This document shows, piece after piece, positions 1-64,000 of a stretch of 64,000 nucleotides of DNA; within the stretch, counting starts at the first letter, position 1, and every line of letters starts with the position of its first letter. Position numbers and translations under genes: made by a program. This DNA is from Faecalibacterium sp. HTF-F (GTDB taxonomy: Bacteria; Bacillota; Clostridia; Oscillospirales; Ruminococcaceae): assembly GCF_023347535.1 (NCBI RefSeq), contig NZ_CP094473.1:2046001-2110000 (forward strand), written 5' to 3'. The notes beneath the pieces were generated by a model, which was not told the origin of the DNA, searched no databases, and saw nothing but the letters and a program-made list of their open reading frames with translations.

Positions 1-7
1 GCAGGGA

Positions 8-97
8 TCAATAAGTATAATGAATTTTCGGCACACCGTCCGCGTCCCTGAATTTCGTGTAGCGTTCTTCGCCGGGCATCAGATAAAGCTGTTCCAT
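8..97 (-). other. Possible 29-codon ORF or gene remnant
   Basis: A minus-strand frame reads MEQLYLMPGEERYTKFRDAD and continues for nine more residues to a TGA. The composition looks protein-like. The frame lies downstream of the last gene of the Hsp70/HerA operon and may be the tail of a decayed gene or a microprotein. I see no strong ribosome binding site. Apart from the hairpin at 313-345, the remainder of 1-398 shows no convincing gene. Confidence 0.2.
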
Positions 98-312
98 TCC
101 TGCATCGTCCTCTCCGTTTCGCGCGTCAGGCACACAACGTGTTCATTTTACCACGAACGGCCTGCCGATGCTATTGACGCTTGCGTCAAAAAGCATCCCG
201 GATTTGCGGAGGAAGTGTGCATTGATACGACATCGAAGCGTTCCGCAGGAACGCGCAGCCTGCATCCACCGAATGCAGAACGTAAGGGGTTTGGGCGCAG
301 TCCAACAAGCAT

Positions 313-345
313 TTTGAATTTGATTCTGAAAAAATCAGATTCAAA
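313..345 (-). terminator. Hairpin downstream of the Hsp70/HerA operon
   Basis: Two 13-bp arms, TTTGAATTTGATT (313-325) and AATCAGATTCAAA (333-345), pair with one mismatch around a 7-nt loop, about 55 bp beyond the stop of the last operon gene. The T-tract on the minus strand is short, so termination efficiency is uncertain. Confidence 0.4.
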
Positions 346-398
346 AATCGCAGACTGGTACCAGCCTGCATTGCTTGCCAAAGAAGCTCAAGCCGTTT

Positions 399-1094
399 TC
401 AGAGAGTATTGATTTTAGAGTTCAACTCACTATCCGTTGCATCCGGATATTCCTTCCGATAGGTATCCTTGAGTGCATCATACATTTTTTGCTGGTCTTC
501 GCTTCCGATACCAAGTTTTCCCGAAAGATAATCCGAAAAAGTCGCGCCGCTTTCGATTCCATGCTCCTTCATGAATTCGATCAAGTCACTCGGCATTTCT
601 TCTGAGATTTTGCCCTCATTCCTCAGTTCTGCGGTACTGTGCCAGAACTCCGGCGGAAGTTCTATATTATATTTTTCTTCCACCTGTTTTACATACAACC
701 CTGCGCCGATCGCAGCATAGGTTGCTCTTTCTTTTTCATCCATTTCCTTGAGACGCTCTTCATCGACCTTGATATCGTTCCGCAGATGTTCAATATAATC
801 GTTGATCGAATCAAAGTCTTCCGGCTTTTTATCTGCCATTTCTGCTTTCAATCCGATCTCTTCCGGCGTTTCTTCCTTTGGTTTTTCTGTTAATGCGCCT
901 GCCACCGCGCTGATCACGTCGATCGCCAGCGTCAGGATCTTTCCCAGTACAATACTCGGTATGATACCCGGAATCGGCCCGGTCACCAAATCTTTAGCAA
1001 AAGTTCCAACTGCCGACATCACTTCACCGCCAATTTTAGCGCACGTCGAAACCACGGCTGTACCAAGAGACCAAATCGCATCTATAAAGCCCAT
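399..1094 (-). CDS. Hypothetical protein with hydrophobic Gly/Ala/Ile-rich N-terminus; last gene of the Hsp70/HerA operon
   Basis: A 231-residue protein of no family I recognise. Residues 1-65 are rich in Gly, Ala, Val and Ile with few charges and hold a GPIPGIIPS turn. They could form two or three amphipathic or membrane-inserting helices. From about residue 70 the protein turns highly charged and helical (KPKEETPEE, then ERLKEMDEKERATY). There is no cleavable signal peptide and no visible enzyme motif. The ATG follows GGAGGAA at good spacing. It sits 35 bp after the HerA-like gene, so it is probably the final cistron of the operon. The architecture resembles small membrane-active effectors of conflict systems, but that role is inferred from the hydrophobicity pattern and gene position only. 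Confidence 0.75.
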   Translation of the reverse strand: MGFIDAIWSLGTAVVSTCAKIGGEVMSAVGTFAKDLVTGPIPGIIPSIVLGKILTLAIDVISAVAGALTEKPKEETPEEIGLKAEMADKKPEDFDSINDYIEHLRNDIKVDEERLKEMDEKERATYAAIGAGLYVKQVEEKYNIELPPEFWHSTAELRNEGKISEEMPSDLIEFMKEHGIESGATFSDYLSGKLGIGSEDQQKMYDALKDTYRKEYPDATDSELNSKINTL

Positions 1095-1129
1095 AGTATT
1101 ATTCCTCCGTTACATTTTCACATTACGTT

Positions 1130-4100
1130 TTACATAACTCCTCTTATTGACGATCCATTGATTTTTTCCACAGCATCGTTCTCCATATAGGACTTGAAAA
1201 ATTCTTTTATGGCCGACCTGCTGTTTTCTGGTATTTCACCTCCAAAAGAGATCCAATTGATAATGTCTTCCAAAGTGACCCATCCGGATTCCACAGACTT
1301 TTTCAGCAGTTCCGCATAGTCTCTTCTATACCACGCATCTTTTTCTTTTCTCTCCTTTCTCCACAGCCTTATGATCTGATTGGGAATATCACTTCGGATA
1401 AACCTCCACACGTCTCCCGGTGTTTTTTCATTGCCTTTGCCTGTAACAGGCATAAATATTTTTCGTTTGCATTCTCCACTGTAATATTGCTGGACTCGTT
1501 CGGTCAGGAGCGCATCGCTCAAAGGCGCGTCATCCGTGCTGGTCTCTCCCTTGACCTGAACCAGCATTGCCTGACCATAACCGTCCGAGAATACGACCGC
1601 TCTTCCCGTATCGAGATTGGACAAGAAGCTTTTTTGTTCATCATTCAGGGCAATCGTGTTGCCCACAGCCTCTTTATCATCCTGCGCGAATATGCGGTGG
1701 ATTATTTTTGTATTCGTATTCTTCAGAACCTCTGATGCCAGCTTGTTTGGGATCTGATCCACTATCATCAGACACTCCCCATATTTTCTGATCTCCGCCA
1801 GCATATCGGAAAAGGTTTCCACACCTTGCTTTTTATTTTTACTATCTCCAGCTGTGTACTTGCTCAGAAGACGATGAGCTTCTTCGACAAGCAGGATGTG
1901 AGAATGCTTTTTTCCTGTTTTCAGGTACCTTTCCCGGATCGCTTCATTCAGAGCAGACATGATAAAGCCCATGATCAATGCTTTTTCATTTCCGTTCCGG
2001 ATATTCTCCAGTTCCAGAACCACTTGTTTATCCAGCAGCGCATCAACATCAATGGAACGCGGCGTGTTCAGCATTGCCCCCTTGGCACCAAGCGTCAGGC
2101 TCTGGAGCATGGCGCGGATCGAACCAATATATTCGTCCTTCAGCCTCTCGTCAAAGCCCTGTTCGATGACAATTTCAGGAACCACATCCAAAAATTGATT
2201 GATCGTCGGGAACGCATGAACGCCATCTGCAAACGGATCATCGTATTTTGTGTTGTAATTGTTTGCAATGTCCCAGCCACAGTTTTCATAGCAGCGGTAA
2301 AGTGCTGCTTCAATGATCTGAGGCTCTGCGGCCTCCTGATCAAACGCCGCTTCCAGACTGGCTTTGATCATATCCACGTGCGATGTGATGCTTTCCTTCG
2401 GCATAAATTCAAACGGATTCAGCCGAAATGGGGCAACGTCATCATTTCCCAACGTAAAAACCAGAAGATTTTCACAGGCGGGATATTTCTTCATAATGCG
2501 GTATTCTGTCTTTGCCGGTTCTATCACAAGGAAGGGCAGCCCACTTTGCAGCAAGATCTTTTGACAGGTCGTCGTTTTTCCGCTTCCTGTCACACCAGCA
2601 ATAAAAATATGCTTATCCAGTATCTCTTTGTCCAGATAAACCGGCATCCTGTCCACATCGATTCCATCCTGAACCATCGTTCCCAGTTCGATCTGATTTT
2701 TTTGCATCGGAACGGAATAGTTCAGACCAAACTCCACCTGCTTTTGCAGACGCATCCCGATGACTTCCCTTTGGGGAAGCCCTGCAATGACGGACAGTTC
2801 ATTTGTTGAGATCCAGTTGCTGATAAGCGCAGTCCTGTCCGGGCGAACGCTTTGCGACAAGAATGTTCTGGCTTTGCATTGTTCCGCTGTATCATAAACG
2901 GAGCAGCTTGGGATCTGGAATCGTTTCATAAAAGCGATTTGATTCTTTGCGTTGCTATCGCTTCGGCCTGAGATTCGGAATGCACGCAGAGGAACACGAT
3001 TCCCCTGTTTTCCGGAATAAAGCGACAATGCGGTGTTTTCCAGCTTGATTTGAGATGTTGCATACTCGGACATCACATAAAAAGCCGTCATGAAAAGGCC
3101 TTTGCCGCGGCCGTAATCAATGCGAGGAAACAGCACGTCATCGCAATACTTGATCCATTCCTGTGCGCATTTATTCAGATGCTCTTTCGTGACGCTGGTA
3201 GATTCCCCTACAGACTTACTGCTCTGTACGGAATCCGAATGGGATGTACCGGAATTTTCTCCATTCGTCTCCGACTTCCCGGTCTGCTCGCTGTGACTGC
3301 TCCCTTCCGTGCCGCTGTTAGAGGTACTGCTCGAACCGCTGCCTGAAGTTCCCTTCGTCGTACTCTTGCTGCTCCCAGTACTCTTGCTGGTCCCATTTGA
3401 AGTGTTACTGCTTTTTGCCGTGGAAGTTGAGCTGCCCTTAGTTGTTCCATCTGTTTTTGTGCTGGAGCTGCTGCGTCCGCTGTTGCTTCCGTCCTGCAAA
3501 CTCACCTTAACGTAGGTGTTCAGTTCCGAATAGGCCTCATGCAGATTCTGTTCCAAAGCAGCAATTTCTTCCGGCTGGATCGCCTGCGCAACAATGAGGA
3601 CGCAGAAATCGTTGCCGCGCATTACATCCACCAGACGATCCACACCTTGAAATTCTTCGTTATCCTTGATGCTTCCAGCTACGCCCTCGATACGAGAAAC
3701 GAATTTTTTTGTACGAACCTTCTCCAACACGTTGTTTTTTTCTGTCGTACTGGGTTCTTTGATCTTACAGCCACGAAAATTTCCTTCCAGACTGGCTTTC
3801 AGGATACTTTCACCGACTTCCGGCACATTCAGTCTCTGGATCTCCGGCATTGCATCTGAGTCCACGCGATTCAGGCCATAGTAAAATTTCACGCCATGCG
3901 AATCGCCCATCAGGAGATAAATAAAATTGTAACCGGGGACCCTGACTGCGCTGAGCACGTTTTCCAGTGCTTCTTTTCTTGGTGCATGATCCTTGTCATC
4001 ATAGGTGATCTCTTCGATCTGATAGAGGAAGATCTCCTCATTTCCGATCCCGGCATTGCCATATCGCTTTGTCGCATTTGGATCAACGACCTGTCTCTCT

Positions 4101-4210
4101 TTTCCAGGTGCAGTCAAATAATGAAAACGTTCATCCTGTAAATATCGTAAAACTTCAGGCGGCGCAAGCTCTGCGCTGCCTTTCGCTTTTTCATCTGCTG
4201 TTCGTAACAT
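1130..4210 (-). CDS. HerA/FtsK-superfamily ATPase (DUF87-like) with serine-rich linker
   Basis: A 1026-residue P-loop ATPase. The C-terminal half carries Walker A GVTGSGKTTT at about residue 540 and Walker B HILLVEEAHRLL at about 775, followed by a sensor-like stretch (ECLMIVDQIPNKL). This is the arrangement of HerA/VirD4-type hexameric translocases. Residues 1-235 form an unidentified alpha/beta domain. Residues about 240-340 are a low-complexity linker of mostly Ser, Gly, Thr and Lys that probably tethers the N-domain flexibly. The ATG has GGAG six bases upstream. It lies 30 bp after the Hsp70-like gene and 35 bp before the small hydrophobic protein gene. HerA-type ATPases recur in phage defence as DNA-translocating or oligomer-forming partners of effectors; the partner here would have to be the patatin protein or another operon product. 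ATPase assignment is firm; the role in the system is inferred. Confidence 0.9.
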   Translation of the reverse strand: MLRTADEKAKGSAELAPPEVLRYLQDERFHYLTAPGKERQVVDPNATKRYGNAGIGNEEIFLYQIEEITYDDKDHAPRKEALENVLSAVRVPGYNFIYLLMGDSHGVKFYYGLNRVDSDAMPEIQRLNVPEVGESILKASLEGNFRGCKIKEPSTTEKNNVLEKVRTKKFVSRIEGVAGSIKDNEEFQGVDRLVDVMRGNDFCVLIVAQAIQPEEIAALEQNLHEAYSELNTYVKVSLQDGSNSGRSSSSTKTDGTTKGSSTSTAKSSNTSNGTSKSTGSSKSTTKGTSGSGSSSTSNSGTEGSSHSEQTGKSETNGENSGTSHSDSVQSSKSVGESTSVTKEHLNKCAQEWIKYCDDVLFPRIDYGRGKGLFMTAFYVMSEYATSQIKLENTALSLYSGKQGNRVPLRAFRISGRSDSNAKNQIAFMKRFQIPSCSVYDTAEQCKARTFLSQSVRPDRTALISNWISTNELSVIAGLPQREVIGMRLQKQVEFGLNYSVPMQKNQIELGTMVQDGIDVDRMPVYLDKEILDKHIFIAGVTGSGKTTTCQKILLQSGLPFLVIEPAKTEYRIMKKYPACENLLVFTLGNDDVAPFRLNPFEFMPKESITSHVDMIKASLEAAFDQEAAEPQIIEAALYRCYENCGWDIANNYNTKYDDPFADGVHAFPTINQFLDVVPEIVIEQGFDERLKDEYIGSIRAMLQSLTLGAKGAMLNTPRSIDVDALLDKQVVLELENIRNGNEKALIMGFIMSALNEAIRERYLKTGKKHSHILLVEEAHRLLSKYTAGDSKNKKQGVETFSDMLAEIRKYGECLMIVDQIPNKLASEVLKNTNTKIIHRIFAQDDKEAVGNTIALNDEQKSFLSNLDTGRAVVFSDGYGQAMLVQVKGETSTDDAPLSDALLTERVQQYYSGECKRKIFMPVTGKGNEKTPGDVWRFIRSDIPNQIIRLWRKERKEKDAWYRRDYAELLKKSVESGWVTLEDIINWISFGGEIPENSRSAIKEFFKSYMENDAVEKINGSSIRGVM

Positions 4211-4240
4211 ATTTTTCTCCTTGAAGCCTATAACATCCTT

Positions 4241-7200
4241 TTAATCCAGCATGATCTTGGTCGGTCCGAATGTATAGTTGCCAGCGTCGGCATCCACCTG
4301 TGAAGCCGCAACGACAAACTCTATCTCATCGGGCGAAACAGGGCGAAGATACACCATTGCATCCTCATCAACTGCGCTTTCCGGGAAGGAAAGGATTTTC
4401 TTCTTCACCGTTGCGCTTTCCATCAGCAGATGTTTAGGAATTTCTGCGGAGGGATCAGAAGTATAGAACAAGTCAAATTCGTTGACTCCCGCATCCAGAT
4501 ATTCGACCCATTTCTGGTAAGCCGAATTCCTGTTCAGGTAATACTTGAAATATTCATCGCTGTCATCGTCGTAAAATCCGACCCAGAACTTGAACTTGAT
4601 TTCGCTGTCGATCTCTGCCGATTTATCATTGATCACCTTGATGGAGGAGTTCTTGCTGCACTGAACAAGCCCTATCGCCACGCCGGTCTTTCCGGTAGGC
4701 CGGGTAATGTCGTTTTGTTCGCCACTCCCAATCAGCTCCTCCGCTTCTTTTGTTCCGAGCGGCGGATAGATTTTGAAGTATTTCACGTCATCATCCGGAT
4801 CACCCACTTCATTCCGGATTTCTGTCGAATACTTTTCGCATTTGTCTCGGAAAGTTTCACGCAGGATCTCAGATTTGCTTGAGTTTCCCGCAAGAAAAAT
4901 ATGAACAGAGTTGATTTTTTTCAGTTCATCCCCGTGTTTTCCGTGCTCCAGCGAGAACAAAGCATTGAAAAATGCATCAACACCTTGTTCGATCCTCTTC
5001 CTGAGTTTGCTGTCCAGCATTTTCACGTCAACAGCCAGCTCAAAATTTTCCAGCTTATTGCCGCTGCTGTCGAAGAGACGCAGTTTTATTACTCCAGCGT
5101 CAAACAGCTTCTCGTAACCATCCCTGCGTTCCCAGAACGGACGAAGGCACTCCATCATCTGCCGCATATTTGTCCATGCTTCCTGCGAATCGCTGAGCAG
5201 CATCTCGTCGCCGCCAAAGTGCTGGCACTGCGGTGGAAGAGGGAATGCGATATGCGCTTTACGCAGCGTATCACGATTTGCCTTGAACACCTCAAAAGCC
5301 AGCAACTCCAACAGATTTTCTCCGCCAAGATAGGAGTCTCCGCCGTCTCCGAAATGATGGATCACGTATCTGTATCGCCGCTCCTTCTGCCCGGAAGCTT
5401 TTCTCCAGACGCCAAAATCAAAGTCCGTTGTTCCACCACCGAAGTCAAACACGCCATATACGATTTTTTCATCGGACGCCGGGATCAGTCTGTATTCCTG
5501 CAGAGCGCAGACTGCATAAGCCGCCGGTTCTCCGGCTCCCTCCTGAACCTGAAATCTTTCCATGCAGGAAGGATCGTTTCTTATCGTCTCAGGAAAGGAC
5601 TGCGCCAGACCTTTTTTGAAACTGTTCAAAATTTTTTCTCTCACAGATTTTGTATAGGTGACCGGGAACGAAAGCAGATATTTCAGATAAATATGCTTTG
5701 TATGCATATTATTGATGTATAAGCCAATGTAATAAGCGTAGATCTCAATGGGATCAAAATCACCGTCTTTCAGATTCTCATAGGGGCTCAGATCAATTTC
5801 CGTGCCTTTCTGATCCCTGATCCGAACTCGCCGTTTCGGATCTCCAGCCCATTGTTTCAGGTCGTTGAAAAAGGAAAAATAATCTTCTGTGTTTTCATTT
5901 TCTTTCCATGCGCCAAACGCCGTATGAGAGATGCAGATGTCCGACCATTTGGTCAGCGGTCTTCCGGCTGTTGCATTATAGTCTCTGCGAAACGTGTCGA
6001 TATCGCAGAATTGCATCACGGTTGGATTTTCATAATCAGACGCAGTGGGAGCTTTTTCATACCGCCCCATTCCGATTCGGAGCGGACGAGTGACCTCGTT
6101 GCCCTCTTTGCACACAACAACAGTACTTTTGGTTCCGAAATCAATCCCGATGATTCCGTCTTCCTGAATATCCAGCCGTGGGTCTCTGGCGTAGTAGGTC
6201 TTCGCAGCATCTGTATACTGTTGATTTTTCGTTTCGTCCTCCCACAGATCCCACAAACCGCCATTGGGATCCTCCACGATTCTTGGCACATACGGCGTCA
6301 TATCCGCTCGGATCGTATCAAGCTCCAACAGTCTGTCTACGATCTGCTTTTCCTTTTCCTCCGAAATTTTTTGCATCGAATCTGCGAACCGTTTCCGAAC
6401 TTCGCTTTCCGGGAACGTCAGACTGCCAAGGCTCTGAATCTCCCCTCGCACGATCTGGCCGACGATTTTGTTATAGGCCTGCTGATTTACCACGGCTGTA
6501 TATTTTTTTTCCTGCATGGTCGGTTTGATTGGGCCGATTCTATAAAGTGCGGTCAATTCGATCAGACCGATTCTATAAAACAGCGCAAGGTTTTTATACT
6601 CCGCATTCATCTGGAAATTTCTGTCTACAAGTACCCATTGGAGCGCGTTTTTATTCTGTGGGATCTTTGCAGTATAGATATCTCCGACGTCATCGTGCTT
6701 ACGGAATTCACCATATTTTTTTTCCGAGTGATCATTCATGGAATAATACTTGCTTGGAGTCCTTTGTCCGCCGATCGTAAATCCGTCCAGATAGCCTCCG
6801 GCATGTTTTTCCAGAAATTTGATTCCACGGGTCGTACCAAGAAAATATTTCAGCTCATTCAAGTCAGATATTGCCCAAGGATAATTGGAAGGCAGATTTT
6901 TCCTGCATGAATCCTCACACTGTGAATAGCTAAAATAGCTATCGTGAATATCCATTTGTATTTTGAAGACATCCATAACCAGAAACTGCGTATCAGGATT
7001 CGTCGGAAGAAGAACGTTGTTTCCGATGGCAATAAAATCATCTTCCGGCCACTGCTCCAACTGATTTTTAATATTTTCAATTTCTTCTTGAATCATCGAA
7101 CCGACCGCGATGCTTTTCACGAATTCATCATCGTCAGAGATCGGAAGCTTCTTTACGGCACAAATCGCGTGATTCGGATCAAATGCGGCGGAAATATTCT

Positions 7201-7279
7201 GTCGCGGAGCGGTATGCACCGCTTCTTCCCGTTTCGGATAACTTTGTCGGTTTTCTGGATTATTTCTGTTTTTGCTCAT
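4241..7279 (-). CDS. Large Hsp70/actin-fold ATPase with long N-terminal extension
   Basis: A 1012-residue protein with the actin-like nucleotide-binding signature of Hsp70: phosphate-1 motif GIIGIDFGTKSTVVV at about residue 376, phosphate-2 motif VFDFGGGTTDFDFG at about 610, and an adenosine-type motif IFLAGNSSKSEIL near 790. Canonical DnaK is about 610-640 residues and begins at phosphate-1, so this protein has about 370 extra N-terminal residues and no recognisable DnaK substrate-binding domain. The extension contains an imperfect tandem repeat (FYRIGLIELTA then LYRIGPIKPT). The gene lies 21 bp after a coiled-coil gene whose C-terminus looks GrpE-like, suggesting a dedicated ATPase/exchange-factor pair. 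The ATG has GGGAG upstream. Divergent Hsp70 ATPases occur in several uncharacterised conflict-type operons. The fold is secure; substrate and purpose are unknown. Confidence 0.88.
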   Translation of the reverse strand: MSKNRNNPENRQSYPKREEAVHTAPRQNISAAFDPNHAICAVKKLPISDDDEFVKSIAVGSMIQEEIENIKNQLEQWPEDDFIAIGNNVLLPTNPDTQFLVMDVFKIQMDIHDSYFSYSQCEDSCRKNLPSNYPWAISDLNELKYFLGTTRGIKFLEKHAGGYLDGFTIGGQRTPSKYYSMNDHSEKKYGEFRKHDDVGDIYTAKIPQNKNALQWVLVDRNFQMNAEYKNLALFYRIGLIELTALYRIGPIKPTMQEKKYTAVVNQQAYNKIVGQIVRGEIQSLGSLTFPESEVRKRFADSMQKISEEKEKQIVDRLLELDTIRADMTPYVPRIVEDPNGGLWDLWEDETKNQQYTDAAKTYYARDPRLDIQEDGIIGIDFGTKSTVVVCKEGNEVTRPLRIGMGRYEKAPTASDYENPTVMQFCDIDTFRRDYNATAGRPLTKWSDICISHTAFGAWKENENTEDYFSFFNDLKQWAGDPKRRVRIRDQKGTEIDLSPYENLKDGDFDPIEIYAYYIGLYINNMHTKHIYLKYLLSFPVTYTKSVREKILNSFKKGLAQSFPETIRNDPSCMERFQVQEGAGEPAAYAVCALQEYRLIPASDEKIVYGVFDFGGGTTDFDFGVWRKASGQKERRYRYVIHHFGDGGDSYLGGENLLELLAFEVFKANRDTLRKAHIAFPLPPQCQHFGGDEMLLSDSQEAWTNMRQMMECLRPFWERRDGYEKLFDAGVIKLRLFDSSGNKLENFELAVDVKMLDSKLRKRIEQGVDAFFNALFSLEHGKHGDELKKINSVHIFLAGNSSKSEILRETFRDKCEKYSTEIRNEVGDPDDDVKYFKIYPPLGTKEAEELIGSGEQNDITRPTGKTGVAIGLVQCSKNSSIKVINDKSAEIDSEIKFKFWVGFYDDDSDEYFKYYLNRNSAYQKWVEYLDAGVNEFDLFYTSDPSAEIPKHLLMESATVKKKILSFPESAVDEDAMVYLRPVSPDEIEFVVAASQVDADAGNYTFGPTKIMLD

Positions 7280-7300
7280 ACAGCGTCTCCCTTTCTATTT

Positions 7301-8125
7301 TCATACGATCACGAGACTTTTTCTGACGACGGTCTCGCCGTTATAAACATTCACGATCCCCGGTATACAAACCTGCCGTATCTCACCGGAATATCTGCTG
7401 CTGTCCGCCGTGCGGATGTGCAGCTTATCATCAAATGGATCTCCGACATGGCAGTCCATCCATTGAAATATAGGCCGTTGATACTGGTTGTTGATCATTT
7501 TCAGAAAATATGTCAGCGTCTCCAGCAAAATTTTCGTTTCGGATTCACCCAGCCTTTCCCATTCCGACTTCATAAAATCCCACAGCGCAAGCACATTATC
7601 CTTCTGACATCCCATAGCAAAAAACAGATCTGCTGATTCCGGGCGAATGATGCTCGCAGCCTTCCGAAGCACATCGGACGGCAAAGAGCAATATGCCCGA
7701 AACAGTGTCACAGCTTCATCAAAGACGCGGTATCCCGATATTTCATTCTGGATATCTTTGAGCTGCACCGCCTGCTTTGCAACATATTCCTCATACTGTT
7801 TCAGCTTCATTTTTTGATCTTCAAGTTCTTTTCTCTGCTCCTCGCATCGCTGTTCTGCCGCAGTTCCAGCTTCAGCCATGCTCTGATTTTTCTGCTTCAG
7901 AAGTTCGCTTTCTGCATAAATACGTTCGTTTTCATTTCGCATCTGTTCCAGCTCTGATTTCAGCTCTTCGATTTTATTTTTCAGCTCTTCATTTTTTGCA
8001 GAGCCGATCTCACTCGGAGCAGCATCCGATTTCTCTCCCGAAATTATGATCTTCCTGATTTCGGACTGAATCTCCGAATCCTGAAGAGCTGTCAGAAGTT
8101 TATCTTTGAATTTTTCATCTTGCAT
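7301..8125 (-). CDS. Coiled-coil protein with GrpE-like C-terminal domain
   Basis: 274 residues from the ATG at 8125, which has GAGGTG seven bases upstream; a TTG 15 bp earlier is possible but less likely. Residues about 45-130 form a long coiled coil rich in Glu, Lys and Gln. The C-terminal half is globular and ends in a beta-rich tail (IVNVYNGETVVRKSLVIV). A long N-terminal coiled coil followed by a helical then beta domain ending in a V-x-NGE-x-V-x-RK-x-x-V-x-V pattern is the layout of GrpE, the nucleotide exchange factor of DnaK. The next gene encodes an Hsp70-fold ATPase, so I infer a cognate exchange factor or adaptor. The match is by pattern only and the overall sequence is not a housekeeping GrpE. 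It follows the patatin gene after 11 bp. Confidence 0.75.
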   Translation of the reverse strand: MQDEKFKDKLLTALQDSEIQSEIRKIIISGEKSDAAPSEIGSAKNEELKNKIEELKSELEQMRNENERIYAESELLKQKNQSMAEAGTAAEQRCEEQRKELEDQKMKLKQYEEYVAKQAVQLKDIQNEISGYRVFDEAVTLFRAYCSLPSDVLRKAASIIRPESADLFFAMGCQKDNVLALWDFMKSEWERLGESETKILLETLTYFLKMINNQYQRPIFQWMDCHVGDPFDDKLHIRTADSSRYSGEIRQVCIPGIVNVYNGETVVRKSLVIV

Positions 8126-8136
8126 AAATACGCACC

Positions 8137-9024
8137 TCAAATTCGGCTGGCTTTTTTTGCGCCAAAATATTCCTCAAATACACGTTTTGTATCCTTGTAT
8201 CCCTGTTCAATTCTTCGCATGGCGCTCTCGGATGAAAAATCCAGCGTTCCGGTGAACAGATTCCCCAGATCGATTTGTGGGGTAATCTCCAGAATGCAAG
8301 CCCCGGGAAATTTGATACAGTCAACTTTTGAATCCCTGCTCAAATGTACGACAATGAAAAAACGGATCCCCCTATCATACAACGGCCTGATGGGGGTATT
8401 GTCTCCGCCCAACAGCTCAACTCCACCGTCACAGTAGAGTTTTCCGTCGAACAATATCGGATCAAAGACAATCGGAATCGCAGAGGAAGCCAGCAGGATC
8501 GTCTCGATGTTATTTTTTGCATAGCATCTCAGTTCAAAGCGTTTTACCGCAGGAAGTACGCCAGATATTTCCAGACAAGTTGCGAAGCATGGAATTCCTG
8601 CGCGCTGGACTTTTCTCATGTCAACATATCTGTGCATGATCCTCAGCAATCCATCCCGTGTGAACAAGGCCTGTCCCATAGCCTGATTGACCGTTCGTTC
8701 AATGGCAGAACGTGAAACAGTCCTCCATATATTCGCAAGCGCAGCCTGCGAGCCTGCACCTGCCAATGTATCCGTAAAAGCTTTGGAGGATAATATCTGG
8801 TCGCGTGAGATGTTTTTCCAGATCCTTTCTGCCGTACTATAATCGCCTGCGGCGAACAGCACCGCGTTCAACGCCCCGACCGATGTACCAGATACACCTC
8901 CCACATACCGATCCAATCCTTTTTCACGGAGATACTTCCATACACCGATCTGATACGCGCCCTTTCCTCCACCGCCCTCAAAAACTAAACCGATTTGGTT
9001 CAATGTCTCTGTCTCCCTTCTCAC
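8137..9024 (-). CDS. Patatin-like phospholipase
   Basis: 295 residues with the full patatin signature: oxyanion loop GGGGKG (17-22), nucleophile elbow GTSVG (46-50, Ser48), the ASSAIP block (179-184) and catalytic Asp in DGG (Asp199). These give the Ser-Asp dyad of patatin/cPLA2-type lipid acyl hydrolases, which release fatty acids from membrane phospholipids. The GTG start overlaps the upstream stop by 4 bp (GTGA). An internal TTG at 9003 has a better Shine-Dalgarno (AAGGGAG) and would give 288 residues. No signal peptide, so it is cytosolic or membrane-peripheral. Patatins such as CapV are known membrane-damaging effectors of CBASS. Here there is no cyclase; the neighbours are Hsp70- and HerA-type ATPases. 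The effector role is inferred; the enzyme family is clear. Confidence 0.92.
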   Translation of the reverse strand: MRRETETLNQIGLVFEGGGGKGAYQIGVWKYLREKGLDRYVGGVSGTSVGALNAVLFAAGDYSTAERIWKNISRDQILSSKAFTDTLAGAGSQAALANIWRTVSRSAIERTVNQAMGQALFTRDGLLRIMHRYVDMRKVQRAGIPCFATCLEISGVLPAVKRFELRCYAKNNIETILLASSAIPIVFDPILFDGKLYCDGGVELLGGDNTPIRPLYDRGIRFFIVVHLSRDSKVDCIKFPGACILEITPQIDLGNLFTGTLDFSSESAMRRIEQGYKDTKRVFEEYFGAKKASRI

Positions 9025-10838
9025 TTGATCGTCACAGCTTTCAAATGTCTTGGCAAAGAGCCCACTACGATCAGTTTTTTGGCATCATCATGTAAAAAGT
9101 AAATTCTCAGCAGATTTTCCGGGTCATTTCCTACCCCTAGATGAAAATCCAGCGGGCATTCCACCGGCTTTCCGGCAGCTCCCTGAAAATACTTTACCTT
9201 ATACTGTGTCGGAGTGAATTCCACAGTTGTCGTTCCCGTGGGTTTTACCTCAAAAGGACGTCCATATTTTTCAGAGCATCGATTATTCATCTCATCTGTG
9301 CTGATCCTTTCATATCGGCGCTCCCAATAATCTGTTGCAAGAAAATCCAATGCATCACAAATCAAATCGACGCTGATCGATTTTGCGGATCTGTCTTCTA
9401 GTAGAGCCTTCGCCTTGGGGTGCAGCAAAATTCGTCCCGTGAAATTTTCCTCGACCCATTCGGCGATCCGACTATGCTCTTTTGGCTGACTAAGTTTTCG
9501 CTTCAAATAAGCGATGTCTTCATCCTTTTCTGCCAGAATCGTTTCTATTTTCTGCCGCTCTGCAGCAATTTCCTTCCGAAGTTCTTCTTTTTCCTTATCG
9601 ATTCGCTCCTGATACAGTCTCTGTCGTTCCAACTGCTCCTTTAGTGACTGACATTCCTGATCTTTCTTTTTCAATGTCTCCTTCCATTGCACATCACAAA
9701 ATGCCAACTTCTGTTCCCACTTTTCCTCTGCTTTCGCAGATCGCTCCACAATGTCCGCTGAACTCTGAATCAGTCCTTTTCGTGCCATCGAAAGAAACTG
9801 AACCATTCCAAAAGACACTTGCTTATTCCGGGAATAACTCCGCAGTTCATTGCTCAGCTGCTCCAGCTGCACTGCTCGCCGGGCACTCGACGATTTATAA
9901 GGTACTATCTGAATTTTTCCACCATAGCACAGTGGATTCAGAATTAAAATATCACCACATTGTGCTGATATTCCTACCATAGAAATAAACCGTTCAAACA
10001 ACGCATCTTCTAACGAATAACTGCGGAAAAATGTAACACCGCTTCTTGCAAAATCTTCCGTCTGATATGGCACCCCTGCTTTTTTCGGCATCTGCACTGG
10101 AATTTTGTCCAGCGGAATCTTCGGCATCCATGAATCCCGAAGATCGTTCTGTTGAACAAATAATGGTACGTTATCTTCCTTGTTTTCGCGGTAACGAGTA
10201 AAAACTACACAGGGCAATTGATTATCCTGATTTTTCCAGATGGACAGAAGTTTCTTCACTTGCTCTACCGTTGAAAGGGAAATCGTTTCTTCGGTCAGCT
10301 TTGTGAGCTGCCTCAAACCAAAATTCGGATTTTCGATTAGCCGACGAATGATGGCTAACCGATAGACTTCTGCCTGCTGCGTGCCTTCCGGATCAGAAAT
10401 AACGGTTTGAAAACCACACTCTAGTTGTGTGTCTGAGATCCTGTATCCTACATTTGTCTCAATCACCCGACCGGGTACTGCCTGCCGAATTTGCTTCGGA
10501 TTGCCGGGATCTGATCCAAGATCAGGTTCTGTGATCTGCAAAGTCCAGATTCCATTCTCCGGCAGCGATACAATATCAATTACAAAGCCAGCATTGACAT
10601 GAAGAGACGGAAGGCAGGTATTGTCCGATGTCGTGTATGCAGATGGTGTCGGTAAGCATAACAATTCCTCCGGGACATGATCTCCCAAACGCTGCCGAAG
10701 CCATTCCATCGTAATCAAAGCAGCTAATCGCAATCCCTCCTGTGGGGTCGTTTTACTGTTTGCCATATAAGCATGAAGCTGATATGTTGGATATAGTTGA
10801 TTCTTTATCAATTTCACAATGTGATGCGTCTGACTCAT
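9021..10838 (-). CDS. Coiled-coil protein of the Hsp70/HerA operon, possible RelE-like C-terminal domain
   Basis: First gene of the operon. The ATG at 10838 is preferred (GGAG 8-9 bases upstream) over a TTG six codons earlier; it gives 605 residues. Residues 1-330 are an alpha/beta region of unknown family. About 370-450 is a strongly charged coiled coil (KEELRKEIAAERQKIETILA). The C-terminal about 85 residues run from KYGRPFEVKP and end LLRIYFLHDDAKKLIVVG followed by SLPRHL. That ending resembles the RelE/ParE-type strand pattern seen at the C-terminus of several defence-associated proteins, but I cannot confirm it. The stop overlaps the patatin start by 4 bp, implying translational coupling. 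As the promoter-proximal gene without an enzymatic motif, it could be a sensor or scaffold; this is inference. Confidence 0.8.
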   Translation of the reverse strand: MSQTHHIVKLIKNQLYPTYQLHAYMANSKTTPQEGLRLAALITMEWLRQRLGDHVPEELLCLPTPSAYTTSDNTCLPSLHVNAGFVIDIVSLPENGIWTLQITEPDLGSDPGNPKQIRQAVPGRVIETNVGYRISDTQLECGFQTVISDPEGTQQAEVYRLAIIRRLIENPNFGLRQLTKLTEETISLSTVEQVKKLLSIWKNQDNQLPCVVFTRYRENKEDNVPLFVQQNDLRDSWMPKIPLDKIPVQMPKKAGVPYQTEDFARSGVTFFRSYSLEDALFERFISMVGISAQCGDILILNPLCYGGKIQIVPYKSSSARRAVQLEQLSNELRSYSRNKQVSFGMVQFLSMARKGLIQSSADIVERSAKAEEKWEQKLAFCDVQWKETLKKKDQECQSLKEQLERQRLYQERIDKEKEELRKEIAAERQKIETILAEKDEDIAYLKRKLSQPKEHSRIAEWVEENFTGRILLHPKAKALLEDRSAKSISVDLICDALDFLATDYWERRYERISTDEMNNRCSEKYGRPFEVKPTGTTTVEFTPTQYKVKYFQGAAGKPVECPLDFHLGVGNDPENLLRIYFLHDDAKKLIVVGSLPRHLKAVTIK

Positions 10839-10884
10839 CTTGCACACTCCCAACAAAGTACTACGAGCAGCGTTCCTTGTGTAT

Positions 10885-10913
10885 AGTGTACATCAACAGC
10901 CTTTCGATGGCAA
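10885..10913 (-). promoter_or_regulatory. Secondary promoter candidate for the Hsp70/HerA operon
   Basis: TTGCCA (10908-10913), 17 bp, TACACT (10885-10890), about 47 bp upstream of the ATG at 10838. The -10 overlaps a small dyad (TGTA-N5-TACA). It matches the consensus moderately and may act alongside the operator-linked promoter further upstream. Confidence 0.4.
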
Positions 10914-11042
10914 TAAAAAATGACAACTTTCGCCAAATCCAGCACCCAGTCACTGTAACCATGTGCTTTTTCAAACGGAATATGGTCAGTTTTCCTCTGC
11001 GTCATTCAGTCTTCAACAAATTTTCTGTCCGATTACGACCTT

Positions 11043-11079
11043 ATTATACCAACCCAGAATGACAAAATCTGACATTCCG
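11043..11079 (-). promoter_or_regulatory. Operator plus extended -10 promoter of the Hsp70/HerA operon
   Basis: On the minus strand a 25-bp imperfect dyad (11055-11079; half-sites share the pattern GAATGNCA/TGNCATTC) is followed by 6 bp and then TATAAT (11043-11048), preceded by TG one base away as in extended -10 promoters. No good -35 hexamer exists; the dyad occupies that place. The dyad matches the one at the WYL divergent promoter in 20 of 25 positions, and the 6-bp spacing to the -10 is identical, so the WYL regulator encoded at 16579 is the probable binder. A protein covering the -35 position with a conserved distance to the -10 could activate or repress. Confidence 0.7.
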
Positions 11080-11119
11080 CTTATTTCATACAGATCATCT
11101 GATTTCCTTCCAGACAGAG

Positions 11120-11161
11120 AAAAACCTCCTCATGCGGTTCGATCCACATGAGGAGGTTTTT
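11120..11161. terminator. Bidirectional rho-independent terminator
   Basis: Perfect 15-bp arms: AAAAACCTCCTCATG (11120-11134) and its complement (11147-11161) with a 12-nt loop; flanking A and T tracts let it work on both strands. It insulates the Hsp70/HerA operon promoter from the gene at 11182-11685, which reads toward it. Confidence 0.9.
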
Positions 11162-11181
11162 CTTACGATTTATTTTGTCAT

Positions 11182-11685
11182 TTAGTTTCCCATCGATTTT
11201 CTCTGAAAGAACCTGTAAAGGTCGCTTTCAGCCTTGTCATTTTCATGTTTAGCTCTGACTGAAACTTCAGGAAACGTCGATATGTGAACGATATCACAGC
11301 CTTTTTCAACAGGAAAGTATCCTGAAACTGGCAGTTCTGTTCCATTCAGAAACCACTTTCCTGCATGAAGGCTGCAAACACTTCTTGCGTCTGAAATGGA
11401 ATCCCATGTCCATCCAGCTTCCAAAAAGCCTGTCGGACATTCAACCGGTATGTCCGAAAAAACAATAAACCGACAGAGATCACGCTCTTTGTCAATCTGA
11501 AGATTATGGATGATCCTATCCCATTGCAGATCATCCCACCGGGAAAATTCATTTCCATTATTGTATTGCTTCTTCACCGAATTCTCTGTAATTGAATCCT
11601 CTGTACCGTAAAGCACCGAATATCTCGAATGGAACACTTTCACAATCACTGTTTTCTTTATAACATTTTCATTTTCTGGCATCAC
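11182..11685 (-). CDS. Hypothetical protein between the two operons
   Basis: 167 residues from ATG 11685 (MPENENVIKK), which has GAGG upstream; a TTG at 11733 would add 16 residues but lies inside an inverted repeat. The protein is mixed alpha/beta with several Trp (SRWDDLQWDRI, GWTWDSISDA) and no motif I recognise, no membrane segment and no signal peptide. It has its own promoter (11755-11783) and ends 21 bp before a strong terminator, so it is a monocistronic unit placed between the RNA-repair operon and the Hsp70/HerA operon. It could be an accessory member of either system; there is no sequence evidence for a function. Confidence 0.65.
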   Translation of the reverse strand: MMPENENVIKKTVIVKVFHSRYSVLYGTEDSITENSVKKQYNNGNEFSRWDDLQWDRIIHNLQIDKERDLCRFIVFSDIPVECPTGFLEAGWTWDSISDARSVCSLHAGKWFLNGTELPVSGYFPVEKGCDIVHISTFPEVSVRAKHENDKAESDLYRFFQRKSMGN

Positions 11686-11754
11686 TTGTTCCTCATCCCT
11701 ATCCGAAGACCAGCTTGCTGTGGCCTGTGACAATCCATCTACATACTGTTATAA

Positions 11755-11783
11755 AGTATAATACAGTCACAGGATGTTTGCAA
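11755..11783 (-). promoter_or_regulatory. Promoter of the gene at 11182-11685, within an inverted repeat
   Basis: TTGCAA (11778-11783), 17 bp, TATACT (11755-11760). The -10 and spacer lie between CCTGTGAC (11724-11731) and its complement GTCACAGG (11766-11773), so a protein or RNA structure could affect this promoter. A further dyad TCATTTG-T-CAAATGA sits at 11796-11810. Confidence 0.55.
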
Positions 11784-11834
11784 GCACGACCGCTCTCATT
11801 TGTCAAATGATGCCTGAGTAGTTCTTTTTTTGAA

Positions 11835-12425
11835 TCATGCCACTCGCTTAAAATACCGTCCTTCAAACTTTACCCGTGCATTTCCACGTTCCAGACTGGT
11901 ATGCCTGCCCCAGTTCTCATTTCGGATAACAGCTTGTTTTTGCTGATTTTCACTTTGTACCATTTGCCGGAGGCGCGCCACTGCTTTCTGTTTGTTCAGG
12001 TATTGGCTGCGTTCATCAGTGCAAACACTGTTCTGTCCGGTCGGCAGATAAATCACCCGGACACCGGTTTCCACCTTGTTCACGTTCTGCCCGCCCTTGC
12101 CGCTGCTGCGAAAGGTTTCAAACAGCACTTGTTTCGGGTCAAAAACTTCTGTTTTGGCTTCTGCGCAGCTGCTGAAATCCAGAAACCAGTTCTTGCGCTT
12201 GTGACCAATGCGATAAGGACTTGGACAGACCCACTGCACCGAACCGACAAACTGCGATAAATCAGCATCTGTCTGGATTCGCACGGAGCGATAGGTATTT
12301 TCGTAGTATCCCTGTGACGTTTCCAGTACGGAGATTTTATAATATTTTTGCAGGTAGGCCAGAAATTTTGCCACACCAAGCTCACACTCGGCAGGTCCTT
12401 GCCCCGAACTGATTTGGTAAATCAT
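11835..12425 (-). CDS. prfH: Peptide chain release factor H homologue
   Basis: 196 residues. The GGQ peptidyl-tRNA hydrolysis motif is at 111-113 in SSGKGGQNVNKVETGVRV, followed by the basic C-terminal tail of class I release factors. There is no codon-recognition (PxT/SPF) domain, as in PrfH. PrfH frees ribosomes whose 16S rRNA has been cut in the decoding centre, and its RtcB partner reseals the rRNA; this pairing is established for prfH-rtcB operons. Its ATG overlaps the rtcB stop (ATGA), showing translational coupling. It is the last gene of the MoxR-VWA-rtcB-prfH operon. Length is normal for the family. Confidence 0.93.
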   Translation of the reverse strand: MIYQISSGQGPAECELGVAKFLAYLQKYYKISVLETSQGYYENTYRSVRIQTDADLSQFVGSVQWVCPSPYRIGHKRKNWFLDFSSCAEAKTEVFDPKQVLFETFRSSGKGGQNVNKVETGVRVIYLPTGQNSVCTDERSQYLNKQKAVARLRQMVQSENQQKQAVIRNENWGRHTSLERGNARVKFEGRYFKRVA

Positions 12426-13531
12426 TTTGCAATTTCCTCACTTGCCTTAAAGTTGTAGATAGGCTTTGTCCTCTCTACGATTTCCACAGTAGGTTCAACC
12501 TGCCGGAGAATAGTTTCCATCGGCTTATAGGCCATTGGGCTTTCGTCCAGTGTGTTCCGATTGACAGAGCTGGTATAAACACCCTGCATTTCTTTTTTGT
12601 ACTGTGACAGTGTAAAGCTGTTTCGTGCATCTGCACGGCTCATCAGGCGGCCTGCACCGTGGGGAGCCGATTCGTTCCATTCCAGATTGCCCTTTCCAAT
12701 GCAAAGTAGACAACCATCCCGCATATTCATCGGGATCACGAGTTTTTCGCCCGCCTTTGCGGAAACTGCACCCTTGCGCAGAATCATGGAATCCAGATCA
12801 ATGTAGTTATGGATGGTAGAAATTGTTTCTTCCACGTCCAGCTTCATGCTTTTCACAATATCATTTACAATCGCTCTGCGGTTCAGTTCCGCAAACGCCT
12901 GCGTGATTTTCATGTCGTGCAGATAATCGTCCATCAGGCTTTCCGTAGCATAGGCCAGCTCAAAAGGTGTGCCTTCCGGGCACTGTTGAAATGCTTCGCT
13001 CTGGTAAAACGATGCCACTTCCACACCAAGCCGCCGACTGCCGGAATGGATAATGAGCCAGTATGAGCCATCCGCCGCCTTATCAACCTCGATAAAATGG
13101 TTGCCGCCGCCCAATGTGCCTATAGCGCAAAGAGCCTTATCCTTCTGGACATGACGCAGACAAAGCAGCTCGTCCAAGTGTGCCTGTTCTGCAAAATGAT
13201 GCGGCACGGAGCGCACCTGTTTTCCGGCTGGAATTTTATCGCGAATCAATTTATCCAGCTTTTGCAGTTCCAGACGTTTAGCATGGAACTTGACTGCCAG
13301 CATTCCGCAGCCAATATCCACGCCTACCAGACCGGGAGCCACACAGTCCTTGATGGTCATTGTAGTGCCGACTGCACAGCCTTTTCCAGCGTGAACATCC
13401 GGCATAATGCGGATGCTGCTGCCTTTTGAGATTAGACTGCCGCACAGTGCACGAATCAAACCCTCTGCACCGGAATCCAAAGTCTCTGCATATACCAGCG
13501 CAGAATTATAAGTATTTTGTATTGTAATCAA
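12422..13531 (-). CDS. rtcB: RNA-splicing ligase RtcB (PrfH-associated type)
   Basis: 369 residues, complete. Conserved blocks: MPDVHAGKGCAVGTTMT (43-59), the metal-binding VDIGCGM (Asp72, Cys75), GTLGGGNHFIEV, and HGAGR near residue 290, whose His is guanylylated in RtcB. The enzyme joins 2',3'-cyclic phosphate or 3'-phosphate ends to 5'-OH ends using GTP and Mn2+. Its fused layout with prfH suggests repair of toxin-cut rRNA. It starts with TTG at 13531, 15 bp after the VWA-like gene. A bacterial rtcB is usually stress-controlled (RtcR/sigma54 in Proteobacteria); here a WYL regulator sits at the head of the operon instead. Confidence 0.95.
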   Translation of the reverse strand: MITIQNTYNSALVYAETLDSGAEGLIRALCGSLISKGSSIRIMPDVHAGKGCAVGTTMTIKDCVAPGLVGVDIGCGMLAVKFHAKRLELQKLDKLIRDKIPAGKQVRSVPHHFAEQAHLDELLCLRHVQKDKALCAIGTLGGGNHFIEVDKAADGSYWLIIHSGSRRLGVEVASFYQSEAFQQCPEGTPFELAYATESLMDDYLHDMKITQAFAELNRRAIVNDIVKSMKLDVEETISTIHNYIDLDSMILRKGAVSAKAGEKLVIPMNMRDGCLLCIGKGNLEWNESAPHGAGRLMSRADARNSFTLSQYKKEMQGVYTSSVNRNTLDESPMAYKPMETILRQVEPTVEIVERTKPIYNFKASEEIAK

Positions 13532-13546
13532 AGCAATGCCTTTCTT

Positions 13547-15304
13547 TTATTTCAGCCGGAACACCGGCCCTTTGGGTGGAAACGGGAGCCGATTGCCCCA
13601 TGGAATCAGATAAGCGTGGTTGCGTCCCCGCAGATTAAGCCGGTCACAGGCTCCATCGGTAATGATGAGCAGCGGCGCATCTTTCGGGAAACATATATCA
13701 TTTTCCAGCAGGTCGATTCCGGGCTGTAAACGGGTGCCGCCGCGTCCTTTTACCTGAACGGCTCCGGCAATCTCTTCCGGGTTCATCATCCCCTGGTCGT
13801 AAACGGCAGCATCACAGAAAATCACCCGGATCGCCTGCACATCTCTTGCTTCACTATAGCTGGCGATAGAGCCAAGCGCTGCTGCCAGCAGTCCACGGGA
13901 CATGGAACCGGAGGTGTCCAGCAGCACCGCAAATGTCTGCTGTTTTTCCGGGTGCTCTTCCAGCCGCCATGCGGGGCGTGGAATATCCGGAGTGGAACTC
14001 TGCCGCCGACTGAGTCGCGCATAGGAACGGTGCTTTTCCATGACCGTAAAGTTTTCATCAAACCATTTTCCCAGTTCCACATCCCACGAAATGGGCGGGC
14101 GGGACAGCGCATGGATTTCTTCGATTAGTCCAGCAGGCAGATAGCCCCTGTTCTGCTGGGTGTGATATACAAGCCCCTGCTGCAAGGCAGAACGATAGAC
14201 GGAATCCAGTTTATTGCCGTTCAAATCTACCACTTCTGAGCCATCGCCATAAAGCAGATCACCCGGATTTTCTTTCAGGTACTGCCGGATGTTTTCACAG
14301 AGTTGGTCATAGACCGCTTCTGCGGACATCCCATGGAACTGGTTATCGAACAGTGCTGACTCTAGCATACAGCCTACTTTCATCTCACAGAGCCAGTCAT
14401 TCACCACATAATCACAGGCAACATTCCAGAGTTCGGGTATTCTATCTTCACAGCGCAAATCATGGCGCAGAGCCGCATGAAGAAATTCATGCGCCAGCAC
14501 GAATTTCCACTCTTCCAGATTCAGGCGGCAACGAGGATTGATATAGATTTCGCCCAGTTGCGGGCTGACTGCTGCAACCGGGATGTTCAGCCGGGAAACA
14601 ACATCGCCGCTGTCCACGATGTGGAACGCCGAGGCTACTGCACCCAGCAGCGGAAAACTGGATAAAAACCAGTCCCGTGCCTGCAAATAGACAGGCTGCA
14701 TCCAGTAATGCTGATGTCCGGTGGAGATTCCTCTGGATTCCATCAAGGTCTTCTGCATTGATGCCTGAAGGGACTGAGCAAAAATTTCTGTATAATCCGT
14801 TTTGATATCGTCCCGGTTCCACACCATATCGGGCCTGCCGCCAGTCATAGTGCTAAAAATGCTTCCAGAAACCGAGGCGGTCTGTAATTGCTGGAACGCC
14901 TGCTCTTCCTCTTTGACCGGAAAAGGCAGCTCCTGCTGAAACTCCGGAGGCGGTGTGCCGATATGGCTGTCCTTCAGGAAGCGCGCAATGACTAAATCAC
15001 AAGCCATATTCCAACGGGTATCTTTCATACGCTCTTTCTGAAAATGTCCGAAGCCAAGATGCAATAGGCAGTGGCTTATGATATATTCCCACTCTCCAAC
15101 GGATGCTTTCCGGTGCGGATTCAGATAAATGTCCCCATCGTTTGTAACATAAGCCCAGTCTGCTTTTGCCATGGGATAACGTTCAGAGCAGTATACACGC
15201 GTGCAGTATGCAAGCCGGAACAGGGGGCCATCCTCAATTTTTTCAACCGCCTTTCGCCATGTGGGGATGCTGTCCTGCTGCGTTTTTTCCTCTTTTTGGC
15301 CCAT
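13547..15304 (-). CDS. Metallopeptidase-like/VWA-like protein (DUF2201 type) with duplicated N-domain
   Basis: 585 residues. Two related segments occur in tandem: EWEYIISHCLLHLGFGHFQK (71-90) with WNMACDLVIARF after it, and EWKFVLAHEFLHAALRH (265-281) with WNVACDYVVNDW after it. The second has an intact zincin motif HEFLH (272-276); the first is degenerate (HCLLH, 78-82). The C-terminal third holds a VWA-like metal-site segment FAVLLDTSGSMS near 460 and a later TDGACD. This layout matches the VWA-like/metallopeptidase proteins that pair with MoxR AAA ATPases. The start is 4 bp from the MoxR stop. The pair probably forms an ATP-driven remodelling complex linked to RNA repair; the substrate is unknown. 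Confidence 0.88.
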   Translation of the reverse strand: MGQKEEKTQQDSIPTWRKAVEKIEDGPLFRLAYCTRVYCSERYPMAKADWAYVTNDGDIYLNPHRKASVGEWEYIISHCLLHLGFGHFQKERMKDTRWNMACDLVIARFLKDSHIGTPPPEFQQELPFPVKEEEQAFQQLQTASVSGSIFSTMTGGRPDMVWNRDDIKTDYTEIFAQSLQASMQKTLMESRGISTGHQHYWMQPVYLQARDWFLSSFPLLGAVASAFHIVDSGDVVSRLNIPVAAVSPQLGEIYINPRCRLNLEEWKFVLAHEFLHAALRHDLRCEDRIPELWNVACDYVVNDWLCEMKVGCMLESALFDNQFHGMSAEAVYDQLCENIRQYLKENPGDLLYGDGSEVVDLNGNKLDSVYRSALQQGLVYHTQQNRGYLPAGLIEEIHALSRPPISWDVELGKWFDENFTVMEKHRSYARLSRRQSSTPDIPRPAWRLEEHPEKQQTFAVLLDTSGSMSRGLLAAALGSIASYSEARDVQAIRVIFCDAAVYDQGMMNPEEIAGAVQVKGRGGTRLQPGIDLLENDICFPKDAPLLIITDGACDRLNLRGRNHAYLIPWGNRLPFPPKGPVFRLK

Positions 15305-15308
15305 ATCG

Positions 15309-16367
15309 TCACCCCATCTTCTTGTTGGTCAGTGCGGGCAGGTCGCGGGTCACTTCCACGATGAACCACGCAGGAAGCGTTTCGCCATTCTCTGGGGTAA
15401 TTGCCATCTGTGCGATTTCCAGACTGATGCCCGCCAGCTCGACCAGCAGGTCCTTTGCACGCAGTGTAAGTGTCTGTGTAGCAGACGTGAGTTTGCTGCG
15501 GTTACGGGGCAGTTCTTTCAGTAGCTGTGCCCGGAAGCTCTGCGCCAGAAAGTAGAGCACATCGCGCTCTTCCGGTTTATCTGGCCAATTCTGCGTTCCA
15601 TTGATGATTTTCGTGATAGAATATGCCTGCCGCACCTGCCGGACATAGGCCACAAACTGTGCCGCATGAGCAGCGGTCAGACAGCCGTTTGCCAGAACCG
15701 CCAGTTCCTGTTCCGAAATAGAATCGCCGTAACTGATAATGGCATCGCTGAGCATGTGCCAGCTGCGGGGAGAAGAAAAGGGCTCTTCCGTTTTGGATGG
15801 TTGACTCCACAACTGGTCGGGGCGGAAACAAATATAATCGTATACATAAGGGTGAATGCCGTGCCCTGCGGCCCATTCCAGCCAGATACGGCTGTCAGCG
15901 CGAAGCTCAACATGGAACATCCGGTTGAGTAGCGCAGAGGACATAGGCCGGGTTATGGCGTTGTCCTGCGCACGGTTGCCTGCACCGATCACGATAGAGC
16001 CTTTGGGCAGGTGATATTCCCCGATGCGGCGTTCCAGAATAAGGGAATAAAATGCTTTCTGTACTTCCTGAGAACAGGCGTTCAATTCGTCCAGAAACAG
16101 GCAATAGGGTTCTTCCCGTGCGATCATTTTAGGCGGGCAGAACACGCTGCGGCCATTTATGATTTGCGGCACACCGATAATATCTTCCGGCGCAAGCTGA
16201 CTGCCCAGCAGAGAAACGCAGGGCAGTCCCATATCTGCGGCGAACTGCTCTACGATAGCAGACTTGCCGATGCCGGGTGCTCCCCAGATAAAGACAGGGC
16301 GCACAATGCCAACGTTCAATAAAATATCCAGAAGCTGTTTCTGGTCAACCGATACTGCAAGATTCAA
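15309..16367 (-). CDS. MoxR-family AAA+ ATPase
   Basis: 352 residues. Walker A GAPGIGKS at 29-36, Walker B CLFLDEL at 89-95, and a sensor-1-like GAGNRAQDN after VIGAG. The start is TTG with a strong GGAGGTAAG 6 bases upstream. It is the first gene of the operon and is followed at 4 bp by the VWA-like gene, the usual MoxR partner. MoxR ATPases act as chaperone-like remodelers together with VWA proteins. Transcription starts from the minus-strand side of the divergent operator region 16461-16509. The family is certain; its part in rRNA repair or in sensing damage is inferred from the operon. Confidence 0.92.
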   Translation of the reverse strand: MNLAVSVDQKQLLDILLNVGIVRPVFIWGAPGIGKSAIVEQFAADMGLPCVSLLGSQLAPEDIIGVPQIINGRSVFCPPKMIAREEPYCLFLDELNACSQEVQKAFYSLILERRIGEYHLPKGSIVIGAGNRAQDNAITRPMSSALLNRMFHVELRADSRIWLEWAAGHGIHPYVYDYICFRPDQLWSQPSKTEEPFSSPRSWHMLSDAIISYGDSISEQELAVLANGCLTAAHAAQFVAYVRQVRQAYSITKIINGTQNWPDKPEERDVLYFLAQSFRAQLLKELPRNRSKLTSATQTLTLRAKDLLVELAGISLEIAQMAITPENGETLPAWFIVEVTRDLPALTNKKMG

Positions 16368-16460
16368 AGTAATCTTACCTCCATAATTTTTCGGATAGTT
16401 TTCTTTCTATGATTCAAAGATTTCATCTTGTTGCTTCTCCTTTCCCGTTTGTTTGAGCAT

Positions 16461-16509
16461 AGTATAGCAGAACAGCATGACAGAATCTGTCATGCTGCAA
16501 ACTTATAAT
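16461..16509. promoter_or_regulatory. Divergent promoters around a perfect 25-bp operator
   Basis: The operator is CAGCATGACAGA (16473-16484), one A, and the exact complement (16486-16497). To its right, 6 bp then TATAAT (16504-16509) serves the WYL gene. To its left, on the minus strand, 6 bp then TATACT (16461-16466) serves the MoxR-VWA-rtcB-prfH operon. Neither promoter has a recognisable -35; the operator occupies that position for both. The symmetrical 6-bp spacing implies one bound dimer controls both directions. The same arrangement recurs at 11043-11079. Confidence 0.82.
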
Positions 16510-16578
16510 ATCATTATCCTGAGATTGTCTTTTGAAGGATTTTTTCGTATACTAAACGTAAGAAACGAGGGAGAGAGC

Positions 16579-17598
16579 ATGGACTATTCTAAAAATGAGC
16601 GGATATTGGATTTGTATGAACGCTTATGCGCTGGCCGAACGCTTTCCAAAGCAGAAGAAGCCCTTCGCTTTGGCATTGATGAGCGTTCCGTCCAGCGAGA
16701 CATAGACGATATTCGAGCCTTTCTTGCAGAGCGCAATGTTGCCAAGGGAGAAAACCGGCAGATTATTTATGATCGCCAGCAAAAGGGATTCCGGCTGATG
16801 GGCAGTCCGTCTCCATTGATGACCAATAGCGAGATTCTGGCAGTCAGCAAAATTCTGCTGGAAAGCCGTGCTTTTACCAAAGAGGAAATGTCCGTTATCC
16901 TGAACAAGCTGGTGGCGGGCTGTGTGCCACTGGAAAACATCAAGCTGGTTTCCGATTTGATCTCCAATGAGCTGTTCCACTATGTAGAACTGACCCACCC
17001 GGCAGGCATTCAGGATAAGCTGTGGGAAATCGGCTGCGACATTCAGCAGCACAAGCTGATGCAGATCCATTACCAGCGTCAGGGCGCAGATGTAGCTTCT
17101 ACCGTGGAACGCATTGTGGAGCCGGTATCCATCCTGTTTTCGGAATACTATTTTTATCTGAACGCTTACATTACAGAAGAGGAAAACGGAATATACAACC
17201 GCAAATATGACTATCCTGCTATTTTCCGCATTGACCGCATCACAGATTACAAAATACTGGAACAGACCTTCTCTCTGCCTTATGCAACACGCTTTCAGGA
17301 GGGCGAGTTCCGCAAACGGGTGCAGTTCATGTATCCGGGTCGATTGCAGCGCATCCGGCTGCGTTATACCGGAACCAGTGTGGAAGCGGTTCTTGACCGC
17401 CTGCCCACCGCAAAAGTCATTTCTCAGGATGAAAAAGGCTCTATTATCGAAGCCGAAGTTTACGGCAACGGCATCGTCATGTGGCTGCTCAGTCAGGGTA
17501 ACAGGATAGAAGTGCTTGAACCGCAGGCACTGCGGGATGAGATGAAAAAGATTCTGACAGAGATGCTGGAACAATACAAAGACGACACCGAGGTGTAA
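16579..17598 (+). CDS. WYL-domain transcriptional regulator
   Basis: 339 residues from ATG 16579, chosen for its GAGGGAGAG and because an earlier in-frame start lies inside the promoter. The N-terminus is a winged HTH of DeoR type (KAEEALRFGIDERSVQRDID, about 27-46). The middle and end form a WYL sensor domain (YYFYLNAYITEEENGIYNRK) followed by a WCX-like C-terminal domain. WYL domains bind nucleic acid or nucleotide ligands, and WYL proteins such as BrxR and CapW control phage-defence loci. Here the gene diverges from the RNA-repair operon and probably binds the 25-bp dyad between them. A second copy of that dyad lies before the Hsp70/HerA operon. Ligand might be RNA ends or fragments, by analogy only. 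Confidence 0.92.
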   Translation: MDYSKNERILDLYERLCAGRTLSKAEEALRFGIDERSVQRDIDDIRAFLAERNVAKGENRQIIYDRQQKGFRLMGSPSPLMTNSEILAVSKILLESRAFTKEEMSVILNKLVAGCVPLENIKLVSDLISNELFHYVELTHPAGIQDKLWEIGCDIQQHKLMQIHYQRQGADVASTVERIVEPVSILFSEYYFYLNAYITEEENGIYNRKYDYPAIFRIDRITDYKILEQTFSLPYATRFQEGEFRKRVQFMYPGRLQRIRLRYTGTSVEAVLDRLPTAKVISQDEKGSIIEAEVYGNGIVMWLLSQGNRIEVLEPQALRDEMKKILTEMLEQYKDDTEV

Positions 17599-17692
17599 TG
17601 ATATGAACCGAAAAACAGCGTATATCTTCACGACAGCACGGCTGCTCAGAAGCGTGATTGAACCAATGGATTTTGGAAGGAAGAGAGTTTTT

Positions 17693-17857
17693 ATGAAAAA
17701 GAAGCAGGACAGACCGCTCACCGCAGAGATGGTAACAGAAGAGACCGTCTTACAGCCGGTTGACGAAGCAGAAAATAATGCAGACAGCAAAATCCGCACA
17801 CAGGAGCGCATCAAACAGCGCCCGCTGCCCCCGCCGCCTGTTAAACCGACCAACTAA
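17693..17857 (+). CDS. Small hypothetical protein with proline-rich tail
   Basis: 54 residues from ATG 17693, which follows GGAAGGAAG; an in-frame ATG at 17603 would add 30 residues and has a weaker GAGGTG. The protein is hydrophilic, begins KKKQDRP and ends QRPLPPPPVKPTN. It lies 94 bp after the WYL gene in the same direction. I do not recognise a family; it is probably a real but disordered peptide from the mobile-element backbone. Confidence 0.45.
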   Translation: MKKKQDRPLTAEMVTEETVLQPVDEAENNADSKIRTQERIKQRPLPPPPVKPTN

Positions 17858-17913
17858 AAAGCGTTGTGCTTCACGGTTTGACGTAAAAATAAAAAGCATC
17901 TGTCCTGCGCGGC

Positions 17914-18115
17914 ATGATACACTTTGTGGAGCTGTATCACGGCGAGTTCATCGAGGAGCGGCTGGTTCGTGCGCTTCGTAGCGCCCCCCATGGAGATCTA
18001 CCGTGTCGGCAGGGATAACCCTGCAAAGTTGCCCGGATGGAAGAAATACGTTTTTCCCATCTACATAGCTTATAACGGTAAAAGCCGCAAGGATGCTCTG
18101 CCGATGAAGTTCTAA
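17914..18115 (+). pseudogene. Frameshifted gene remnant
   Basis: One frame begins MIHFVELYHGEFIEERLVRA and runs out near 17980. A second frame continues at the same place with VAPPMEIYRVGRDNPAKLPG and ends DALPMKF at 18115. Joined by one frameshift they make about 65 residues of coherent, charged sequence, so this looks like a broken gene. The family is not recognised. The rest of 17858-18263 contains no other gene that I can see. Confidence 0.45.
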
Positions 18116-18263
18116 AACATATTTTCTCTGCCAAGGGGCATCTGCAAACAGCGGGTGCCCCTTGTTACATAACCACCAAAATCATCTGTTTCAATCTGGG
18201 GACAAGCAAATTGTTTCAGATTGATTCATATCTATAACTATATCTATTTCAAGGAGGCTTTTT

Positions 18264-18404
18264 ATGAAAAAGAAAGAACTTACAGTGAAATGTACTTTTT
18301 CTAAAAAAGGTGAAGATTTGGATAAGCTGATTTGCCGTTCATTCCAGCTTTACCTGCGCCGCATCCTTGCGTCTGACAGCGGAAAAGTCGTATCATATCA
18401 ATGA
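18264..18404 (+). CDS. Small conserved-looking protein upstream of serine recombinase
   Basis: 46 residues starting MKKKELTVKCTFSKKGEDLD after a strong AAGGAGG and ending at TGA 18402-18404. The second half (LICRSFQLYLRRIL) is an amphipathic basic helix. Short proteins of this kind commonly precede serine recombinases in Bacillota integrative elements; I am recalling the pattern, not a specific match. It lies 31 bp before the recombinase and shares its direction, so the two are probably co-transcribed. Confidence 0.65.
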   Translation: MKKKELTVKCTFSKKGEDLDKLICRSFQLYLRRILASDSGKVVSYQ

Positions 18405-18435
18405 CGATAAACCGCTTATCTCAAGGAGGCTAATT

Positions 18436-20013
18436 ATGTATTTAGAGATAAGCAATCCCATGGAATATCATGCAGCACTTTATATTCGCCTTTCCAAGGA
18501 AGATGAAACCATCGGTCCTTCACAGAGTGTCACGAACCAGCGTTCCTTACTGGAGGAGTTCGTGCAACAGCACCGACTGTCAGTTTATGACACTTATATT
18601 GATGACGGATGGTCTGGCACCAACTTTGATCGTCCTTCATTTAACCGGATGATTCAGGACATCGAAGCGAAAAAGGTCAACATGGTGATCACGAAAGACC
18701 TTTCTCGACTGGGACGTGACTACATCATGACCGGTCATTATATGGAACGGTATTTTCCAGAACATCGTGTACGCTACATTTCCCTTCTGGACGGAATTGA
18801 TACTGGAATCGATTCCACTGCGAACGACATCACCCCCTTCCGGGCAATTATGAATGATATGTACGCAAAGGACATTTCCAAGAAAATCAAGTCTGTCAAA
18901 CGGGATAAACAGCGCAAAGGCCTTTTTATCGGTGGAAAACCTGTATACGGCTACAAAATGCACCCTACCGAAAAAAATAAAATCGTGGTAGATGAGCCTG
19001 CTGCTGCCATTGTACGCCGGATTTTCGCCATGGCATTGAGTGGGCAAAGCTGTCATAGTATCGCATGGCAGTTAAACTCCGAACAAATTCCTCCTCCATC
19101 CGTCTATGCCGGGCTTCCATCGCGGAAAGGTCGGTATGCAGGGTTGTGGAGCAGTGAACGAATCTCGGAAATGCTCCTGAATGAAACCTACATTGGTAAT
19201 ATGGTGCAGGGGCGGCAGGTCAAAATCAACTACAAATCCAAGAAATGTTTGAAACAAGCCCCTGAAAACTGGGTCGTTGTAGAAAACACTCATGAACCAC
19301 TTGTAGACCGTGAAGTTTTCCGGCAAGTTCGACTTCTGGTCGATAGCCGCAAAACCACTCGCAGCAGAACTTATGATTATCTGCTCAAGGGAATCATCTA
19401 TTGTCATGAGTGCGGCGCACGCCTAACTGTATCCAACCGCAAGACCTCAAAGGGAGAATACCGCCTGTTTTTTGTTTGCAAAACCTATCAACGCTTTACA
19501 AAGGCCGGCGTCTGTACCTGCCATGTCATCAAAGTTGACACCGTGACCGATGCTGTCGTGAGTAAAGTACGCGAAGTATGTCAGTCCTATTTGGACGCTG
19601 ACAAGCTGCTGCCCCTTGCCGAAAATGCTTTAAAAGAAAACGAAAAGCAAAATCAGACCGAGCAACAGTTCACAGAGATTCAAAAAAAGATCGACCTGAT
19701 GACAGCCAATCTCGACCGCATGTATACCGACCGTCTGGAAGGACTTCTGCCAGAAGCGGATTTTCAGCGCATTTTCAACCGAATCAAGTTGGAACGGCGT
19801 CAATTGGAGTTGCAACAGGAGGAGCTTCGCAGTTTGTTGAAGACCCCTTTGAATAATTCTGATAAGGCAAAAGAACTGGTGCAGAACTTTTTGGAAAGTG
19901 CCTGCACCAGTCGGGAGCTGTTAATCAATCTGGTAGATAGAGTAGAACTGGACAAAGAAAAGCATCTGGAAATCCACTTCCGCATCCCTGAATTACAGCA
20001 TTTTTCCGGATAA
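18436..20013 (+). CDS. Large serine recombinase
   Basis: 525 residues from ATG 18436 (AAGGAGG upstream). The N-terminal resolvase domain has LYIRLSKEDE with the nucleophilic Ser and the conserved ITKDLSRLGRDY. The recombinase domain follows (VYGYKMHP, then GLWSSERISEMLLNETYIGN), then a zinc ribbon (YCHECGARL with FVCKTY, CTC) and a C-terminal coiled coil. This is the layout of phiC31/TndX-type integrases that insert and excise elements at att sites. It is the last gene of island 1, 37 bp before what looks like an interrupted host gene end, as expected for an integrase beside its attachment site. Confidence 0.95.
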   Translation: MYLEISNPMEYHAALYIRLSKEDETIGPSQSVTNQRSLLEEFVQQHRLSVYDTYIDDGWSGTNFDRPSFNRMIQDIEAKKVNMVITKDLSRLGRDYIMTGHYMERYFPEHRVRYISLLDGIDTGIDSTANDITPFRAIMNDMYAKDISKKIKSVKRDKQRKGLFIGGKPVYGYKMHPTEKNKIVVDEPAAAIVRRIFAMALSGQSCHSIAWQLNSEQIPPPSVYAGLPSRKGRYAGLWSSERISEMLLNETYIGNMVQGRQVKINYKSKKCLKQAPENWVVVENTHEPLVDREVFRQVRLLVDSRKTTRSRTYDYLLKGIIYCHECGARLTVSNRKTSKGEYRLFFVCKTYQRFTKAGVCTCHVIKVDTVTDAVVSKVREVCQSYLDADKLLPLAENALKENEKQNQTEQQFTEIQKKIDLMTANLDRMYTDRLEGLLPEADFQRIFNRIKLERRQLELQQEELRSLLKTPLNNSDKAKELVQNFLESACTSRELLINLVDRVELDKEKHLEIHFRIPELQHFSG

Positions 20014-20049
20014 TTTACACAGGTATGCTTGTATTTTTGTCGTGTATAA

Positions 20050-20145
20050 TACGCAGGACGTTATGTCTCCCGCCTTGAGACCCATGCATTGGAACTTCTG
20101 CGTCAGCGCTGGAACGCCCCGGACACAAAAACAGCGCAGAGGTGA
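20050..20145 (+). pseudogene. Probable 3' end of host gene interrupted by island 1 (attR candidate)
   Basis: A plus-strand frame opens directly after a TAA at 20047-20049 and reads YAGRYVSRLETHALELLRQR and on to a TGA at 20143-20145. It is protein-like, GC-rich like the core, and has no start or ribosome binding site. Being next to the serine recombinase, it is best read as the tail of a chromosomal gene whose 5' part lies beyond the left edge. The parent family is not identified. Confidence 0.45.
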
Positions 20146-20166
20146 AAAGTGTGCTCTCCCCTGCGC
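20134..20166. terminator. Terminator downstream of rnmV
   Basis: GCGCAG (20134-20139) and CTGCGC (20161-20166) close a GC-rich hairpin, extended inward by further pairs. On the minus strand it is followed by TGTTTTTG. It ends the holA-rnmV transcript and could also end the interrupted plus-strand gene. Confidence 0.65.
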
Positions 20167-20173
20167 CATGCAG

Positions 20174-20788
20174 TCAGTTGTTCAGGATTTTCAACTGCAT
20201 CTCGTTCAATTGTTCAAAAGTATACAGCCGATTCAGCGCCTCCACCAGTTCCTTTTTGGAAAGACGCGGCGGCAGACCCAGCGCGTTCAGCAGCTTTGCC
20301 TTGCGCTCGGCACTGCCCGGTCTGCCGGAGAGCCCCCACTCATAGAGATCGGTATAGGTGATCTGCCGTCCCTCCGGACGGGCTGCTGCGGCACCCGCCT
20401 CTGCGCCAAGGGCATCCCGCAGCGCCTGCAGAACGATGGCGTCGTCCACGCCCTCGACCCCCAGCAGGCCCTCCTTGCCGGGCTGTTCCTTGCGCTTTTC
20501 CTTGCCGTGGATCGCGGGCACGTAAGCCTGCACCACATTCTTTTCTCCCACCAGATTGGTGATGTAGGTGCGGATGCGGAAGCCTGCCGCGTCCGAATCC
20601 GTCAGCAGGATCAGACCGTTTTTCTGCGCCAGCGCTTTGAACAGCTGCTGGCGCTTTTTGTCGCTGTAAATGCCAAAGCCGTCGGTCAGCAGGATCATCG
20701 CATCGGTCAGATGGGAAAGCCGGGCCGCATCGTATTTGCCCTCCACAATGAGCACCCGGCTGGTATGGATCATTTCGTTTTCCTTCAT
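20174..20788 (-). CDS. rnmV: Toprim-domain ribonuclease M5-like protein
   Basis: 204 residues from the ATG at 20788; longer starts are possible. The Toprim signature is clear: VLIVEGKYDAARL with catalytic Glu, then ILLTDSDAAGFRIRTYI with the DxD. RNase M5 matures the 5S rRNA precursor in Bacillota. The C-terminal region (YTDLYEWGLSGRPGSAERKA, RLSKKELVEALNRL) matches the M5 C-domain pattern. Its start overlaps the holA stop by 4 bp. M5 often neighbours ksgA, absent here, so a minor doubt on the exact Toprim subfamily remains. Confidence 0.85.
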   Translation of the reverse strand: MKENEMIHTSRVLIVEGKYDAARLSHLTDAMILLTDGFGIYSDKKRQQLFKALAQKNGLILLTDSDAAGFRIRTYITNLVGEKNVVQAYVPAIHGKEKRKEQPGKEGLLGVEGVDDAIVLQALRDALGAEAGAAAARPEGRQITYTDLYEWGLSGRPGSAERKAKLLNALGLPPRLSKKELVEALNRLYTFEQLNEMQLKILNN

Positions 20789-21813
20789 CGTCCGCTCCCC
20801 GCCATTGCCAACCGGCACAGCGCTGTTTCCAGCAGGATCTGGTCATCGGTGGGCTGGCTTTTCAGGCTCTGGTCCAGTTCCAGAAGCACCTGCATACAGT
20901 TTTCGATCTGGCCCAGCGTGTAGTGCGAGGCCGTCTCGGCCGAACGCTTGAGCCGGTAGTCACTGCCCTTGTAGCCGAAATCCTTGAACACGGTGCCGTA
21001 AGGCTTGCGCTTTGCCGCGCCCAGCTTGACACGGTACAGGTCCACATAACTGCCGATCAGTGCCGCCGTGATGGCAATGGGCTCCTGCTGCAGGCGCAGC
21101 AAAGTCTGCAGCTTTTTGCAGGCACCTGTGGCGTTTTTGGCCGTGATCATGCGGATCATTTCAAACACATCCGCTTCCAGACTCACGGTGCCCATCTCGG
21201 CCACCATCGCTGCCGTGACCGTCTGGTACCCGGACAATGCACAGAGCTTGTCCACCTCATTTTCCAGCAGGAAAGGGTCCTCGCCGCAGCGTTCCAGCAG
21301 CGCCGCCGCTGCGCCGTCCGGCAGGCTGGTGCCCTGTTCTTTGGCCCGGTCGATCATCATCATTTTCAGCTCAAAGGGCTTCGGCTTAGCCAATTCTTCG
21401 GTGTAGCCGATGCTTTTGCACTGCGCAATGAGCTTCTGCGCTTTTTTGTTCAGCCTGAGCTTACTGCGCTCCAGCTCAAACACGCTTCCCAGCACCACCA
21501 CGGCATTTTCCAGACTGGCAAGCGTGCTGCTGAGTTCTTCCAGATCTTTATCCCCATAGCTGCCGGGTTCCAGTTCCGGCAGCACCACCACACGCCGGGT
21601 CCCAAAAAAAGAAATGGTGCCCGCTGCCATGATGAGCTGTTCGATCTCCGGCGCACCGCCATCCAGAATGGTGGCGTCCTCGTCGCTGTCTGCGGTCAGG
21701 ATGCGGGTGGCCGCTGCCACGGCCTGCCGCACCAGATACCGTTCACTGGAATAAAAATAGTAGACCGGGCAGCCCTTGTCTGCCAGCTGCCGGAGCCTGG
21801 TTTCGGTGGCCAT
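20785..21813 (-). CDS. holA: DNA polymerase III subunit delta
   Basis: 342 residues, the normal length for HolA. It starts MATETRLRQLADKGCPVYYF and carries the delta-type pattern: a degenerate AAA+ fold without Walker A, LLERCGEDPFLLENEVDKLC in the middle domain and ALCRLAMAGSGR at the end. Delta opens the beta clamp in the clamp-loader complex. The ATG follows GGGGAAAGGGGG. It overlaps rnmV by 4 bp and lies downstream of comEC, an arrangement (comEC-holA) conserved in many Bacillota. Confidence 0.92.
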   Translation of the reverse strand: MATETRLRQLADKGCPVYYFYSSERYLVRQAVAAATRILTADSDEDATILDGGAPEIEQLIMAAGTISFFGTRRVVVLPELEPGSYGDKDLEELSSTLASLENAVVVLGSVFELERSKLRLNKKAQKLIAQCKSIGYTEELAKPKPFELKMMMIDRAKEQGTSLPDGAAAALLERCGEDPFLLENEVDKLCALSGYQTVTAAMVAEMGTVSLEADVFEMIRMITAKNATGACKKLQTLLRLQQEPIAITAALIGSYVDLYRVKLGAAKRKPYGTVFKDFGYKGSDYRLKRSAETASHYTLGQIENCMQVLLELDQSLKSQPTDDQILLETALCRLAMAGSGR

Positions 21814-21876
21814 GCAGGCACCCCCTTTCCCCTCATGTTGTTCTATTGTACCACACTCTGCCCGGATTGCAAAGCA

Positions 21877-23988
21877 TCACTCCGCTCTGAGCCCGCCATA
21901 CCGCCGCAGGCTGAGAGACGAGGACTGCGCTGCTCCGCCGGTCATCCAATCATACCGCCGCAGAGCCAGAACCTCTTTATACTGTACCGCCTCCGGCCTT
22001 GCAGGGGATGCCAGAAGCCACCGGGCCGAGACCGGCTGCGCCAGCTCCACCCTGCCGCTCAGGGTCACGAACTGCCGGTTGCCGATGGTCAGCCGCACAA
22101 GGCAGCCGTTCCGGGTGCGCAGGACCTCCACGAGTGCAGGCGTGCACTTTTGCTTTTGCGCGGTGTTCACAGACATTTCTTCTGCTAAAACGCTCTGTTC
22201 CGCTTCCAGCGCACAGGGCGTTTCCGGTTTTGTGCGCAGATCCACCAGCAGTTCGATTTTCCCCGCGCCCCGCCGAGCCAGCTGTTCTTCCACTGCATTC
22301 CGGACCGAATTCCCGCCCCGGAACAGTACCACAGCGGTATCGTTCTGGGTGACCACCACTGCCGGCGCGTTGGCGCTGCCCACAAGGTCGATGTGCACCA
22401 CATCCCGGCTGAGGGCATTGCCCAGCCCAACGGAAACCGCCGCTGTCAGCACGATGCAGGGCACGGCCACCCGCAGACGCAGACGCCAGCGGAAGGCCAG
22501 CCAGCACAGCACGATGAGCACCAGACAGACAATGGCCGCATAGGACGTATCAAAGTAGAGCCCCGCGCCCGGCTTTGCCGCTATCCAGACGGCCCAGCGG
22601 TCGAGCAGGCCGGTCAAGGCTGCGGACAGTACGGAGAGCGCACCATGCAGCGGCGCAAGGACGGGCACCAGCCCGGTGAACGCCGTACCGAGACCCAGCA
22701 GCATCATGGGCTGGATGAGCCAGAGGACCGTCACGCTGGAGACCACTGCCCAGATGCTGACGCTCAGCCCGCGCAGCACCAGCACCGGAAAGGTCGCCGC
22801 AGACGCACAGACCGAAATGCAGACGCTTTCCGCAAGGCCCCAAAGGCGCTCCGGCAGCTTGAAATACCATGGGCGCTTCACCGGAGCGCTTGCTTTACTC
22901 CGGAAACGGATGCTGTACCACTTCCGAATGCGGCGGATGCACGCACCGCCTGCCACCGTGCCCAGCACCGCCGCAAAGGAAAGCTCAAAGCCGATATCAC
23001 ACACGGCATAGCTGCTGCCTGCTGTCATCGCGATGCCAGCCACCGCCAGAGAGGTAAGGGTATCCGGCGGGGCATACAGCCACACCCCCAGCGCACTGAC
23101 CCACACCGCTGCCGCTGCACGGAGCACCGAGGGCGTAAAGCCGGTCACGCCCACCAGCAGCAACGCAAGCAGCGCCTTCCACACTGCTCTCAGGCGCAGC
23201 GCCGCATAGCAGCGTTCTTTCTTCCTGCGTGCATCCAAGCGGAACACCTCACCGCACAGGATGGATACATGCATTCCGCTCACCACCAGCACATGGGCAA
23301 GGCCCGCGCCCCGGTAGGCGCTGCGCAGCTCCGGGGAAAGATGCGTCCGGTCGCCCACCGTCATGGCCGCCAGCACGCCGCCGGTCTTGCCATCCATGCG
23401 GCGGCGCAGGGCTGCGCTGAGCCTTTGCTGCAGCCGGTGGGTGCGGGCACGGAAGCTGCTGCTCTGCCCCAGCTGTTTGAAATCCGGTTTTTCCTCGTCC
23501 GGTTCTGCCAGCAGCACAATGCCGTCCGAATACAGGCCGACCCGGCTCTGCTGTGCCGGAACGGACAGCACAAATCTGCCCTGCACCCGCTGCCCCGCCT
23601 CACATTCCGGCAGAGTCTCGCATTCCACCCGGAAGGAGGTCTTTGCATCATTGATCTTCTCCACCCGCAAGACCGCGTCCACAACGCCGGGATAGTAGGA
23701 GTCCGAAACGCTTTCCACCTCTGCCGTCAGCACCAGCGGGCGGGCGGCATACTGCACGCGGATGCGCTCCAGCCGGTTTGCCGTGTGCAGCACCGATGCC
23801 ATGCCCACCACAGCACCCAGCAGGATGCAGAGCACCGCTTTGCGGGCAGCATCAAAGATGCACAGCACCAGACAAACGGCAACAAAAAATGCCGCAAACG
23901 GCACAAAAAGCTCCGTTTGCGGCAAAAAAGCACACACGAACTCAACACCCAGCATTCCAGCGCAGAAAACGCAGAGTGGGCGTCGCAT
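21877..23988 (-). CDS. comEC: ComEC/Rec2-family competence protein
   Basis: 703 residues. Hydrophobic N-terminal segments, a soluble OB-like domain, then the multi-pass competence domain with the family block GLAHVLVVSGMHVSILCGEV around residue 230. Further membrane helices follow. ComEC forms the inner-membrane channel for DNA uptake. The C-terminal domain (from about 540, GSANAPAVVVTQNDTAVVLF) sits where a metallo-beta-lactamase domain normally is, but I see no HxHxDH motif, so nuclease activity is doubtful. The start lies 6 bp after the phosphoribosyltransferase stop, indicating one operon. Confidence 0.9.
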   Translation of the reverse strand: MRRPLCVFCAGMLGVEFVCAFLPQTELFVPFAAFFVAVCLVLCIFDAARKAVLCILLGAVVGMASVLHTANRLERIRVQYAARPLVLTAEVESVSDSYYPGVVDAVLRVEKINDAKTSFRVECETLPECEAGQRVQGRFVLSVPAQQSRVGLYSDGIVLLAEPDEEKPDFKQLGQSSSFRARTHRLQQRLSAALRRRMDGKTGGVLAAMTVGDRTHLSPELRSAYRGAGLAHVLVVSGMHVSILCGEVFRLDARRKKERCYAALRLRAVWKALLALLLVGVTGFTPSVLRAAAAVWVSALGVWLYAPPDTLTSLAVAGIAMTAGSSYAVCDIGFELSFAAVLGTVAGGACIRRIRKWYSIRFRSKASAPVKRPWYFKLPERLWGLAESVCISVCASAATFPVLVLRGLSVSIWAVVSSVTVLWLIQPMMLLGLGTAFTGLVPVLAPLHGALSVLSAALTGLLDRWAVWIAAKPGAGLYFDTSYAAIVCLVLIVLCWLAFRWRLRLRVAVPCIVLTAAVSVGLGNALSRDVVHIDLVGSANAPAVVVTQNDTAVVLFRGGNSVRNAVEEQLARRGAGKIELLVDLRTKPETPCALEAEQSVLAEEMSVNTAQKQKCTPALVEVLRTRNGCLVRLTIGNRQFVTLSGRVELAQPVSARWLLASPARPEAVQYKEVLALRRYDWMTGGAAQSSSLSLRRYGGLRAE

Positions 23989-23994
23989 GGCAGC

Positions 23995-24534
23995 TTAGTG
24001 GAAGAACAGGGGCAGCGGCTCCAGGAAGATGATATCCTTGCGCTCAGCTGCATCGCCCTCGGCCAGAACAGCGGCCTGGCCTACAATGGTGCACTGGGTC
24101 TTCTCAGCCAGCGCATCCAGAGCCTTGAGGGAACCGCCGGTGGAGATGACATCATCCACCACCAGAACGCGCTTGCCGCTCATCTTGTCCAGCTCCTTGC
24201 GGTCAATGACCAGTTTCTGCTTACCGGCAGTGGTGATGGACTGATCCTCCACCACCACGGGGTCGGTCATATACAGCTTTTCGCCCTTGCGTGCACAGAC
24301 GTAGGGCTTGCCGCTCTGGCGGCTCATCTCGTGAGCCAGAGGGATGCCCTTGGCCTCAGCGGTCAGCAGGATATCAAAGTCCGGGCACTTTTTCAGCAGC
24401 TCGGTGGCAGCAGCCACGGTCAGCTCGGCGTCACCCAGCATGATAAAAGCCGCAATGTCCATGTGGTCATTCACCTTGCAGATGGTCAGCTCACGGGTCA
24501 GGCCTGCAACATGCAGGGTATAAGTCTCAGCCAT
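23995..24534 (-). CDS. Purine-type phosphoribosyltransferase
   Basis: 179 residues with the PRPP-binding motif RVLVVDDVISTGGSLKALDA and an upstream flexible-loop region. The overall pattern, including LLTAEAKGIPLAHEMSRQSG, matches adenine/xanthine phosphoribosyltransferases that salvage a purine base with PRPP to give the nucleotide. Which base cannot be told from sequence by eye; an Apt-type enzyme is most likely. It lies between the HIT-protein and comEC genes in a minus-strand run. Confidence 0.88.
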   Translation of the reverse strand: MAETYTLHVAGLTRELTICKVNDHMDIAAFIMLGDAELTVAAATELLKKCPDFDILLTAEAKGIPLAHEMSRQSGKPYVCARKGEKLYMTDPVVVEDQSITTAGKQKLVIDRKELDKMSGKRVLVVDDVISTGGSLKALDALAEKTQCTIVGQAAVLAEGDAAERKDIIFLEPLPLFFH

Positions 24535-24560
24535 AATTCAACGCTCTCCCTTTTTTGGAA

Positions 24561-24893
24561 TCAGACGGGCAGCTTTTCGCCGCCCAGAACATGGAAATGC
24601 AGATGCTTCACGGTCTGGCCTGCGTCCTCGCCAACATTGGAAATGACGCGGTAGCCGTTTTCCAGACCCTGCTCCGCAGCCAGCTTTGCGATCACTGCAA
24701 AAATATGGCCCAGCAGTGCGCCGTCCTCTTCGGTCAGCGCAGCAGCAGAGGTGATGTGCTTTTTGGGCACCACCAGAAAGTGCACCTTGGCCTGCGGGTT
24801 GATGTCGTAGAACGCCACCACCTGCTCGTCCTCGTACAGCTTCTTGGAGGGGATCTTGCCCTCCGCGATCATGCAAAACAGACAATCTTCCAT
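24561..24893 (-). CDS. HIT-family nucleotide hydrolase/transferase
   Basis: 110 residues from ATG 24893, preceded by AGGAAGGAG; a TTG nine bases earlier is less likely. It begins MEDCLFCMIAEGKIPSKKLY and ends with the histidine triad HLHFHVLGGEKLPV. It also carries the Cys-x-x-Cys (CLFC) typical of Hint branch proteins. Such proteins hydrolyse AMP-N-linked or related nucleotides. It precedes the phosphoribosyltransferase gene by 26 bp and probably shares its transcript. Confidence 0.93.
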   Translation of the reverse strand: MEDCLFCMIAEGKIPSKKLYEDEQVVAFYDINPQAKVHFLVVPKKHITSAAALTEEDGALLGHIFAVIAKLAAEQGLENGYRVISNVGEDAGQTVKHLHFHVLGGEKLPV

Positions 24894-24930
24894 GGGGAAC
24901 AACTCCTTCCTGATATTTTATAAACGTCCC

Positions 24931-25000
24931 CGCCCTCTCAGGCCGCTTTGCGTCCAGTTCTCCCAGAGGTGGCAGCGCGTCAGCGTTGACGGAGAGGGCG
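24931..25000. repeat. Intergenic palindromic repeat-like element
   Basis: Arms CGCCCTCTC (24931-24939) and GAGAGGGCG (24992-25000) enclose a GC-rich interior with a nested CGTCAGCG/TTGACG-type pairing and a TCTCCCAGAGG block. This resembles short REP-like repeats I associate with Faecalibacterium intergenic regions. It lies just after alaS and may also act as its transcript end. Confidence 0.45.
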
Positions 25001-25011
25001 AACCCGTTTTC

Positions 25012-27675
25012 TTATTCGCCCAGAGCCTTCTTGACGATGGCGCTGACAGCCGCCAGAGCCTCATCGATCTTGGTCTCGTCCTTCAGGCCGGCCATTGCAA
25101 AGTCCGGCTTGCCGCCGCCCTTGCCGCCAGCAATGGCAGCGATCTCCTTGACCAGAGCACCGGCCTTCAGGCCCTTTTCCTGTGCCTGCTTGCTCACAGT
25201 GACAGCCATAGTGATCTTGTCCTCAGCCTTGCCCACCAGAACCGCCACAGCGGGCTTCACAGCCTTGTCGCGGATGGTATCGCACATGCCGCGCAGGGTG
25301 TCGCCGGTGGTGCCGGTGAAGTATGCAGAAGCGATCTTCACGCCGCCGATCTCCTCGGCATTGTCAAACAGGCTGGTCACCTTGGAAGCGGCGACCTGTG
25401 CCTTGATCTCTTCCAGCTCCTTGGCCAGAGCCTTGTTCTCAGCCATCACGGCCTCAGCGCGGACGGGCAGAGCGGTCACGTTATTTGCCTTCAGGGTGTT
25501 TGCCACGGTATGCAGCATAGCCTCCTGCAGATTTGCACGGATCAGCAGGTTGCGGCCGGTGACAGCCTCGATGCGGCGGATGCCCGCAGCAACGGAGGCC
25601 TCGCTCACGATCTTGAAGCCGCCGATCTGGGCGGTGTTCTTCACGTGGGTGCCGCCGCAGAACTCGGTAGACCAGCCCTCGATGTCCACAACACGCACGA
25701 CCTTGCCGTACTTTTCGCCGAACAGAGCCATTGCACCCAGCTTCTTGGCTTCCTCAATGGGCATTTCCCGGACGGTGACGTTCATGGACTCGTAGATCTT
25801 GTCGTTCACGATCTTCTGCACGCGGGCCAGCTCCTCGGGAGTGACAGCGCTGAAGTGGGTAAAGTCGAAGTGAGTGATCTCTGCATCCTGATAGGAGCCT
25901 GCCTGATGCACATGGTCGCCCAGCACTTCACGCAGCGCTGCCTGCAGCAGATGGGTGGCGGTGTGGTTGCGGGCAATGGCCATGCGGTATTCCTTGTCCA
26001 CCTGAGCGTTCAGATGGTCGCCCACCTTCACGATGCCGCTCTCCAGCACGCAAGTATGGACGTAGTAGCCCTTGGGGGTCTTCTTCACATCCAGCACGCG
26101 CAGGCTGCAGTCAGCGCTGTTCAGCACGCCGTGATCCGCAGCCTGACCGCCCATCTCAGCGTAGAAGGGAGTCTTATCCAGAACCACCAGCACGCCATCC
26201 TTTGCTTCCTCATCGGTAGCAATGGCGTCGGTCAGGTTCTCCTCGTCGCTCAGGGCGACCACGACACCGGTGTCGTTCAGGGTCTCGTAGCCAGTAAAGA
26301 CGGTGGGCTCTGCATCCAGCGCACCGAACAGATCCTCGCTCCAGCCGGAGATGTTCTTCTTCAGGCGCTCCGCACGGGCACGCTCCTTCTGCTTGGTCAT
26401 TTCGGCGTGGAAGCCTTCCTCGTCGATCTCAATGCCTTGCTCCGCAGCGATCTCCTTGGTCAGATCCAGCGGGAAACCGAAGGTATCATTCAGCTTGAAC
26501 ACATCCAGGCCCTTCAGCAGATGCTCATGTGCCTTTTCCAGACCGTCGATCATGTTGTTCAGGATGTTCATGCCGGCATCAATGGTGCGGGCAAAGTTTG
26601 CCTCCTCGGTGCCGATGACCTTCTTGATATAAGCATCGTGCTCGCGCAGCTCGGGGTATGCGGTCTCGCTGGACTGGATGACAGTCTCCACCAGCTCCAC
26701 CAGGAACGGGCGAGTGATGCCCAGCATACGGCCATGGCGGGCAGCACGGCGCAGCAGGCGGCGCAGCACATAGCCGCGGCCCTCGTTGGAGGGCAGGATG
26801 CCGTCGGACACCATGAAGGTGCAGCTGCGGATGTGGTCGGTGATGACGCGGATGGAGATATCGGTCTTGGGGTCTTCGCCGTAGGTCTTGTTGGCGATGT
26901 GCTCCACATGATGCAGCACGCTCTGGACGGTATCCACCTCAAACAGGTTGCCCACGCCCTGCATCACGCAGGCCAGACGCTCCAGACCCATGCCGGTATC
27001 GATGTTGGGGCGTGCCAGACGCTCGTAGTGGCCCTTGCCGTCGGCGTCGAACTGGCTGAACACCAGATTCCAGATCTCCATATAGCGGTCGCAGTCGCAG
27101 CCCACGCCGCAGGTCGGCTTGCCGCAACCGTACTCGGGGCCGCGGTCAAAGTAGATCTCGGAGCAGGGGCCGCACGGGCCGGAGCCATGCTCCCAGAAGT
27201 TGTCTTCCTTGCCCAGACGCACCATGTGGTCGGGGGCGATGCCCACCTTCTTGGTCCAGATATCGTAAGCCTCGTCGTCCTCTTCGTACACAGAGATGTG
27301 CAGGCGGTCCTTCGGAATGGCCATCCACTCGTCGGAAGTCAGGAACTCCCATGCCCAGGGAATAACCTCTTCTTTGAAGTAATCCTGGAAGGAGAAGTTG
27401 CCCAGCATTTCAAAGAAGGTGCCGTGGCGGGCAGTGATGCCAACACGCTCGATATCCGGGGTGCGGATACACTTCTGGCAGGTGGTCACGCGGTGACGGG
27501 GCGGCTCTTCCTGAGCCAGAAACCACTTTTTCATAGGTGCCATGCCGCTGTTGATGAGCAGCAGGCTGGGGTCGTTCTTGGGCACCAGCGGGAAGCTGTC
27601 CAGACGCAGGTGGCCCTTGCTTTCAAAGAAGCTCAGGTACTTTTCACGCAGTTCATTCAAACCGGTCCATTGCAT
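25012..27675 (-). CDS. alaS: Alanyl-tRNA synthetase
   Basis: 887 residues from ATG 27675 (MQWTGLNELREKYLSFFESK), preceded by GAGGAGAG. Class II core: LINSGMAPMKKWF and RVTTCQKCIRTPDIERVG near the N-terminus. Editing domain: NHTATHLLQAALREVLGDHV and later FCGGTHVKNT. C-terminal DHHA1-like domain at the end (GGKGGGKPDFAMAG). Length and order fit AlaRS. The enzyme charges tRNA-Ala and edits Ser/Gly mischarging. A T-box leader upstream couples expression to uncharged tRNA-Ala. Confidence 0.98.
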   Translation of the reverse strand: MQWTGLNELREKYLSFFESKGHLRLDSFPLVPKNDPSLLLINSGMAPMKKWFLAQEEPPRHRVTTCQKCIRTPDIERVGITARHGTFFEMLGNFSFQDYFKEEVIPWAWEFLTSDEWMAIPKDRLHISVYEEDDEAYDIWTKKVGIAPDHMVRLGKEDNFWEHGSGPCGPCSEIYFDRGPEYGCGKPTCGVGCDCDRYMEIWNLVFSQFDADGKGHYERLARPNIDTGMGLERLACVMQGVGNLFEVDTVQSVLHHVEHIANKTYGEDPKTDISIRVITDHIRSCTFMVSDGILPSNEGRGYVLRRLLRRAARHGRMLGITRPFLVELVETVIQSSETAYPELREHDAYIKKVIGTEEANFARTIDAGMNILNNMIDGLEKAHEHLLKGLDVFKLNDTFGFPLDLTKEIAAEQGIEIDEEGFHAEMTKQKERARAERLKKNISGWSEDLFGALDAEPTVFTGYETLNDTGVVVALSDEENLTDAIATDEEAKDGVLVVLDKTPFYAEMGGQAADHGVLNSADCSLRVLDVKKTPKGYYVHTCVLESGIVKVGDHLNAQVDKEYRMAIARNHTATHLLQAALREVLGDHVHQAGSYQDAEITHFDFTHFSAVTPEELARVQKIVNDKIYESMNVTVREMPIEEAKKLGAMALFGEKYGKVVRVVDIEGWSTEFCGGTHVKNTAQIGGFKIVSEASVAAGIRRIEAVTGRNLLIRANLQEAMLHTVANTLKANNVTALPVRAEAVMAENKALAKELEEIKAQVAASKVTSLFDNAEEIGGVKIASAYFTGTTGDTLRGMCDTIRDKAVKPAVAVLVGKAEDKITMAVTVSKQAQEKGLKAGALVKEIAAIAGGKGGGKPDFAMAGLKDETKIDEALAAVSAIVKKALGE

Positions 27676-27752
27676 AGGTTTTCTCTCCTCGATTGTCCTT
27701 GGCGTTTGCACGTCAGATTTATGATTATGGCAGACGGGGCGGGTGGGCGCAG

Positions 27753-28047
27753 AAAACAAAAAACAGCCCCATCCCAAAAGGGACGAGGCTGCCTGTAAAC
27801 TGCTCCGTGGTACCACCCAAATTGCAAAGGATAAAATGTGTCCCCTGCCGCTTTCGGCGCGTTAACGCTGCGCTGCGTCCGACTTGTGTCGCCGGAAGCT
27901 CCGGGGCGGCACAAAATGGAACCGACCGGAACGCCTTGCAGCTGGAAGCGCTCTCTCTGAACGGCGGTGTACATTTCTGACCCCATCATTGCCATCTGTC
28001 ATAATATTCATGCACATGCGGAAAGCACACAGTTCTTTCCACGTACA
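27753..28047 (-). promoter_or_regulatory. T-box riboswitch upstream of alaS
   Basis: The minus-strand leader contains the T-box antiterminator core GGGTGGTACCACGG (27805-27818). It is followed by a terminator hairpin with arms 27764-27775 and 27780-27791 and a run of T. An AGAGAGC motif typical of stem I occurs near 27950. Uncharged tRNA pairs with the TGG of the T-box and stabilises antitermination. The downstream gene implies tRNA-Ala; I did not assign the specifier codon with certainty. Confidence 0.92.
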
Positions 28048-28052
28048 GTTAA

Positions 28053-28080
28053 ATTATAGCATGAGCCGGGCGTTTGTCAA
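28053..28080 (-). promoter_or_regulatory. alaS promoter
   Basis: Consensus TTGACA (28075-28080) and TATAAT (28053-28058) with a 16-bp spacer and TG one base before the -10. It starts the long T-box leader. Confidence 0.9.
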
Positions 28081-28112
28081 CGGGTTTGGACAAAATTTTC
28101 AGTCTGCTGTGC

Positions 28113-28141
28113 TTGACGCAGCGTGCCTGTTCCGCTACAAT
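28113..28141 (+). promoter_or_regulatory. Promoter of RluA-family gene
   Basis: TTGACG (28113-28118), 17 bp, TACAAT (28136-28141), divergent from the alaS promoter and about 48 bp ahead of the GTG start. Confidence 0.75.
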
Positions 28142-28189
28142 AAAAATATTGAAAGCACATTCTTATTTTATAATAGAGAGGAATATTCC

Positions 28190-29140
28190 GTGAAGATTTT
28201 AAAAGTAAAGTGTCTTGCCCCCACCCGGCTGGACAACTATCTGACCCAGCAGTACCCCGCCCTGACCCCGGGCCGCCTGAACAAGGCCCTGCGGGAGAAC
28301 AAGATCAAGCTGAACGGCAAAAAGCAGCCGCTTTCCACCCGCGTGATGGCCGGTGACGAGATCAAGCTGTTCATTCTGGATGAAGTTCTGGATGCGGACC
28401 GCCGTGTGGAAGGCCCGGCGTGGAAGAACGCCCGCGGCCCGGCACAGGTGGTGTATGACTGCCCGCAGATCATCATTGTGAACAAGCCCGCCGGTCTTGC
28501 CGTGGACGGCCCGGAGGACGACACGCTGCTGAACCGCACCCTGCTCTACCTGAACCAGCAGGGCGAGTACAAGGAGAACGACCTGTACACTCCGGCGCTG
28601 TGCCACCGGCTGGACACCGGCACCAGCGGCCTTGTCATCGTTGCCAAGACCCCGGAGGCCGAAGAGCTGTTCCTTGCAGCCATCAAGAACCGCGAAGTGA
28701 AAAAGACCTACCTCTGCGTCACCTTCGGCCGTCCGACCCCGCCGGATGCCACTCTGGGCGGCTATCTGCTTAAGGACGCCGACCGCGGCATCGTGAAGAT
28801 CGTGGAGGACAAGCAGCCCGGTGCCAGGGACGTGGAGACCCGGTACGAGACCATCGCCGTCTCCGGTCGTCTGGCCCTGCTGAAAGTGCAGCTGATCACC
28901 GGCCGCACCCATCAGATCCGCGCCCACATGGCCAGCATCGGCTGTCCCATTCTGGGCGACAGCAAATACGGCAACAACACCGCCAACCGTGAGCTGAAAC
29001 TCAAGTATCAGGCCCTGTGCGCATGGGAACTGACTATGCCCCACTTCAACCAGCCGGACTTTGCCTTCCTCAGCGGCAAGACCTTCCACGCCCCCAAACC
29101 ATGGTATTACAATCAGGTGCTGGACGGCACGCTGAAATAA
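28190..29140 (+). CDS. RluA-family RNA pseudouridine synthase
   Basis: 316 residues from GTG 28190, which follows AGAGAGGA; frames open further upstream run through the promoter and are excluded. An S4-like N-terminal segment (TRLDNYLTQQ through LNGKKQPL) precedes the catalytic domain with the signature HRLDTGTSGLVIVAKT, whose Asp is the nucleophile. The end has GRTHQIRAHMASIGCPILGD, typical of the family. Such enzymes convert uridines to pseudouridine in rRNA or tRNA. The exact site (RluC/RluD/other) cannot be inferred. It is monocistronic, between its own promoter and a terminator. Confidence 0.94.
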   Translation: MKILKVKCLAPTRLDNYLTQQYPALTPGRLNKALRENKIKLNGKKQPLSTRVMAGDEIKLFILDEVLDADRRVEGPAWKNARGPAQVVYDCPQIIIVNKPAGLAVDGPEDDTLLNRTLLYLNQQGEYKENDLYTPALCHRLDTGTSGLVIVAKTPEAEELFLAAIKNREVKKTYLCVTFGRPTPPDATLGGYLLKDADRGIVKIVEDKQPGARDVETRYETIAVSGRLALLKVQLITGRTHQIRAHMASIGCPILGDSKYGNNTANRELKLKYQALCAWELTMPHFNQPDFAFLSGKTFHAPKPWYYNQVLDGTLK

Positions 29141-29152
29141 GCCCTTTGCACC

Positions 29153-29194
29153 AAAAAAGATGACCCGGAGCGGCAGGCCCCGGGTCATCTTTTT
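29153..29194. terminator. Bidirectional terminator between convergent genes
   Basis: AAAAAAGATGACCCGG (29153-29168) pairs with CCGGGTCATCTTTTT (29180-29194). A and T tracts flank both sides, so it ends both the pseudouridine synthase gene and the facing peptidase gene. Confidence 0.92.
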
Positions 29195-29204
29195 GTTTTG
29201 CGTT

Positions 29205-30230
29205 TTAGTGGAAGAGGCTTTCAAGCCAGCCCAACGTGGACTCGGTCGCACTGGTAAACGAATCCTGAACTTCCTGAATGCTGTCCAGCAGCTTGGCACC
29301 CTCGGTATCTTTTACCGACCAGTAGGTTCCGGTGCTTGCAGAACCATCCGAAACCGTAAAGTCGCTGGTGAAGCAGAGGTTATCGCCATTGGAGTCGGTC
29401 ACGATCACCATGTAAGTGTAGCTGCCTGCAGGCAGTTCGCCAAAACGAATCTCGCTGTCCAGCGTCTTGAAGGAAAAGCCTGCCGCATTGGGCGATGCCT
29501 GCGCCGTGACCACAGTCTGGTCATTTTCATCCAGCACTGCCACCTGAACATCGGTCAGCGTCATACCCAGTGCAGCGTTCGCGGTACCGGTCATAGCCAT
29601 GCCCTTGCCTGCATGGATGTTGATGGGATAACTCATACCCTCCAGCCGCAGGCTGTCCGGCGAGGACGCAACCGCGTTGTGATCGGATGCCACGTACCAA
29701 TAGCAGGAAGAGCCGTTGATCGAAACACTGGAATTTTCCAGCGGGATACGGCCGGAAGAAATATTCCCTGCCGGGTCGGAGCAGTAGAAAGTACCATTGG
29801 TGTAATCGGTCAGCAGCAGCGCATGGGGCTGTCTGCGGTCATACAGCACAATGCCCTCCGGATGCTGCGACAGCAGGGTAATGAGGGTCTGGATCTTTTC
29901 CTGTTTGCGGGAAGGCAGGGTTCCGTAGCCCACCTGCATTTCCTTATATGTAAAGCTGTGTGAGAGACCGTTGGCCCATGCCGTGGAGCGTACGCTGTTT
30001 TCTGTCACAGCGGTCCAATCCGTCAGACCATCAAGATACGCCCGGCGGCGCAGCATCATGGCTGCGGATGCCAGCGTGCAGGTGCCGCCGCGGCTCTGCT
30101 TGAAATAGAAGCCCGCGTCCACATTCAGGTCCACTGCCAGAGCAGCAGGCAGGCAGGTGAGCATTACCACCAGCGTCAGCACAAGGCTCAGCAGTTTTTT
30201 GCGAAAATGGGACGATGCAGCGGTATTCAC
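29205..30230 (-). CDS. Secreted C39-like cysteine peptidase-fold protein
   Basis: 341 residues from GTG 30230, which follows AAAGGAG; a TTG 27 bases earlier is less likely. A signal peptide is visible: basic FRKK, then LLSLVLTLVVMLTCLPA ending ALA, so the protein is exported. The mature part begins with a GGTCTLASAAMML block placing a Cys on a helix, and later HALLLTDYTNGTFYCSDP, the usual Cys and His/Asp placement of C39-like/papain-fold peptidases. The C-terminal part is beta-rich (about 180-320) and may be Ig-like. A strong promoter lies upstream. Peptidase activity is not certain. Confidence 0.8.
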   Translation of the reverse strand: MNTAASSHFRKKLLSLVLTLVVMLTCLPAALAVDLNVDAGFYFKQSRGGTCTLASAAMMLRRRAYLDGLTDWTAVTENSVRSTAWANGLSHSFTYKEMQVGYGTLPSRKQEKIQTLITLLSQHPEGIVLYDRRQPHALLLTDYTNGTFYCSDPAGNISSGRIPLENSSVSINGSSCYWYVASDHNAVASSPDSLRLEGMSYPINIHAGKGMAMTGTANAALGMTLTDVQVAVLDENDQTVVTAQASPNAAGFSFKTLDSEIRFGELPAGSYTYMVIVTDSNGDNLCFTSDFTVSDGSASTGTYWSVKDTEGAKLLDSIQEVQDSFTSATESTLGWLESLFH

Positions 30231-30279
30231 GGTCGATTCTCCTTTCAGCTTCTGCAATTCCTGTTATCTACCGCTATAA

Positions 30280-30308
30280 AGTATACCAGCCTGTTACCAT
30301 TTTGTAAA
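30280..30308 (-). promoter_or_regulatory. Promoter of secreted peptidase gene
   Basis: TTTACA (30303-30308), 17 bp, TATACT (30280-30285), about 50 bp before the GTG start. Confidence 0.75.
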
Positions 30309-30506
30309 CGTTTATGAAGCGTTTTTCTCAATATCAACACGTTTGGGCAGATTTTGTTAGAGAGAATGCATAGTTTCCAGAGCGATATTCTACATTTCCG
30401 ACAAAAAAATCAGCCTGTAAAAAGAATGCGGGAAAAATTTTTTCAGCGCAAATCTACCAGGTTACTCTGATTTTCCCAGACGATCCCGGTAGTCCTTCCG
30501 AATCCT

Positions 30507-30614
30507 TTATGCCAGTCGTCGCAGATATTCGATCAAAGCAGGCATACCTGCGATCGACCAGATAAAATCGTTGGCATTGTGGTCAAAATTGTGGTCAAAA
30601 CCAAATGAGGCCAG
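30507..30614 (-). pseudogene. Possible truncated 3' coding remnant at left end of island 2
   Basis: A minus-strand frame reads LASFGFDHNFDHNANDFIWS and then continues to TAA at 30507-30509. The repeated TTTGACCACAAT encodes FDHN twice. It has no start and lies just downstream of the serine recombinase terminator. It could be the end of an older integrase or host gene cut by insertion. The rest of 30258-30661 holds only the promoter above and the terminator hairpin. Confidence 0.3.
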
Positions 30615-30623
30615 CCTATAAAC

Positions 30624-30663
30624 AAAAAAATCCAACGATTTCTAATGTGAAATCGTTGGATTT
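30624..30663 (-). terminator. Terminator of serine recombinase 2
   Basis: Arms AAATCCAACGATTTC (30628-30642) and GAAATCGTTGGATTT (30649-30663) with a 6-nt loop, followed on the minus strand by seven T. It starts immediately at the recombinase stop codon. Confidence 0.85.
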
Positions 30664-32143
30664 ATGGTCCAGCAGAGCTGGACAAATCCGAACTTTTTTC
30701 CTCCGCTGAGTCAGCGGTCAAAGTGTCCTCAAGCCGGACAGTTTGGGTGCCATCCTTGTAGTTGAACGTGAGCAGCATCCGGTCATCGTACAGGAAAATG
30801 GCATTGACAAAAATTTCAATCAACGCTTTTCGTTGCTTTTTCTGCGAAATATCGAACCTTCTAAATTTCATCAGCCAGAACCGGATGAAATCCTCATTGA
30901 AGCTAGGCTTCTTCAATTTTTCATCTGCGATTTTTGCAGTCAGCTCATCCTTTTGGATTTCCAGAGCTTCCAGACGCTCTTTCGTTGTCCGGGTGTACAA
31001 GCCGTCCTCGATAGCCTTCATCAGGTTGTCCAGCTTTTTGTTGACCTCTCGCAGTTGCTTTTCCAGCAGCGGGATCGTGGTGTTCTCCTGATTCTGGACA
31101 TCCATGACCAGTTGAACGATCTTGTCGATCACCGCATCGTCCTGAATCAGCTTCATGGTCTCCCGAACAACCAGATCTTCCAGCCAGTCCTTCTGCACGG
31201 TCTTTTTGTTGCAGCCCTTACGCCGCTTGACGTTGGCGCATTTATAATAATAGTAGGTGCGTCCGGTGGCACTGGTTCCGCTTTCGCCGAACATCAGCGC
31301 ACCACACTTGCCGCAGAACAGCTTGGTGGTCAGCAGATATTCCTCGTCTGCCTTGCCACAGGCAGGGGCACGCTTGTTCTTATCCAGACGCTTCTGCACC
31401 CGGTCAAACAGGTCTTTCGGAACAATAACCGGAATTGCATCCGGCACAACGATATCCCGGAAAGACAGTTCGCCAATGTATCGACGGTTCTTCAGCATGG
31501 TATTTACGCTGCTGTGGGTCATTTTACCGCCCAGCATATTGTGGACACCCTTGTCGTTGAGGAAGTTTACGATTTCCACCATCTTATCGCCGTTGTCATA
31601 CCGCTGAAATGCTTCCAGCACCAGCGGAGCGGTCAGCGGGTCAAGATGATAAAACTTGTCATCGTCGATTTTATAGCCGATGGTTCCCGTACCGCCAGTG
31701 CACTTACCCTTCAGGGCGTTCTCGGTCTGACCACGAATCACTTTTTCGGACAGCTCTGCCGAATAGTATTCTGCCATGCCTTCCAGCAGCGTTTCCACCA
31801 GAATGCCCTGTGAGCCCTCGGCAATGGGTTCCATAACAGAAATCAGATGGACACCGTTCTTTTTCAGGATCATCTTGTAGTTTGCACTATCAAAACGATT
31901 CCGGGCAAAGCGGTCAAATTTCCAGACGAGAACAACATCAAACAGCTTCTTGCCGCTGTCTTTGATCATCTGCTGGAACTCCGGGCGATTGTCCGTTTTG
32001 GCAGAGAATGCACGGTCAATGTAGTGCTTGATGACCGTGATACCGTTCTTTTCCGCATAAGCCGTGCATTCCCGAATCTGGCCTTCGATGGATTCTTCGC
32101 GCTGGTTATCGCTGGAATAGCGGGCGTAAATTACGGAGGTCAT
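30662..32143 (-). CDS. Serine recombinase (resolvase/integrase type)
   Basis: 493 residues. The resolvase domain starts VIYARYSSDNQREESIEGQI with the nucleophilic Ser, then DVVLVWKFDRFARN. The recombinase domain has GYKIDDDKFYHLDP and MLKNRRYIGEL. A zinc ribbon (FCGKCGALM with CANVKRRKGCNK) and a coiled coil follow. The ATG has AAGGAAGTGAG upstream. It is the outermost gene on the left of island 2, so it probably moves that island. Unlike the recombinase at 18436, it is transcribed inward-out toward the boundary. Confidence 0.94.
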   Translation of the reverse strand: MTSVIYARYSSDNQREESIEGQIRECTAYAEKNGITVIKHYIDRAFSAKTDNRPEFQQMIKDSGKKLFDVVLVWKFDRFARNRFDSANYKMILKKNGVHLISVMEPIAEGSQGILVETLLEGMAEYYSAELSEKVIRGQTENALKGKCTGGTGTIGYKIDDDKFYHLDPLTAPLVLEAFQRYDNGDKMVEIVNFLNDKGVHNMLGGKMTHSSVNTMLKNRRYIGELSFRDIVVPDAIPVIVPKDLFDRVQKRLDKNKRAPACGKADEEYLLTTKLFCGKCGALMFGESGTSATGRTYYYYKCANVKRRKGCNKKTVQKDWLEDLVVRETMKLIQDDAVIDKIVQLVMDVQNQENTTIPLLEKQLREVNKKLDNLMKAIEDGLYTRTTKERLEALEIQKDELTAKIADEKLKKPSFNEDFIRFWLMKFRRFDISQKKQRKALIEIFVNAIFLYDDRMLLTFNYKDGTQTVRLEDTLTADSAEEKSSDLSSSAGP

Positions 32144-32161
32144 AGACTCACTTCCTTTTCC

Positions 32162-32701
32162 TTATCGAACAGACGGGTAGCTTTTTGCATATTTGTAAAT
32201 CTGCCGTGCACAGTCAAGGCTCATTTTGCTGGAATCGTTGTGTTTGAGCCATGCATTCACATTGCCCGGATTCAGCTTCAAGTCTGTGTAAAGGCGATAA
32301 TTCGTCAGTTTCTTTTTTTGCTGAAGTTCCAACACCCGGCGATGAATCAGTTCTTTCGTGTCATTGTCTGCAAGGGCGGCATCCCGTACCGAACAATAGC
32401 TGCGCCAAACCTTCAAATAGCCTTCCGGCAGTTCTGATGATTGCTTTTCAAGAAGCACCAGCATTTGCTCCAGCGAATAGAGATTAGAAAGTTTCTCATA
32501 TTCCGCAGCAATCGTGCTGTTTGCGGTGTAGCGGAGCAGCAGTTCTACTTTATTAAAGGCCAGCGCATAGAGGAAGAGCGGTTCTTTCAGGCGGGGATTT
32601 TCTGCCATGCAATCTGCCAACTTATGGACACTTGCCGTCTGCACCCCGGAAAGCTCTGCCACATACTGCTTCAAGAAACCCTCAAATGTCAGCTTTCGCA
32701 T
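32162..32701 (-). CDS. Partner of nucleotidyltransferase, helical protein with DNA-binding-like C-terminus
   Basis: 179 residues from the ATG at 32701 (MRKLTFEGFLKQYV). It is all-helical. The C-terminal 60 residues (KKKLTNYRLYTDLKLNPGNV, then NAWLKHNDSSKMSLDCARQI) look like a Xre-type helix-turn-helix. The start overlaps the nucleotidyltransferase gene by 13 bp, so the two are translationally coupled. By analogy with AbiE/MNT-type pairs it may be the regulator-antitoxin or the substrate partner; this is inferred from organisation only. It lies 18 bp before the serine recombinase gene. Confidence 0.75.
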   Translation of the reverse strand: MRKLTFEGFLKQYVAELSGVQTASVHKLADCMAENPRLKEPLFLYALAFNKVELLLRYTANSTIAAEYEKLSNLYSLEQMLVLLEKQSSELPEGYLKVWRSYCSVRDAALADNDTKELIHRRVLELQQKKKLTNYRLYTDLKLNPGNVNAWLKHNDSSKMSLDCARQIYKYAKSYPSVR

Positions 32702-33228
32702 GGTCTCCACCTCTCCACATACTCCTGATAACGGATATAAAAATCCCGATACCGCCAATCGTTCAAGATGCTGGCTTTCAGTTCATCTTCATCCGTTGCA
32801 AGGTGTTCCAGCAAGTCCCAATCCAAAGAGTTCCGCACAGCTTCGCTCTCTACGTCTGCCTTGTCAGTATCCCGGAACGAGCAGAGCTTTGCAATCACCA
32901 AATCCTCCAGACTGGGTGTGTAGAACTGTACCTTTGTTCCACCAAAGGGCAGCGGCTGAAGCCGGTCTTGGAAGTTATACGGGAAATTGTCGATGTAGGC
33001 TTCCACATCGGTGTTGATGTCGTACTTGCCAAGCAAACTGTACAGTTCTTTCGGAACACTCAAGGCATCAATGTCATGGGTAGCGCGGGTCAACTTACCC
33101 AGCAAAATGAACGCACTGCCACCCACGATCACCATCTGATAGCGGTCGTTGTTGTCGATCATCAGGTCGGCATCTTCGTCCAGACGTTCCAGACGCTTGC
33201 GGAGGTCATCTAAGATCATCTTTCCCAT
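32689..33228 (-). CDS. Nucleotidyltransferase-fold protein, putative toxin-antitoxin component
   Basis: 179 residues. The MVIVGGSAFILLGKLTRATH segment followed by DIDAL gives the GG-S and DxD pattern of minimal nucleotidyltransferases (DUF6036/AbiEii-like). PSLEDLVIAKLCSF further on matches the helical block of this group. Such proteins often act as toxins that modify tRNA 3' ends or as partners neutralising them. The ATG follows AAAGG. The gene overlaps its downstream partner by 13 bp and follows hsdR at 99 bp. Function as a TA or abortive infection module inside a restriction island is plausible, not shown. Confidence 0.82.
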   Translation of the reverse strand: MGKMILDDLRKRLERLDEDADLMIDNNDRYQMVIVGGSAFILLGKLTRATHDIDALSVPKELYSLLGKYDINTDVEAYIDNFPYNFQDRLQPLPFGGTKVQFYTPSLEDLVIAKLCSFRDTDKADVESEAVRNSLDWDLLEHLATDEDELKASILNDWRYRDFYIRYQEYVERWRPCES

Positions 33229-33327
33229 AAAACAGCCTTTCTTATTTTAAATAATAGTATTTTCTAAAATCATTTTACAGAAAAGGAATCCGATTGTCAA
33301 GCACAAATCAACGACATTTCATACAAT

Positions 33328-36300
33328 TCATACTACCATGTTGTCAGTCCACATCTCACACTGGCTAATGACCGTGCTGATTGCCGTATCATAATCTTCC
33401 GGTGGATACTTATATTTTTTCAGCAAGTGCTTCACCATCTTACGCATACTCGCACGGGCAGTTTCTTTTTTCTGCCAGTCTATCGTCCGATTTTTGCGCA
33501 GCATTTCCGTAAGTTCTCTGGTCAAGTCAATCAATTCATTATTTTGATAGAAGTCCTTTATGTTTTCCGGCTTTGTCAGAGCATCGTAAAAAGCCAGTTC
33601 TTCCTGCGTCAAGCCCAGCTTTTTACCATTGTTATACAGTTCTGTAATCTCCTGTGCCGTTTTCAGAAGTTCCTTGATGACCTCCTCGTTTGTAATCAAG
33701 CCATTGTAGTAAGAGTTCATCAACTGTGTAATCTTTTCTGAAAACTTCTGAGACTGCACAACATTTGTCCGTTTATACAGTGAAACTTGCTCTGCCATAA
33801 GTTTTTTTAAAATTTCTACGGCAATGTTCTTTTCTTTCATTTTTGAAATTTCATCCAACACCGCCGGGTCAAACAGGCTGATATTTTCATCTGCCTTCTT
33901 ACTGTCAAACAAACTGATAACACCTTGACTCTGGATACTTGCTTTCAGCAGTTCATTGATTTGAGCATTGATTTCTTTCAAAGAAAGTGTCTTGCCGCCA
34001 CTCCCACCATAGGTGATCTTCACCACCGTAGAACGGACTGCTTCCATATAGGCCGCTTCATGTCGCTCCCGCTCCGTGGTCATGCTGGAACACAGCGAAT
34101 GCGACTGTTTCAGCAACAGAGCTTCTCGCAGGAACAGATCTTTGCGCTTGGGTGCTTTTGCGTCCAGAACAAAGTTTACGCCGCCAGTGACCAGCTTTGC
34201 CATCATCAACGGAGAACCGCCAATAAATCCGCTGAAATCAAAGCCGTGCAACAAATCTTTGCACACCTGAAGCTTTTCCTGAAACTTTGGATAAGCAACT
34301 TTGGCAATGTCCATATCGCCATATCGGGACTGGTCACGCTTGGTATACTCCTTCATAGCGGCTTTGAGGGCAGACGCAATGCCAACGTAATCTACAATCA
34401 AGCCGCCCTCTTTGTCCTTAAACACGCGGTTGACACGCGCGATGGCCTGCATCAGATTGTATCCGTGCATTGGCTTGTAAACATACATCGTGGCCAGTGA
34501 AGGCACATCAAAACCTGTCAGCCACATATCCACAACAATGGCAATCTTCATCGGGTCATCGTTGTCTTTGAATTTCCGGGCAAGTTCTTCTTTGTGAGAT
34601 TTTGTGCCGATGATTTCTTTCCAATCCTCCGGGTCATTGTTGCCACCAGTCATAACTACGCCGATTTTTTCGTTCCATGTCGGGCGCAGCTCCAGAAGTT
34701 TTCGATAAATCTTCATCGCAATCGGGCGCGAATACGCCACGATCATCGCCTTGCCCGTCAAAAGATTAGCGCGGTACTTTTCGTAATGGTTGACAATATC
34801 TTCGCACAGGGATTGAATGGTAGACTCTGCTCCCAACACACTCTCCATCTGCCCCAACATCTTTTTGCTTTTTTCAATCGTTGCAGCGTCCGATTGCTGT
34901 TCCAGCGCATCGTAGGTCGCATCAATCAAGGCCAGCGTATTTTGGTCAAGGTGGAGTTTGATAACACGGCTCTCATAGTAAACCGGACGCGTTGCGCCAT
35001 CTTCCACCGCCTGTGTCATATCATAAATATCGATATAATCACCAAAAACTTCACGCGTATTTCTATCTTTTGCCGAAATAGGTGTTCCTGTAAAGCCTAT
35101 GTAAGTTGCATTCGGCAGGGCATCATGAATGATACGGGCATTGCCAATGACCGTATGTGCTTCTTTTTCACCCTGTTCATTTTCTTTGATGACAATTTTT
35201 TCATCAAAACCATACTGTCCACGGTGGGCTTCATCCGCCATTACCACAATATTTCTACGTTCGGACAGTGGCTTCTCGCCACGCTCAAACTTGAACATCG
35301 TGGTGAAGATAATGCCGTTTGCTTTTCGACCATCCAGCAGCTTGCTTAGATTTTCCTTGCTGGTTGCCTGTACAGGTATCTGGCGCAAAAACGGCGCACA
35401 CTTGGCGAACTGCGTGTAGAGCTGATCGTCAAGGTCAATGCGGTCCGTCATCACAACGATGGTGGGGCTATCCAAAGCTTCTTGCAGTAAATGGGCGTAG
35501 AATACCATCGACAGCGATTTCCCGCTGCCCTGCGTATGCCAGAACACACCACCCTTGCCATCCGTTTTAGTGGCAATCTTGGCCTTTTCGATAGCTTTTC
35601 GCACTGCAAAATACTGGTGGTATCCAGCCAAAATTTTAATCGGCTTCTGCCCATCGCCGGAAAACAGGATAAAATTTTTCAGAATATCTAGCAACCGGGC
35701 TTTCTGGAACATCCCCTCATAGAAGGTATCAAACTGCGCATACGCCGTATTTTCGTAATCGCCATCCTTTGTTTTCCACTCCATAAAACGGTCAAGTCCA
35801 GAAGTGATTGTTCCCGCCTTATTGGTCGAAAGGTCACTGATTACGCAGACAGCATTATAGTAGAACATTGAAGGAATATCCTTCATATAGTTTCGAATCT
35901 GGTTGTATGCGTTTTCTGCGCCCACTTCGTCCTTAGAAGGGCTTTTCAGTTCGATCAAAACCAACGGCAAACCATTGATAAACAAAATAATATCCGGGCG
36001 GCGGTTGTTTCCATTTTCCACGAAGGTATACTGGTTTACCACATAGAAATCATTTTTGTCTGCATCTATGTAATCAATCAGCTTTACTACCGAAGACCGT
36101 TCTTCACCCTTGACTGCGTATTTGACCGTGATACCGTTTTGCAGATAGTCCATAAAGACAATATTCTTCTGCAACAGGCTTCCCGCATCAAAATCATTCA
36201 GCTTTAAAATGGCTTCATCAATTGCCACAGCCGGAAGGCTGCGATTCAGCCTCACCAGACAATCCCGCAAAACATCGTCCAGCAGAGGGCGGCTGTAATC

Positions 36301-36396
36301 CGTCCGGTTCATATCGGGAGCATAAATGTGGGTGTAGTCCATGTTCTCAAACAATTCGATTATGGCTTGTTCAAAGGTGTCTTCATTGAAAAGCAT
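33328..36396 (-). CDS. hsdR: Type I restriction enzyme R subunit
   Basis: 1022 residues from ATG 36396 (MLFNEDTFEQAIIELFENMD), with GGAGAAAG upstream. The N-terminal nuclease domain has RPDIILFINGLPLVLIELKS, the PD-(D/E)xK core. Motor motifs follow: FWHTQGSGKSLSM (Walker A) and VVMADEAHRGQYG (DEAH box), then GFTGTP and a RecA-2 domain with QAIARVNRVF. HsdR cuts unmodified DNA far from the site after ATP-driven translocation, in complex with HsdM and HsdS. It follows the FRG-domain gene by 20 bp. The locus order hsdM-hsdS-xer-hsdS-FRG-hsdR is all on the minus strand. Confidence 0.96.
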   Translation of the reverse strand: MLFNEDTFEQAIIELFENMDYTHIYAPDMNRTDYSRPLLDDVLRDCLVRLNRSLPAVAIDEAILKLNDFDAGSLLQKNIVFMDYLQNGITVKYAVKGEERSSVVKLIDYIDADKNDFYVVNQYTFVENGNNRRPDIILFINGLPLVLIELKSPSKDEVGAENAYNQIRNYMKDIPSMFYYNAVCVISDLSTNKAGTITSGLDRFMEWKTKDGDYENTAYAQFDTFYEGMFQKARLLDILKNFILFSGDGQKPIKILAGYHQYFAVRKAIEKAKIATKTDGKGGVFWHTQGSGKSLSMVFYAHLLQEALDSPTIVVMTDRIDLDDQLYTQFAKCAPFLRQIPVQATSKENLSKLLDGRKANGIIFTTMFKFERGEKPLSERRNIVVMADEAHRGQYGFDEKIVIKENEQGEKEAHTVIGNARIIHDALPNATYIGFTGTPISAKDRNTREVFGDYIDIYDMTQAVEDGATRPVYYESRVIKLHLDQNTLALIDATYDALEQQSDAATIEKSKKMLGQMESVLGAESTIQSLCEDIVNHYEKYRANLLTGKAMIVAYSRPIAMKIYRKLLELRPTWNEKIGVVMTGGNNDPEDWKEIIGTKSHKEELARKFKDNDDPMKIAIVVDMWLTGFDVPSLATMYVYKPMHGYNLMQAIARVNRVFKDKEGGLIVDYVGIASALKAAMKEYTKRDQSRYGDMDIAKVAYPKFQEKLQVCKDLLHGFDFSGFIGGSPLMMAKLVTGGVNFVLDAKAPKRKDLFLREALLLKQSHSLCSSMTTERERHEAAYMEAVRSTVVKITYGGSGGKTLSLKEINAQINELLKASIQSQGVISLFDSKKADENISLFDPAVLDEISKMKEKNIAVEILKKLMAEQVSLYKRTNVVQSQKFSEKITQLMNSYYNGLITNEEVIKELLKTAQEITELYNNGKKLGLTQEELAFYDALTKPENIKDFYQNNELIDLTRELTEMLRKNRTIDWQKKETARASMRKMVKHLLKKYKYPPEDYDTAISTVISQCEMWTDNMVV

Positions 36397-36416
36397 ATTC
36401 TTTCTCCGCCAATAAA

Positions 36417-37700
36417 TCAATCTTGATTTTTTTCGAGTTCTTTTGTGATGGCATCAACTATATCGTCAATGATTGACTTTGACACAGTTTTTGCCATAGG
36501 GCGTTCCATCGATGCATATTTCTGTAAGGCATCTGCTAAAGCTTTTCGTGCCTTACTCTGCCCGATTTCTTTGTTGTACCAATCAGGAATCAAGCTTTCC
36601 TGAACTGCAACATAGCATTCATCAAAAAGAATCGGATTGATTTTCTCTTTCAAAATGTCTCTAATGATTTGACTATCTTCGACATGTGGTGTTTTCTCCA
36701 GTGTTGCAGTATCACCATTCATTAAAGCCACATCAAACATTTCAAATGGCTCATCTTGTAGGGATGGCATGTTTACATGAACATCTTTTATATACGCCAT
36801 TTGGTGTTCCAATTCAGGGAACAGGCTTCCTTCGTTTATATTGTAAAAATCCAACTCCCTTAGAATGTGCTCTTTTGATTCTGCCGGGATTCTAAAGCTG
36901 AATTCATCAAATTCGTCCCGAACATTTTTATAGGCTCTTTTTATAATGTATTCTCCAGCCCCCTCTCCTGCGATCTGAATATTATATTGTCCGCAGATCA
37001 AAAATGAGCCATTTTGCCTTATCAAACGTTCGTTATTAAGATTTGATAAAACAAAATAGTTGTTCTGAATGATTTCAATGATACTCTTATATCCATTTTT
37101 TCTGCAATTGACCGCATCAGCTTTTGAATAGATGCCTTCCTTCTGAAGCTTGTCGAGTAATGTTTCCAACTTGAAGTTTCCTGTTATCTTTTCTGTTGCC
37201 AAATAGGACAGAACCTTAATCTCATCATCGTCATATGATTTTCCATACTCCTGCTTAAAATAAACGCGTCCGTCTGTTGGCGGCAACAACGCAGTCTTCC
37301 CATCTGAAATCGATATATCTTGATTGGTCTGGCACGCAAAAAACAGAGCAACCAATGGATTTTCTGTAACATCCAATAGTCTTGTTGGCAGTCCGTAATG
37401 CTGCAACTTTGCAAGCTTTTCAAACGCCGTCATCGTATCGCCGAAGTCTCTTGGGTTCCGTATGTACGCAGCACGAATCATATCATACTCGTGCGCCAAC
37501 ATTCCGTTACGAAATATTCCCGGCATAACATTCCAATCATAGCTGGCTTGTCCTCGAAAGAAATAATGCTTCGCGCTCTCTTCGGGTTCTACATTAGCCA
37601 TTTCATTCTTTATCAGCGAAATTCCGTCCAAATAGCCATTCAGATCCCAGACAACCCAACTGTCATGGCTACTGGTTCGTGTTTTGTCTGAATTATCCAT
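36417..37700 (-). CDS. FRG-domain protein within the type I R-M locus
   Basis: 427 residues. The FRG signature lies near residue 47: HYFFRGQASYDWNVMPGIFR, followed by FGDTMTAFEKLAKLQHYGLP and TRLLDVTENPLVALFFACQT, which are the conserved blocks of the domain. The C-terminal 200 residues are unassigned. FRG domains are found in many defence-associated and phage-encoded proteins; their activity is uncertain. The gene is inserted between the second hsdS and hsdR and moves with them, so it may be a second-line effector that reacts when restriction fails. AT-richer composition than its neighbours suggests separate origin. Confidence 0.88.
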   Translation of the reverse strand: MDNSDKTRTSSHDSWVVWDLNGYLDGISLIKNEMANVEPEESAKHYFFRGQASYDWNVMPGIFRNGMLAHEYDMIRAAYIRNPRDFGDTMTAFEKLAKLQHYGLPTRLLDVTENPLVALFFACQTNQDISISDGKTALLPPTDGRVYFKQEYGKSYDDDEIKVLSYLATEKITGNFKLETLLDKLQKEGIYSKADAVNCRKNGYKSIIEIIQNNYFVLSNLNNERLIRQNGSFLICGQYNIQIAGEGAGEYIIKRAYKNVRDEFDEFSFRIPAESKEHILRELDFYNINEGSLFPELEHQMAYIKDVHVNMPSLQDEPFEMFDVALMNGDTATLEKTPHVEDSQIIRDILKEKINPILFDECYVAVQESLIPDWYNKEIGQSKARKALADALQKYASMERPMAKTVSKSIIDDIVDAITKELEKNQD

Positions 37701-37721
37701 GTTATTCCTTCATTTCTTTTA

Positions 37722-37735
37722 TAAACGATAATTTA
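37722..37735 (+). repeat. hsdS inversion repeat a
   Basis: TAAACGATAATTTA in plus orientation, directly beyond the stop codon of the second hsdS. It forms an inverted pair with the copy inside that gene (38365-38378). Confidence 0.9.
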
Positions 37736-37740
37736 GCAGC

Positions 37741-38910
37741 TTAGAGTCGGATGGCAGAGACATCAATCTCGCCGGACATCAACTTGGGCAGTAGCGAGTT
37801 GCGAATCGCTTCTAATCGGCAGTTTTCTTCATAATTGGTGCGGATTAACTCATCTATCGGATGTGCGACAGCCTCAAACTGGTCTATTTTGGTCACGAGA
37901 GGAACATCAATCGGTATGGCATTGAGTGCATCCCTATTGATAGAGCCAAAGACCGTACCCTCGCCATTGAAAACATTGAGCTGAGACCTGAGCGCAAACA
38001 TCGTATAGAGGACAAACGAACTGTGACCCGTTTTACTATGAATAGCACCTAAGCCGCGTCCAATGCAGCATCTCTCATACGCCATATTGAGATCACCCAC
38101 GGGAGCGCGGACGCTGAGAAGGACATCACCAGCCACAGCCATGCGTTTAGGTTCGGTGGTAAAAAGACGCCGTTTGGGAAACCGAAATCCAAATTCAGCT
38201 CGTCCCTGATAGAAAACCTCGCCAACACCATCTTCGTTGTAGCTGCTGCCACTCGGAGACTGCCCCATTGTGATAACTGCAATGTCACTGAGAGTTCCAG
38301 AGGTAACATCGTTGTTGGAACTGTTGAGGAACATTTCAGCATACAATGCCATCGCTTGCTGCTGTAAATTATCGTTTATCTTTTGATTCAGTTCTATCTT
38401 TCTATCTATGGACAAAAGTAGAGAGGCTATTCTTTCTTGTGTAGTATAATCGGGAAGGTTAATGGCTATATTTTGAATATTTTTGATTGGCAACTTGGCT
38501 TGAACAGCTCCTACTGTTCCACATCTGATTTCTTGTTGCCCACAATCAGACCTTAAATAATAATACAAAAAGTCCCGGTTCACACCATGAAAAGATGACA
38601 GTTTAACACAGTTTTCAGTAAGATTTGCTCCATCTAACGTTCTACCAACAATAGCCACAAGACCAATCGTACCCACAATAGACAATACCACATCGCCCGT
38701 CTTAACTGTATATTTTGAAATCACCTTTTGTGTTTCGTTGTCCACGTACTCATACGAATTGTCTAATTCGAGTAGTCGTTTATTATTCAAGTCTCGTACC
38801 CGAATATACGGATGACCATTTGGAATGTTAATCAATCCAATCCCTTTAGGAATTCTTTTTCCACCTTTAACATTGGCAACTTCGCCCAATTTTACTTCTC
38901 TGGTTTTCAT
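37741..38910 (-). CDS. hsdS: Type I restriction specificity subunit (second, full-length)
   Basis: 389 residues with two target-recognition domains. The first half starts MKTREVKLGEVANVKGGKRI. A central conserved helix (ELNQKINDNLQQQAMALYAE) contains the inversion repeat in the codons for INDNL. The second TRD follows (GTLSDIAVITMGQSPSGSSY) and the end is LLPKLMSGEIDVSAIRL. HsdS chooses the bipartite DNA target and scaffolds the M subunits. It is 13 bp from the tyrosine recombinase gene. Lying far from hsdM it may be a storage locus, but it has its own ATG and could be translated from the long transcript. Confidence 0.92.
   Translation of the reverse strand: MKTREVKLGEVANVKGGKRIPKGIGLINIPNGHPYIRVRDLNNKRLLELDNSYEYVDNETQKVISKYTVKTGDVVLSIVGTIGLVAIVGRTLDGANLTENCVKLSSFHGVNRDFLYYYLRSDCGQQEIRCGTVGAVQAKLPIKNIQNIAINLPDYTTQERIASLLLSIDRKIELNQKINDNLQQQAMALYAEMFLNSSNNDVTSGTLSDIAVITMGQSPSGSSYNEDGVGEVFYQGRAEFGFRFPKRRLFTTEPKRMAVAGDVLLSVRAPVGDLNMAYERCCIGRGLGAIHSKTGHSSFVLYTMFALRSQLNVFNGEGTVFGSINRDALNAIPIDVPLVTKIDQFEAVAHPIDELIRTNYEENCRLEAIRNSLLPKLMSGEIDVSAIRL
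38365..38378 (-). repeat. hsdS inversion repeat b
   Basis: Minus-strand TAAACGATAATTTA inside the second hsdS, at the joint between its two halves (codes for the NDNL segment). Confidence 0.9.
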
Positions 38911-38923
38911 TTTATCCTCTCAC

Positions 38924-39907
38924 TCATCCAATAAATTTCCTATGTGCCAATTTCACGTTTTGCTGTTTTACCATCGCATAGTGCATCGTTGTGTCGATTT
39001 TCTGGTGTCCTAAAAGCTGCTGCACCTGTTCAATCGGCATTCCCTTGTCAATTGCTGATGTTGCCAATGTACGCCGGAACTTGTGCGGGTGCACCTTATT
39101 TAGCTTCAATCGCCGTCCCAATTCACGGAGCATCGTTTCCACACCACCGATCATCAATCGCTCGTGCGGCTCTTTCAGCGTCACAAAGAGTGCTGGATTG
39201 CTATCTGACCGTTCATCCAGATAATTTTGAAGGTGGATCTTCGTCCGTGCGTCAAAGTATACCAATCGTTCCTTGTTGCCCTTACCAAATACAACACATT
39301 CGCGCTCGTTGAAATTGATATCCTCCCGATTAAGTGTCACCAATTCCCCGACACGCATTCCAGAAGATGCCAGCAAATCAATAATCGCCAAATCTCGTAC
39401 TGTTGAACAGTTGTCACGCATCAGCTCCAACGCTTCATCCGTATACGTTTCCTTGATGATTTTGGCGGTTTTCACTTTGTGAATCCTGCGGACAGGGCTT
39501 TTCACAATGAAATCTTCATCTTCCAGCCACGAGAAGAAACTGGAAAGAATACGCCGGATATTGTCAATCGTAACTTTGCTTGAGTGCCGCTGTGTCTGAT
39601 AATCCGTCAGATATTTTCGCAAATCGTCCGTTGTAATTTGCTGCGGTGATTTTCCAACGCCATTCAGCATCGCTGCAATAGTTTTTGAATAATAGGTCAG
39701 TGTTTTCTCGGAACAGCCTTCTATCCGCTTTGCCGTAATGAACGCTGCTGCCGAATCTTGTTCCTCAGCCTTTGGCTGCTCTTCACCCATTTCAATTATG
39801 ACACCTTGAAATGACGCTTCCAGCACTGCTTTCAAATGCAGCAACTGTTCGTTATTGAGATACGGCAGCATTTTCCGCTGTATCTCGTTGATAACTTTAT
39901 TTTTCAT
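38924..39907 (-). CDS. Tyrosine recombinase, probable hsdS invertase
   Basis: 327 residues. An N-terminal SAM-like core-binding domain (GCSEKTLTYYSKTIAAMLNG) is followed by the catalytic domain with Arg in SSGMRVGELVTL, HxxR in HPHKFRRTLATSA, His in LLGHQKIDTTMHYA and Tyr at TTMHYAMV. These are the R-H-R-H-Y residues of XerD-type enzymes. It sits between two hsdS loci flanked by four inverted copies of a 14-bp repeat, the standard context for recombinases that shuffle hsdS (such as PsrA/CreX in pneumococcus). I infer that role here; it is not expected to integrate the island, since two serine recombinases are present. Confidence 0.93.
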   Translation of the reverse strand: MKNKVINEIQRKMLPYLNNEQLLHLKAVLEASFQGVIIEMGEEQPKAEEQDSAAAFITAKRIEGCSEKTLTYYSKTIAAMLNGVGKSPQQITTDDLRKYLTDYQTQRHSSKVTIDNIRRILSSFFSWLEDEDFIVKSPVRRIHKVKTAKIIKETYTDEALELMRDNCSTVRDLAIIDLLASSGMRVGELVTLNREDINFNERECVVFGKGNKERLVYFDARTKIHLQNYLDERSDSNPALFVTLKEPHERLMIGGVETMLRELGRRLKLNKVHPHKFRRTLATSAIDKGMPIEQVQQLLGHQKIDTTMHYAMVKQQNVKLAHRKFIG

Positions 39908-40000
39908 CGCCGTATCTCCTTATTACGATTTCAGAGAACGACGGCAGTGGCAGTTTCTCCATAGAATCTCCCGCCACTGGTGGGAGTTATTGAAATTTAA

Positions 40001-40678
40001 GTAAACGATAATTTAGAGCAGCAAGCAGTTGCTCTTTTCAAGTCTTGGTTTGTAGATTTTAGCTTGTTCGGGGGTACTGTTCCTGAAAATTGGGAAGATA
40101 CCACACTGGAAAATATCACGACACTGATAACGCGTGGAATCGCACCTAAATATTCTGATAATTCTGATCAAACAGTTGTCAATCAAAAATGTATTCGTAA
40201 TCATACAATCGATCTTTCGCTTGCTCGAACCCATACACCGAAAGCTATCAATGAAAAATGGCTCAAATTTGGTGATCTATTGATTAATTCTACTGGTGAT
40301 GGCACTTTAGGGCGAGTTGCACAAGTCTGGTTCACCCCTAAAGCCCTTACTGTTGATTCTCATGTGACTATTGTCCGGCCAGCGCGAGAAGAACTGATTT
40401 TCTATATCGGACTTTGGGGAATTTTACACGAGAAAGAGATCGAATCGCTTCACACAGGCAGTACAGGGCAGACAGAATTACCCAGAGATCGAGTGAAAAT
40501 GCTGAAATTACTTCTGCCTGATGATAGCAGCTTGAGTCGATTTAATTCCATAATCGCCCCGATGGCTTCTACTATTATTTCAAATCAAGAAGAAAATCAA
40601 AAACTTGCAAGTCTCAGAGATACGCTTCTGCCAAAGCTCATGTCCGGTGAGATCGATGTTTCCAACATTCAGCTTTAA
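40001..40678 (+). CDS. Inverted C-terminal half of hsdS (silent cassette)
   Basis: A plus-strand frame beginning at the repeat (VNDNLEQQAVALFKSWFVDF) and ending MSGEIDVSNIQL, about 225 residues. It lacks a start codon at the repeat; the first ATG is at 40064. It is one TRD plus the conserved C-terminus of an HsdS and matches exactly what the truncated gene on the opposite strand (40675-41223) lacks. Inversion of 40002-40697 would join the two in frame into an HsdS of about 400 residues. At present it is probably not expressed, because a TAA lies directly upstream. Confidence 0.85.
   Translation, partial: VNDNLEQQAVALFKSWFVDFSLFGGTVPENWEDTTLENITTLITRGIAPKYSDNSDQTVVNQKCIRNHTIDLSLARTHTPKAINEKWLKFGDLLINSTGDGTLGRVAQVWFTPKALTVDSHVTIVRPAREELIFYIGLWGILHEKEIESLHTGSTGQTELPRDRVKMLKLLLPDDSSLSRFNSIIAPMASTIISNQEENQKLASLRDTLLPKLMSGEIDVSNIQL
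40002..40015 (+). repeat. hsdS inversion repeat c
   Basis: TAAACGATAATTTA in plus orientation at the start of the silent half-gene. It pairs with copy d (40684-40697), bounding a 696-bp invertible segment. Confidence 0.92.
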
Positions 40679-41223
40679 GCCACTAAATTATCGTTTACCT
40701 TTGCATTACATCTAATTTTTTCGCTGATGCTACTTGCGAATCCAACGATACTTTTTCTTTCTTGCTCACTCGGAATCGGAATCATTAGCTTTTGTAAAAA
40801 ATCTAAATCAAATTTTCCCGCTCCAATTCCTGTAACTCCAACCTTTGCCATCAAATAATCTTTTTGCGACAACAACCAATAAAATATAAACTCGTTTTCC
40901 ACTTCTCCATATGAATCCAGACACTTTATATCTTGATTGAAAGCCACATCTTTTTCAACTCTAGCAATTGGTATTCCATTAAAAAGACCGCTTCCTCGTG
41001 TAAGAAGTAAGATGCTTCCCTTCGGCGCAATCTTGCTTCCAGCTTTTAGCCCTTCTTCTGTTATAAACAAATCAGATGTGTCGATATTCTCCGTTTTCAA
41101 TGTCTTTGCACTAATCCAAGGAATAGTTCCGCCCCAATAATCATCTCTTTTTTTACTCGGTGTTCCTCCTGATGCAAAAGATACAAGCTCACCAAGTGGG
41201 CGATATGTCCATTCAGATTTCAT
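40675..41223 (-). CDS. hsdS: Truncated HsdS N-terminal half adjacent to hsdM
   Basis: 182 residues from ATG 41223, inside the end of hsdM (11-bp overlap), with GGGGGCG upstream. One TRD only: it starts MKSEWTYRPLGELVSFASGG and ends KVNDNLVA, stopping two codons after the inversion repeat. A normal HsdS is about 400 residues. This is the expression-site specificity gene in a split state. It may be non-functional, or a half-subunit that dimerises into a symmetric specificity subunit, which has been shown for truncated HsdS in other systems. Confidence 0.88.
   Translation of the reverse strand: MKSEWTYRPLGELVSFASGGTPSKKRDDYWGGTIPWISAKTLKTENIDTSDLFITEEGLKAGSKIAPKGSILLLTRGSGLFNGIPIARVEKDVAFNQDIKCLDSYGEVENEFIFYWLLSQKDYLMAKVGVTGIGAGKFDLDFLQKLMIPIPSEQERKSIVGFASSISEKIRCNAKVNDNLVA
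40684..40697 (-). repeat. hsdS inversion repeat d
   Basis: Minus-strand TAAACGATAATTTA within the truncated hsdS codons for VNDNL, followed by a stop two codons on. Confidence 0.92.
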
Positions 41224-42715
41224 ATCCAATCGCCCCCAGCTTCTCCTTGATTTCTGCTTCCAGCTTGTGCGACTGCTTGAACAAATCTGAAAGTTCTGAG
41301 GTCAGCCGAACCATTTTTTCTTCAAAAGGTTCACCATCATCTTCCTGTTCCTCAACGCCAACATAACGACCCGGTGTTAAAATATAATCTTGCTCCGCAA
41401 TTTTCTCTGTATCAACAACTGCGCAGAAACCTTTTACATCTTCCAGTGTGCCATTAACATAGGCATTATAGGTATCGGCAATTTTTTTAATATCCTCATC
41501 GGTCAGTTCACGCAGCTTGCGGCTCACCATATCGCCCATCTTCCGGGCATCAATAAACAGCGTTTTACCGGCTTGTTTCTTGCGTTTAGAGATAAACCAG
41601 AGCGAAACCGGAATCTGCGTCGTATAAAACAACTGTGTCGGCATGGCAATAATGCAGTCCACCAAATCAGCATTCACAATGTTCTTGCGAATCTCGCCCT
41701 CACCGCCGGACTGGGAGGACAGGGAACCATTTGCCAAAACCATGCCCATCCGACCGCCAGGCGCAAGGTGATAAATCATGTGCTGAAGCCATGCAAAGTT
41801 GGCATTGCCAGCCGGCGGCATACCATATTGCCAACGCACATCATCTTTGAGCTGCTCTGCGCCCCAGTTGGACAGGTTGAACGGCGGATTTGCCATGATA
41901 TAATCTGCGCGCATGGTGGGGTGCTGGTCGTCAAGGAAAGTGTCAGCCGCATACTTGCCGAGGTCAGGTTCGATTCCACGGATGGCAAGGTTCATCTGCG
42001 CCAGCTTCCACGTTGTAGGGTTAGAATCCTGACCGTAAATCGAAATATCGTTGATGTTGCCGCTGTGGTTTTCTACAAACTTTGCCGACTGCACAAACAT
42101 ACCACCGCTGCCACAGCAAGGGTCATATACACGCCCCTTAAACGGTTGCAGCACTTCTACCAGCGTCCGCACAACACAGGACGGCGTAAAGAACTCGCCG
42201 CCACGCTTGCCTTCCTGTTCTGCAAACATAGACAGGCAGTATTCATAAGTGCGTCCCAGAATATCCTTTTCGCTGCCATGTTCAATCATTTTGATGTTCG
42301 TAAACAGGTCAACGACTTCGCCCAACCGACGTTTATCCAGTTCCGGACGCGCAAAATTCTTTGGCAGAATATCTTTTAGGCGCGCATTTTCTTTTTCGAT
42401 AGCGCGCATTGCATCGTCAATTACCTGACCGATTTCCGGGTCATGTGCCTTTGCAGAAACATCGCTCCAACGCGCACCAGCAGGCACAAAGAAGATTCCC
42501 TCCGATGTGTACTCGTCACGATCTTCCTCAAAACCATCACCATCTGCAACCAACTGATTGTACTTATCTTCAAAACGATCCGAAATATATTTCAAGAAAA
42601 TAAGACCAAGGACGACACCCTTATACTCTGAAGCATCCATATTGCCCCGAAGCACGCAGGCAGCATTCCAAATCTGCTTTTCAAATCCAATGTCGGCGGT
42701 GTTTTTCTCTGCCAT
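41213..42715 (-). CDS. hsdM: Type I restriction-modification DNA methyltransferase subunit
   Basis: 500 residues. An N-terminal helical domain (MDASEYKGVVLGLIFLKYIS) leads into the N6-adenine methyltransferase domain with the SAM-binding VYDPCCGSGGMFVQSAKF and catalytic NPPFNLSNWG. GGEFFTPSCVVRTLVEVLQP precedes these. HsdM methylates the target adenines and is needed for restriction. The ATG follows GGAGG at a slightly long spacing. It is the first gene of the R-M operon, behind a promoter with two palindromes. Confidence 0.97.
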   Translation of the reverse strand: MAEKNTADIGFEKQIWNAACVLRGNMDASEYKGVVLGLIFLKYISDRFEDKYNQLVADGDGFEEDRDEYTSEGIFFVPAGARWSDVSAKAHDPEIGQVIDDAMRAIEKENARLKDILPKNFARPELDKRRLGEVVDLFTNIKMIEHGSEKDILGRTYEYCLSMFAEQEGKRGGEFFTPSCVVRTLVEVLQPFKGRVYDPCCGSGGMFVQSAKFVENHSGNINDISIYGQDSNPTTWKLAQMNLAIRGIEPDLGKYAADTFLDDQHPTMRADYIMANPPFNLSNWGAEQLKDDVRWQYGMPPAGNANFAWLQHMIYHLAPGGRMGMVLANGSLSSQSGGEGEIRKNIVNADLVDCIIAMPTQLFYTTQIPVSLWFISKRKKQAGKTLFIDARKMGDMVSRKLRELTDEDIKKIADTYNAYVNGTLEDVKGFCAVVDTEKIAEQDYILTPGRYVGVEEQEDDGEPFEEKMVRLTSELSDLFKQSHKLEAEIKEKLGAIGYEI

Positions 42716-42755
42716 GGTTCAATACCTCCGTTTTAGCTCAACAAATTCTGCTTTG

Positions 42756-42800
42756 AGTATAGCACAGATGTGCTGATTTTCCAATTTGTGCGCACAAATT
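42756..42800 (-). promoter_or_regulatory. hsdM promoter with two palindromic operators
   Basis: TTGGAA (42779-42784), 17 bp, TATACT (42756-42761). The spacer contains AGCACA-GA-TGTGCT (42761-42774), and a perfect 18-bp palindrome AATTTGTGCGCACAAATT covers 42783-42800 at and above the -35. The two lie about two helical turns apart, which suggests cooperative repressor binding. No regulator gene adjoins. Confidence 0.72.
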
Positions 42801-42927
42801 CTTTGTAAGATGGTTCAATTTCCGGCCGATAAGTCCTACTATCACAACTTTATCGCAATAAATTTCACAAAACCATCTTGACGCACCCTGCAAACCATGA
42901 TATTCTCTGTCACAAATTCCACCGATT

Positions 42928-42955
42928 TTGTGGATTGGTTTGAAACCATCCACAA
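42928..42955. repeat. Inverted repeat upstream of hsdM
   Basis: TTGTGGAT (42928-42935) and ATCCACAA (42948-42955) surround GGTTT-G-AAACC. The whole forms a hairpin with one bulged T. It lies in the gap 42716-43621 and may be an operator, transcript end or plasmid-derived site. I find no convincing gene in 42960-43450. Confidence 0.5.
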
Positions 42956-43466
42956 GATGTGGTCGTGTTCATTTTGAACACTGCCTCGCCGTGGATCATC
43001 CCTGAAAGATTAACCGTCCCGCAACACACCCGATTCATTTTGCCGCTGTTTCACCCGACAAAATCCATCGCTGCGCTGCTTGGGCGGTATTTTTCTTTAT
43101 GGGAAACGTACCTTGAAAATCTCATGAGCCGACCGAACGTGATACCGACTTTTCGTCAACGCCGCTGCACAAACAGGGGCAGGAACTTCGTTCGGAGCAA
43201 ACGGTGACTCCCATACATGAGCAGAGACCTTTTATTTATTTTTTGCGTCTTAACAATTCGGAAACATTTGCCGATGAAGCGTTTTGAGCGCAGCTGTAGA
43301 GGGCAAGAACCGTCCCGTGGCCACAAATTTTCAATTCTTGAAAATGTTGTGCTCCACTGGGACTTCACTTCTGCAATGCGTCTGCATTTACGAAGCGATC
43401 TTGTTGGGGTAGCGCTTGTCGGGGCAACGCCCCTCCATCTGCTGTCGCAGACCGCGCTGCCGCTTA

Positions 43467-43621
43467 AAAGCCCCACTGGGGCTTTCATTGCTCCGCTGCG
43501 CTTCGCAAACGCGGTCCCACCCCAAACCCTGCTCATCGTTCGCACCTGACGGTGCGAACAGCAACGGCGTGTCGTGCTTACATAACTTCACCGAGGAGTT
43601 ATCGAACAGACAGGAGGTACA
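43467..43621 (+). other. Probable oriT/leader region before mobC
   Basis: This stretch contains a hairpin AAAGCCCC-ACT-GGGGCTTT (43467-43485) and a perfect inverted repeat GTTCGCACC (43538-43546) with GGTGCGAAC (43551-43559), spacer TGAC. CTTACATAAC follows at about 43579-43588 and GGAGG before mobC. Mobilizable elements of this type place a hairpin and a nick site just upstream of mobC and the relaxase, so I infer oriT. The nick position is not determined. Confidence 0.5.
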
Positions 43622-44056
43622 ATGACCAAAACGAATGTTCAACCGATTCCTAGCAATTCCCAGCGCCACGACACGCCGAACAACAAAACGCGCGTCATCA
43701 AGTTCCGTGTGACAGCGGAGGAAAAAGCGTCACTGGAACTCACTTGCAAACTCCTGAATCTCTCCCTCTCCACTTTTATCCGCCGTGCCATCCACAACGT
43801 CAAGATCGAGAAAACAGTCATCGTTGCAGGCGGCGGCGAAGAAACCCTGACTGCTGTTTCCACCCTGCTTGCCCAGTGCAGCAAGGTGGGCACCAACCTC
43901 AACCAACTTGCAAGGCACTTCAACTCCGGCGGTGCAGACACCGAGCAGATCCGGGCGAAACTCCTTGACGAACTTGCAGACCTGACCGCATTTCGGCTAC
44001 ACGCCGAGAAAGTTCTGGGTGAACTGTATGGCAACGCTCAAGCATATCAGCTCTAA
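43622..44056 (+). CDS. mobC: MobC-like relaxosome accessory protein
   Basis: 144 residues. A ribbon-helix-helix-like N-domain (RVIKFRVTAEEKASLELTCK, then LLNLSLSTFIRRAI) and the MobC block CSKVGTNLNQLARHFNSGG. MobC proteins bind oriT and help the relaxase open DNA. ATG with GGAGG five bases upstream. It overlaps the relaxase gene by 29 bp in another frame. Confidence 0.93.
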   Translation: MTKTNVQPIPSNSQRHDTPNNKTRVIKFRVTAEEKASLELTCKLLNLSLSTFIRRAIHNVKIEKTVIVAGGGEETLTAVSTLLAQCSKVGTNLNQLARHFNSGGADTEQIRAKLLDELADLTAFRLHAEKVLGELYGNAQAYQL

Positions 44057-45563
44057 GAACTCGGACTATACCGCCATCGAAGCGTATCTCGTTTACCAGC
44101 ATGATGCGTTCACTGGAAAGCAACTTCTGGATGAACAGGGCAAGCCGAAGCTGCGGGATTCGTACCTGCTCGATACCCTTGAGTGCGGCGATTTCTCGTT
44201 TGCAACGGCCTGCCTGCTGGCAAACCGCAAGTATGGCAAGAACACCCAGCATGGTGATATCAAAAGCCACCAGTATATCATCAGCTTTGACCCACGCGAT
44301 GCAGCCGACAATGGCCTGACCATGGAAACGGCACAGGCTCTTGGCCTGAAATTCTGCGAAGAAAACTTTCCCGGTCATCCCGCCATCGTCTGCACTCACT
44401 CGGATGGGCACAACCATTCGGGAAATATCCATGTCCACATCGTGATTGGCAGCATCCGAACACGAGAAGTGGAGCGTAAGCCCTATATGCAGAAGCCCCG
44501 CGACTGGCTAGAGGGCATGAAGCACTCCAGCACAGCCCAGACCATGCGGCACTTGCGTGTCGAGGTCATGGAACTGTGCGAGGGTGCCGGACTGTACCAG
44601 ATCGACCTGCTCAACGGCTCGAAGGAGCGTGTGAGCGAAGCCGAGTATTGGGCGCGTAGGCGCGGCCAGTTGAAACTTGACCGCGAGAACGCATCCCTTA
44701 CCGCAACCGGACAGCATCCCCGGCAGAAGAAGTTTGAAACCGTAAAGGACATCTTGCGGAAACAGATTTCTTCGGTGTTGTACCGCACAACGAGTTTTGA
44801 AGAATTTTCCGATAGGCTCATGCAGCAGTATAGCATCACGGTTAAGGAAAGCCGTGGACAGCTCAGTTATCTGCCCTCTGGCAGAACAAAGTTTATCCGG
44901 GCGAAACATCTCGGTGACAAGTTCGATAAGGCAGCAGTGCTTGCCACGTTGCAGGCAAACACCGAGCGCAAACCCAAGGCGCAGTTCAAGCAGGATACCA
45001 TCGGGAAACTGATTGACATCCAGTCGAGGATGACCGAGGACAAGGGCATCGGCTATAAGCGTTGGCTCACGAAACACAATCTCAAAATTATGGCACAGAC
45101 CGTGAAGCTTCTGCAGGAAAAGGGCTTGACCGACGAGGACGCCCTGAACCAGCGCATCGCCGAACTGGAAGCCAAGTATCACGACTCGCTGGCGGTGGTG
45201 AAAGATCTCGAAGGTCGCATGAAAGCCAACAATGAGCTGCGCTATCACATCGCAGCCTACACCAGCACCAAGAATGTCGCGCAGCAGTTAAAGACTGCCA
45301 AACGACCCACAGCCTTTGAGGAGCAGCACCGTGCAGAGCTGACAGCATACCGGGTGGCAGCAGCCTATTTCAAGGCAAACAACATCACAAAGCTGCCCAG
45401 CCCGAAAAAGCTGGAAGCCGAGTATGCGCAGCTGGCATCCGAAAAGGCAAAGTTCTACGAGCAGTACAAGGAAGCTAAAGAGGAACTGCTCAAACTGAAA
45501 ACCGCAAAGCAGAATGTTGCGTCCTTTTTCCGGGAGGAAGAACCGGCGCAGCAGGAGAGATAA
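44028..45563 (+). CDS. MobP/MobL-type relaxase
   Basis: 511 residues from ATG 44028 inside mobC (MATLKHISSKNSDYTAIEAY). The relaxase domain shows the catalytic Tyr region near the start (KNSDYTAIEAYLVYQ) and the HUH-like metal motif HSDGHNHSGNIHVHIV at about residue 125. The rest is helical with coiled coils (about 360-510). The enzyme nicks oriT and carries the strand during mobilization. There is no coupling protein or type IV secretion gene in the window, so the element should need a helper. Confidence 0.93.
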   Translation: MATLKHISSKNSDYTAIEAYLVYQHDAFTGKQLLDEQGKPKLRDSYLLDTLECGDFSFATACLLANRKYGKNTQHGDIKSHQYIISFDPRDAADNGLTMETAQALGLKFCEENFPGHPAIVCTHSDGHNHSGNIHVHIVIGSIRTREVERKPYMQKPRDWLEGMKHSSTAQTMRHLRVEVMELCEGAGLYQIDLLNGSKERVSEAEYWARRRGQLKLDRENASLTATGQHPRQKKFETVKDILRKQISSVLYRTTSFEEFSDRLMQQYSITVKESRGQLSYLPSGRTKFIRAKHLGDKFDKAAVLATLQANTERKPKAQFKQDTIGKLIDIQSRMTEDKGIGYKRWLTKHNLKIMAQTVKLLQEKGLTDEDALNQRIAELEAKYHDSLAVVKDLEGRMKANNELRYHIAAYTSTKNVAQQLKTAKRPTAFEEQHRAELTAYRVAAAYFKANNITKLPSPKKLEAEYAQLASEKAKFYEQYKEAKEELLKLKTAKQNVASFFREEEPAQQER

Positions 45564-45575
45564 AGGAGTGTGCGT

Positions 45576-46511
45576 ATGATCAATCTGAAAATCGACCCTG
45601 AGTTCCAGTCCCAGATTCCCCCTCTGACCGATGATGAATTTAAGCAGCTTGAAGAAAATATCCTCAAGGAAGGCAAGCTGATTTCTCCTTTGATCGTGTG
45701 GAACAACACACTTGTTGACGGACACAATCGTTATGCAATCCTCCAAAAGCACCCAGAGATTTATTTCTCCACCATGCCGCTCCCGTTTGAAAGCCGGGAA
45801 GAAGTTCTCGCTTGGATTTGCAAAAATCAGCTGGGGCGGCGTAATCTGACCCCGGAGCAGAAGAAGTTCCTTATGGGTAAGCAGTATTCCTCTGAAAAGC
45901 GCACCGAAGCATTTCGCGGCAATCAGCATACTGCAAAGAAATCTGGCAGTGTTCAATCTGAACACAACCAGAAGCCTATGAAAACCTGTGAGCGCATTGC
46001 ACAGGAAAATCACAGCAGCGCAAGTTCAGTCCGCCGGGCAGAATACTATGCCCACGGCGTTGACGTTGCGGATGAACTGTCTCCCGGTTTCCGTGATCGG
46101 TTCTTCCGCGAGGAACTGCACATTCCCGATTATCTTCTCGAAAATCTCGGCAAGGCCAAGCCCGAAGAACAGGCTGAAATTTTTGAGGAAATCAAGAATT
46201 ATGTGCCGAAGCCGAAGAAGGTCAAGCCTAACAAGGTAACGGTGAAGCAGGCAGAGAAAGCCGCCAGCAACACCATTGATGAAAACTATGATGTTCCCCA
46301 AAAGTTTCTCGAACTGTACTACCGGCTCCACAATGCTGAATCTCTCATGCGAAAGAGTTGGGAGGTTACGTTCGACTTGAACCCGAAACTTCTTACGCAT
46401 CCGGAACAGGTCAAAGTTCTTCGCTTTGCCTTGAAACCTCATCTTGAATTTTTGAAAACGCTGGACGAAGTTCTTGCAGAATCCAGCAGTGAATCCTCTA
46501 AAACGGCATAA
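45576..46511 (+). CDS. ParB-like nuclease-domain protein
   Basis: 311 residues from ATG 45576, AAGGAG seven bases upstream. The N-terminus carries a ParB/Srx-like fold: LTDDEFKQLEENILKEGKLI, SPLIVWNNTLVDGHNRYAIL, with the GHNR of this family. A helical region with a possible HTH (TCERIAQENHSSASSVRRAE) follows. The basic segment KPKKVKPNKVTVKQAEKAAS lies near 210. No ParA partner is present. Likely role in maintenance or control of the mobile element; it is 12 bp after the relaxase gene. Confidence 0.85.
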   Translation: MINLKIDPEFQSQIPPLTDDEFKQLEENILKEGKLISPLIVWNNTLVDGHNRYAILQKHPEIYFSTMPLPFESREEVLAWICKNQLGRRNLTPEQKKFLMGKQYSSEKRTEAFRGNQHTAKKSGSVQSEHNQKPMKTCERIAQENHSSASSVRRAEYYAHGVDVADELSPGFRDRFFREELHIPDYLLENLGKAKPEEQAEIFEEIKNYVPKPKKVKPNKVTVKQAEKAASNTIDENYDVPQKFLELYYRLHNAESLMRKSWEVTFDLNPKLLTHPEQVKVLRFALKPHLEFLKTLDEVLAESSSESSKTA

Positions 46512-46655
46512 CGGCAGGCACTTGTAAGCCATCAATGAGCCACCAGCCGCAAGTACAGGGCGGAAAGCATCCGCGCCCTTGCGCCTGACATGAAATTGGA
46601 ACTTTGATTTTCTTGCCCGGCTTTGCCACGGTGGGACAGTCAAAGGAGTGTGCGT

Positions 46656-46952
46656 TTGAACAAAAAGAAAAAGTCCACAAACACTTCCCCTTACCCCGAT
46701 GAAGTCATCGACCGTCTGGCACGGGCATTCTACCCGGCCATCCTTGCCTGCTGGAACAGCGAGGAAGGCCAAAGAGAATTTGCCGCATGGCAGGCAGAGC
46801 AGGCTCATCACACCACCAGCAAAGAAAAACAGAGCGTTCCCGACGGGGAACGCCCTGCTGTACATATCGCTGTTGTCTGTGGCTTTTGGCAGGGTGCGTC
46901 CGCAGGGCGCACCCTGTTTTTCTGTATAAAAAGATTTGTTAGTTTGGCTTGA
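46656..46952 (+). CDS. Small hypothetical protein of the mobilization module
   Basis: 98 residues from TTG 46656. Its leader AAAGGAGTGTGCGT is the same as that of the ParB-like gene at 45576, which supports the TTG. The first 60 residues (NKKKKSTNTSPYPDEVIDRL, then WNSEEGQREFAAWQAEQ) look natural. The last part of the frame crosses a strong terminator hairpin, so the true end of the gene may have been lost or the frame extended by mutation. Function unknown. Confidence 0.45.
   Translation: MNKKKKSTNTSPYPDEVIDRLARAFYPAILACWNSEEGQREFAAWQAEQAHHTTSKEKQSVPDGERPAVHIAVVCGFWQGASAGRTLFFCIKRFVSLA
46890..46921 (+). terminator. Terminator of the mob operon
   Basis: CAGGGTGCG (46890-46898) pairs with CGCACCCTG (46908-46916), followed by TTTTT. 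It lies between the mob module and the convergent ImmA/IrrE gene. Confidence 0.8.
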
Positions 46953-48117
46953 ACTCAACTCTACTAAAAGAACCCGACATAGCCGGATCAAGCGTATGCT
47001 GTTTCAATCCCATCAAATCCTCAAATGTTTTTTGTTGTGCCGTAAAACAGTTTTCGTTCAGATATTTCAGCAAATTTCCTTTTTCTATAATTCCATTGTC
47101 ATCCAGAATCTTTACAGACACCGAAAAAAGAGATGCCGTGGGAACTTCAACCATATCTCCCGGTTCAAATGTTCGCCATCCACGACTTCCAAGCTGTCTA
47201 AACAAATATTGATATTGACTTGGAGATAGTACCTCCAACATATATGCTCTACGAATCATCATCGCAATTGAGACATGCCATTTTTCTTTTAATCTTAAAT
47301 ATTCATTTAAAACCGTTGGATATTGAAGATCTTTCAAGAATGCTTCTTTTGGCAGCAAAAATGCAGATGCAAATTGATTTGCGTCTGATTCATTGCTCCG
47401 ATACTCGGCATCTGCTTGCGATTTCACATCTGAAACAATATGACCGAGTATCCAGTGTCCTAGTTCGTGAGCCAACGTAAAGTTCAATCTTGCAGGTGTT
47501 GTTTTATCTGTATTATATGTTGTGAAATAGAACCTCTTGCTTTCTCCATTATTGGCAAGGACCGGAATGTGACTGATTGCGTCCAAATGCCCTACGTTTT
47601 CCGAGAAAGAAGTTACCACAATTCCAAGATTTTGTAACAGATAACTCATATTACGAATGGGCCTATCCGACAAGTCCAATTTTTCCCGAATTTTTTTTGC
47701 GATTAGTTCCATGTCAGAACACTCTGCTACAGATTTCATACAATCAATCAATTGTTCGGTTGATGGATATTCAATATATTCTGCAAAAAAGTCATAAATA
47801 TATGATTTCAATACATCAATGTTTGTTTGCCGTAGTTTTACGGCTCTTGTCGTGGTTGTAGTTGCTCTACAATATGCAACTCCGGGACTAAAATTATCGC
47901 TGCTACCTTCAAAGAAAAATTTCGGTGGAAATTTCAATTCTTGCGAAATTGCTAATACTTTATCGGCACTTGGTTTGATTAAACCATTTTCATACTGAGA
48001 GACAGTTTGCTTTGTCACCCCTATCTTTTCTGCTAGCTTAGGACTGGAAATATTTTGGATTTCACGAGCCAATGTCAGCCGCATTCCATTAAACTCGGAT
48101 GTAACAATGGCACCCAT
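46939..48117 (-). CDS. XRE-family HTH / ImmA-IrrE metallopeptidase fusion
   Basis: 392 residues. The N-terminal HTH (SPKLAEKIGVTKQTVSQYEN, about 26-45) is followed by the ImmA/IrrE zinc peptidase domain with HELGHWILGH near 220 and an Asn/Glu-rich DANQFASAFLLP block. Such fusions sense DNA damage or stress and cleave a partner repressor to switch on element excision or defence genes. The ATG is 3 bp after the stop of the upstream gene at 48121, so they form one unit. The target repressor is not in the window. Confidence 0.92.
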   Translation of the reverse strand: MGAIVTSEFNGMRLTLAREIQNISSPKLAEKIGVTKQTVSQYENGLIKPSADKVLAISQELKFPPKFFFEGSSDNFSPGVAYCRATTTTTRAVKLRQTNIDVLKSYIYDFFAEYIEYPSTEQLIDCMKSVAECSDMELIAKKIREKLDLSDRPIRNMSYLLQNLGIVVTSFSENVGHLDAISHIPVLANNGESKRFYFTTYNTDKTTPARLNFTLAHELGHWILGHIVSDVKSQADAEYRSNESDANQFASAFLLPKEAFLKDLQYPTVLNEYLRLKEKWHVSIAMMIRRAYMLEVLSPSQYQYLFRQLGSRGWRTFEPGDMVEVPTASLFSVSVKILDDNGIIEKGNLLKYLNENCFTAQQKTFEDLMGLKQHTLDPAMSGSFSRVEFKPN

Positions 48118-48120
48118 TTT

Positions 48121-48849
48121 TTACCCATCTTTCCGTACAAATTTTTTCCGCGGTTTGAATTCCGGAATACTGTCGATTTGAACGCCATACTCATTACCAG
48201 TTTCTTCCTTAAACTTAGTAATTTCATCTTCCGGAACAGCTTCTTTCCAATTCATCGGAATTGCAGAATCCAAATTCATTTCATCAACGATGCAACCATT
48301 TGCATTCAAAATTTCCAATGTACAGCTTCTGATCAATTGAGCTAAATCCAAGCGGTACGTTAAAATTCCAAATCTCAAGACTTCACCGTCTACTGCTTGC
48401 TCCAATTCATCGAAGGGCTTTTCGGCTTTTTGCTGCACAGTTTTATCTTGTCCAAACAGTGACATCTGCTCATACTGGGGAACCATTTCATTCAAATCTT
48501 GATTAGCCGGAAGTCCCGAAAAAACGTAATGCATCTCACCATTCTGCAATTTGACAAGTCTATTGCGGAAATTTTCTTGGCGAAGAATCAAAATGGCTGT
48601 TTTGCTGTGAGGATCATATGCCACAGCATACTTCCAGCTTCCAGAGACCATCAAAACCACACGATATCCTGCCTTTGTTAAATGTTCATGTTCATTTTGA
48701 AAGATATGTGCCCAGCCGTGCTGTCCTTTTCCGTTAGAATACATCAAATCGGCATAGACACCTTCATTTTCTTCCATGCCATGGTAGATGCTTTCAACAA
48801 TCAGTTTTGCCATTGCCATTGCGGAATCTTCAAAAAATGCTTTTTTCAT
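48121..48849 (-). CDS. Hypothetical protein (DUF5986-like)
   Basis: 242 residues from ATG 48849, which has AAGGAGG at good spacing. It begins MKKAFFEDSAMAMAKLIVES and has a conserved-looking middle (VVLMVSGSWKYAVAYDPHSK) and a basic end (FKPRKKFVRKDG). I recall similar proteins paired with XRE-ImmA genes under the name DUF5986, but I could not check. The pairing 3 bp upstream of the protease suggests that it is a substrate, inhibitor or partner of the ImmA-like protein. Confidence 0.7.
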   Translation of the reverse strand: MKKAFFEDSAMAMAKLIVESIYHGMEENEGVYADLMYSNGKGQHGWAHIFQNEHEHLTKAGYRVVLMVSGSWKYAVAYDPHSKTAILILRQENFRNRLVKLQNGEMHYVFSGLPANQDLNEMVPQYEQMSLFGQDKTVQQKAEKPFDELEQAVDGEVLRFGILTYRLDLAQLIRSCTLEILNANGCIVDEMNLDSAIPMNWKEAVPEDEITKFKEETGNEYGVQIDSIPEFKPRKKFVRKDG

Positions 48850-48961
48850 GTGAACCTCCTTCACAGATGAAATTATAAGCGGTGGAATTTTCTTATACTT
48901 CACATTTTACATAAATTTTGTAAAAAGTCAAGTGACCGAATGACGTTTTATTCATTCAAAT

Positions 48962-49002
48962 ACAAAAGCGCAGCACCTTCCAAAAAGTACTGCGCTTTTG
49001 TA
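48962..49002 (-). terminator. Hairpin terminator after the small gene at 49019
   Basis: ACAAAAGCGCAG (48962-48973) and CTGCGCTTTTGT (48990-49001) form a 12-bp stem with a 16-nt loop, with A/T tracts on both strands. Confidence 0.75.
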
Positions 49003-49018
49003 TAATTTGAGCTACCAG

Positions 49019-49270
49019 TTAGTCCTCCAACCTACAGCTCCCGGTCACATTCTTCAAATATTCCTCCGGGTCACCATTCAAAATCAAATCAGCATAGCCC
49101 AGCGGGTCATTATAGATGAGATAGTCTAACTCCGACCTCTGCGCCATGGTCACATTCAACGCATCCTCGACCCCGGTGCAATTGATGGAAATTTTTCTTC
49201 CATCCCGGAGCAGCAGTTCCACGCACCCGGTGTCCATGTTGAAATGGCAAGCTCTTGCATCGTACTTCAT
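49019..49270 (-). CDS. Small hypothetical protein (DUF6061-like)
   Basis: 83 residues, ATG preceded by AGGAGG. It starts MKYDARACHFNMDTGCVELL and holds a beta hairpin (LLRDGRKISINC), then an acidic helix (LILNGDPEEYLKN). Short proteins of this type are widespread in gut Bacillota; I associate it with DUF6061 from memory. No function is known. It lies between island 2 and tRNA-Pro and ends at a terminator hairpin. Confidence 0.7.
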   Translation of the reverse strand: MKYDARACHFNMDTGCVELLLRDGRKISINCTGVEDALNVTMAQRSELDYLIYNDPLGYADLILNGDPEEYLKNVTGSCRLED

Positions 49271-49371
49271 GTTCGTATCCTCCTGAAATCATGTTGTGGT
49301 TTATATCGGCCAATCTATGATTTCGGATTTTATCTTCCACGGACACCTGCATTGAACTTTCCGAAGAAAAC

Positions 49372-49419
49372 AAATAATCCGAACCCATCTCCTATCGGAA
49401 ACAAGTTCGGATTATTTTT
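49372..49419 (-). terminator. Terminator downstream of tRNA-Pro
   Basis: AATAATCCGAAC and GTTCGGATTATT arms (49373-49384 and 49405-49416) with a 20-nt loop; the minus strand continues TTGTTTTC. It directly follows the tRNA. Confidence 0.75.
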
Positions 49420-49422
49420 GTT

Positions 49423-49500
49423 TGGTCCGAGTGGCGAGAATCGAACTCACGGCCTCTTGAACCCCATTCAAGCGCGCTACCAAAACTGCGCTACACCCGG
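49423..49500 (-). tRNA. tRNA-Pro (GGG)
   Basis: The minus strand folds as a tRNA. The acceptor CCGGGTG pairs with CACTCGG (one G-T pair). The D arm is GCGCAGTTTTGGTAGCGC, and the anticodon arm CTTGA-ATGGGGT-TCAAG has anticodon GGG. The T loop is GTTCGATTC. CCA is encoded at the 3' end (49423-49425). It lies at the border between core and island 2, but there is no sign of a duplicated 3' end used as an att site. Confidence 0.95.
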
Positions 49501-49583
49501 ATATCTGTAAGCGGTTATCGCTCACAGCTCAATTAGTATACTTGATTCAGGGTGTTTTGTCAAGCTTTTTCGGCCAGATTTTT

Positions 49584-50363
49584 TTAAAAATCCGGTTCAT
49601 TTTCCTGCAGCGGCTGATCTTTTGCGGGGAACGCTTCAAATTCAACGGTGGCAAGTGCAATTGCAAACACGCTTTCTGCACCTGCCGCCAGCAGGGCCTG
49701 CGCACAGGCCGCAGCCGTAGCACCGGTGGTGATCACATCGTCCACCAGCAGCACCTTCCGGCCTTCGATCCTGTCCGGATCTGTCACGCGGAACGCACCC
49801 GCCACATTGGCCATGCGCTGCTCAAACGGCAGGCCAGCCTGATGCTGTTTTGCACGGGTGCGGCCCAGTGCCTCCGGGTACAGTGGAACACCCAATGCCC
49901 GTGTCAGCGGCAAAGCCATGAGCTGCGGCACATTGTAGCCGCGGGCTGTGCCGGATGCCGGCACAGGAACGATACAGTCATATCCAAGGGACATGCCCTC
50001 CACCAGTTCCGGCAGCAGCTCTGCACCCGACATTCGCACCTCACTGCCAAAGGCCAGCTTTGCCAACCAGACGCCCATTTCCACTGCTGCCCACGGTGCG
50101 GCACGATATTTGGTGTGCAAAACGCCCCGCCGTACACAGCCCTCATACCGGAAGGGCGCCGCCGCACCGGCCAGCCTGCCCAGATAATGCTGGGAAGCAT
50201 CCAGCCGCATGCCCGGCTTCCTGCGCAGTTCTTCCAGTTCTGCGGCGCAGTCCGGGCATGTGGGCACACTGCCCAGCACCTGATCGCAGAACGGGCAGCG
50301 GCGTGGATACACCAGCTGTCTTGCCCCGCGCAGCAGGCGGCGCGGAACGCTGTAGTAATCCAT
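49584..50363 (-). CDS. comF: ComF-family phosphoribosyltransferase-like protein
   Basis: 259 residues. A four-Cys zinc site near the start (RRCPFCDQVLGSVPTCPDCA) and a C-terminal PRTase loop VLLVDDVITTGATAAACAQA. ComF assists DNA uptake in competence, probably on the cytosolic side of ComEC. The ATG overlaps the stop of the upstream SLH gene by one base (TGATG). comEC is also present in this window, which supports a competence system. Confidence 0.93.
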   Translation of the reverse strand: MDYYSVPRRLLRGARQLVYPRRCPFCDQVLGSVPTCPDCAAELEELRRKPGMRLDASQHYLGRLAGAAAPFRYEGCVRRGVLHTKYRAAPWAAVEMGVWLAKLAFGSEVRMSGAELLPELVEGMSLGYDCIVPVPASGTARGYNVPQLMALPLTRALGVPLYPEALGRTRAKQHQAGLPFEQRMANVAGAFRVTDPDRIEGRKVLLVDDVITTGATAAACAQALLAAGAESVFAIALATVEFEAFPAKDQPLQENEPDF

Positions 50364-52465
50364 CAGTCCTTCTTGACAGCTACGATGACACGCACACGCT
50401 TGCCCGCAGCACAGCCAAAGTTATCGTACCAGCCGGTAAGATAGTAGTCGTCCGAGTTCACTTCGGTCAGCTTGGTCGCGTAATACTGGCCCTTATACCA
50501 CAGGTAGACCTGTGCATCGTCCGCCATCTCAAACCGGTTCCCGTTGCTCATGACCGATGCTGCGCCCACCTGATCGATCTTCATGGGCATCAGCTGGACC
50601 ATCGTCTTTACGCTGCCGGTGGTCTCCTTGCGGGCTGCAACACCGCCCACCAGCACCGGATATTTGACGTTGGTGGTGAACGCCACCTGCGAACCATTGA
50701 CATAGCACACATAGGTGGCACCGCCGCCAATGTAGCGGAAGATCGATGCATAGGGTTCCCCTACAAGGGTGCCCACCTGCCGCAGACCCAGACTGAGCAG
50801 GCTGTCCGTATTGGCCGTGATCTTCTGCCAGACGGTGGAGAGGATGTCGCCGTTGATCACGCCCCACAGCACCTCGCTGGTGGTGGGCACCAGAACACCC
50901 TTCAGGTCGTCCACGATCTTATCCTGCGTATCCGTGCTGGTGTTGGAACCGGTCGAAAGGATGGTGGCCAGCGTTTTCAGCTCGGAATAATTGACCGAAA
51001 CATTTTTGATATCGTCCAGCACGCCATAGGTCCACAGGTCGCCGGTGACATCGTTCAGGATCAGACGGTCGATCTCGCCCTTCTCATTCAGCGTATAGTA
51101 GCGGACATTCAGAAGATTCAGGTCTGTCCCCGCTAGGCGGCTGGGACGAATCGTCCCAGCCACACCCTCCGAAGTCGTATCCAGAATCTGCACATCGTCT
51201 GCCAGAGTGTACTTGCCCAGCGTTGCCGCATCCGCACTGACCTTGCCGGTAACGACCTTGTTCTCGATGCCGCTCACGGACTCGCCTTCCGGCGTTACGC
51301 GGATCTCCACCAGCCAGCCCGTGGGATAGTTCAGGCTTTTGTCCACATTCACAGTGCGCTGAACGCCATCAGTGCACATGACCGACACGCGCTGCAGCAC
51401 ATCCGCGCCGTTGTCTTCCACAAGGCTGCGGGCTGCGCCCTGTACCACGCCGTAGAACACCTCATCGGCTTCTGCACCGGTGATCACGTCTGCTGCTTCG
51501 TTGTTCATGCCCAGCAGCAGGGTGACCACTTCGCCCACACCGCCGCCGTTCAGGCTGGATACCTTGGAGGCAACTGCCGTGCTGCCCAGCTGATAGCTGA
51601 CGCCTGCCACAGTAACGGCTGTGGGTGCGCTGGCGCTGGGCGAAACGGCTGTGATACGGCCTGCTGCTTTGCGGGTGTAGATCCATACAGTCTGCAGACT
51701 TTCGCTGTAATAATACACATCGTAACGGTTCAGCTCGGCAGAAGCCGAGACCTTATCGTTGCGGTAAACACTGACCGGTGCAAACGGCAGCTGGGTGCCT
51801 TCCGCTGCCACAAAGGGGCCCTTCAGGCTCTTGAGCATCACGGTAGAGGTGTCCACCTGACCGTTCGCCACTGTAAAGCCCAGGCTGGTGCCATAGGCGC
51901 CGCCGGCGGCTGTGTTTGCCGTGAGGGTGTTATACAGCAGCAGAGCACAGTCCTCGTAGTTCATGGTCTCGCCCTGATTGCGGTTCAGCTGGTTGCGCAG
52001 ACCCAATTCCTGTGCTTTGGTCAGCTGCGCCATCGGGAACACGCCATTCAGTTCGGTCATTTTATAGCCCAGCAGCTTGAGTGCTGCCGTGCAGGCCTCT
52101 TCCAGCGTAACTGCGTTGTCCGGACGGAAGGTGCCGTCGGTGTAGCCGTTCATCCAGCCCTGCTGCACTGCAATGCGCACATAAGGTGCCCACTGGGAGG
52201 TGCCAGGCACATCCTTATACAGGGTGCCGATGTTGCCCTGCTGGGCTGCGCTTTCGCGGTAGGCCGAAAAGGAGACCAGCATCCTGGCAAATGCACCACG
52301 GGTAACGGCAGCATCCAGACTGCCGGTCTGGCTGGTATCCATAGCGCCCAGCGTGATGGCCGTCTGGATTGCCGAGTTGTTCAGGCTGGCCGCCGATGCC
52401 GGCAGCACCAGCATGGACACAGCCATGCATGCTGCAAGCAGACATGCGAGAAGACGTTTTTTCAT
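50363..52465 (-). CDS. S-layer homology (SLH) domain surface protein
   Basis: 700 residues from ATG 52465 (AAGGAAGGGG upstream); longer frames lack a signal sequence. Signal peptide: MKKRLLACLLAACMAVSMLV ending ASA. SLH repeats follow in about residues 30-210, with AYVRIAVQQGWMNGYTDGTF and DNAVTLEEACTAALKLLGYK. The remaining 490 residues are beta-rich and unassigned. SLH modules anchor proteins to secondary cell-wall polymers. It is followed by comF with a one-base overlap. Confidence 0.9.
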   Translation of the reverse strand: MKKRLLACLLAACMAVSMLVLPASAASLNNSAIQTAITLGAMDTSQTGSLDAAVTRGAFARMLVSFSAYRESAAQQGNIGTLYKDVPGTSQWAPYVRIAVQQGWMNGYTDGTFRPDNAVTLEEACTAALKLLGYKMTELNGVFPMAQLTKAQELGLRNQLNRNQGETMNYEDCALLLYNTLTANTAAGGAYGTSLGFTVANGQVDTSTVMLKSLKGPFVAAEGTQLPFAPVSVYRNDKVSASAELNRYDVYYYSESLQTVWIYTRKAAGRITAVSPSASAPTAVTVAGVSYQLGSTAVASKVSSLNGGGVGEVVTLLLGMNNEAADVITGAEADEVFYGVVQGAARSLVEDNGADVLQRVSVMCTDGVQRTVNVDKSLNYPTGWLVEIRVTPEGESVSGIENKVVTGKVSADAATLGKYTLADDVQILDTTSEGVAGTIRPSRLAGTDLNLLNVRYYTLNEKGEIDRLILNDVTGDLWTYGVLDDIKNVSVNYSELKTLATILSTGSNTSTDTQDKIVDDLKGVLVPTTSEVLWGVINGDILSTVWQKITANTDSLLSLGLRQVGTLVGEPYASIFRYIGGGATYVCYVNGSQVAFTTNVKYPVLVGGVAARKETTGSVKTMVQLMPMKIDQVGAASVMSNGNRFEMADDAQVYLWYKGQYYATKLTEVNSDDYYLTGWYDNFGCAAGKRVRVIVAVKKD

Positions 52466-52622
52466 AGGTGTATTCCCCTTCCTTGATGTTTGGCTGCCGC
52501 TCAGAAGCAGCCGCCGTAAGCAGTCCGGCGCAAAGCCGGCTGAGAGGAGCTTAAAAGCTGTTTTTCGCAAGCAGGGCGCATCGGGTCGATGCGGCGTATG
52601 CCATGCGGACGAAAACGGCTTT

Positions 52623-53828
52623 TTAATCATAGCGCAGAGCCTCGATGGGATTGAGACGGGCCGCACGCTTTGCCGGCAGATAGCCGAACAGCACGCCGAT
52701 GCCCACCGAAATGCCGAAGGCCACCGCGATGGAGTTGAAGGACGGACTGACCGTGACCGTAGTTCCGCTGGTGAACATGGGCAGCAGCCGGTTCGCCACC
52801 ATGGATACGATGTAGCCCAGTGCAATGCCCAGTACGCCGCCCAGCGCCGAGGTGGTGGCTGCTTCCACCACGAACTGCGACAGAATGGTGCGCTCCTTGG
52901 CGCCCAGTGCCTTGCGGATGCCGATCTCGCGGGTGCGCTCAGTCACCGACACCAGCATGATGTTCATGATGCCGATGCCGCCCACCAGCAGCGAAATACT
53001 GGCGATGCCGGTCAGGATCACGATGACCATGTTGATCATCTTGTTCATTTCCTCCAGCCACTCGCTGGCGCTGTAGACGTAGTAGCCGTTATCCGAGCCA
53101 AGCTGATGCTGCAGTTCGCTTTCCACCGCAGACTTTGCTTCGTTGGCACGGCTCTCATCCTCCATGACCGCGGCATAGTTGCTCACCATACTCTGGCTGG
53201 ACAGGCGCATGGCCGTGGTATAGGGCAGATAAACGCAGTCGTCATCGCTGCCCTGCTGCATGTCCGGGTCGCTCACCTTTGCCGCCAGCACACCCACGAT
53301 GCGGAACTTGTTGGCTCCGATCTTGAGCGTCTGGCCCAGGCCGTTGCCGCCAAAGGCCACACGGTTCAGATAATCGCCGATGATGCACACCTGCTTGTTG
53401 TCCTTGATGTCCATGTACTGCAGACCGCGTCCCTGCGCGATCTGGTAGTTCTTCATGGCGGAATAGCTCTCGTCCACGCCGCTGATGGTGGACCAGCGGT
53501 AGCTGTTGGTGCCGATCTTCAGCGTACCGCTGCCGCTGAAATCGATCTGCGGCGAGATGGACTGGATCAGCTCCGGGTACTTTGTGGGCAGCTTGTACAT
53601 TTCCTCCACCGGAACGGTACGGGAGCCGTTGCCCCACACCTGCACCGAAAGGGTGTTGGTGCCCAGTGCCGAAAAGCTGTCGCGCATGCTCTTGGTCATG
53701 CCGTTGCCCAGACCCACGATAACGATGACTGCCATGACACCGATGATGATACCCAGCATGGTAAGGAAGGTGCGCAGCTTATTGCTCCACACGTTCTGGA
53801 TGGCCTGACGGAAGGTCTCAATGATCAT
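52623..53828 (-). CDS. ABC exporter permease, MacB/YknZ type
   Basis: 401 residues. The N-terminal helix (TMLGIIIGVMAVIVIVGLGN) leads into a large extracytoplasmic MacB-type domain. Three C-terminal helices follow, with the FtsX signature VTERTREIGIRKALGAKERT and IALGYIVSMVANRLLPMF, LNPIEALRYD at the end. It overlaps the ATPase gene by 4 bp. With the adaptor gene it forms a YknXYZ-like exporter, in Bacillus used against toxic peptides; substrate unknown here. Confidence 0.94.
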   Translation of the reverse strand: MIIETFRQAIQNVWSNKLRTFLTMLGIIIGVMAVIVIVGLGNGMTKSMRDSFSALGTNTLSVQVWGNGSRTVPVEEMYKLPTKYPELIQSISPQIDFSGSGTLKIGTNSYRWSTISGVDESYSAMKNYQIAQGRGLQYMDIKDNKQVCIIGDYLNRVAFGGNGLGQTLKIGANKFRIVGVLAAKVSDPDMQQGSDDDCVYLPYTTAMRLSSQSMVSNYAAVMEDESRANEAKSAVESELQHQLGSDNGYYVYSASEWLEEMNKMINMVIVILTGIASISLLVGGIGIMNIMLVSVTERTREIGIRKALGAKERTILSQFVVEAATTSALGGVLGIALGYIVSMVANRLLPMFTSGTTVTVSPSFNSIAVAFGISVGIGVLFGYLPAKRAARLNPIEALRYD

Positions 53829-54565
53829 GCTTTTTCCTCCTCATCCGGCAGCAGTGTGGGCTGCACGATGGCCTCCGGCGCATGGGAGTCGCCATCGTAG
53901 ACCACCCGCCCGTCTTCCAGACGGATGATGCGGTCTGCCTGCACCGCAATGGAATTGTCATGGGTGATGAGCACCACGGTGTGGCCCTCATCGTGCATCT
54001 GCTGCAGCATCCCCAGCACTTCGCGGCCGGTGTGGCTGTCCAGTGCGCCGGTAGGCTCGTCGGCCAGAATGACCGCCGGGTTCCGCACCAGTGCCCGGGC
54101 AATGGAAACACGCTGCTGCTGGCCGCCGGAAAGCTGGTTGGGGCGGTTCCTGAGCTTATCACCCAGGCCCACCTGCTCCAGCACCTCTTTGGCCCGGGCG
54201 TGGCGCTCGGTGCGGCCGATGCCCGCATACACCAGCGGCACCTCTACGTTCTCCATCAGGTTGAGCCTTGGCAAAAGATTATACTGCTGGAAGATAAAGC
54301 CCAGCATTTCGTTGCGGATCGCAGCCAGCTCGTTGCGGCTCATCTTGCCCACATCCCTGCCGTTGAGCCGGTAAGTGCCATGGGTCGGCACGTCCAGACA
54401 GCCGATGATGTTCATACAGGTGGACTTGCCGGAACCGGACTGGCCGACGATGGCTACGAACTCGCCTTTTTCGATTTTCATGGTGATGTGGTCTGCTGCT
54501 TTTACCGTGGTATCGCCCATCTGGTAATACTTGCACACCTCATCAAACTCGATCAGAGCGCTCAT
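53825..54565 (-). CDS. ABC exporter ATP-binding protein, MacB/YknY type
   Basis: 246 residues. Walker [10 protein letters not shown] at about 38-46, signature [15 protein letters not shown] near 143, Walker [13 protein letters not shown] near 165, and H-loop VLITHDNS. It matches the LolD/MacB ATPase group. It overlaps the permease by 4 bp and follows the adaptor by 14 bp. Confidence 0.97.
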
Positions 54566-54579
54566 GCATTCCTCCTGTA

Positions 54580-56355
54580 TCAGCCTGTGATGATCACGCC
54601 GTTTGCATCTGCCGGGTCTGCAGTGTCACCCGCATCGGCAGATTCTTCCATCGGCTCCTCTGCTGTGCTGCCGTCTGCAGTGTCCGTGTCGTTCTCTGTG
54701 TCAGCTGCAGTTTTGTCCATGGCATCACCATAGCCGCCGTCATCGTAATAGTAATCGGTGCTCACAGAGCTGGGGTCATAGGCCACGGTGTCGTTGCCGG
54801 TGACACCACTGATGATCTGGGTATAGTCGTCGTCACTCACGCCGATCTTGACCGGAACGTACACATAGCCTTCCGGTGCGGTCATATCGGGGTCTGCATT
54901 GGCGGCGCTGGGCGAATCCTTGGTCACCAGCACATAGCCGCCGCGCACGATGGCCGCATTGGGCACTGCCAGAGCGTTTTTGGCCTCCGCGATCACGATT
55001 TCTGCGTTGGCATTCATGCCGGGGCGCAGGCCCTCGGTCTCATCGATGCGCACCGTGACCGGGTAGGTGGTGGTGCCGCCGTTGGAAGAGCCCTTCATGG
55101 AAACGCGGGTCACGGTGCCGGTGTAGGTCTTATCCGGCACTGCATCTGCCGTCACCTGCACGCTCTGGCCCACCGAAACATCGCTGACCTGCAGCTCATC
55201 CACATTGATGACCATGACCAGATAGCTCAGGTCGTAGATGGTGCACAGGTCTGCACCTGCGGTCAGTGCATCACCGGCCTTGGCGTTCTTCTCAATGATG
55301 GTGCCGCTGATGGGCGAGGTGACGGTGTAGTTGTTCATGGCCTCCTGCAGGTTATCCATGTTCAGCTCTGCGCTGCGCAGGGTCTCCGCAGCGGACTGGA
55401 TTGCTTCGGTCAGGTCCTCACCGCTGATCTGCAGCACGATGTCGTCCTTGTTCACGGCACCGCCCTCCTGCACATTGATGGCAGTGACCGTACCGGCTGC
55501 AAGGGTGGTCAGGGTACGCTCTGCCTGATATTCAAAGCACTTGGCTGCAATACAGCTGACACCGTTGATGGTAGCCGTTGCCGCCTGAGCCGTGGTCAAG
55601 CCGCCTGCATTGCGCACAGTGATGGTCACGGTGCGGGTGAGCAGGTTGCCGGTGCTCAGCGTATCCGTGCCGGTCACAGCGGTCACGGTCCCGGTCAGGG
55701 TCTCAAAGGTGCCGTCCAGCGTCACCTCAGCGCTCTGGCCCACCGAGAATGCGGCGGCGTCTGCCGCAGGGAACTCCAGCTGCAGCACCATCTTGGAGCT
55801 GTCGCGGATGACAGCCACTTCCTGGCCGCTGGTCACTTCGTCACCCTTGGCCACCTTCAATGTAGCCACAACGCCTGCCACCTCGGCACGCACATACTGG
55901 CGGTCCACGGTCTTATCGTAGCTGCGCTGTGCCTGCTGCAGGGTGATGGAGGCCTGCTCGGCCTTGGTGGTAGCATCGGAGGCATCCACCGTGTACAGCA
56001 CAGTGCCTTCCTCCACAATGTCGCCTTCCTCAATGGTGCTGGTGAGCACCTTGCCTGCCACCAGCGATTTGACATTGTATGTATTGGCCGGGTTCAGCGT
56101 ACCGGTGCCGCTGAGGGAGTTGGACAGATCCCGCTTTTCCGGCGTGGTCTGCACATAACTCACATCCACATTGGCGTCCTGTGCCCTGTCCGGACGCAGG
56201 ATGAACCATCCGCCCAGCACGGCCACACACACCACCGGCACCATCCACTTCCAGTTTTTGCGAAAAAATGCAGCCACTTTGTCTTTTCCTGCGGGTCTTG
56301 CCTCACCGGCAGCCGCCTGCTGTGCCGCAGCATCCTGCTTCTTTTTAAAGATCAT
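54580..56355 (-). CDS. HlyD/MacA-type efflux adaptor
   Basis: 591 residues. One N-terminal membrane helix (WMVPVVCVAVLGGWFIL) precedes lipoyl-like and alpha-hairpin regions (LVAGKVLTSTIEEGDIVEEG, AEQASITLQQAQRSYDKTVD) and beta-barrel domains typical of periplasmic-adaptor-like proteins. The hairpin-lipoyl block occurs twice (about 85-190 and 275-370), making it longer than usual MacA/YknX (about 380). An acidic tail follows (DTENDTDTADGSTAEEPMEE). It starts the three-gene exporter operon. Confidence 0.93.
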   Translation of the reverse strand: MIFKKKQDAAAQQAAAGEARPAGKDKVAAFFRKNWKWMVPVVCVAVLGGWFILRPDRAQDANVDVSYVQTTPEKRDLSNSLSGTGTLNPANTYNVKSLVAGKVLTSTIEEGDIVEEGTVLYTVDASDATTKAEQASITLQQAQRSYDKTVDRQYVRAEVAGVVATLKVAKGDEVTSGQEVAVIRDSSKMVLQLEFPAADAAAFSVGQSAEVTLDGTFETLTGTVTAVTGTDTLSTGNLLTRTVTITVRNAGGLTTAQAATATINGVSCIAAKCFEYQAERTLTTLAAGTVTAINVQEGGAVNKDDIVLQISGEDLTEAIQSAAETLRSAELNMDNLQEAMNNYTVTSPISGTIIEKNAKAGDALTAGADLCTIYDLSYLVMVINVDELQVSDVSVGQSVQVTADAVPDKTYTGTVTRVSMKGSSNGGTTTYPVTVRIDETEGLRPGMNANAEIVIAEAKNALAVPNAAIVRGGYVLVTKDSPSAANADPDMTAPEGYVYVPVKIGVSDDDYTQIISGVTGNDTVAYDPSSVSTDYYYDDGGYGDAMDKTAADTENDTDTADGSTAEEPMEESADAGDTADPADANGVIITG

Positions 56356-56583
56356 GCTTGCTGTTTCCTCCTGTATCTTTCAGAGCCCCTCTGCCTTATG
56401 CAGGGCGCCCTGTAATTTCTGCCCGTTCTGTCTTTTCCGCCTTCTGCACTGTACAAAAGGGTGACATTGTTAGTTTATCGCATTTTCGCCCAATACACAA
56501 GCGTCTAAATTTTGTTTTGAGGTTTTGCGCCAAACTTTTATGGAACTTTCACACCCTTTTTCCTCCTGCATCCTGTACAAAGC

Positions 56584-56626
56584 AAAAGAGGCAGCGCCCC
56601 GGTCTCCCGAAGCACTGCCCCTTTTT
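56584..56626 (-). terminator. Terminator after NusG-II gene
   Basis: On the minus strand, GGGGCAGT and GCTGCCTC arms enclose a GC-rich middle, ending CTCTTTTG. It lies just beyond the stop of the gene at 56638. Confidence 0.6.
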
Positions 56627-56637
56627 GAGCATGATCT

Positions 56638-57036
56638 TTATTCTGCGGTGTCCTCTACGACCACATACACCCCGGCAGGGATGCAGGCAGCCCATGCGCC
56701 ATCCTTGTCCAGCCAGCCGAATTGCTCGCACACATGGTCCGGGCACTGACTGTCCAAAAATGCGACTGCACCGTCTTTTACCTGCAAATGCACGACATAA
56801 TCGCCCACATCATACAGGTAATCGTGATCCGTATCCAGCGGCAGGGTCTCGGTGATGCCATCGCCGAAATCGACGACCGCCTGCAGACCACCGCCTTTGC
56901 CGCTGTGGGCTGCGCGCACGCCGAAATACAGCGCTGCCGCCAGCACAAGGACCACCAGTGCAAAGATCAGGTTCTTCATCCACGGCTTCCGTTTTCTGGA
57001 ACCGGAAGCGGTTTCAACCGTTTTGCGGTTGCTCAT
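56638..57036 (-). CDS. NusG domain II-containing membrane-anchored protein
   Basis: 132 residues. A basic N-terminus and one membrane helix (NLIFALVVLVLAAALYFGVR), then an extracytoplasmic NusG-II-like beta domain with VVHLQVKDGAVAFLDSQCPD followed by HVC. Proteins of this kind accompany FMN-dependent redox proteins in extracellular electron transfer loci. It overlaps the flavocytochrome stop by 4 bp, so the two are coupled. Confidence 0.88.
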   Translation of the reverse strand: MSNRKTVETASGSRKRKPWMKNLIFALVVLVLAAALYFGVRAAHSGKGGGLQAVVDFGDGITETLPLDTDHDYLYDVGDYVVHLQVKDGAVAFLDSQCPDHVCEQFGWLDKDGAWAACIPAGVYVVVEDTAE

Positions 57037-58949
57037 GCAGCGTAATCGCTGGCAGCCTTACCTGCAATGCGGCCAAACACGGTGAAGTCTGCAACAGCGT
57101 TGCCGCCCAGACGGTTTGCGCCGTGAACGCCGCCAGTCACCTCACCTGCTGCGAACAGGCCGGGGATAACGGTACCGTCAGCCTTCAGCACCTCAGTGTT
57201 GGTGTTGATGGTCAGGCCGCCCATGGTGTGGTGCACGCCAGCGGTGACCTTGATGGCATAGTACGGAGCGGTATCCAGCTTGTTTGCAAAGCTGGTGCGG
57301 CCAAAGTCGGGGTCGTTCTTGGCCTCAACATAGCCGTTCCAGGTCTTCATGGTCTCGGCAAACGCAGCCTCATCAACGCCCATTGCCTTGCCCAGCTCCT
57401 CGTAGGTCTCGCCGGTCACGGTATAGCCCTTCTTGATGTAGCCCTGAATGACGCTGGAAGCATCTACCATGGCCTGATCGACCACCAGCCAGCTGTAGCT
57501 GCCGGTCTGAGCGATCTCTGCAGCAGAGACCACGTCACGGGTGCCCACTTCGTCGATGAAGCGCTTGCCCTCGGCGTTGATCAGCACAGCGCCGTCGCCG
57601 CGCAGACCCTCGGTGATCAGGGCAGCGGTGTTGGCCTCAACGGTGGGGTGGATCTGGATCTGGTCCATATCCACAGTGCCGGCACCGATGGCGGTGGCCA
57701 TCTCAATGCCCTGGCCCTGAGCGCCGGCAGCATTGGTGGTCATGAAGCCCTTCAGCTCAGGCTTGTACTCGACAACCATGTCCAGATTTGCGCCGAAGCC
57801 GCCGGTGGTCAGCACCACAGCCTTGGCGTTCACAGTGACGGTCTCGCCGGTAGAACCGGTGGCCTTGATGCCCACAGCTGCGCCGTTGGCATCGGTCAGG
57901 ATCTCGTTGGCGGTGGTGTTCAGCAGGATCTGAACGCCAGCCTTCTCACAGTTCTCCTCCAGCAGGGGGATCATGTAGGAACCGACAGAAACGGTCTTGC
58001 CCTCTGCGTCCACAGGGCGATGGATGCGCTTGACGGATGCACCGCCAAAGCTGGAAACGCTGTGCAGGGTGATGCCGTGCTCGTCCAGCCAATCGATGGC
58101 ATCAGCAGAGTTGGAGCACAGGGTCTCCACCAGAGCGGGGTCGTTGATGCCCTTGCCGCCGATCATGGTATCCAGCTCCATCAGCTCAACAGAGTCGAAG
58201 TAGCCGGTGGGGTTCTTCTGGTACTCTGCCCACTGCTCAGAGACAGTCTTTGCCAGAGCGGTGATGGTCTCGTTGTCAGCGTACTTTTCAGCAGCGGTCT
58301 TCAGGGTCTTTTCGACACCGGCAGACTCGCCGAACTCGTTCTCATCCTGATACACGGTCTTGCCGGCGTTCATGCCGCCGGTAGCGCGCACAGAGTTGCC
58401 GCCCACCATGGGCTGGCTCTCCACGATCACAACGCTCTTGCCCTCGGCAGCAGCGGTGATGGCAGCGGTCATGCCTGCGCCGCCTGCACCCACGATGACA
58501 ACGTCAGCGTCAATGGTGGAATCCTCGGCCTTGGTCTCGTCGGCCTTGACCTCGATCTTATAGTCGTCAGCGTTCAGGCCGGCGGCAGTCAGGGCAGCGG
58601 CTGCTGCCTCCTTGATGGCGTTGGAGGTGATGGTCGCGGTGGACACGCCGTCCACGGCGATGCTGCCGGTCTCAGCGATCTGAGCGGGCAGCTGCTCCAG
58701 TGCCAGCGTACCGATGCCGGGGGTCTCATCCTTGCCCTCAGCGGTGCAGCCGGTGATCTTGCCGTCTTCCAGCGTCAGGGTAACGGTAACGTCGCCGCCC
58801 ATGCCCTTGGCTGTGCCGACGAAATCGCCGGACACGCCGCCTGCGGTGGAAGCGGACTTGCTGCCGCAGCCGTAGCCCAGCAGGCTGACGCCCACAACAG
58901 CCGCCATGGCCAGCGCAGCCACGCTCTTGCGGATCTGATTCTTTTTCAT
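57033..58949 (-). CDS. Flavocytochrome c-like FAD/FMN reductase (extracellular)
   Basis: 638 residues from ATG 58949 (GAAGGAAG upstream). The signal segment ends GVSLLGYGCGSKSAS, a likely lipoprotein Cys. An FMN-binding domain is at about 40-125 with GVSTATITSNAIKEA, the covalent-FMN Thr motif. An FAD-binding fumarate-reductase-type domain follows: DADVVIVGAGGAGMTAAITA, VGGNSVRATGGMNAG and HHTMGGLTIN near the end. No haem motif, so electrons arrive by another route. Such proteins reduce fumarate, urocanate or other acceptors outside the cell; the substrate cannot be told. Confidence 0.92.
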   Translation of the reverse strand: MKKNQIRKSVAALAMAAVVGVSLLGYGCGSKSASTAGGVSGDFVGTAKGMGGDVTVTLTLEDGKITGCTAEGKDETPGIGTLALEQLPAQIAETGSIAVDGVSTATITSNAIKEAAAAALTAAGLNADDYKIEVKADETKAEDSTIDADVVIVGAGGAGMTAAITAAAEGKSVVIVESQPMVGGNSVRATGGMNAGKTVYQDENEFGESAGVEKTLKTAAEKYADNETITALAKTVSEQWAEYQKNPTGYFDSVELMELDTMIGGKGINDPALVETLCSNSADAIDWLDEHGITLHSVSSFGGASVKRIHRPVDAEGKTVSVGSYMIPLLEENCEKAGVQILLNTTANEILTDANGAAVGIKATGSTGETVTVNAKAVVLTTGGFGANLDMVVEYKPELKGFMTTNAAGAQGQGIEMATAIGAGTVDMDQIQIHPTVEANTAALITEGLRGDGAVLINAEGKRFIDEVGTRDVVSAAEIAQTGSYSWLVVDQAMVDASSVIQGYIKKGYTVTGETYEELGKAMGVDEAAFAETMKTWNGYVEAKNDPDFGRTSFANKLDTAPYYAIKVTAGVHHTMGGLTINTNTEVLKADGTVIPGLFAAGEVTGGVHGANRLGGNAVADFTVFGRIAGKAASDYAA

Positions 58950-59002
58950 TGTTTCTTCCTTCTCATATTCGGGTTGCTTGTGTTCGGACATCTATCAGCA
59001 AA

Positions 59003-59041
59003 AAAGGGGAAACTGCTCATTCGGAAAGCAGTTTCCCCTCG
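59003..59041 (-). terminator. Terminator after GGGtGRT gene
   Basis: AGGGGAAACTGCT (59005-59017) and AGCAGTTTCCCCT (59027-59039) with a 9-nt loop; the minus strand continues with TTTTT. Confidence 0.9.
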
Positions 59042-59059
59042 CTGAAACTTGGGAAAGAC

Positions 59060-60058
59060 TTAGGCGTTAGCCTGAGCTGCAGCAACAGCGCATGCAACGG
59101 TAGCACCAACCATCGGGTTGTTGCCCATGCCGATCAGGCCCATCATCTCAACGTGTGCAGGCACAGAAGAAGAACCTGCAAACTGAGCATCGCCGTGCAC
59201 ACGACCCAGAGAGTCGGTCAGGCCGTAGCTTGCGGGGCCTGCAGCCACGTTATCGGGATGCAGGGTACGGCCCGTGCCGCCGCCGGAAGCGACAGAGAAG
59301 TACTTCTTGCCGTTCTCGATGGCCCACTTCTTGTAGGTGCCGGCAACCAGATGCTGGAAGCGGACGGGGTTGGTGGAGTTGCCGGTGATGGAGCACTGAA
59401 CGTCCTCCTTCTTCATGATGGCAACGCCTTCCATAACGTCGTTTGCACCGTAGCACTTGACGGCAGCACGCTCGCCCTCGGAGAAGGGGATCTCCTTGAC
59501 GACGGTCAGGGTCTGAGTGGGGATATCGTACTCAGTCTGAACATAGGTGAAGCCGTTGATACGGGAAATGATGTAAGCTGCATCCTTGCCCAGGCCGTTC
59601 AGGATGACGCGCAGGGGGGTCTTGCGAACCTTGTTTGCGGTGCGGGCGATGCCGATAGCACCCTCAGCAGCGGCAAAGGACTCGTGGCCTGCCAGGAAAG
59701 CGAAGCAGGTGGTGTCCTCGCTCAGCAGACGAGCGCCCAGATTGCCGTGGCCCAGACCGACCTGACGCTGCTCAGCGACAGAACCGGGGATGGTGAAAGC
59801 TTCCAGACCTTCGCCGATGGCAGCAGCGCACTCGGCAGCATCGGTCAGGCCGCGCTTGACGGCAATAGCGGTGCCCAGGGTATATGCCCAGACAGCGTTA
59901 TCAAAGCAGATGGGCTGAACGCCGCGCACGATCTTGTCGCAGTCGATGCCCTTAGCGAGGAGCATCTCGTTGCAAGCGTCCAGAGACTCCAGGCCGTTAG
60001 CCTTCAGGCATGCCTCGATTTTCGGCATACGGCGATCCATAGATTCAAAAGTTGCCAT
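59060..60058 (-). CDS. GGGtGRT protein
   Basis: 332 residues. The name-giving motif is in FSVASGGGTGRTLHPDNV near 260. Other conserved-looking blocks: FDNAVWAYTLGTAIAVKRG, GHGNLGARLLSEDTTCFAFL and GLIGMGNNPMVGATVACAVA. ATG with GAGGAGG upstream. It follows the NifU-like scaffold gene by 18 bp, a pairing I recall as conserved in anaerobic Bacillota. The biochemical role is not known; the link to Fe-S metabolism is by neighbour only. Confidence 0.92.
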   Translation of the reverse strand: MATFESMDRRMPKIEACLKANGLESLDACNEMLLAKGIDCDKIVRGVQPICFDNAVWAYTLGTAIAVKRGLTDAAECAAAIGEGLEAFTIPGSVAEQRQVGLGHGNLGARLLSEDTTCFAFLAGHESFAAAEGAIGIARTANKVRKTPLRVILNGLGKDAAYIISRINGFTYVQTEYDIPTQTLTVVKEIPFSEGERAAVKCYGANDVMEGVAIMKKEDVQCSITGNSTNPVRFQHLVAGTYKKWAIENGKKYFSVASGGGTGRTLHPDNVAAGPASYGLTDSLGRVHGDAQFAGSSSVPAHVEMMGLIGMGNNPMVGATVACAVAAAQANA

Positions 60059-60076
60059 TGAGTTGTTCCTCCTCTC

Positions 60077-60778
60077 TTATTCCTCACGCGGGTCGATGTA
60101 CTTCACAGCGCCCTGCTCCTTGCTGAAGCGGCCGTAAGTACCCACGTTCTTCTCGTAAGCCTCGTTGGGGGTCTTGCCGTGACGGATATCCTCCATCATC
60201 TTGCCCAGCTTGACGAACTGATAGCCGATGACCTCATCGTTAGCGTCCACAGCCAGCTTGTTGATGTAGCCCTCGGTCAGCTCCAGATAACGGACGCCCT
60301 TCTCCTTGGTGGAGAAGATGGTGCCGGTCATGGAGCGCAGGCCCTTGCCCAGGTCGTCCAGACCTGCGCCGATGGGCAGACCGTCCTCAGAGAAAGCGGT
60401 CTGGCTGCGGCCGTAGACGATCTGCAGGAACAGCTCACGCATTGCCACGTTGATGGCGTCGCACACCAGGTCGGTGTTCAGAGCTTCCAGAATGGTCTTG
60501 CCGGGCAGGATCTCGCCTGCCATAGCAGCAGAGTGGGTCATGCCGGAGCAGCCGATGGTCTCCACCAGAGCCTCTTCGATGACGCCGTTCTTGATGTTCA
60601 GAGACAGTTTGCAGGTACCCTGCTGAGGTGCACACCAGCCCACACCGTGGGTGTAGCCGCTGATGTCCTTAATCTCATAGGCCTTGACCCATGCGCCCTC
60701 TTCGGGGATGGGAGCCGGACCATGCTTAGGACCTTTGGTGATCGGGCACATATTCTGTACTTGCTGCGAATAGGTCAT
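60077..60778 (-). CDS. NifU-like iron-sulfur cluster scaffold protein
   Basis: 233 residues from ATG 60778 (AAGGAG nine bases upstream); an ATG two codons earlier is possible. It contains three Cys in scaffold-like positions: GVGWCAPQQGTC and VETIGCSGMTHSAAMAGEIL, which resembles NifU/IscU N-domains. The C-terminal third is unassigned. It is co-transcribed with the GGGtGRT gene from the promoter at 60929-60957. Confidence 0.88.
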   Translation of the reverse strand: MTYSQQVQNMCPITKGPKHGPAPIPEEGAWVKAYEIKDISGYTHGVGWCAPQQGTCKLSLNIKNGVIEEALVETIGCSGMTHSAAMAGEILPGKTILEALNTDLVCDAINVAMRELFLQIVYGRSQTAFSEDGLPIGAGLDDLGKGLRSMTGTIFSTKEKGVRYLELTEGYINKLAVDANDEVIGYQFVKLGKMMEDIRHGKTPNEAYEKNVGTYGRFSKEQGAVKYIDPREE

Positions 60779-60928
60779 AATCATACTCTCCTTTTGACAA
60801 ATGTCGCTTTGCAGCACAAAACCGCCGCCGCGCCCTGCCGGCACAGCCGCTGCTCTGTACTGCTTGCATCCGAACCGGGCACGCTGCTCTCTTTCAGCGC
60901 CTGCACCGGTACTACCACGCATGATTTT

Positions 60929-60957
60929 ATTATAGAGAAAGCGGACGGATTTTGCAA
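60929..60957 (-). promoter_or_regulatory. Promoter of the scaffold/GGGtGRT operon
   Basis: TTGCAA (60952-60957), 17 bp, TATAAT (60929-60934). It gives a GC-rich leader of about 145 nt before the ATG, long enough for an RNA switch, though I recognise none. Confidence 0.8.
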
Positions 60958-61074
60958 TACATTTCCGGGAAAAACATCAAAACTATTTGCGGTTGTCTGC
61001 CGCTAACTGTCAATTCAGATGCTTTTGTCATTTCATTCGTCAATTTTTTGTCAACTTTGTCAAGGAGACAAATT

Positions 61075-62292
61075 TCACGCTCCTGTGTCCTGCCTGCGGG
61101 GCTGCTGTCCGGCAGATTTCAGCGCCCACATGGCAGCAAAACCTGCCGCCGCACCGCCCACAGCCAGCCAGTGCCGCCCGGCTTCCAGCCCCCACAGATT
61201 CGCCGCAGCCGGAAATGCCAGACTTCCCACGCTCTGCCCCAGCGCCAGAAAGCCGTAGTTCACCCCTGCGTGGGGGAAGCCGAACAGGTCCGTGGAGAGG
61301 GCAGGCAGCACCGCCGCAAGGCCGGAGTAGCAGAAGGTGAGCCCCGCATAGCAGGCCACCACCCACCAGCCCTGCGCAAACGCAAATCCCGCTGAAAGCC
61401 CCAGCGACACCGCAAACAGCAGCATGTCCGTGGGCCTGCGGCCGATGCGGTCGCTGAGCATGGGCATCAGCAGGCGGCCTGCCGCACTGCCCACGCTGCC
61501 CAGCACCACGCTCCACAGAGCAGCGTTCTCGTCCAGCCCCCGCTCCACGCCCAGCTTCAGGATGATGGGGCTGAACAGCAGCACCGCCGGGGTGGAAAAG
61601 CACACAGCCCCTGCACACAGCCAGTACTGCCGTGTGCGCAGCATCTGCCATGGCGAGAGGTCAATGGTATTTCTGTCGTTTTTCTGCTGTTTTTCGGTGT
61701 CCTGCGGCGGGTCCTGCAAGAGCAGGCTGCCCACAAGGCAGATGGGCAGCGTGACGGCTCCCAGTGCCCAGAACGCACCCCGGATGCCCTGCACGATCCC
61801 AAAGCCCCTGACCGCCGTGCGCACGAATACGGTGAGGAACGCACCGGAAAGCCCCACCGCCCCGCCGATGACCCCGGTGGCAAGGCCCTTGCGTCCGGCA
61901 TACCACTTCTGTGCACAGGACTGGATGGACGGGTACAGAAACGCCGTGCCCAGCCCTGCCGGGATGCTGAATGCCAGAAAAAAGCTGCCTGCACTGCCGC
62001 CCGGCAGCATGGCCGCCGCAAAAAATCCGCCGCACAGCAGTGCTGTCCCCCACAGAGCCGCACACCGCGGGCCGCGGCTGTCCTGCAGAAAGCCGCCGAG
62101 GACGCACCCCACACCGAACGCCGCAATGAGGATGCCAAAGGCATAGCCCGCCCCCTGCTCGCTCAGGCCGTACTCCTCCATCACCGGCTGTTGAAATACG
62201 CCCCACGCCGCCGGGATGCCCGTGAGCACCTGAATGGCTGCGCCCGCCGCAAGGATGGTCCACGGGTGTTTTGCTGCAAATTGCTGTTTCAT
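61075..62292 (-). CDS. MFS transporter, OxlT-like
   Basis: 405 residues with about 12 membrane helices. Helix 1 is ILAAGAAIQVLTGIPAAWGV; loop 2-3 has GGFLQDSRGPRCAAL, the family A-motif. The middle loop is charged (DTEKQQKNDRNTIDL). A second A-like motif, MLSDRIGRRPTDML, follows at about residue 275. The pattern is closest to oxalate/formate-type antiporters (monocarboxylate-like), but the substrate is unproven. There is no strong ribosome binding site. It stands alone, divergent from hisS. Confidence 0.9.
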   Translation of the reverse strand: MKQQFAAKHPWTILAAGAAIQVLTGIPAAWGVFQQPVMEEYGLSEQGAGYAFGILIAAFGVGCVLGGFLQDSRGPRCAALWGTALLCGGFFAAAMLPGGSAGSFFLAFSIPAGLGTAFLYPSIQSCAQKWYAGRKGLATGVIGGAVGLSGAFLTVFVRTAVRGFGIVQGIRGAFWALGAVTLPICLVGSLLLQDPPQDTEKQQKNDRNTIDLSPWQMLRTRQYWLCAGAVCFSTPAVLLFSPIILKLGVERGLDENAALWSVVLGSVGSAAGRLLMPMLSDRIGRRPTDMLLFAVSLGLSAGFAFAQGWWVVACYAGLTFCYSGLAAVLPALSTDLFGFPHAGVNYGFLALGQSVGSLAFPAAANLWGLEAGRHWLAVGGAAAGFAAMWALKSAGQQPRRQDTGA

Positions 62293-62338
62293 TGCCTGCC
62301 CTCCGAATGGTTTTTCCCTTACAGTGTGCCCATTTCAA

Positions 62339-62366
62339 TTGACAAAACGGCAGATTCCTTTATAAT
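62339..62366 (+). promoter_or_regulatory. hisS promoter
   Basis: TTGACA (62339-62344), 16 bp, TATAAT (62361-62366), about 50 bp before the ATG. No T-box is present in this short leader. Confidence 0.88.
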
Positions 62367-62415
62367 GAATAAGGTAAAAGCATTTACATTGATTCATATA
62401 GAGAGGAACCATCTT

Positions 62416-63657
62416 ATGAAAACACAGGCATTGAAGGGCATGCGCGACCTGCTGCCCGCAGAGCAGACCCTGCGCGATTACATTCAGGGCAAAATTCTGG
62501 AGACCTACCGTGCGTCCGGCTTCGAGCGCATTTCCACCCCCATGCTGGAGGATATGGAAAATCTGGACAAATCCGACGGCGGCGACAACCTGAACCTGAT
62601 CTTCAAGGTGCTCAAGCGCGGCGATAAGCTCACCGCTGCCCTGAACACCGGCGACCCCAAGCAGCTGTCCGACATGGGCCTGCGCTATGACCTGACCCTG
62701 CCTTTGAGCCGCTACTATGCCGCCAACAAGGATAAGCTGCCCAGCCCCTTCAAGGTGATCCAGACCGACCGCGTCTTCCGCGCCGAGCGTCCCCAGAAGG
62801 GCCGTCTGCGGGAGTTCGTGCAGTGCGATATCGACATTCTGGGCGATTCTTCCCCCAACGCCGAGGTGGAGCTGATCGACGTGACCACCCGCGCTCTGCT
62901 GAACATCGGCTTTACCGGCTTCACCGTCAACATCAACGACCGCCGCATCCTGCGCGGCATGCTGGAAAGCATGGGCTTTGCCGCAGATACGCTGGATTCC
63001 GTCTGCATCACCTTCGATAAGATGGACAAGATCGGTGCCGAGGGCGTCAAGGCTGAGCTGACCGAGAAGCAGCTGCCGGAAGCCGCCATTCAGGCTCTGG
63101 CCGATTTCATCGCCGCCGGTGAGGTAACGCTGGACGCCGTAGCGGCCCGCTGCGCAGATCCGGCCATCGCCGACGACCTCAAGTATGTTCTGGCCACCGC
63201 AAACGCCATGGCTGCAGGCCGCTATCAGGTGGCCTACTGCCCCAGTCTGGTGCGCGGTCAGGGCTACTACACCGGCATGGTGTTCGAAATCACCTGCCCG
63301 CAGTTCAGCGGTGCCGTTGCAGGCGGCGGCCGCTACGACAACATGGTGGGCAAGTTCCTTGGCACGCAGGTGCCTGCCGTGGGCTTCTCCATCGGTTTTG
63401 AGCGGGTGTGCGGCATCCTGCTGGAGCAGGGCTATCAGATCCCTGGCGCCAAGCAGAAGATCGTCCTGCTGTACACGAAGGATGCCGATTTCCCCGCCGT
63501 GCTGGCAAAGGCCGCTTCCCTGCGTGACAGCTACAACGTGACCGTTCTGCCTCAGGGCAAGAAGCTGGGCAAACAGCTGGGCCAGCTGGAAGCCGCCGGT
63601 TTTGTGGGTGCCGCCTTTATGGATAAGGACGAGATCAAGATCTTTGCACAGCAGTAA
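62416..63657 (+). CDS. hisS: Histidyl-tRNA synthetase
   Basis: 413 residues from ATG 62416, GAGAGGA upstream. Class II motifs: YDLTLPLSRYYA, motif 2 QTDRVFRAERPQKGRLREFV, histidine-A-like YCPSLVRGQGYYTGMVFEIT, and motif 3 GFSIGFERV. A C-terminal anticodon-binding domain follows (KIVLLYTKDADFPAVLAKAA). Length and the presence of the anticodon domain favour HisS over HisZ. It ends at a strong terminator. Confidence 0.95.
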   Translation: MKTQALKGMRDLLPAEQTLRDYIQGKILETYRASGFERISTPMLEDMENLDKSDGGDNLNLIFKVLKRGDKLTAALNTGDPKQLSDMGLRYDLTLPLSRYYAANKDKLPSPFKVIQTDRVFRAERPQKGRLREFVQCDIDILGDSSPNAEVELIDVTTRALLNIGFTGFTVNINDRRILRGMLESMGFAADTLDSVCITFDKMDKIGAEGVKAELTEKQLPEAAIQALADFIAAGEVTLDAVAARCADPAIADDLKYVLATANAMAAGRYQVAYCPSLVRGQGYYTGMVFEITCPQFSGAVAGGGRYDNMVGKFLGTQVPAVGFSIGFERVCGILLEQGYQIPGAKQKIVLLYTKDADFPAVLAKAASLRDSYNVTVLPQGKKLGKQLGQLEAAGFVGAAFMDKDEIKIFAQQ

Positions 63658-63671
63658 TTCTTCTGAAGCGT

Positions 63672-63716
63672 AAAAAGTCCCGGTGCAGTAAAACCGAACT
63701 GCACCGGGACTTTTTT
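63672..63716. terminator. Bidirectional terminator after hisS
   Basis: AAAAAGTCCCGGTGCAGT (63672-63689) pairs perfectly with its complement (63698-63715) around an 8-nt loop, with A and T runs on both sides. Confidence 0.95.
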
Positions 63717-63740
63717 GCGTCTTGCTTGCTTCTTGTATGC

Positions 63741-64000
63741 TCAGATGGTGAACTGTACCACGCAGAAGGCCGCGTAGATGCACAGCAGAGCGATGCCCTG
63801 CGGGCGGCTGAGCCTGCCTTTGATGAGGGCCGGCACCGTCAGCAGCAGCATCACGGCAAACATCACCGGGAACTCCAGCACCAGCGAAGCGTTGTGTCCG
63901 AACAGCATGGAGTTCTGCGGGATGGTAAAGGGTGCCACCACTGCGGAAACACCGCTCACCAGCACCAGATTGAACACGTTCGCGCCGATGACATTGCCCA
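63741..64000 (-). CDS. Sodium/calcium exchanger family protein, C-terminal part
   Basis: The gene runs off the right edge; about 86 C-terminal residues are visible. They show GNVIGANVFNLVLVSGVSAV, the alpha-2 repeat core of CaCA exchangers, then further membrane helices (VMFAVMLLLTVPALI and GIALLCIYAAFCVVQFTI) ending at a stop. It faces hisS across the shared terminator. Confidence 0.88.
   Translation of the reverse strand, partial: GNVIGANVFNLVLVSGVSAVVAPFTIPQNSMLFGHNASLVLEFPVMFAVMLLLTVPALIKGRLSRPQGIALLCIYAAFCVVQFTI

Follow-up and report, generated by a model that had tools for sequence, protein, structure and literature searches.

A GrpE-like/Hsp70-like pair beside a patatin and a HerA-type ATPase on a Faecalibacterium integrative island: a candidate chaperone-gated conflict system

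Hsp70 and GrpE are housekeeping chaperones. The window analysed here (64,000 nucleotides of Faecalibacterium sp. HTF-F, contig NZ_CP094473.1, positions 2,046,001 to 2,110,000) raises the question of what a pair resembling them does in a tightly packed operon on an integrative island, between a patatin phospholipase and a HerA-type ATPase. The best explanation suggested by sequence and gene neighbourhood is a conflict system that was acquired horizontally and has a dedicated GrpE-like/Hsp70-like pair as its foundation. The more specific reading, a chaperone-gated, membrane-directed conflict system that would most likely be antiphage, is given a probability of about 0.4.

The operon and its island

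An ORF check of the window confirms all six minus-strand genes noted in the sequence-only reading. In the direction of transcription they encode a 611-aa coiled-coil protein (g1, 9021..10856, with the ATG at 10838 as likely start), the patatin (g2, 8137..9024), a GrpE-like coiled-coil protein (g3, 7301..8125), a 1012-aa Hsp70-like ATPase (g4, 4241..7279), a HerA/VirB4-like ATPase (g5, 1130..4210) and a small protein with a moderately hydrophobic, G/A/S-rich N-terminus (g6, 399..1094). The last four belong to a core that recurs elsewhere, g2 is common to the window and one other locus (L005), and g1 is an addition specific to the window. The close packing is also as had been described, with a 4-bp overlap between g1 and g2 and gaps of 11, 21, 30 and 35 bp thereafter. 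The 11-bp gap between g2 and g3 follows from placing the g3 start at the ATG at 8125; this is the most likely start because M6 of the listed ORF (7301-8140, from TTG) is kept in 93% of 68 aligned proteins. Scans for promoters and terminators yielded numbers like those of shuffles.

The island measures 21,271 bp, of which the first 1,210 bp lie to the left of the window and the rest fills positions 1..20061. It has TATGT at each end and its site is empty in 4/4 congener stretches compared, in agreement with the integrative character first proposed. A large serine recombinase gene (18367..20013, plus strand; Pfam Resolvase, Recombinase and Zn_ribbon_recom) lies at the right end, and the same island carries a WYL/WCX-domain regulator-like gene (16477..17598, plus strand; WCX 2.3e-10, WYL 1.1e-6). 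Among relatives of the operon, WYL genes stand directly before it in L050, L055, L064 and L066 (one cluster, with Pfam run on that of L064) and in L003, and one gene away in L147; the WYL genes of the island and the relatives count for the conflict-system reading.

A seventh co-oriented gene, g0 (11182..11733, minus strand, 183 aa), lies 325 bp upstream of the six. Its sole relative (L054, 15335-15961) directly follows a g6 homologue. It is possible that g0 is a divergent counterpart of c5, a further small core protein; a profile comparison of the two was not significant. Residues 392-606 of g1 match, over part of its length, the PADLOC candidate HEC-07 (PDLC04161, E 9.5e-27, best model).

The chaperone pair and its distribution

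The AF2 model of g4 (mean pLDDT 82.2), analysed with Foldseek, comprises an N-terminal part of unknown fold (residues ~1-330), an NBD (~373-879) and a probable SBD-beta (~880-1012). It clearly has the predicted fold of DnaK (7krv_B; Foldseek E 2.7e-18, prob 1.00), without the helical lid in the model; longer structural alignments extend to model residue 1012, but at an r.m.s.d. of 7-8, and the model ends in strands. Of the features of the Hsp70 (DnaK) family, the actin-like nucleotide-binding domain and its phosphate and adenosine motifs are present, and D380, G382, T383, S385, D612, G614-616, T617, D619 and G798 are invariant in 80 aligned proteins. A single-sequence Pfam search of g4 found no HSP70 family at E<=1, a sequence search of the PDB gave no match, and none of the four places in its own genome that match PF00012 is g4. 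No relative was detected in viral and phage collections by methods that miss distant relatives, which counts against the conflict-system reading; a plasmid search with the Hsp70-like protein of L005 returned nothing beyond two records already known.

Profile-profile comparison of g3 with 8 GrpE sequences, found by pattern in 25 GrpE loci, gives 96.2% (hhalign, E 2.7e-9 for one comparison), and the coiled coil plus C-terminal beta domain that characterize GrpE are both seen. As the 25 Pfam families listed for g3 do not include GrpE, the protein is a remote GrpE member at best. Together with the matches of g2 to patatin (PF01734, E 5.4e-28) and of g5 to DUF87 (E 2.5e-7), these comparisons bear out the protein identities proposed earlier, including the Hsp70/GrpE guess.

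Recurrence was followed in 79 loci (the best 80 of 358 Hsp70-like relatives matched in genome contigs) and by six-frame scan of 86 sequences, the window and 85 others, which also yielded the core counts. The GrpE-like, Hsp70-like, HerA and small hydrophobic proteins recur together with c5 in 22/79 loci from three phyla, and 19 of these fall in two gene orders; g3 homologues occur in 70/86 sequences and g6 homologues in 26/86. Protein distances co-vary for GrpE and Hsp70 (r 0.92, 64 loci) and for Hsp70 and HerA (r 0.96, 25 loci), with 0/999 permutations as high by a statistic that ignores host relatedness; both correlations count for the conflict-system reading. The proposal that all six genes make one system is borne out only in part. 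The GrpE-like, Hsp70-like, HerA and small proteins stay together through several rearrangements of their order, and patatin-GrpE-Hsp70 recurs in a second genome (L005). The g1 gene lies outside the recurring unit, and the conserved six-gene order expected of other genomes is found, as set or as order, in none of the 85 other sequences. The six-gene unit as a whole is rejected, with g1 in 1/86 sequences and the patatin in 2/86.

In 42/79 of the loci (again the best 80 of 358 matches) the GrpE-Hsp70 pair is present with neither HerA nor patatin found; some of these are on short contigs, which in the Hsp70 tree are counted as 'without HerA'. These pair-only loci count against the conflict-system reading. 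They would suit a chaperone pair specialised for stress that plays no part in conflict and whose neighbours are island hitch-hikers, as would the conserved chromosomal place that many of them share in Bacillaceae and Lachnospiraceae-type genomes. Such a pair is nevertheless a very unlikely explanation of the window, given a rare and patchy distribution (own genome and 0/60 relatives, 1/393 other genomes in the order, 5/397 others in the phylum) and mobile locations, the L003 and L004 copies being on plasmids, that of the window on an island and that of L005 beside an integrase.

The patatin, the HerA-type ATPase and the small protein

The catalytic dyad of g2 is intact (S48 in GTSVG, D199 in DGG). 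The presence of a patatin in only two of the 86 sequences counts against the conflict-system reading, and the gene order in the second, L005, counts for it: patatin, 12 bp, GrpE-like, 6 bp, Hsp70-like, with an adjoining Phage_integrase gene (E 9.3e-22). The chaperone pair thus adjoins a patatin in two genomes. The L005 patatin is 32% identical to g2 over 293 aa (E 1.4e-37) and scores 134 bits against it, compared with 112 and 109 for two of 34 plasmid patatin records; the L005 Hsp70 is sister to that of the window (SH-aLRT 99, in a tree made by a quick method). Homologues of HerA, g6 and g1 were not found in L005 by six-frame scan. Just 7 bp separate the L005 patatin from the end of a 163-aa ORF of doubtful reality, without a Pfam match, which may be a further partner; this counts against the conflict-system reading. 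At three genes, the cassette is small enough for direct testing.

Could the patatin be a mere passenger? The operon would then be a patchwork, in which a g1-patatin module was added by recombination to the GrpE-Hsp70-HerA-small-protein core without a functional link. This would fit with g1, homologues of which are missing from the other 85 sequences; where it has relatives, in 4 genomes of a single further genus, the 3.8-4.8 kb in view contain no core gene. It would fit also with how common patatins are (all 10 genomes tested have one or more, a commonness that makes the family count in those genomes uninformative). We regard the patchwork as improbable, since the patatin directly precedes the GrpE-like gene at nearly equal spacing in the sister lineage, and the 4-bp overlap of g1 with g2 and the 11-bp gap to g3 speak against it as well. 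Viral contigs hold three weak patatin relatives, one of which (L152) shares its element with a HerA relative, a relaxase and a coupling protein.

In g5 a Ser-rich insert (~ residues 241-345) precedes Walker A (residue 539) and Walker B/EEAH (772), and K545, E776, E777 and R808 are kept in 31/31 aligned proteins. Its matches to NCBIfam CedD (E 7.8e-29) and ser_rich_anae_1 (E 3e-22) are both below cut-offs. The most hydrophobic 19-residue stretch of the g6 family begins within the first 60 residues in 32/33 aligned proteins. Its hydrophobicity (family median 1.71, window g6 1.98; compare a HerA median of 1.41 and 1.68 for the window patatin) is moderate, and does not uphold the suggestion that the small protein damages membranes. 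The two proteins also occur together on a Photobacterium plasmid (L084), where a DUF2357 gene is followed by HerA (43% identical to g5 over 850 aa) and an adjoining g6 homologue (32%, E 3e-22), an arrangement that counts for the conflict-system reading. From its annotation L084 is read as a Type III-A CoCoNuT-type locus; no homology was found between g4 and its DUF2357 protein.

Several neighbourhoods point to delivery. Behind the pair in L147 come a DUF4280 protein that matches AHH nuclease just short of the cut-off (22.2 vs 22.3 bits), Imm11 (3.1e-9), a VgrG-type Phage_base_V match (2.8e-10) and a match to Hcp/TssD that is weak and under its cut-off (0.0024); relatives of its Hcp/TssD-like and VgrG-type proteins occur in L148, L053 and L062. 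On the Helicobacter plasmid L004, the GrpE-like and Hsp70-like ORFs are accompanied by HNH, SMI1 and FtsK/SpoIIIE, plus a WXG100 match (24.0 vs a cut-off of 27.3 bits). For HerA relatives, the neighbour is an HNH-type nuclease in L085 and in L086, the latter with SMI1, and in L152 an HNH-like ORF (by eye) with a weak SMI1 match. Because relatives of both HerA and Hsp70 adjoin toxin/immunity genes in this way, effector export is a serious alternative and the main rival: HerA (EccE3/VirB4-like) and the small protein would form a translocase, to which Hsp70/GrpE would pilot the patatin for delivery to other cells. The CoCoNuT authors propose defensive secretion for related ATPases (PMC11090510). 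Export is nonetheless rather unlikely here. No immunity gene is recognised beside the window patatin; L005 has neither HerA, g6 nor another recognised transport gene; and the patatins have no visible export signal, as the most hydrophobic stretch, beginning at residues 173 (window) and 247 (L005), is N-terminal in neither. Tube/spike, WXG100 and toxin/immunity genes, for which L004, L147 and L053 show matches ranging from weak to clear, were not found among the window proteins scanned (ORFs of at least 180 aa).

The wider neighbourhood of the 22 core loci was sampled as 112/193 neighbour ORFs, with no control set and with a greedy ORF caller that picked wrong-strand ORFs in G+C-rich contigs. 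PADLOC matched 4 WYL, 3 Type I methylase, 3 mads_2 (perhaps the same proteins), 2 specificity and 2 Csx1/CARF proteins, and Pfam 2 GmrSD_N; these count for the conflict-system reading, though few of the 112. Transporters, kinases and housekeeping genes make up other parts of these neighbourhoods.

A possible mechanism and known systems

In the chaperone-gated conflict system that we favour, the Hsp70-like protein would bind the patatin, or misfolded or foreign protein made in phage infection, and the lipase would be kept inactive. Infection would alter the client load of the Hsp70-like protein, and GrpE-assisted nucleotide exchange would free the patatin, which would degrade the cell's own phospholipids and halt infection. 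A further arm may be formed by the HerA ring with the small G/A/S-rich protein, serving as a membrane pore or as a trigger for the sensing of nucleic acid or protein, and g1 may be an added sensor or effector. If a private chaperone pair is indeed tied to a phospholipase and a translocase-like ATPase, a toxic effector could have the ATP cycle of a chaperone as its sensor or safety catch.

A broader and tentative reading makes the GrpE/Hsp70-like pair the constant core of a class of conflict systems that so far has no name and spans at least three phyla, with the chaperone cycle as hold/release switch for exchangeable effectors. These would be the patatin (window, L005); HerA, the small protein and c5 (22/79 loci, best 80 of 358 matches); Hcp/VgrG-like spike genes (L147, L148, L053, L062), with a nuclease-type toxin and an immunity gene in L147 and L148; and FtsK with WXG100-like, HNH and SMI1 genes (L004). 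If true, it would unite CoCoNuT HerA extensions, GAP1-N2 HSP70/GrpE loci and Hcp/VgrG-like toxin loci, described so far piecemeal.

Parts of known systems were sought by Pfam scan of 20 proteins (18 of the window, 2 of the left flank). Patatins are effectors of CBASS and other antiphage lipase systems, and the window patatin resembles these in its intact dyad and a weak match to the CBASS lipase model (E 1.4e-4, 21.2 vs a cut-off of 200 bits), but no CD-NTase-like match occurs among the 20 proteins. HerA-SIR2 and HerA-DUF4297 systems are likewise known; g5 is a HerA-superfamily ATPase (PADLOC HerA, E 7.8e-20), but lies far below the cut-off of the antiphage HerA models (46 vs 800 bits), and the 20 proteins include no SIR2 or DUF4297 partner.

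The combination in the window fits the claim of an undescribed system, in that the literature searched holds no description of HerA and small protein joined to GrpE/Hsp70, nor of patatin-GrpE-Hsp70; two of its parts are published. HSP70 and GrpE are carried by GAP1-N2 conflict loci of actinobacteria and firmicutes (Kaur et al. 2020; PMC7159879). The window shares with them HSP70 and GrpE genes in a conflict-type neighbourhood, but its Hsp70 is too divergent for PF00012 and no GTPase (DO-GTPase) or GAP1 match is found among the 20 proteins. HerA (an EccE3-HerA ATPase) with a small helical protein forms an extension of Type III-A CoCoNuT (PMC11090510). The window also has a HerA/VirB4-type ATPase and small protein, homologous to the L084 pair, whereas McrB and McrC (DUF2357) are absent among the 20 proteins and the GrpE/Hsp70 pair is present instead. 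In the same source the CoCoNuT Hsp70 units have degenerate Walker A-like motifs, whereas all ATP motifs are kept in the window.

A recurring core around the Hsp70-like gene

The six open reading frames (ORFs) of the operon lie where the sequence-only reading had placed them, all on the minus strand, with spacings of −4 to 35 bp when the GrpE-like start is taken at 8125. A seventh ORF, g0 (11182–11733, minus strand), has the same orientation 325 bp upstream. From first to last transcribed, the genes are g0, g1 (611 residues), g2 (patatin), g3 (GrpE-like), g4 (Hsp70-like), g5 (HerA) and g6 (small protein).

When 84,980 species genomes were scanned with a profile of the Hsp70-like protein, 358 relatives were matched; the analysis covers the best 80 of these (79 loci). 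In a six-frame scan of 86 sequences (these 79 loci, six plasmid loci, of which two for Hsp70 and four for HerA, and the window), the Hsp70-like family g4 is present in 82, the GrpE-like g3 in 70, HerA (g5) in 33, the small protein g6 in 26 and c5/c6, a single small protein family according to hhalign (98.1%), in 23. Patatin and g0 are found in two sequences each and g1 in one. HerA occurs in 27 of the 79 loci and all five families in 22. Four HerA loci short of five families (L007, L009, L046 and L083) are on contigs whose ends fall within the core or close to it; in the fifth, L054, the Hsp70 ORF is short and a g0-like protein replaces c5. The order GrpE–Hsp70–HerA–g6–c5 is seen in 11 of the 22 full-core loci, Bacillota throughout (Hsp70 is split in L006), and Hsp70–g6–HerA–g6–c5–GrpE in eight, from Vibrionaceae and kin (L045 has two Hsp70 genes); L022 (Ghiorsea), L041 (Campylobacteraceae) and L062 have other orders. 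That one set of genes recurs in different arrangements suggests that it functions as a unit.

Pairwise distances co-vary for Hsp70–HerA (r = 0.96, 25 loci), GrpE–Hsp70 (0.92, 64 loci), GrpE–HerA (0.87, 25 loci), HerA–g6 (0.78, 24 loci) and Hsp70–g6 (0.72, 23 loci); for each, 0 of 999 permutations were as high, host relatedness being still contained in these values. Loci with HerA cluster on the Hsp70 tree, yet 14 changes are needed, at least nine of them forced by supported branches (short contigs scored as without HerA), which points to repeated gain or loss of HerA. HerA with a small helical protein (PMC11090510) and HSP70 with GrpE in conflict loci (PMC7159879) are already in print. Full-text searches of an open-access collection, outside which most subscription journals lie, found no description of the five-gene core or of patatin–GrpE–Hsp70.

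The patatin genes

The only second patatin among the 86 sequences is in L005, from Pseudoflavonifractor sp. 60, where patatin (7427–8545, Pfam 4.9e-30), GrpE-like (8558–9454) and Hsp70-like (9461–12577) genes are followed on the opposite strand by a Phage_integrase gene (12622–13809). A 163-residue ORF of doubtful reality, with no Pfam match, stops 7 bp ahead of the patatin; no HerA, g6 or g1 was found nearby. L005 groups with the window on the Hsp70 tree (SH-aLRT 99, both branches long). The L005 patatin scores 134 bits against that of the window, two of 34 plasmid patatin records reaching 112 and 109. On these scores, both patatins may plausibly descend from a single inherited partner.

We tentatively favour action of the patatin form inside its own cell over export (probability about 0.4). 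This would explain the L005 cassette, in which no transport or immunity gene was recognised, and likewise the WYL genes and certain neighbouring defence genes, the neighbour counts being made without a control set.

Other neighbours of the pair and of HerA

In 42 of the 79 loci neither HerA nor patatin was found with the GrpE-like/Hsp70-like pair. Among six loci from genome draws, HerA and g6 are present in L146, L149 and L151, L150 has the Hsp70-like gene by itself, and in L147 and L148 the pair is in an operon with spike-like genes. In L147 it precedes a DUF4280/AHH protein, Imm11, a weak Hcp match and a VgrG-type protein (AHH and Hcp under cut-offs). All four have relatives in L148; the Hcp-like and VgrG-type proteins also have relatives in L053, where Pfam baseplate matches are under cut-off, and in L062. 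Delivery of an effector out of the cell by the pair/HerA machinery would account for toxin/immunity genes adjoining relatives and for a translocase-like ATPase, and we regard it as a serious alternative, somewhat less likely than action inside the cell.

The full L147 row (4751–18990) reads WYL, a 243-residue protein, GrpE-like, Hsp70-like, DUF4280/AHH, Imm11, a 730-residue protein, Hcp-like (weak), VgrG-type and two further ORFs. The Helicobacter plasmid locus L004 (5115–13810) has GrpE-like, Hsp70-like as two ORFs, an HNH endonuclease, SMI1/KNR4 and FtsK/SpoIIIE, with a WXG100 match just under cut-off. An Acinetobacter plasmid (L003, 4106–18429) carries WYL, HerA, small proteins, GrpE-like, two tandem Hsp70-like genes, HEPN and a dynamin-family gene; the N-terminus of its g4 homologues, the variable region of the family, resembles by eye a DUF1566-type domain. 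In Ureibacillus (L008, 2617–4716) a gene upstream of the pair encodes a fusion of Hsp70 (PF00012, 3e-102) with a VWA domain. The pair alone occupies one conserved place in L036, L040, L051, L061 and L069, between gene clusters, with flagellin and DUF6240 among their members (Pfam, one member each).

On plasmids of Lactococcus and E. coli, HerA relatives without Hsp70 adjoin genes for dynamins and for nucleases of HNH type; the plasmid loci L085 (3245–11661) and L086 (4389–12788) each have two dynamin genes, a HerA relative and an HNH-type nuclease, L086 also SMI1/KNR4. On a Photobacterium plasmid (L084) a DUF2357 gene precedes HerA and g6, an arrangement like that described for Type III-A CoCoNuTs (PMC11090510). 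A viral-collection contig (L152, 1–15294) has a HerA relative, again without Hsp70, with relaxase, coupling protein, a weak SMI1/KNR4 match and a distant patatin, together with HNH-like and second lipase-like ORFs by eye.

Distribution and the integrative island

Genome draws found the Hsp70-like gene in its own genome and in 0 of 60 relatives and 0 of 390 others of the class (both with single-sequence queries), in 1 of 393 other genomes in the order draw and in 5 of 397 in the phylum draw; 270 genomes from one related family gave just the genome found by the order draw. Relatives are therefore rare. By tblastn two of 72,556 plasmid records carry one (Acinetobacter piscicola and a Helicobacter), and searches of phage records and viral contigs found none.

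The operon lies in a 21,271 bp island (window −1209 to 20061) whose flanks abut in all four congener stretches compared, from four of nine congeners searched. TATGT is present at each end, G+C is 47.3% versus 51.5% in the right flank, and a serine recombinase is encoded at the right end. Between 11835 and 17598 the island also has tightly packed minus-strand genes for PrfH-like (RF-1 domain), RtcB, DUF2201/VWA and MoxR-like AAA proteins, and a divergent WYL gene. In E. coli, RtcB2-PrfH confers protection against colicin E3 (PMC9223846); the island protein is assigned at RtcB level. Just outside the left end, a second ORF reads by eye as a large serine recombinase (L002, 12646–14571). A stretch elsewhere in the congener G010 (L133, 13897–14858) is 70% identical over 969 bp to the island's left end (window −871 to 85) and may belong to a related element.
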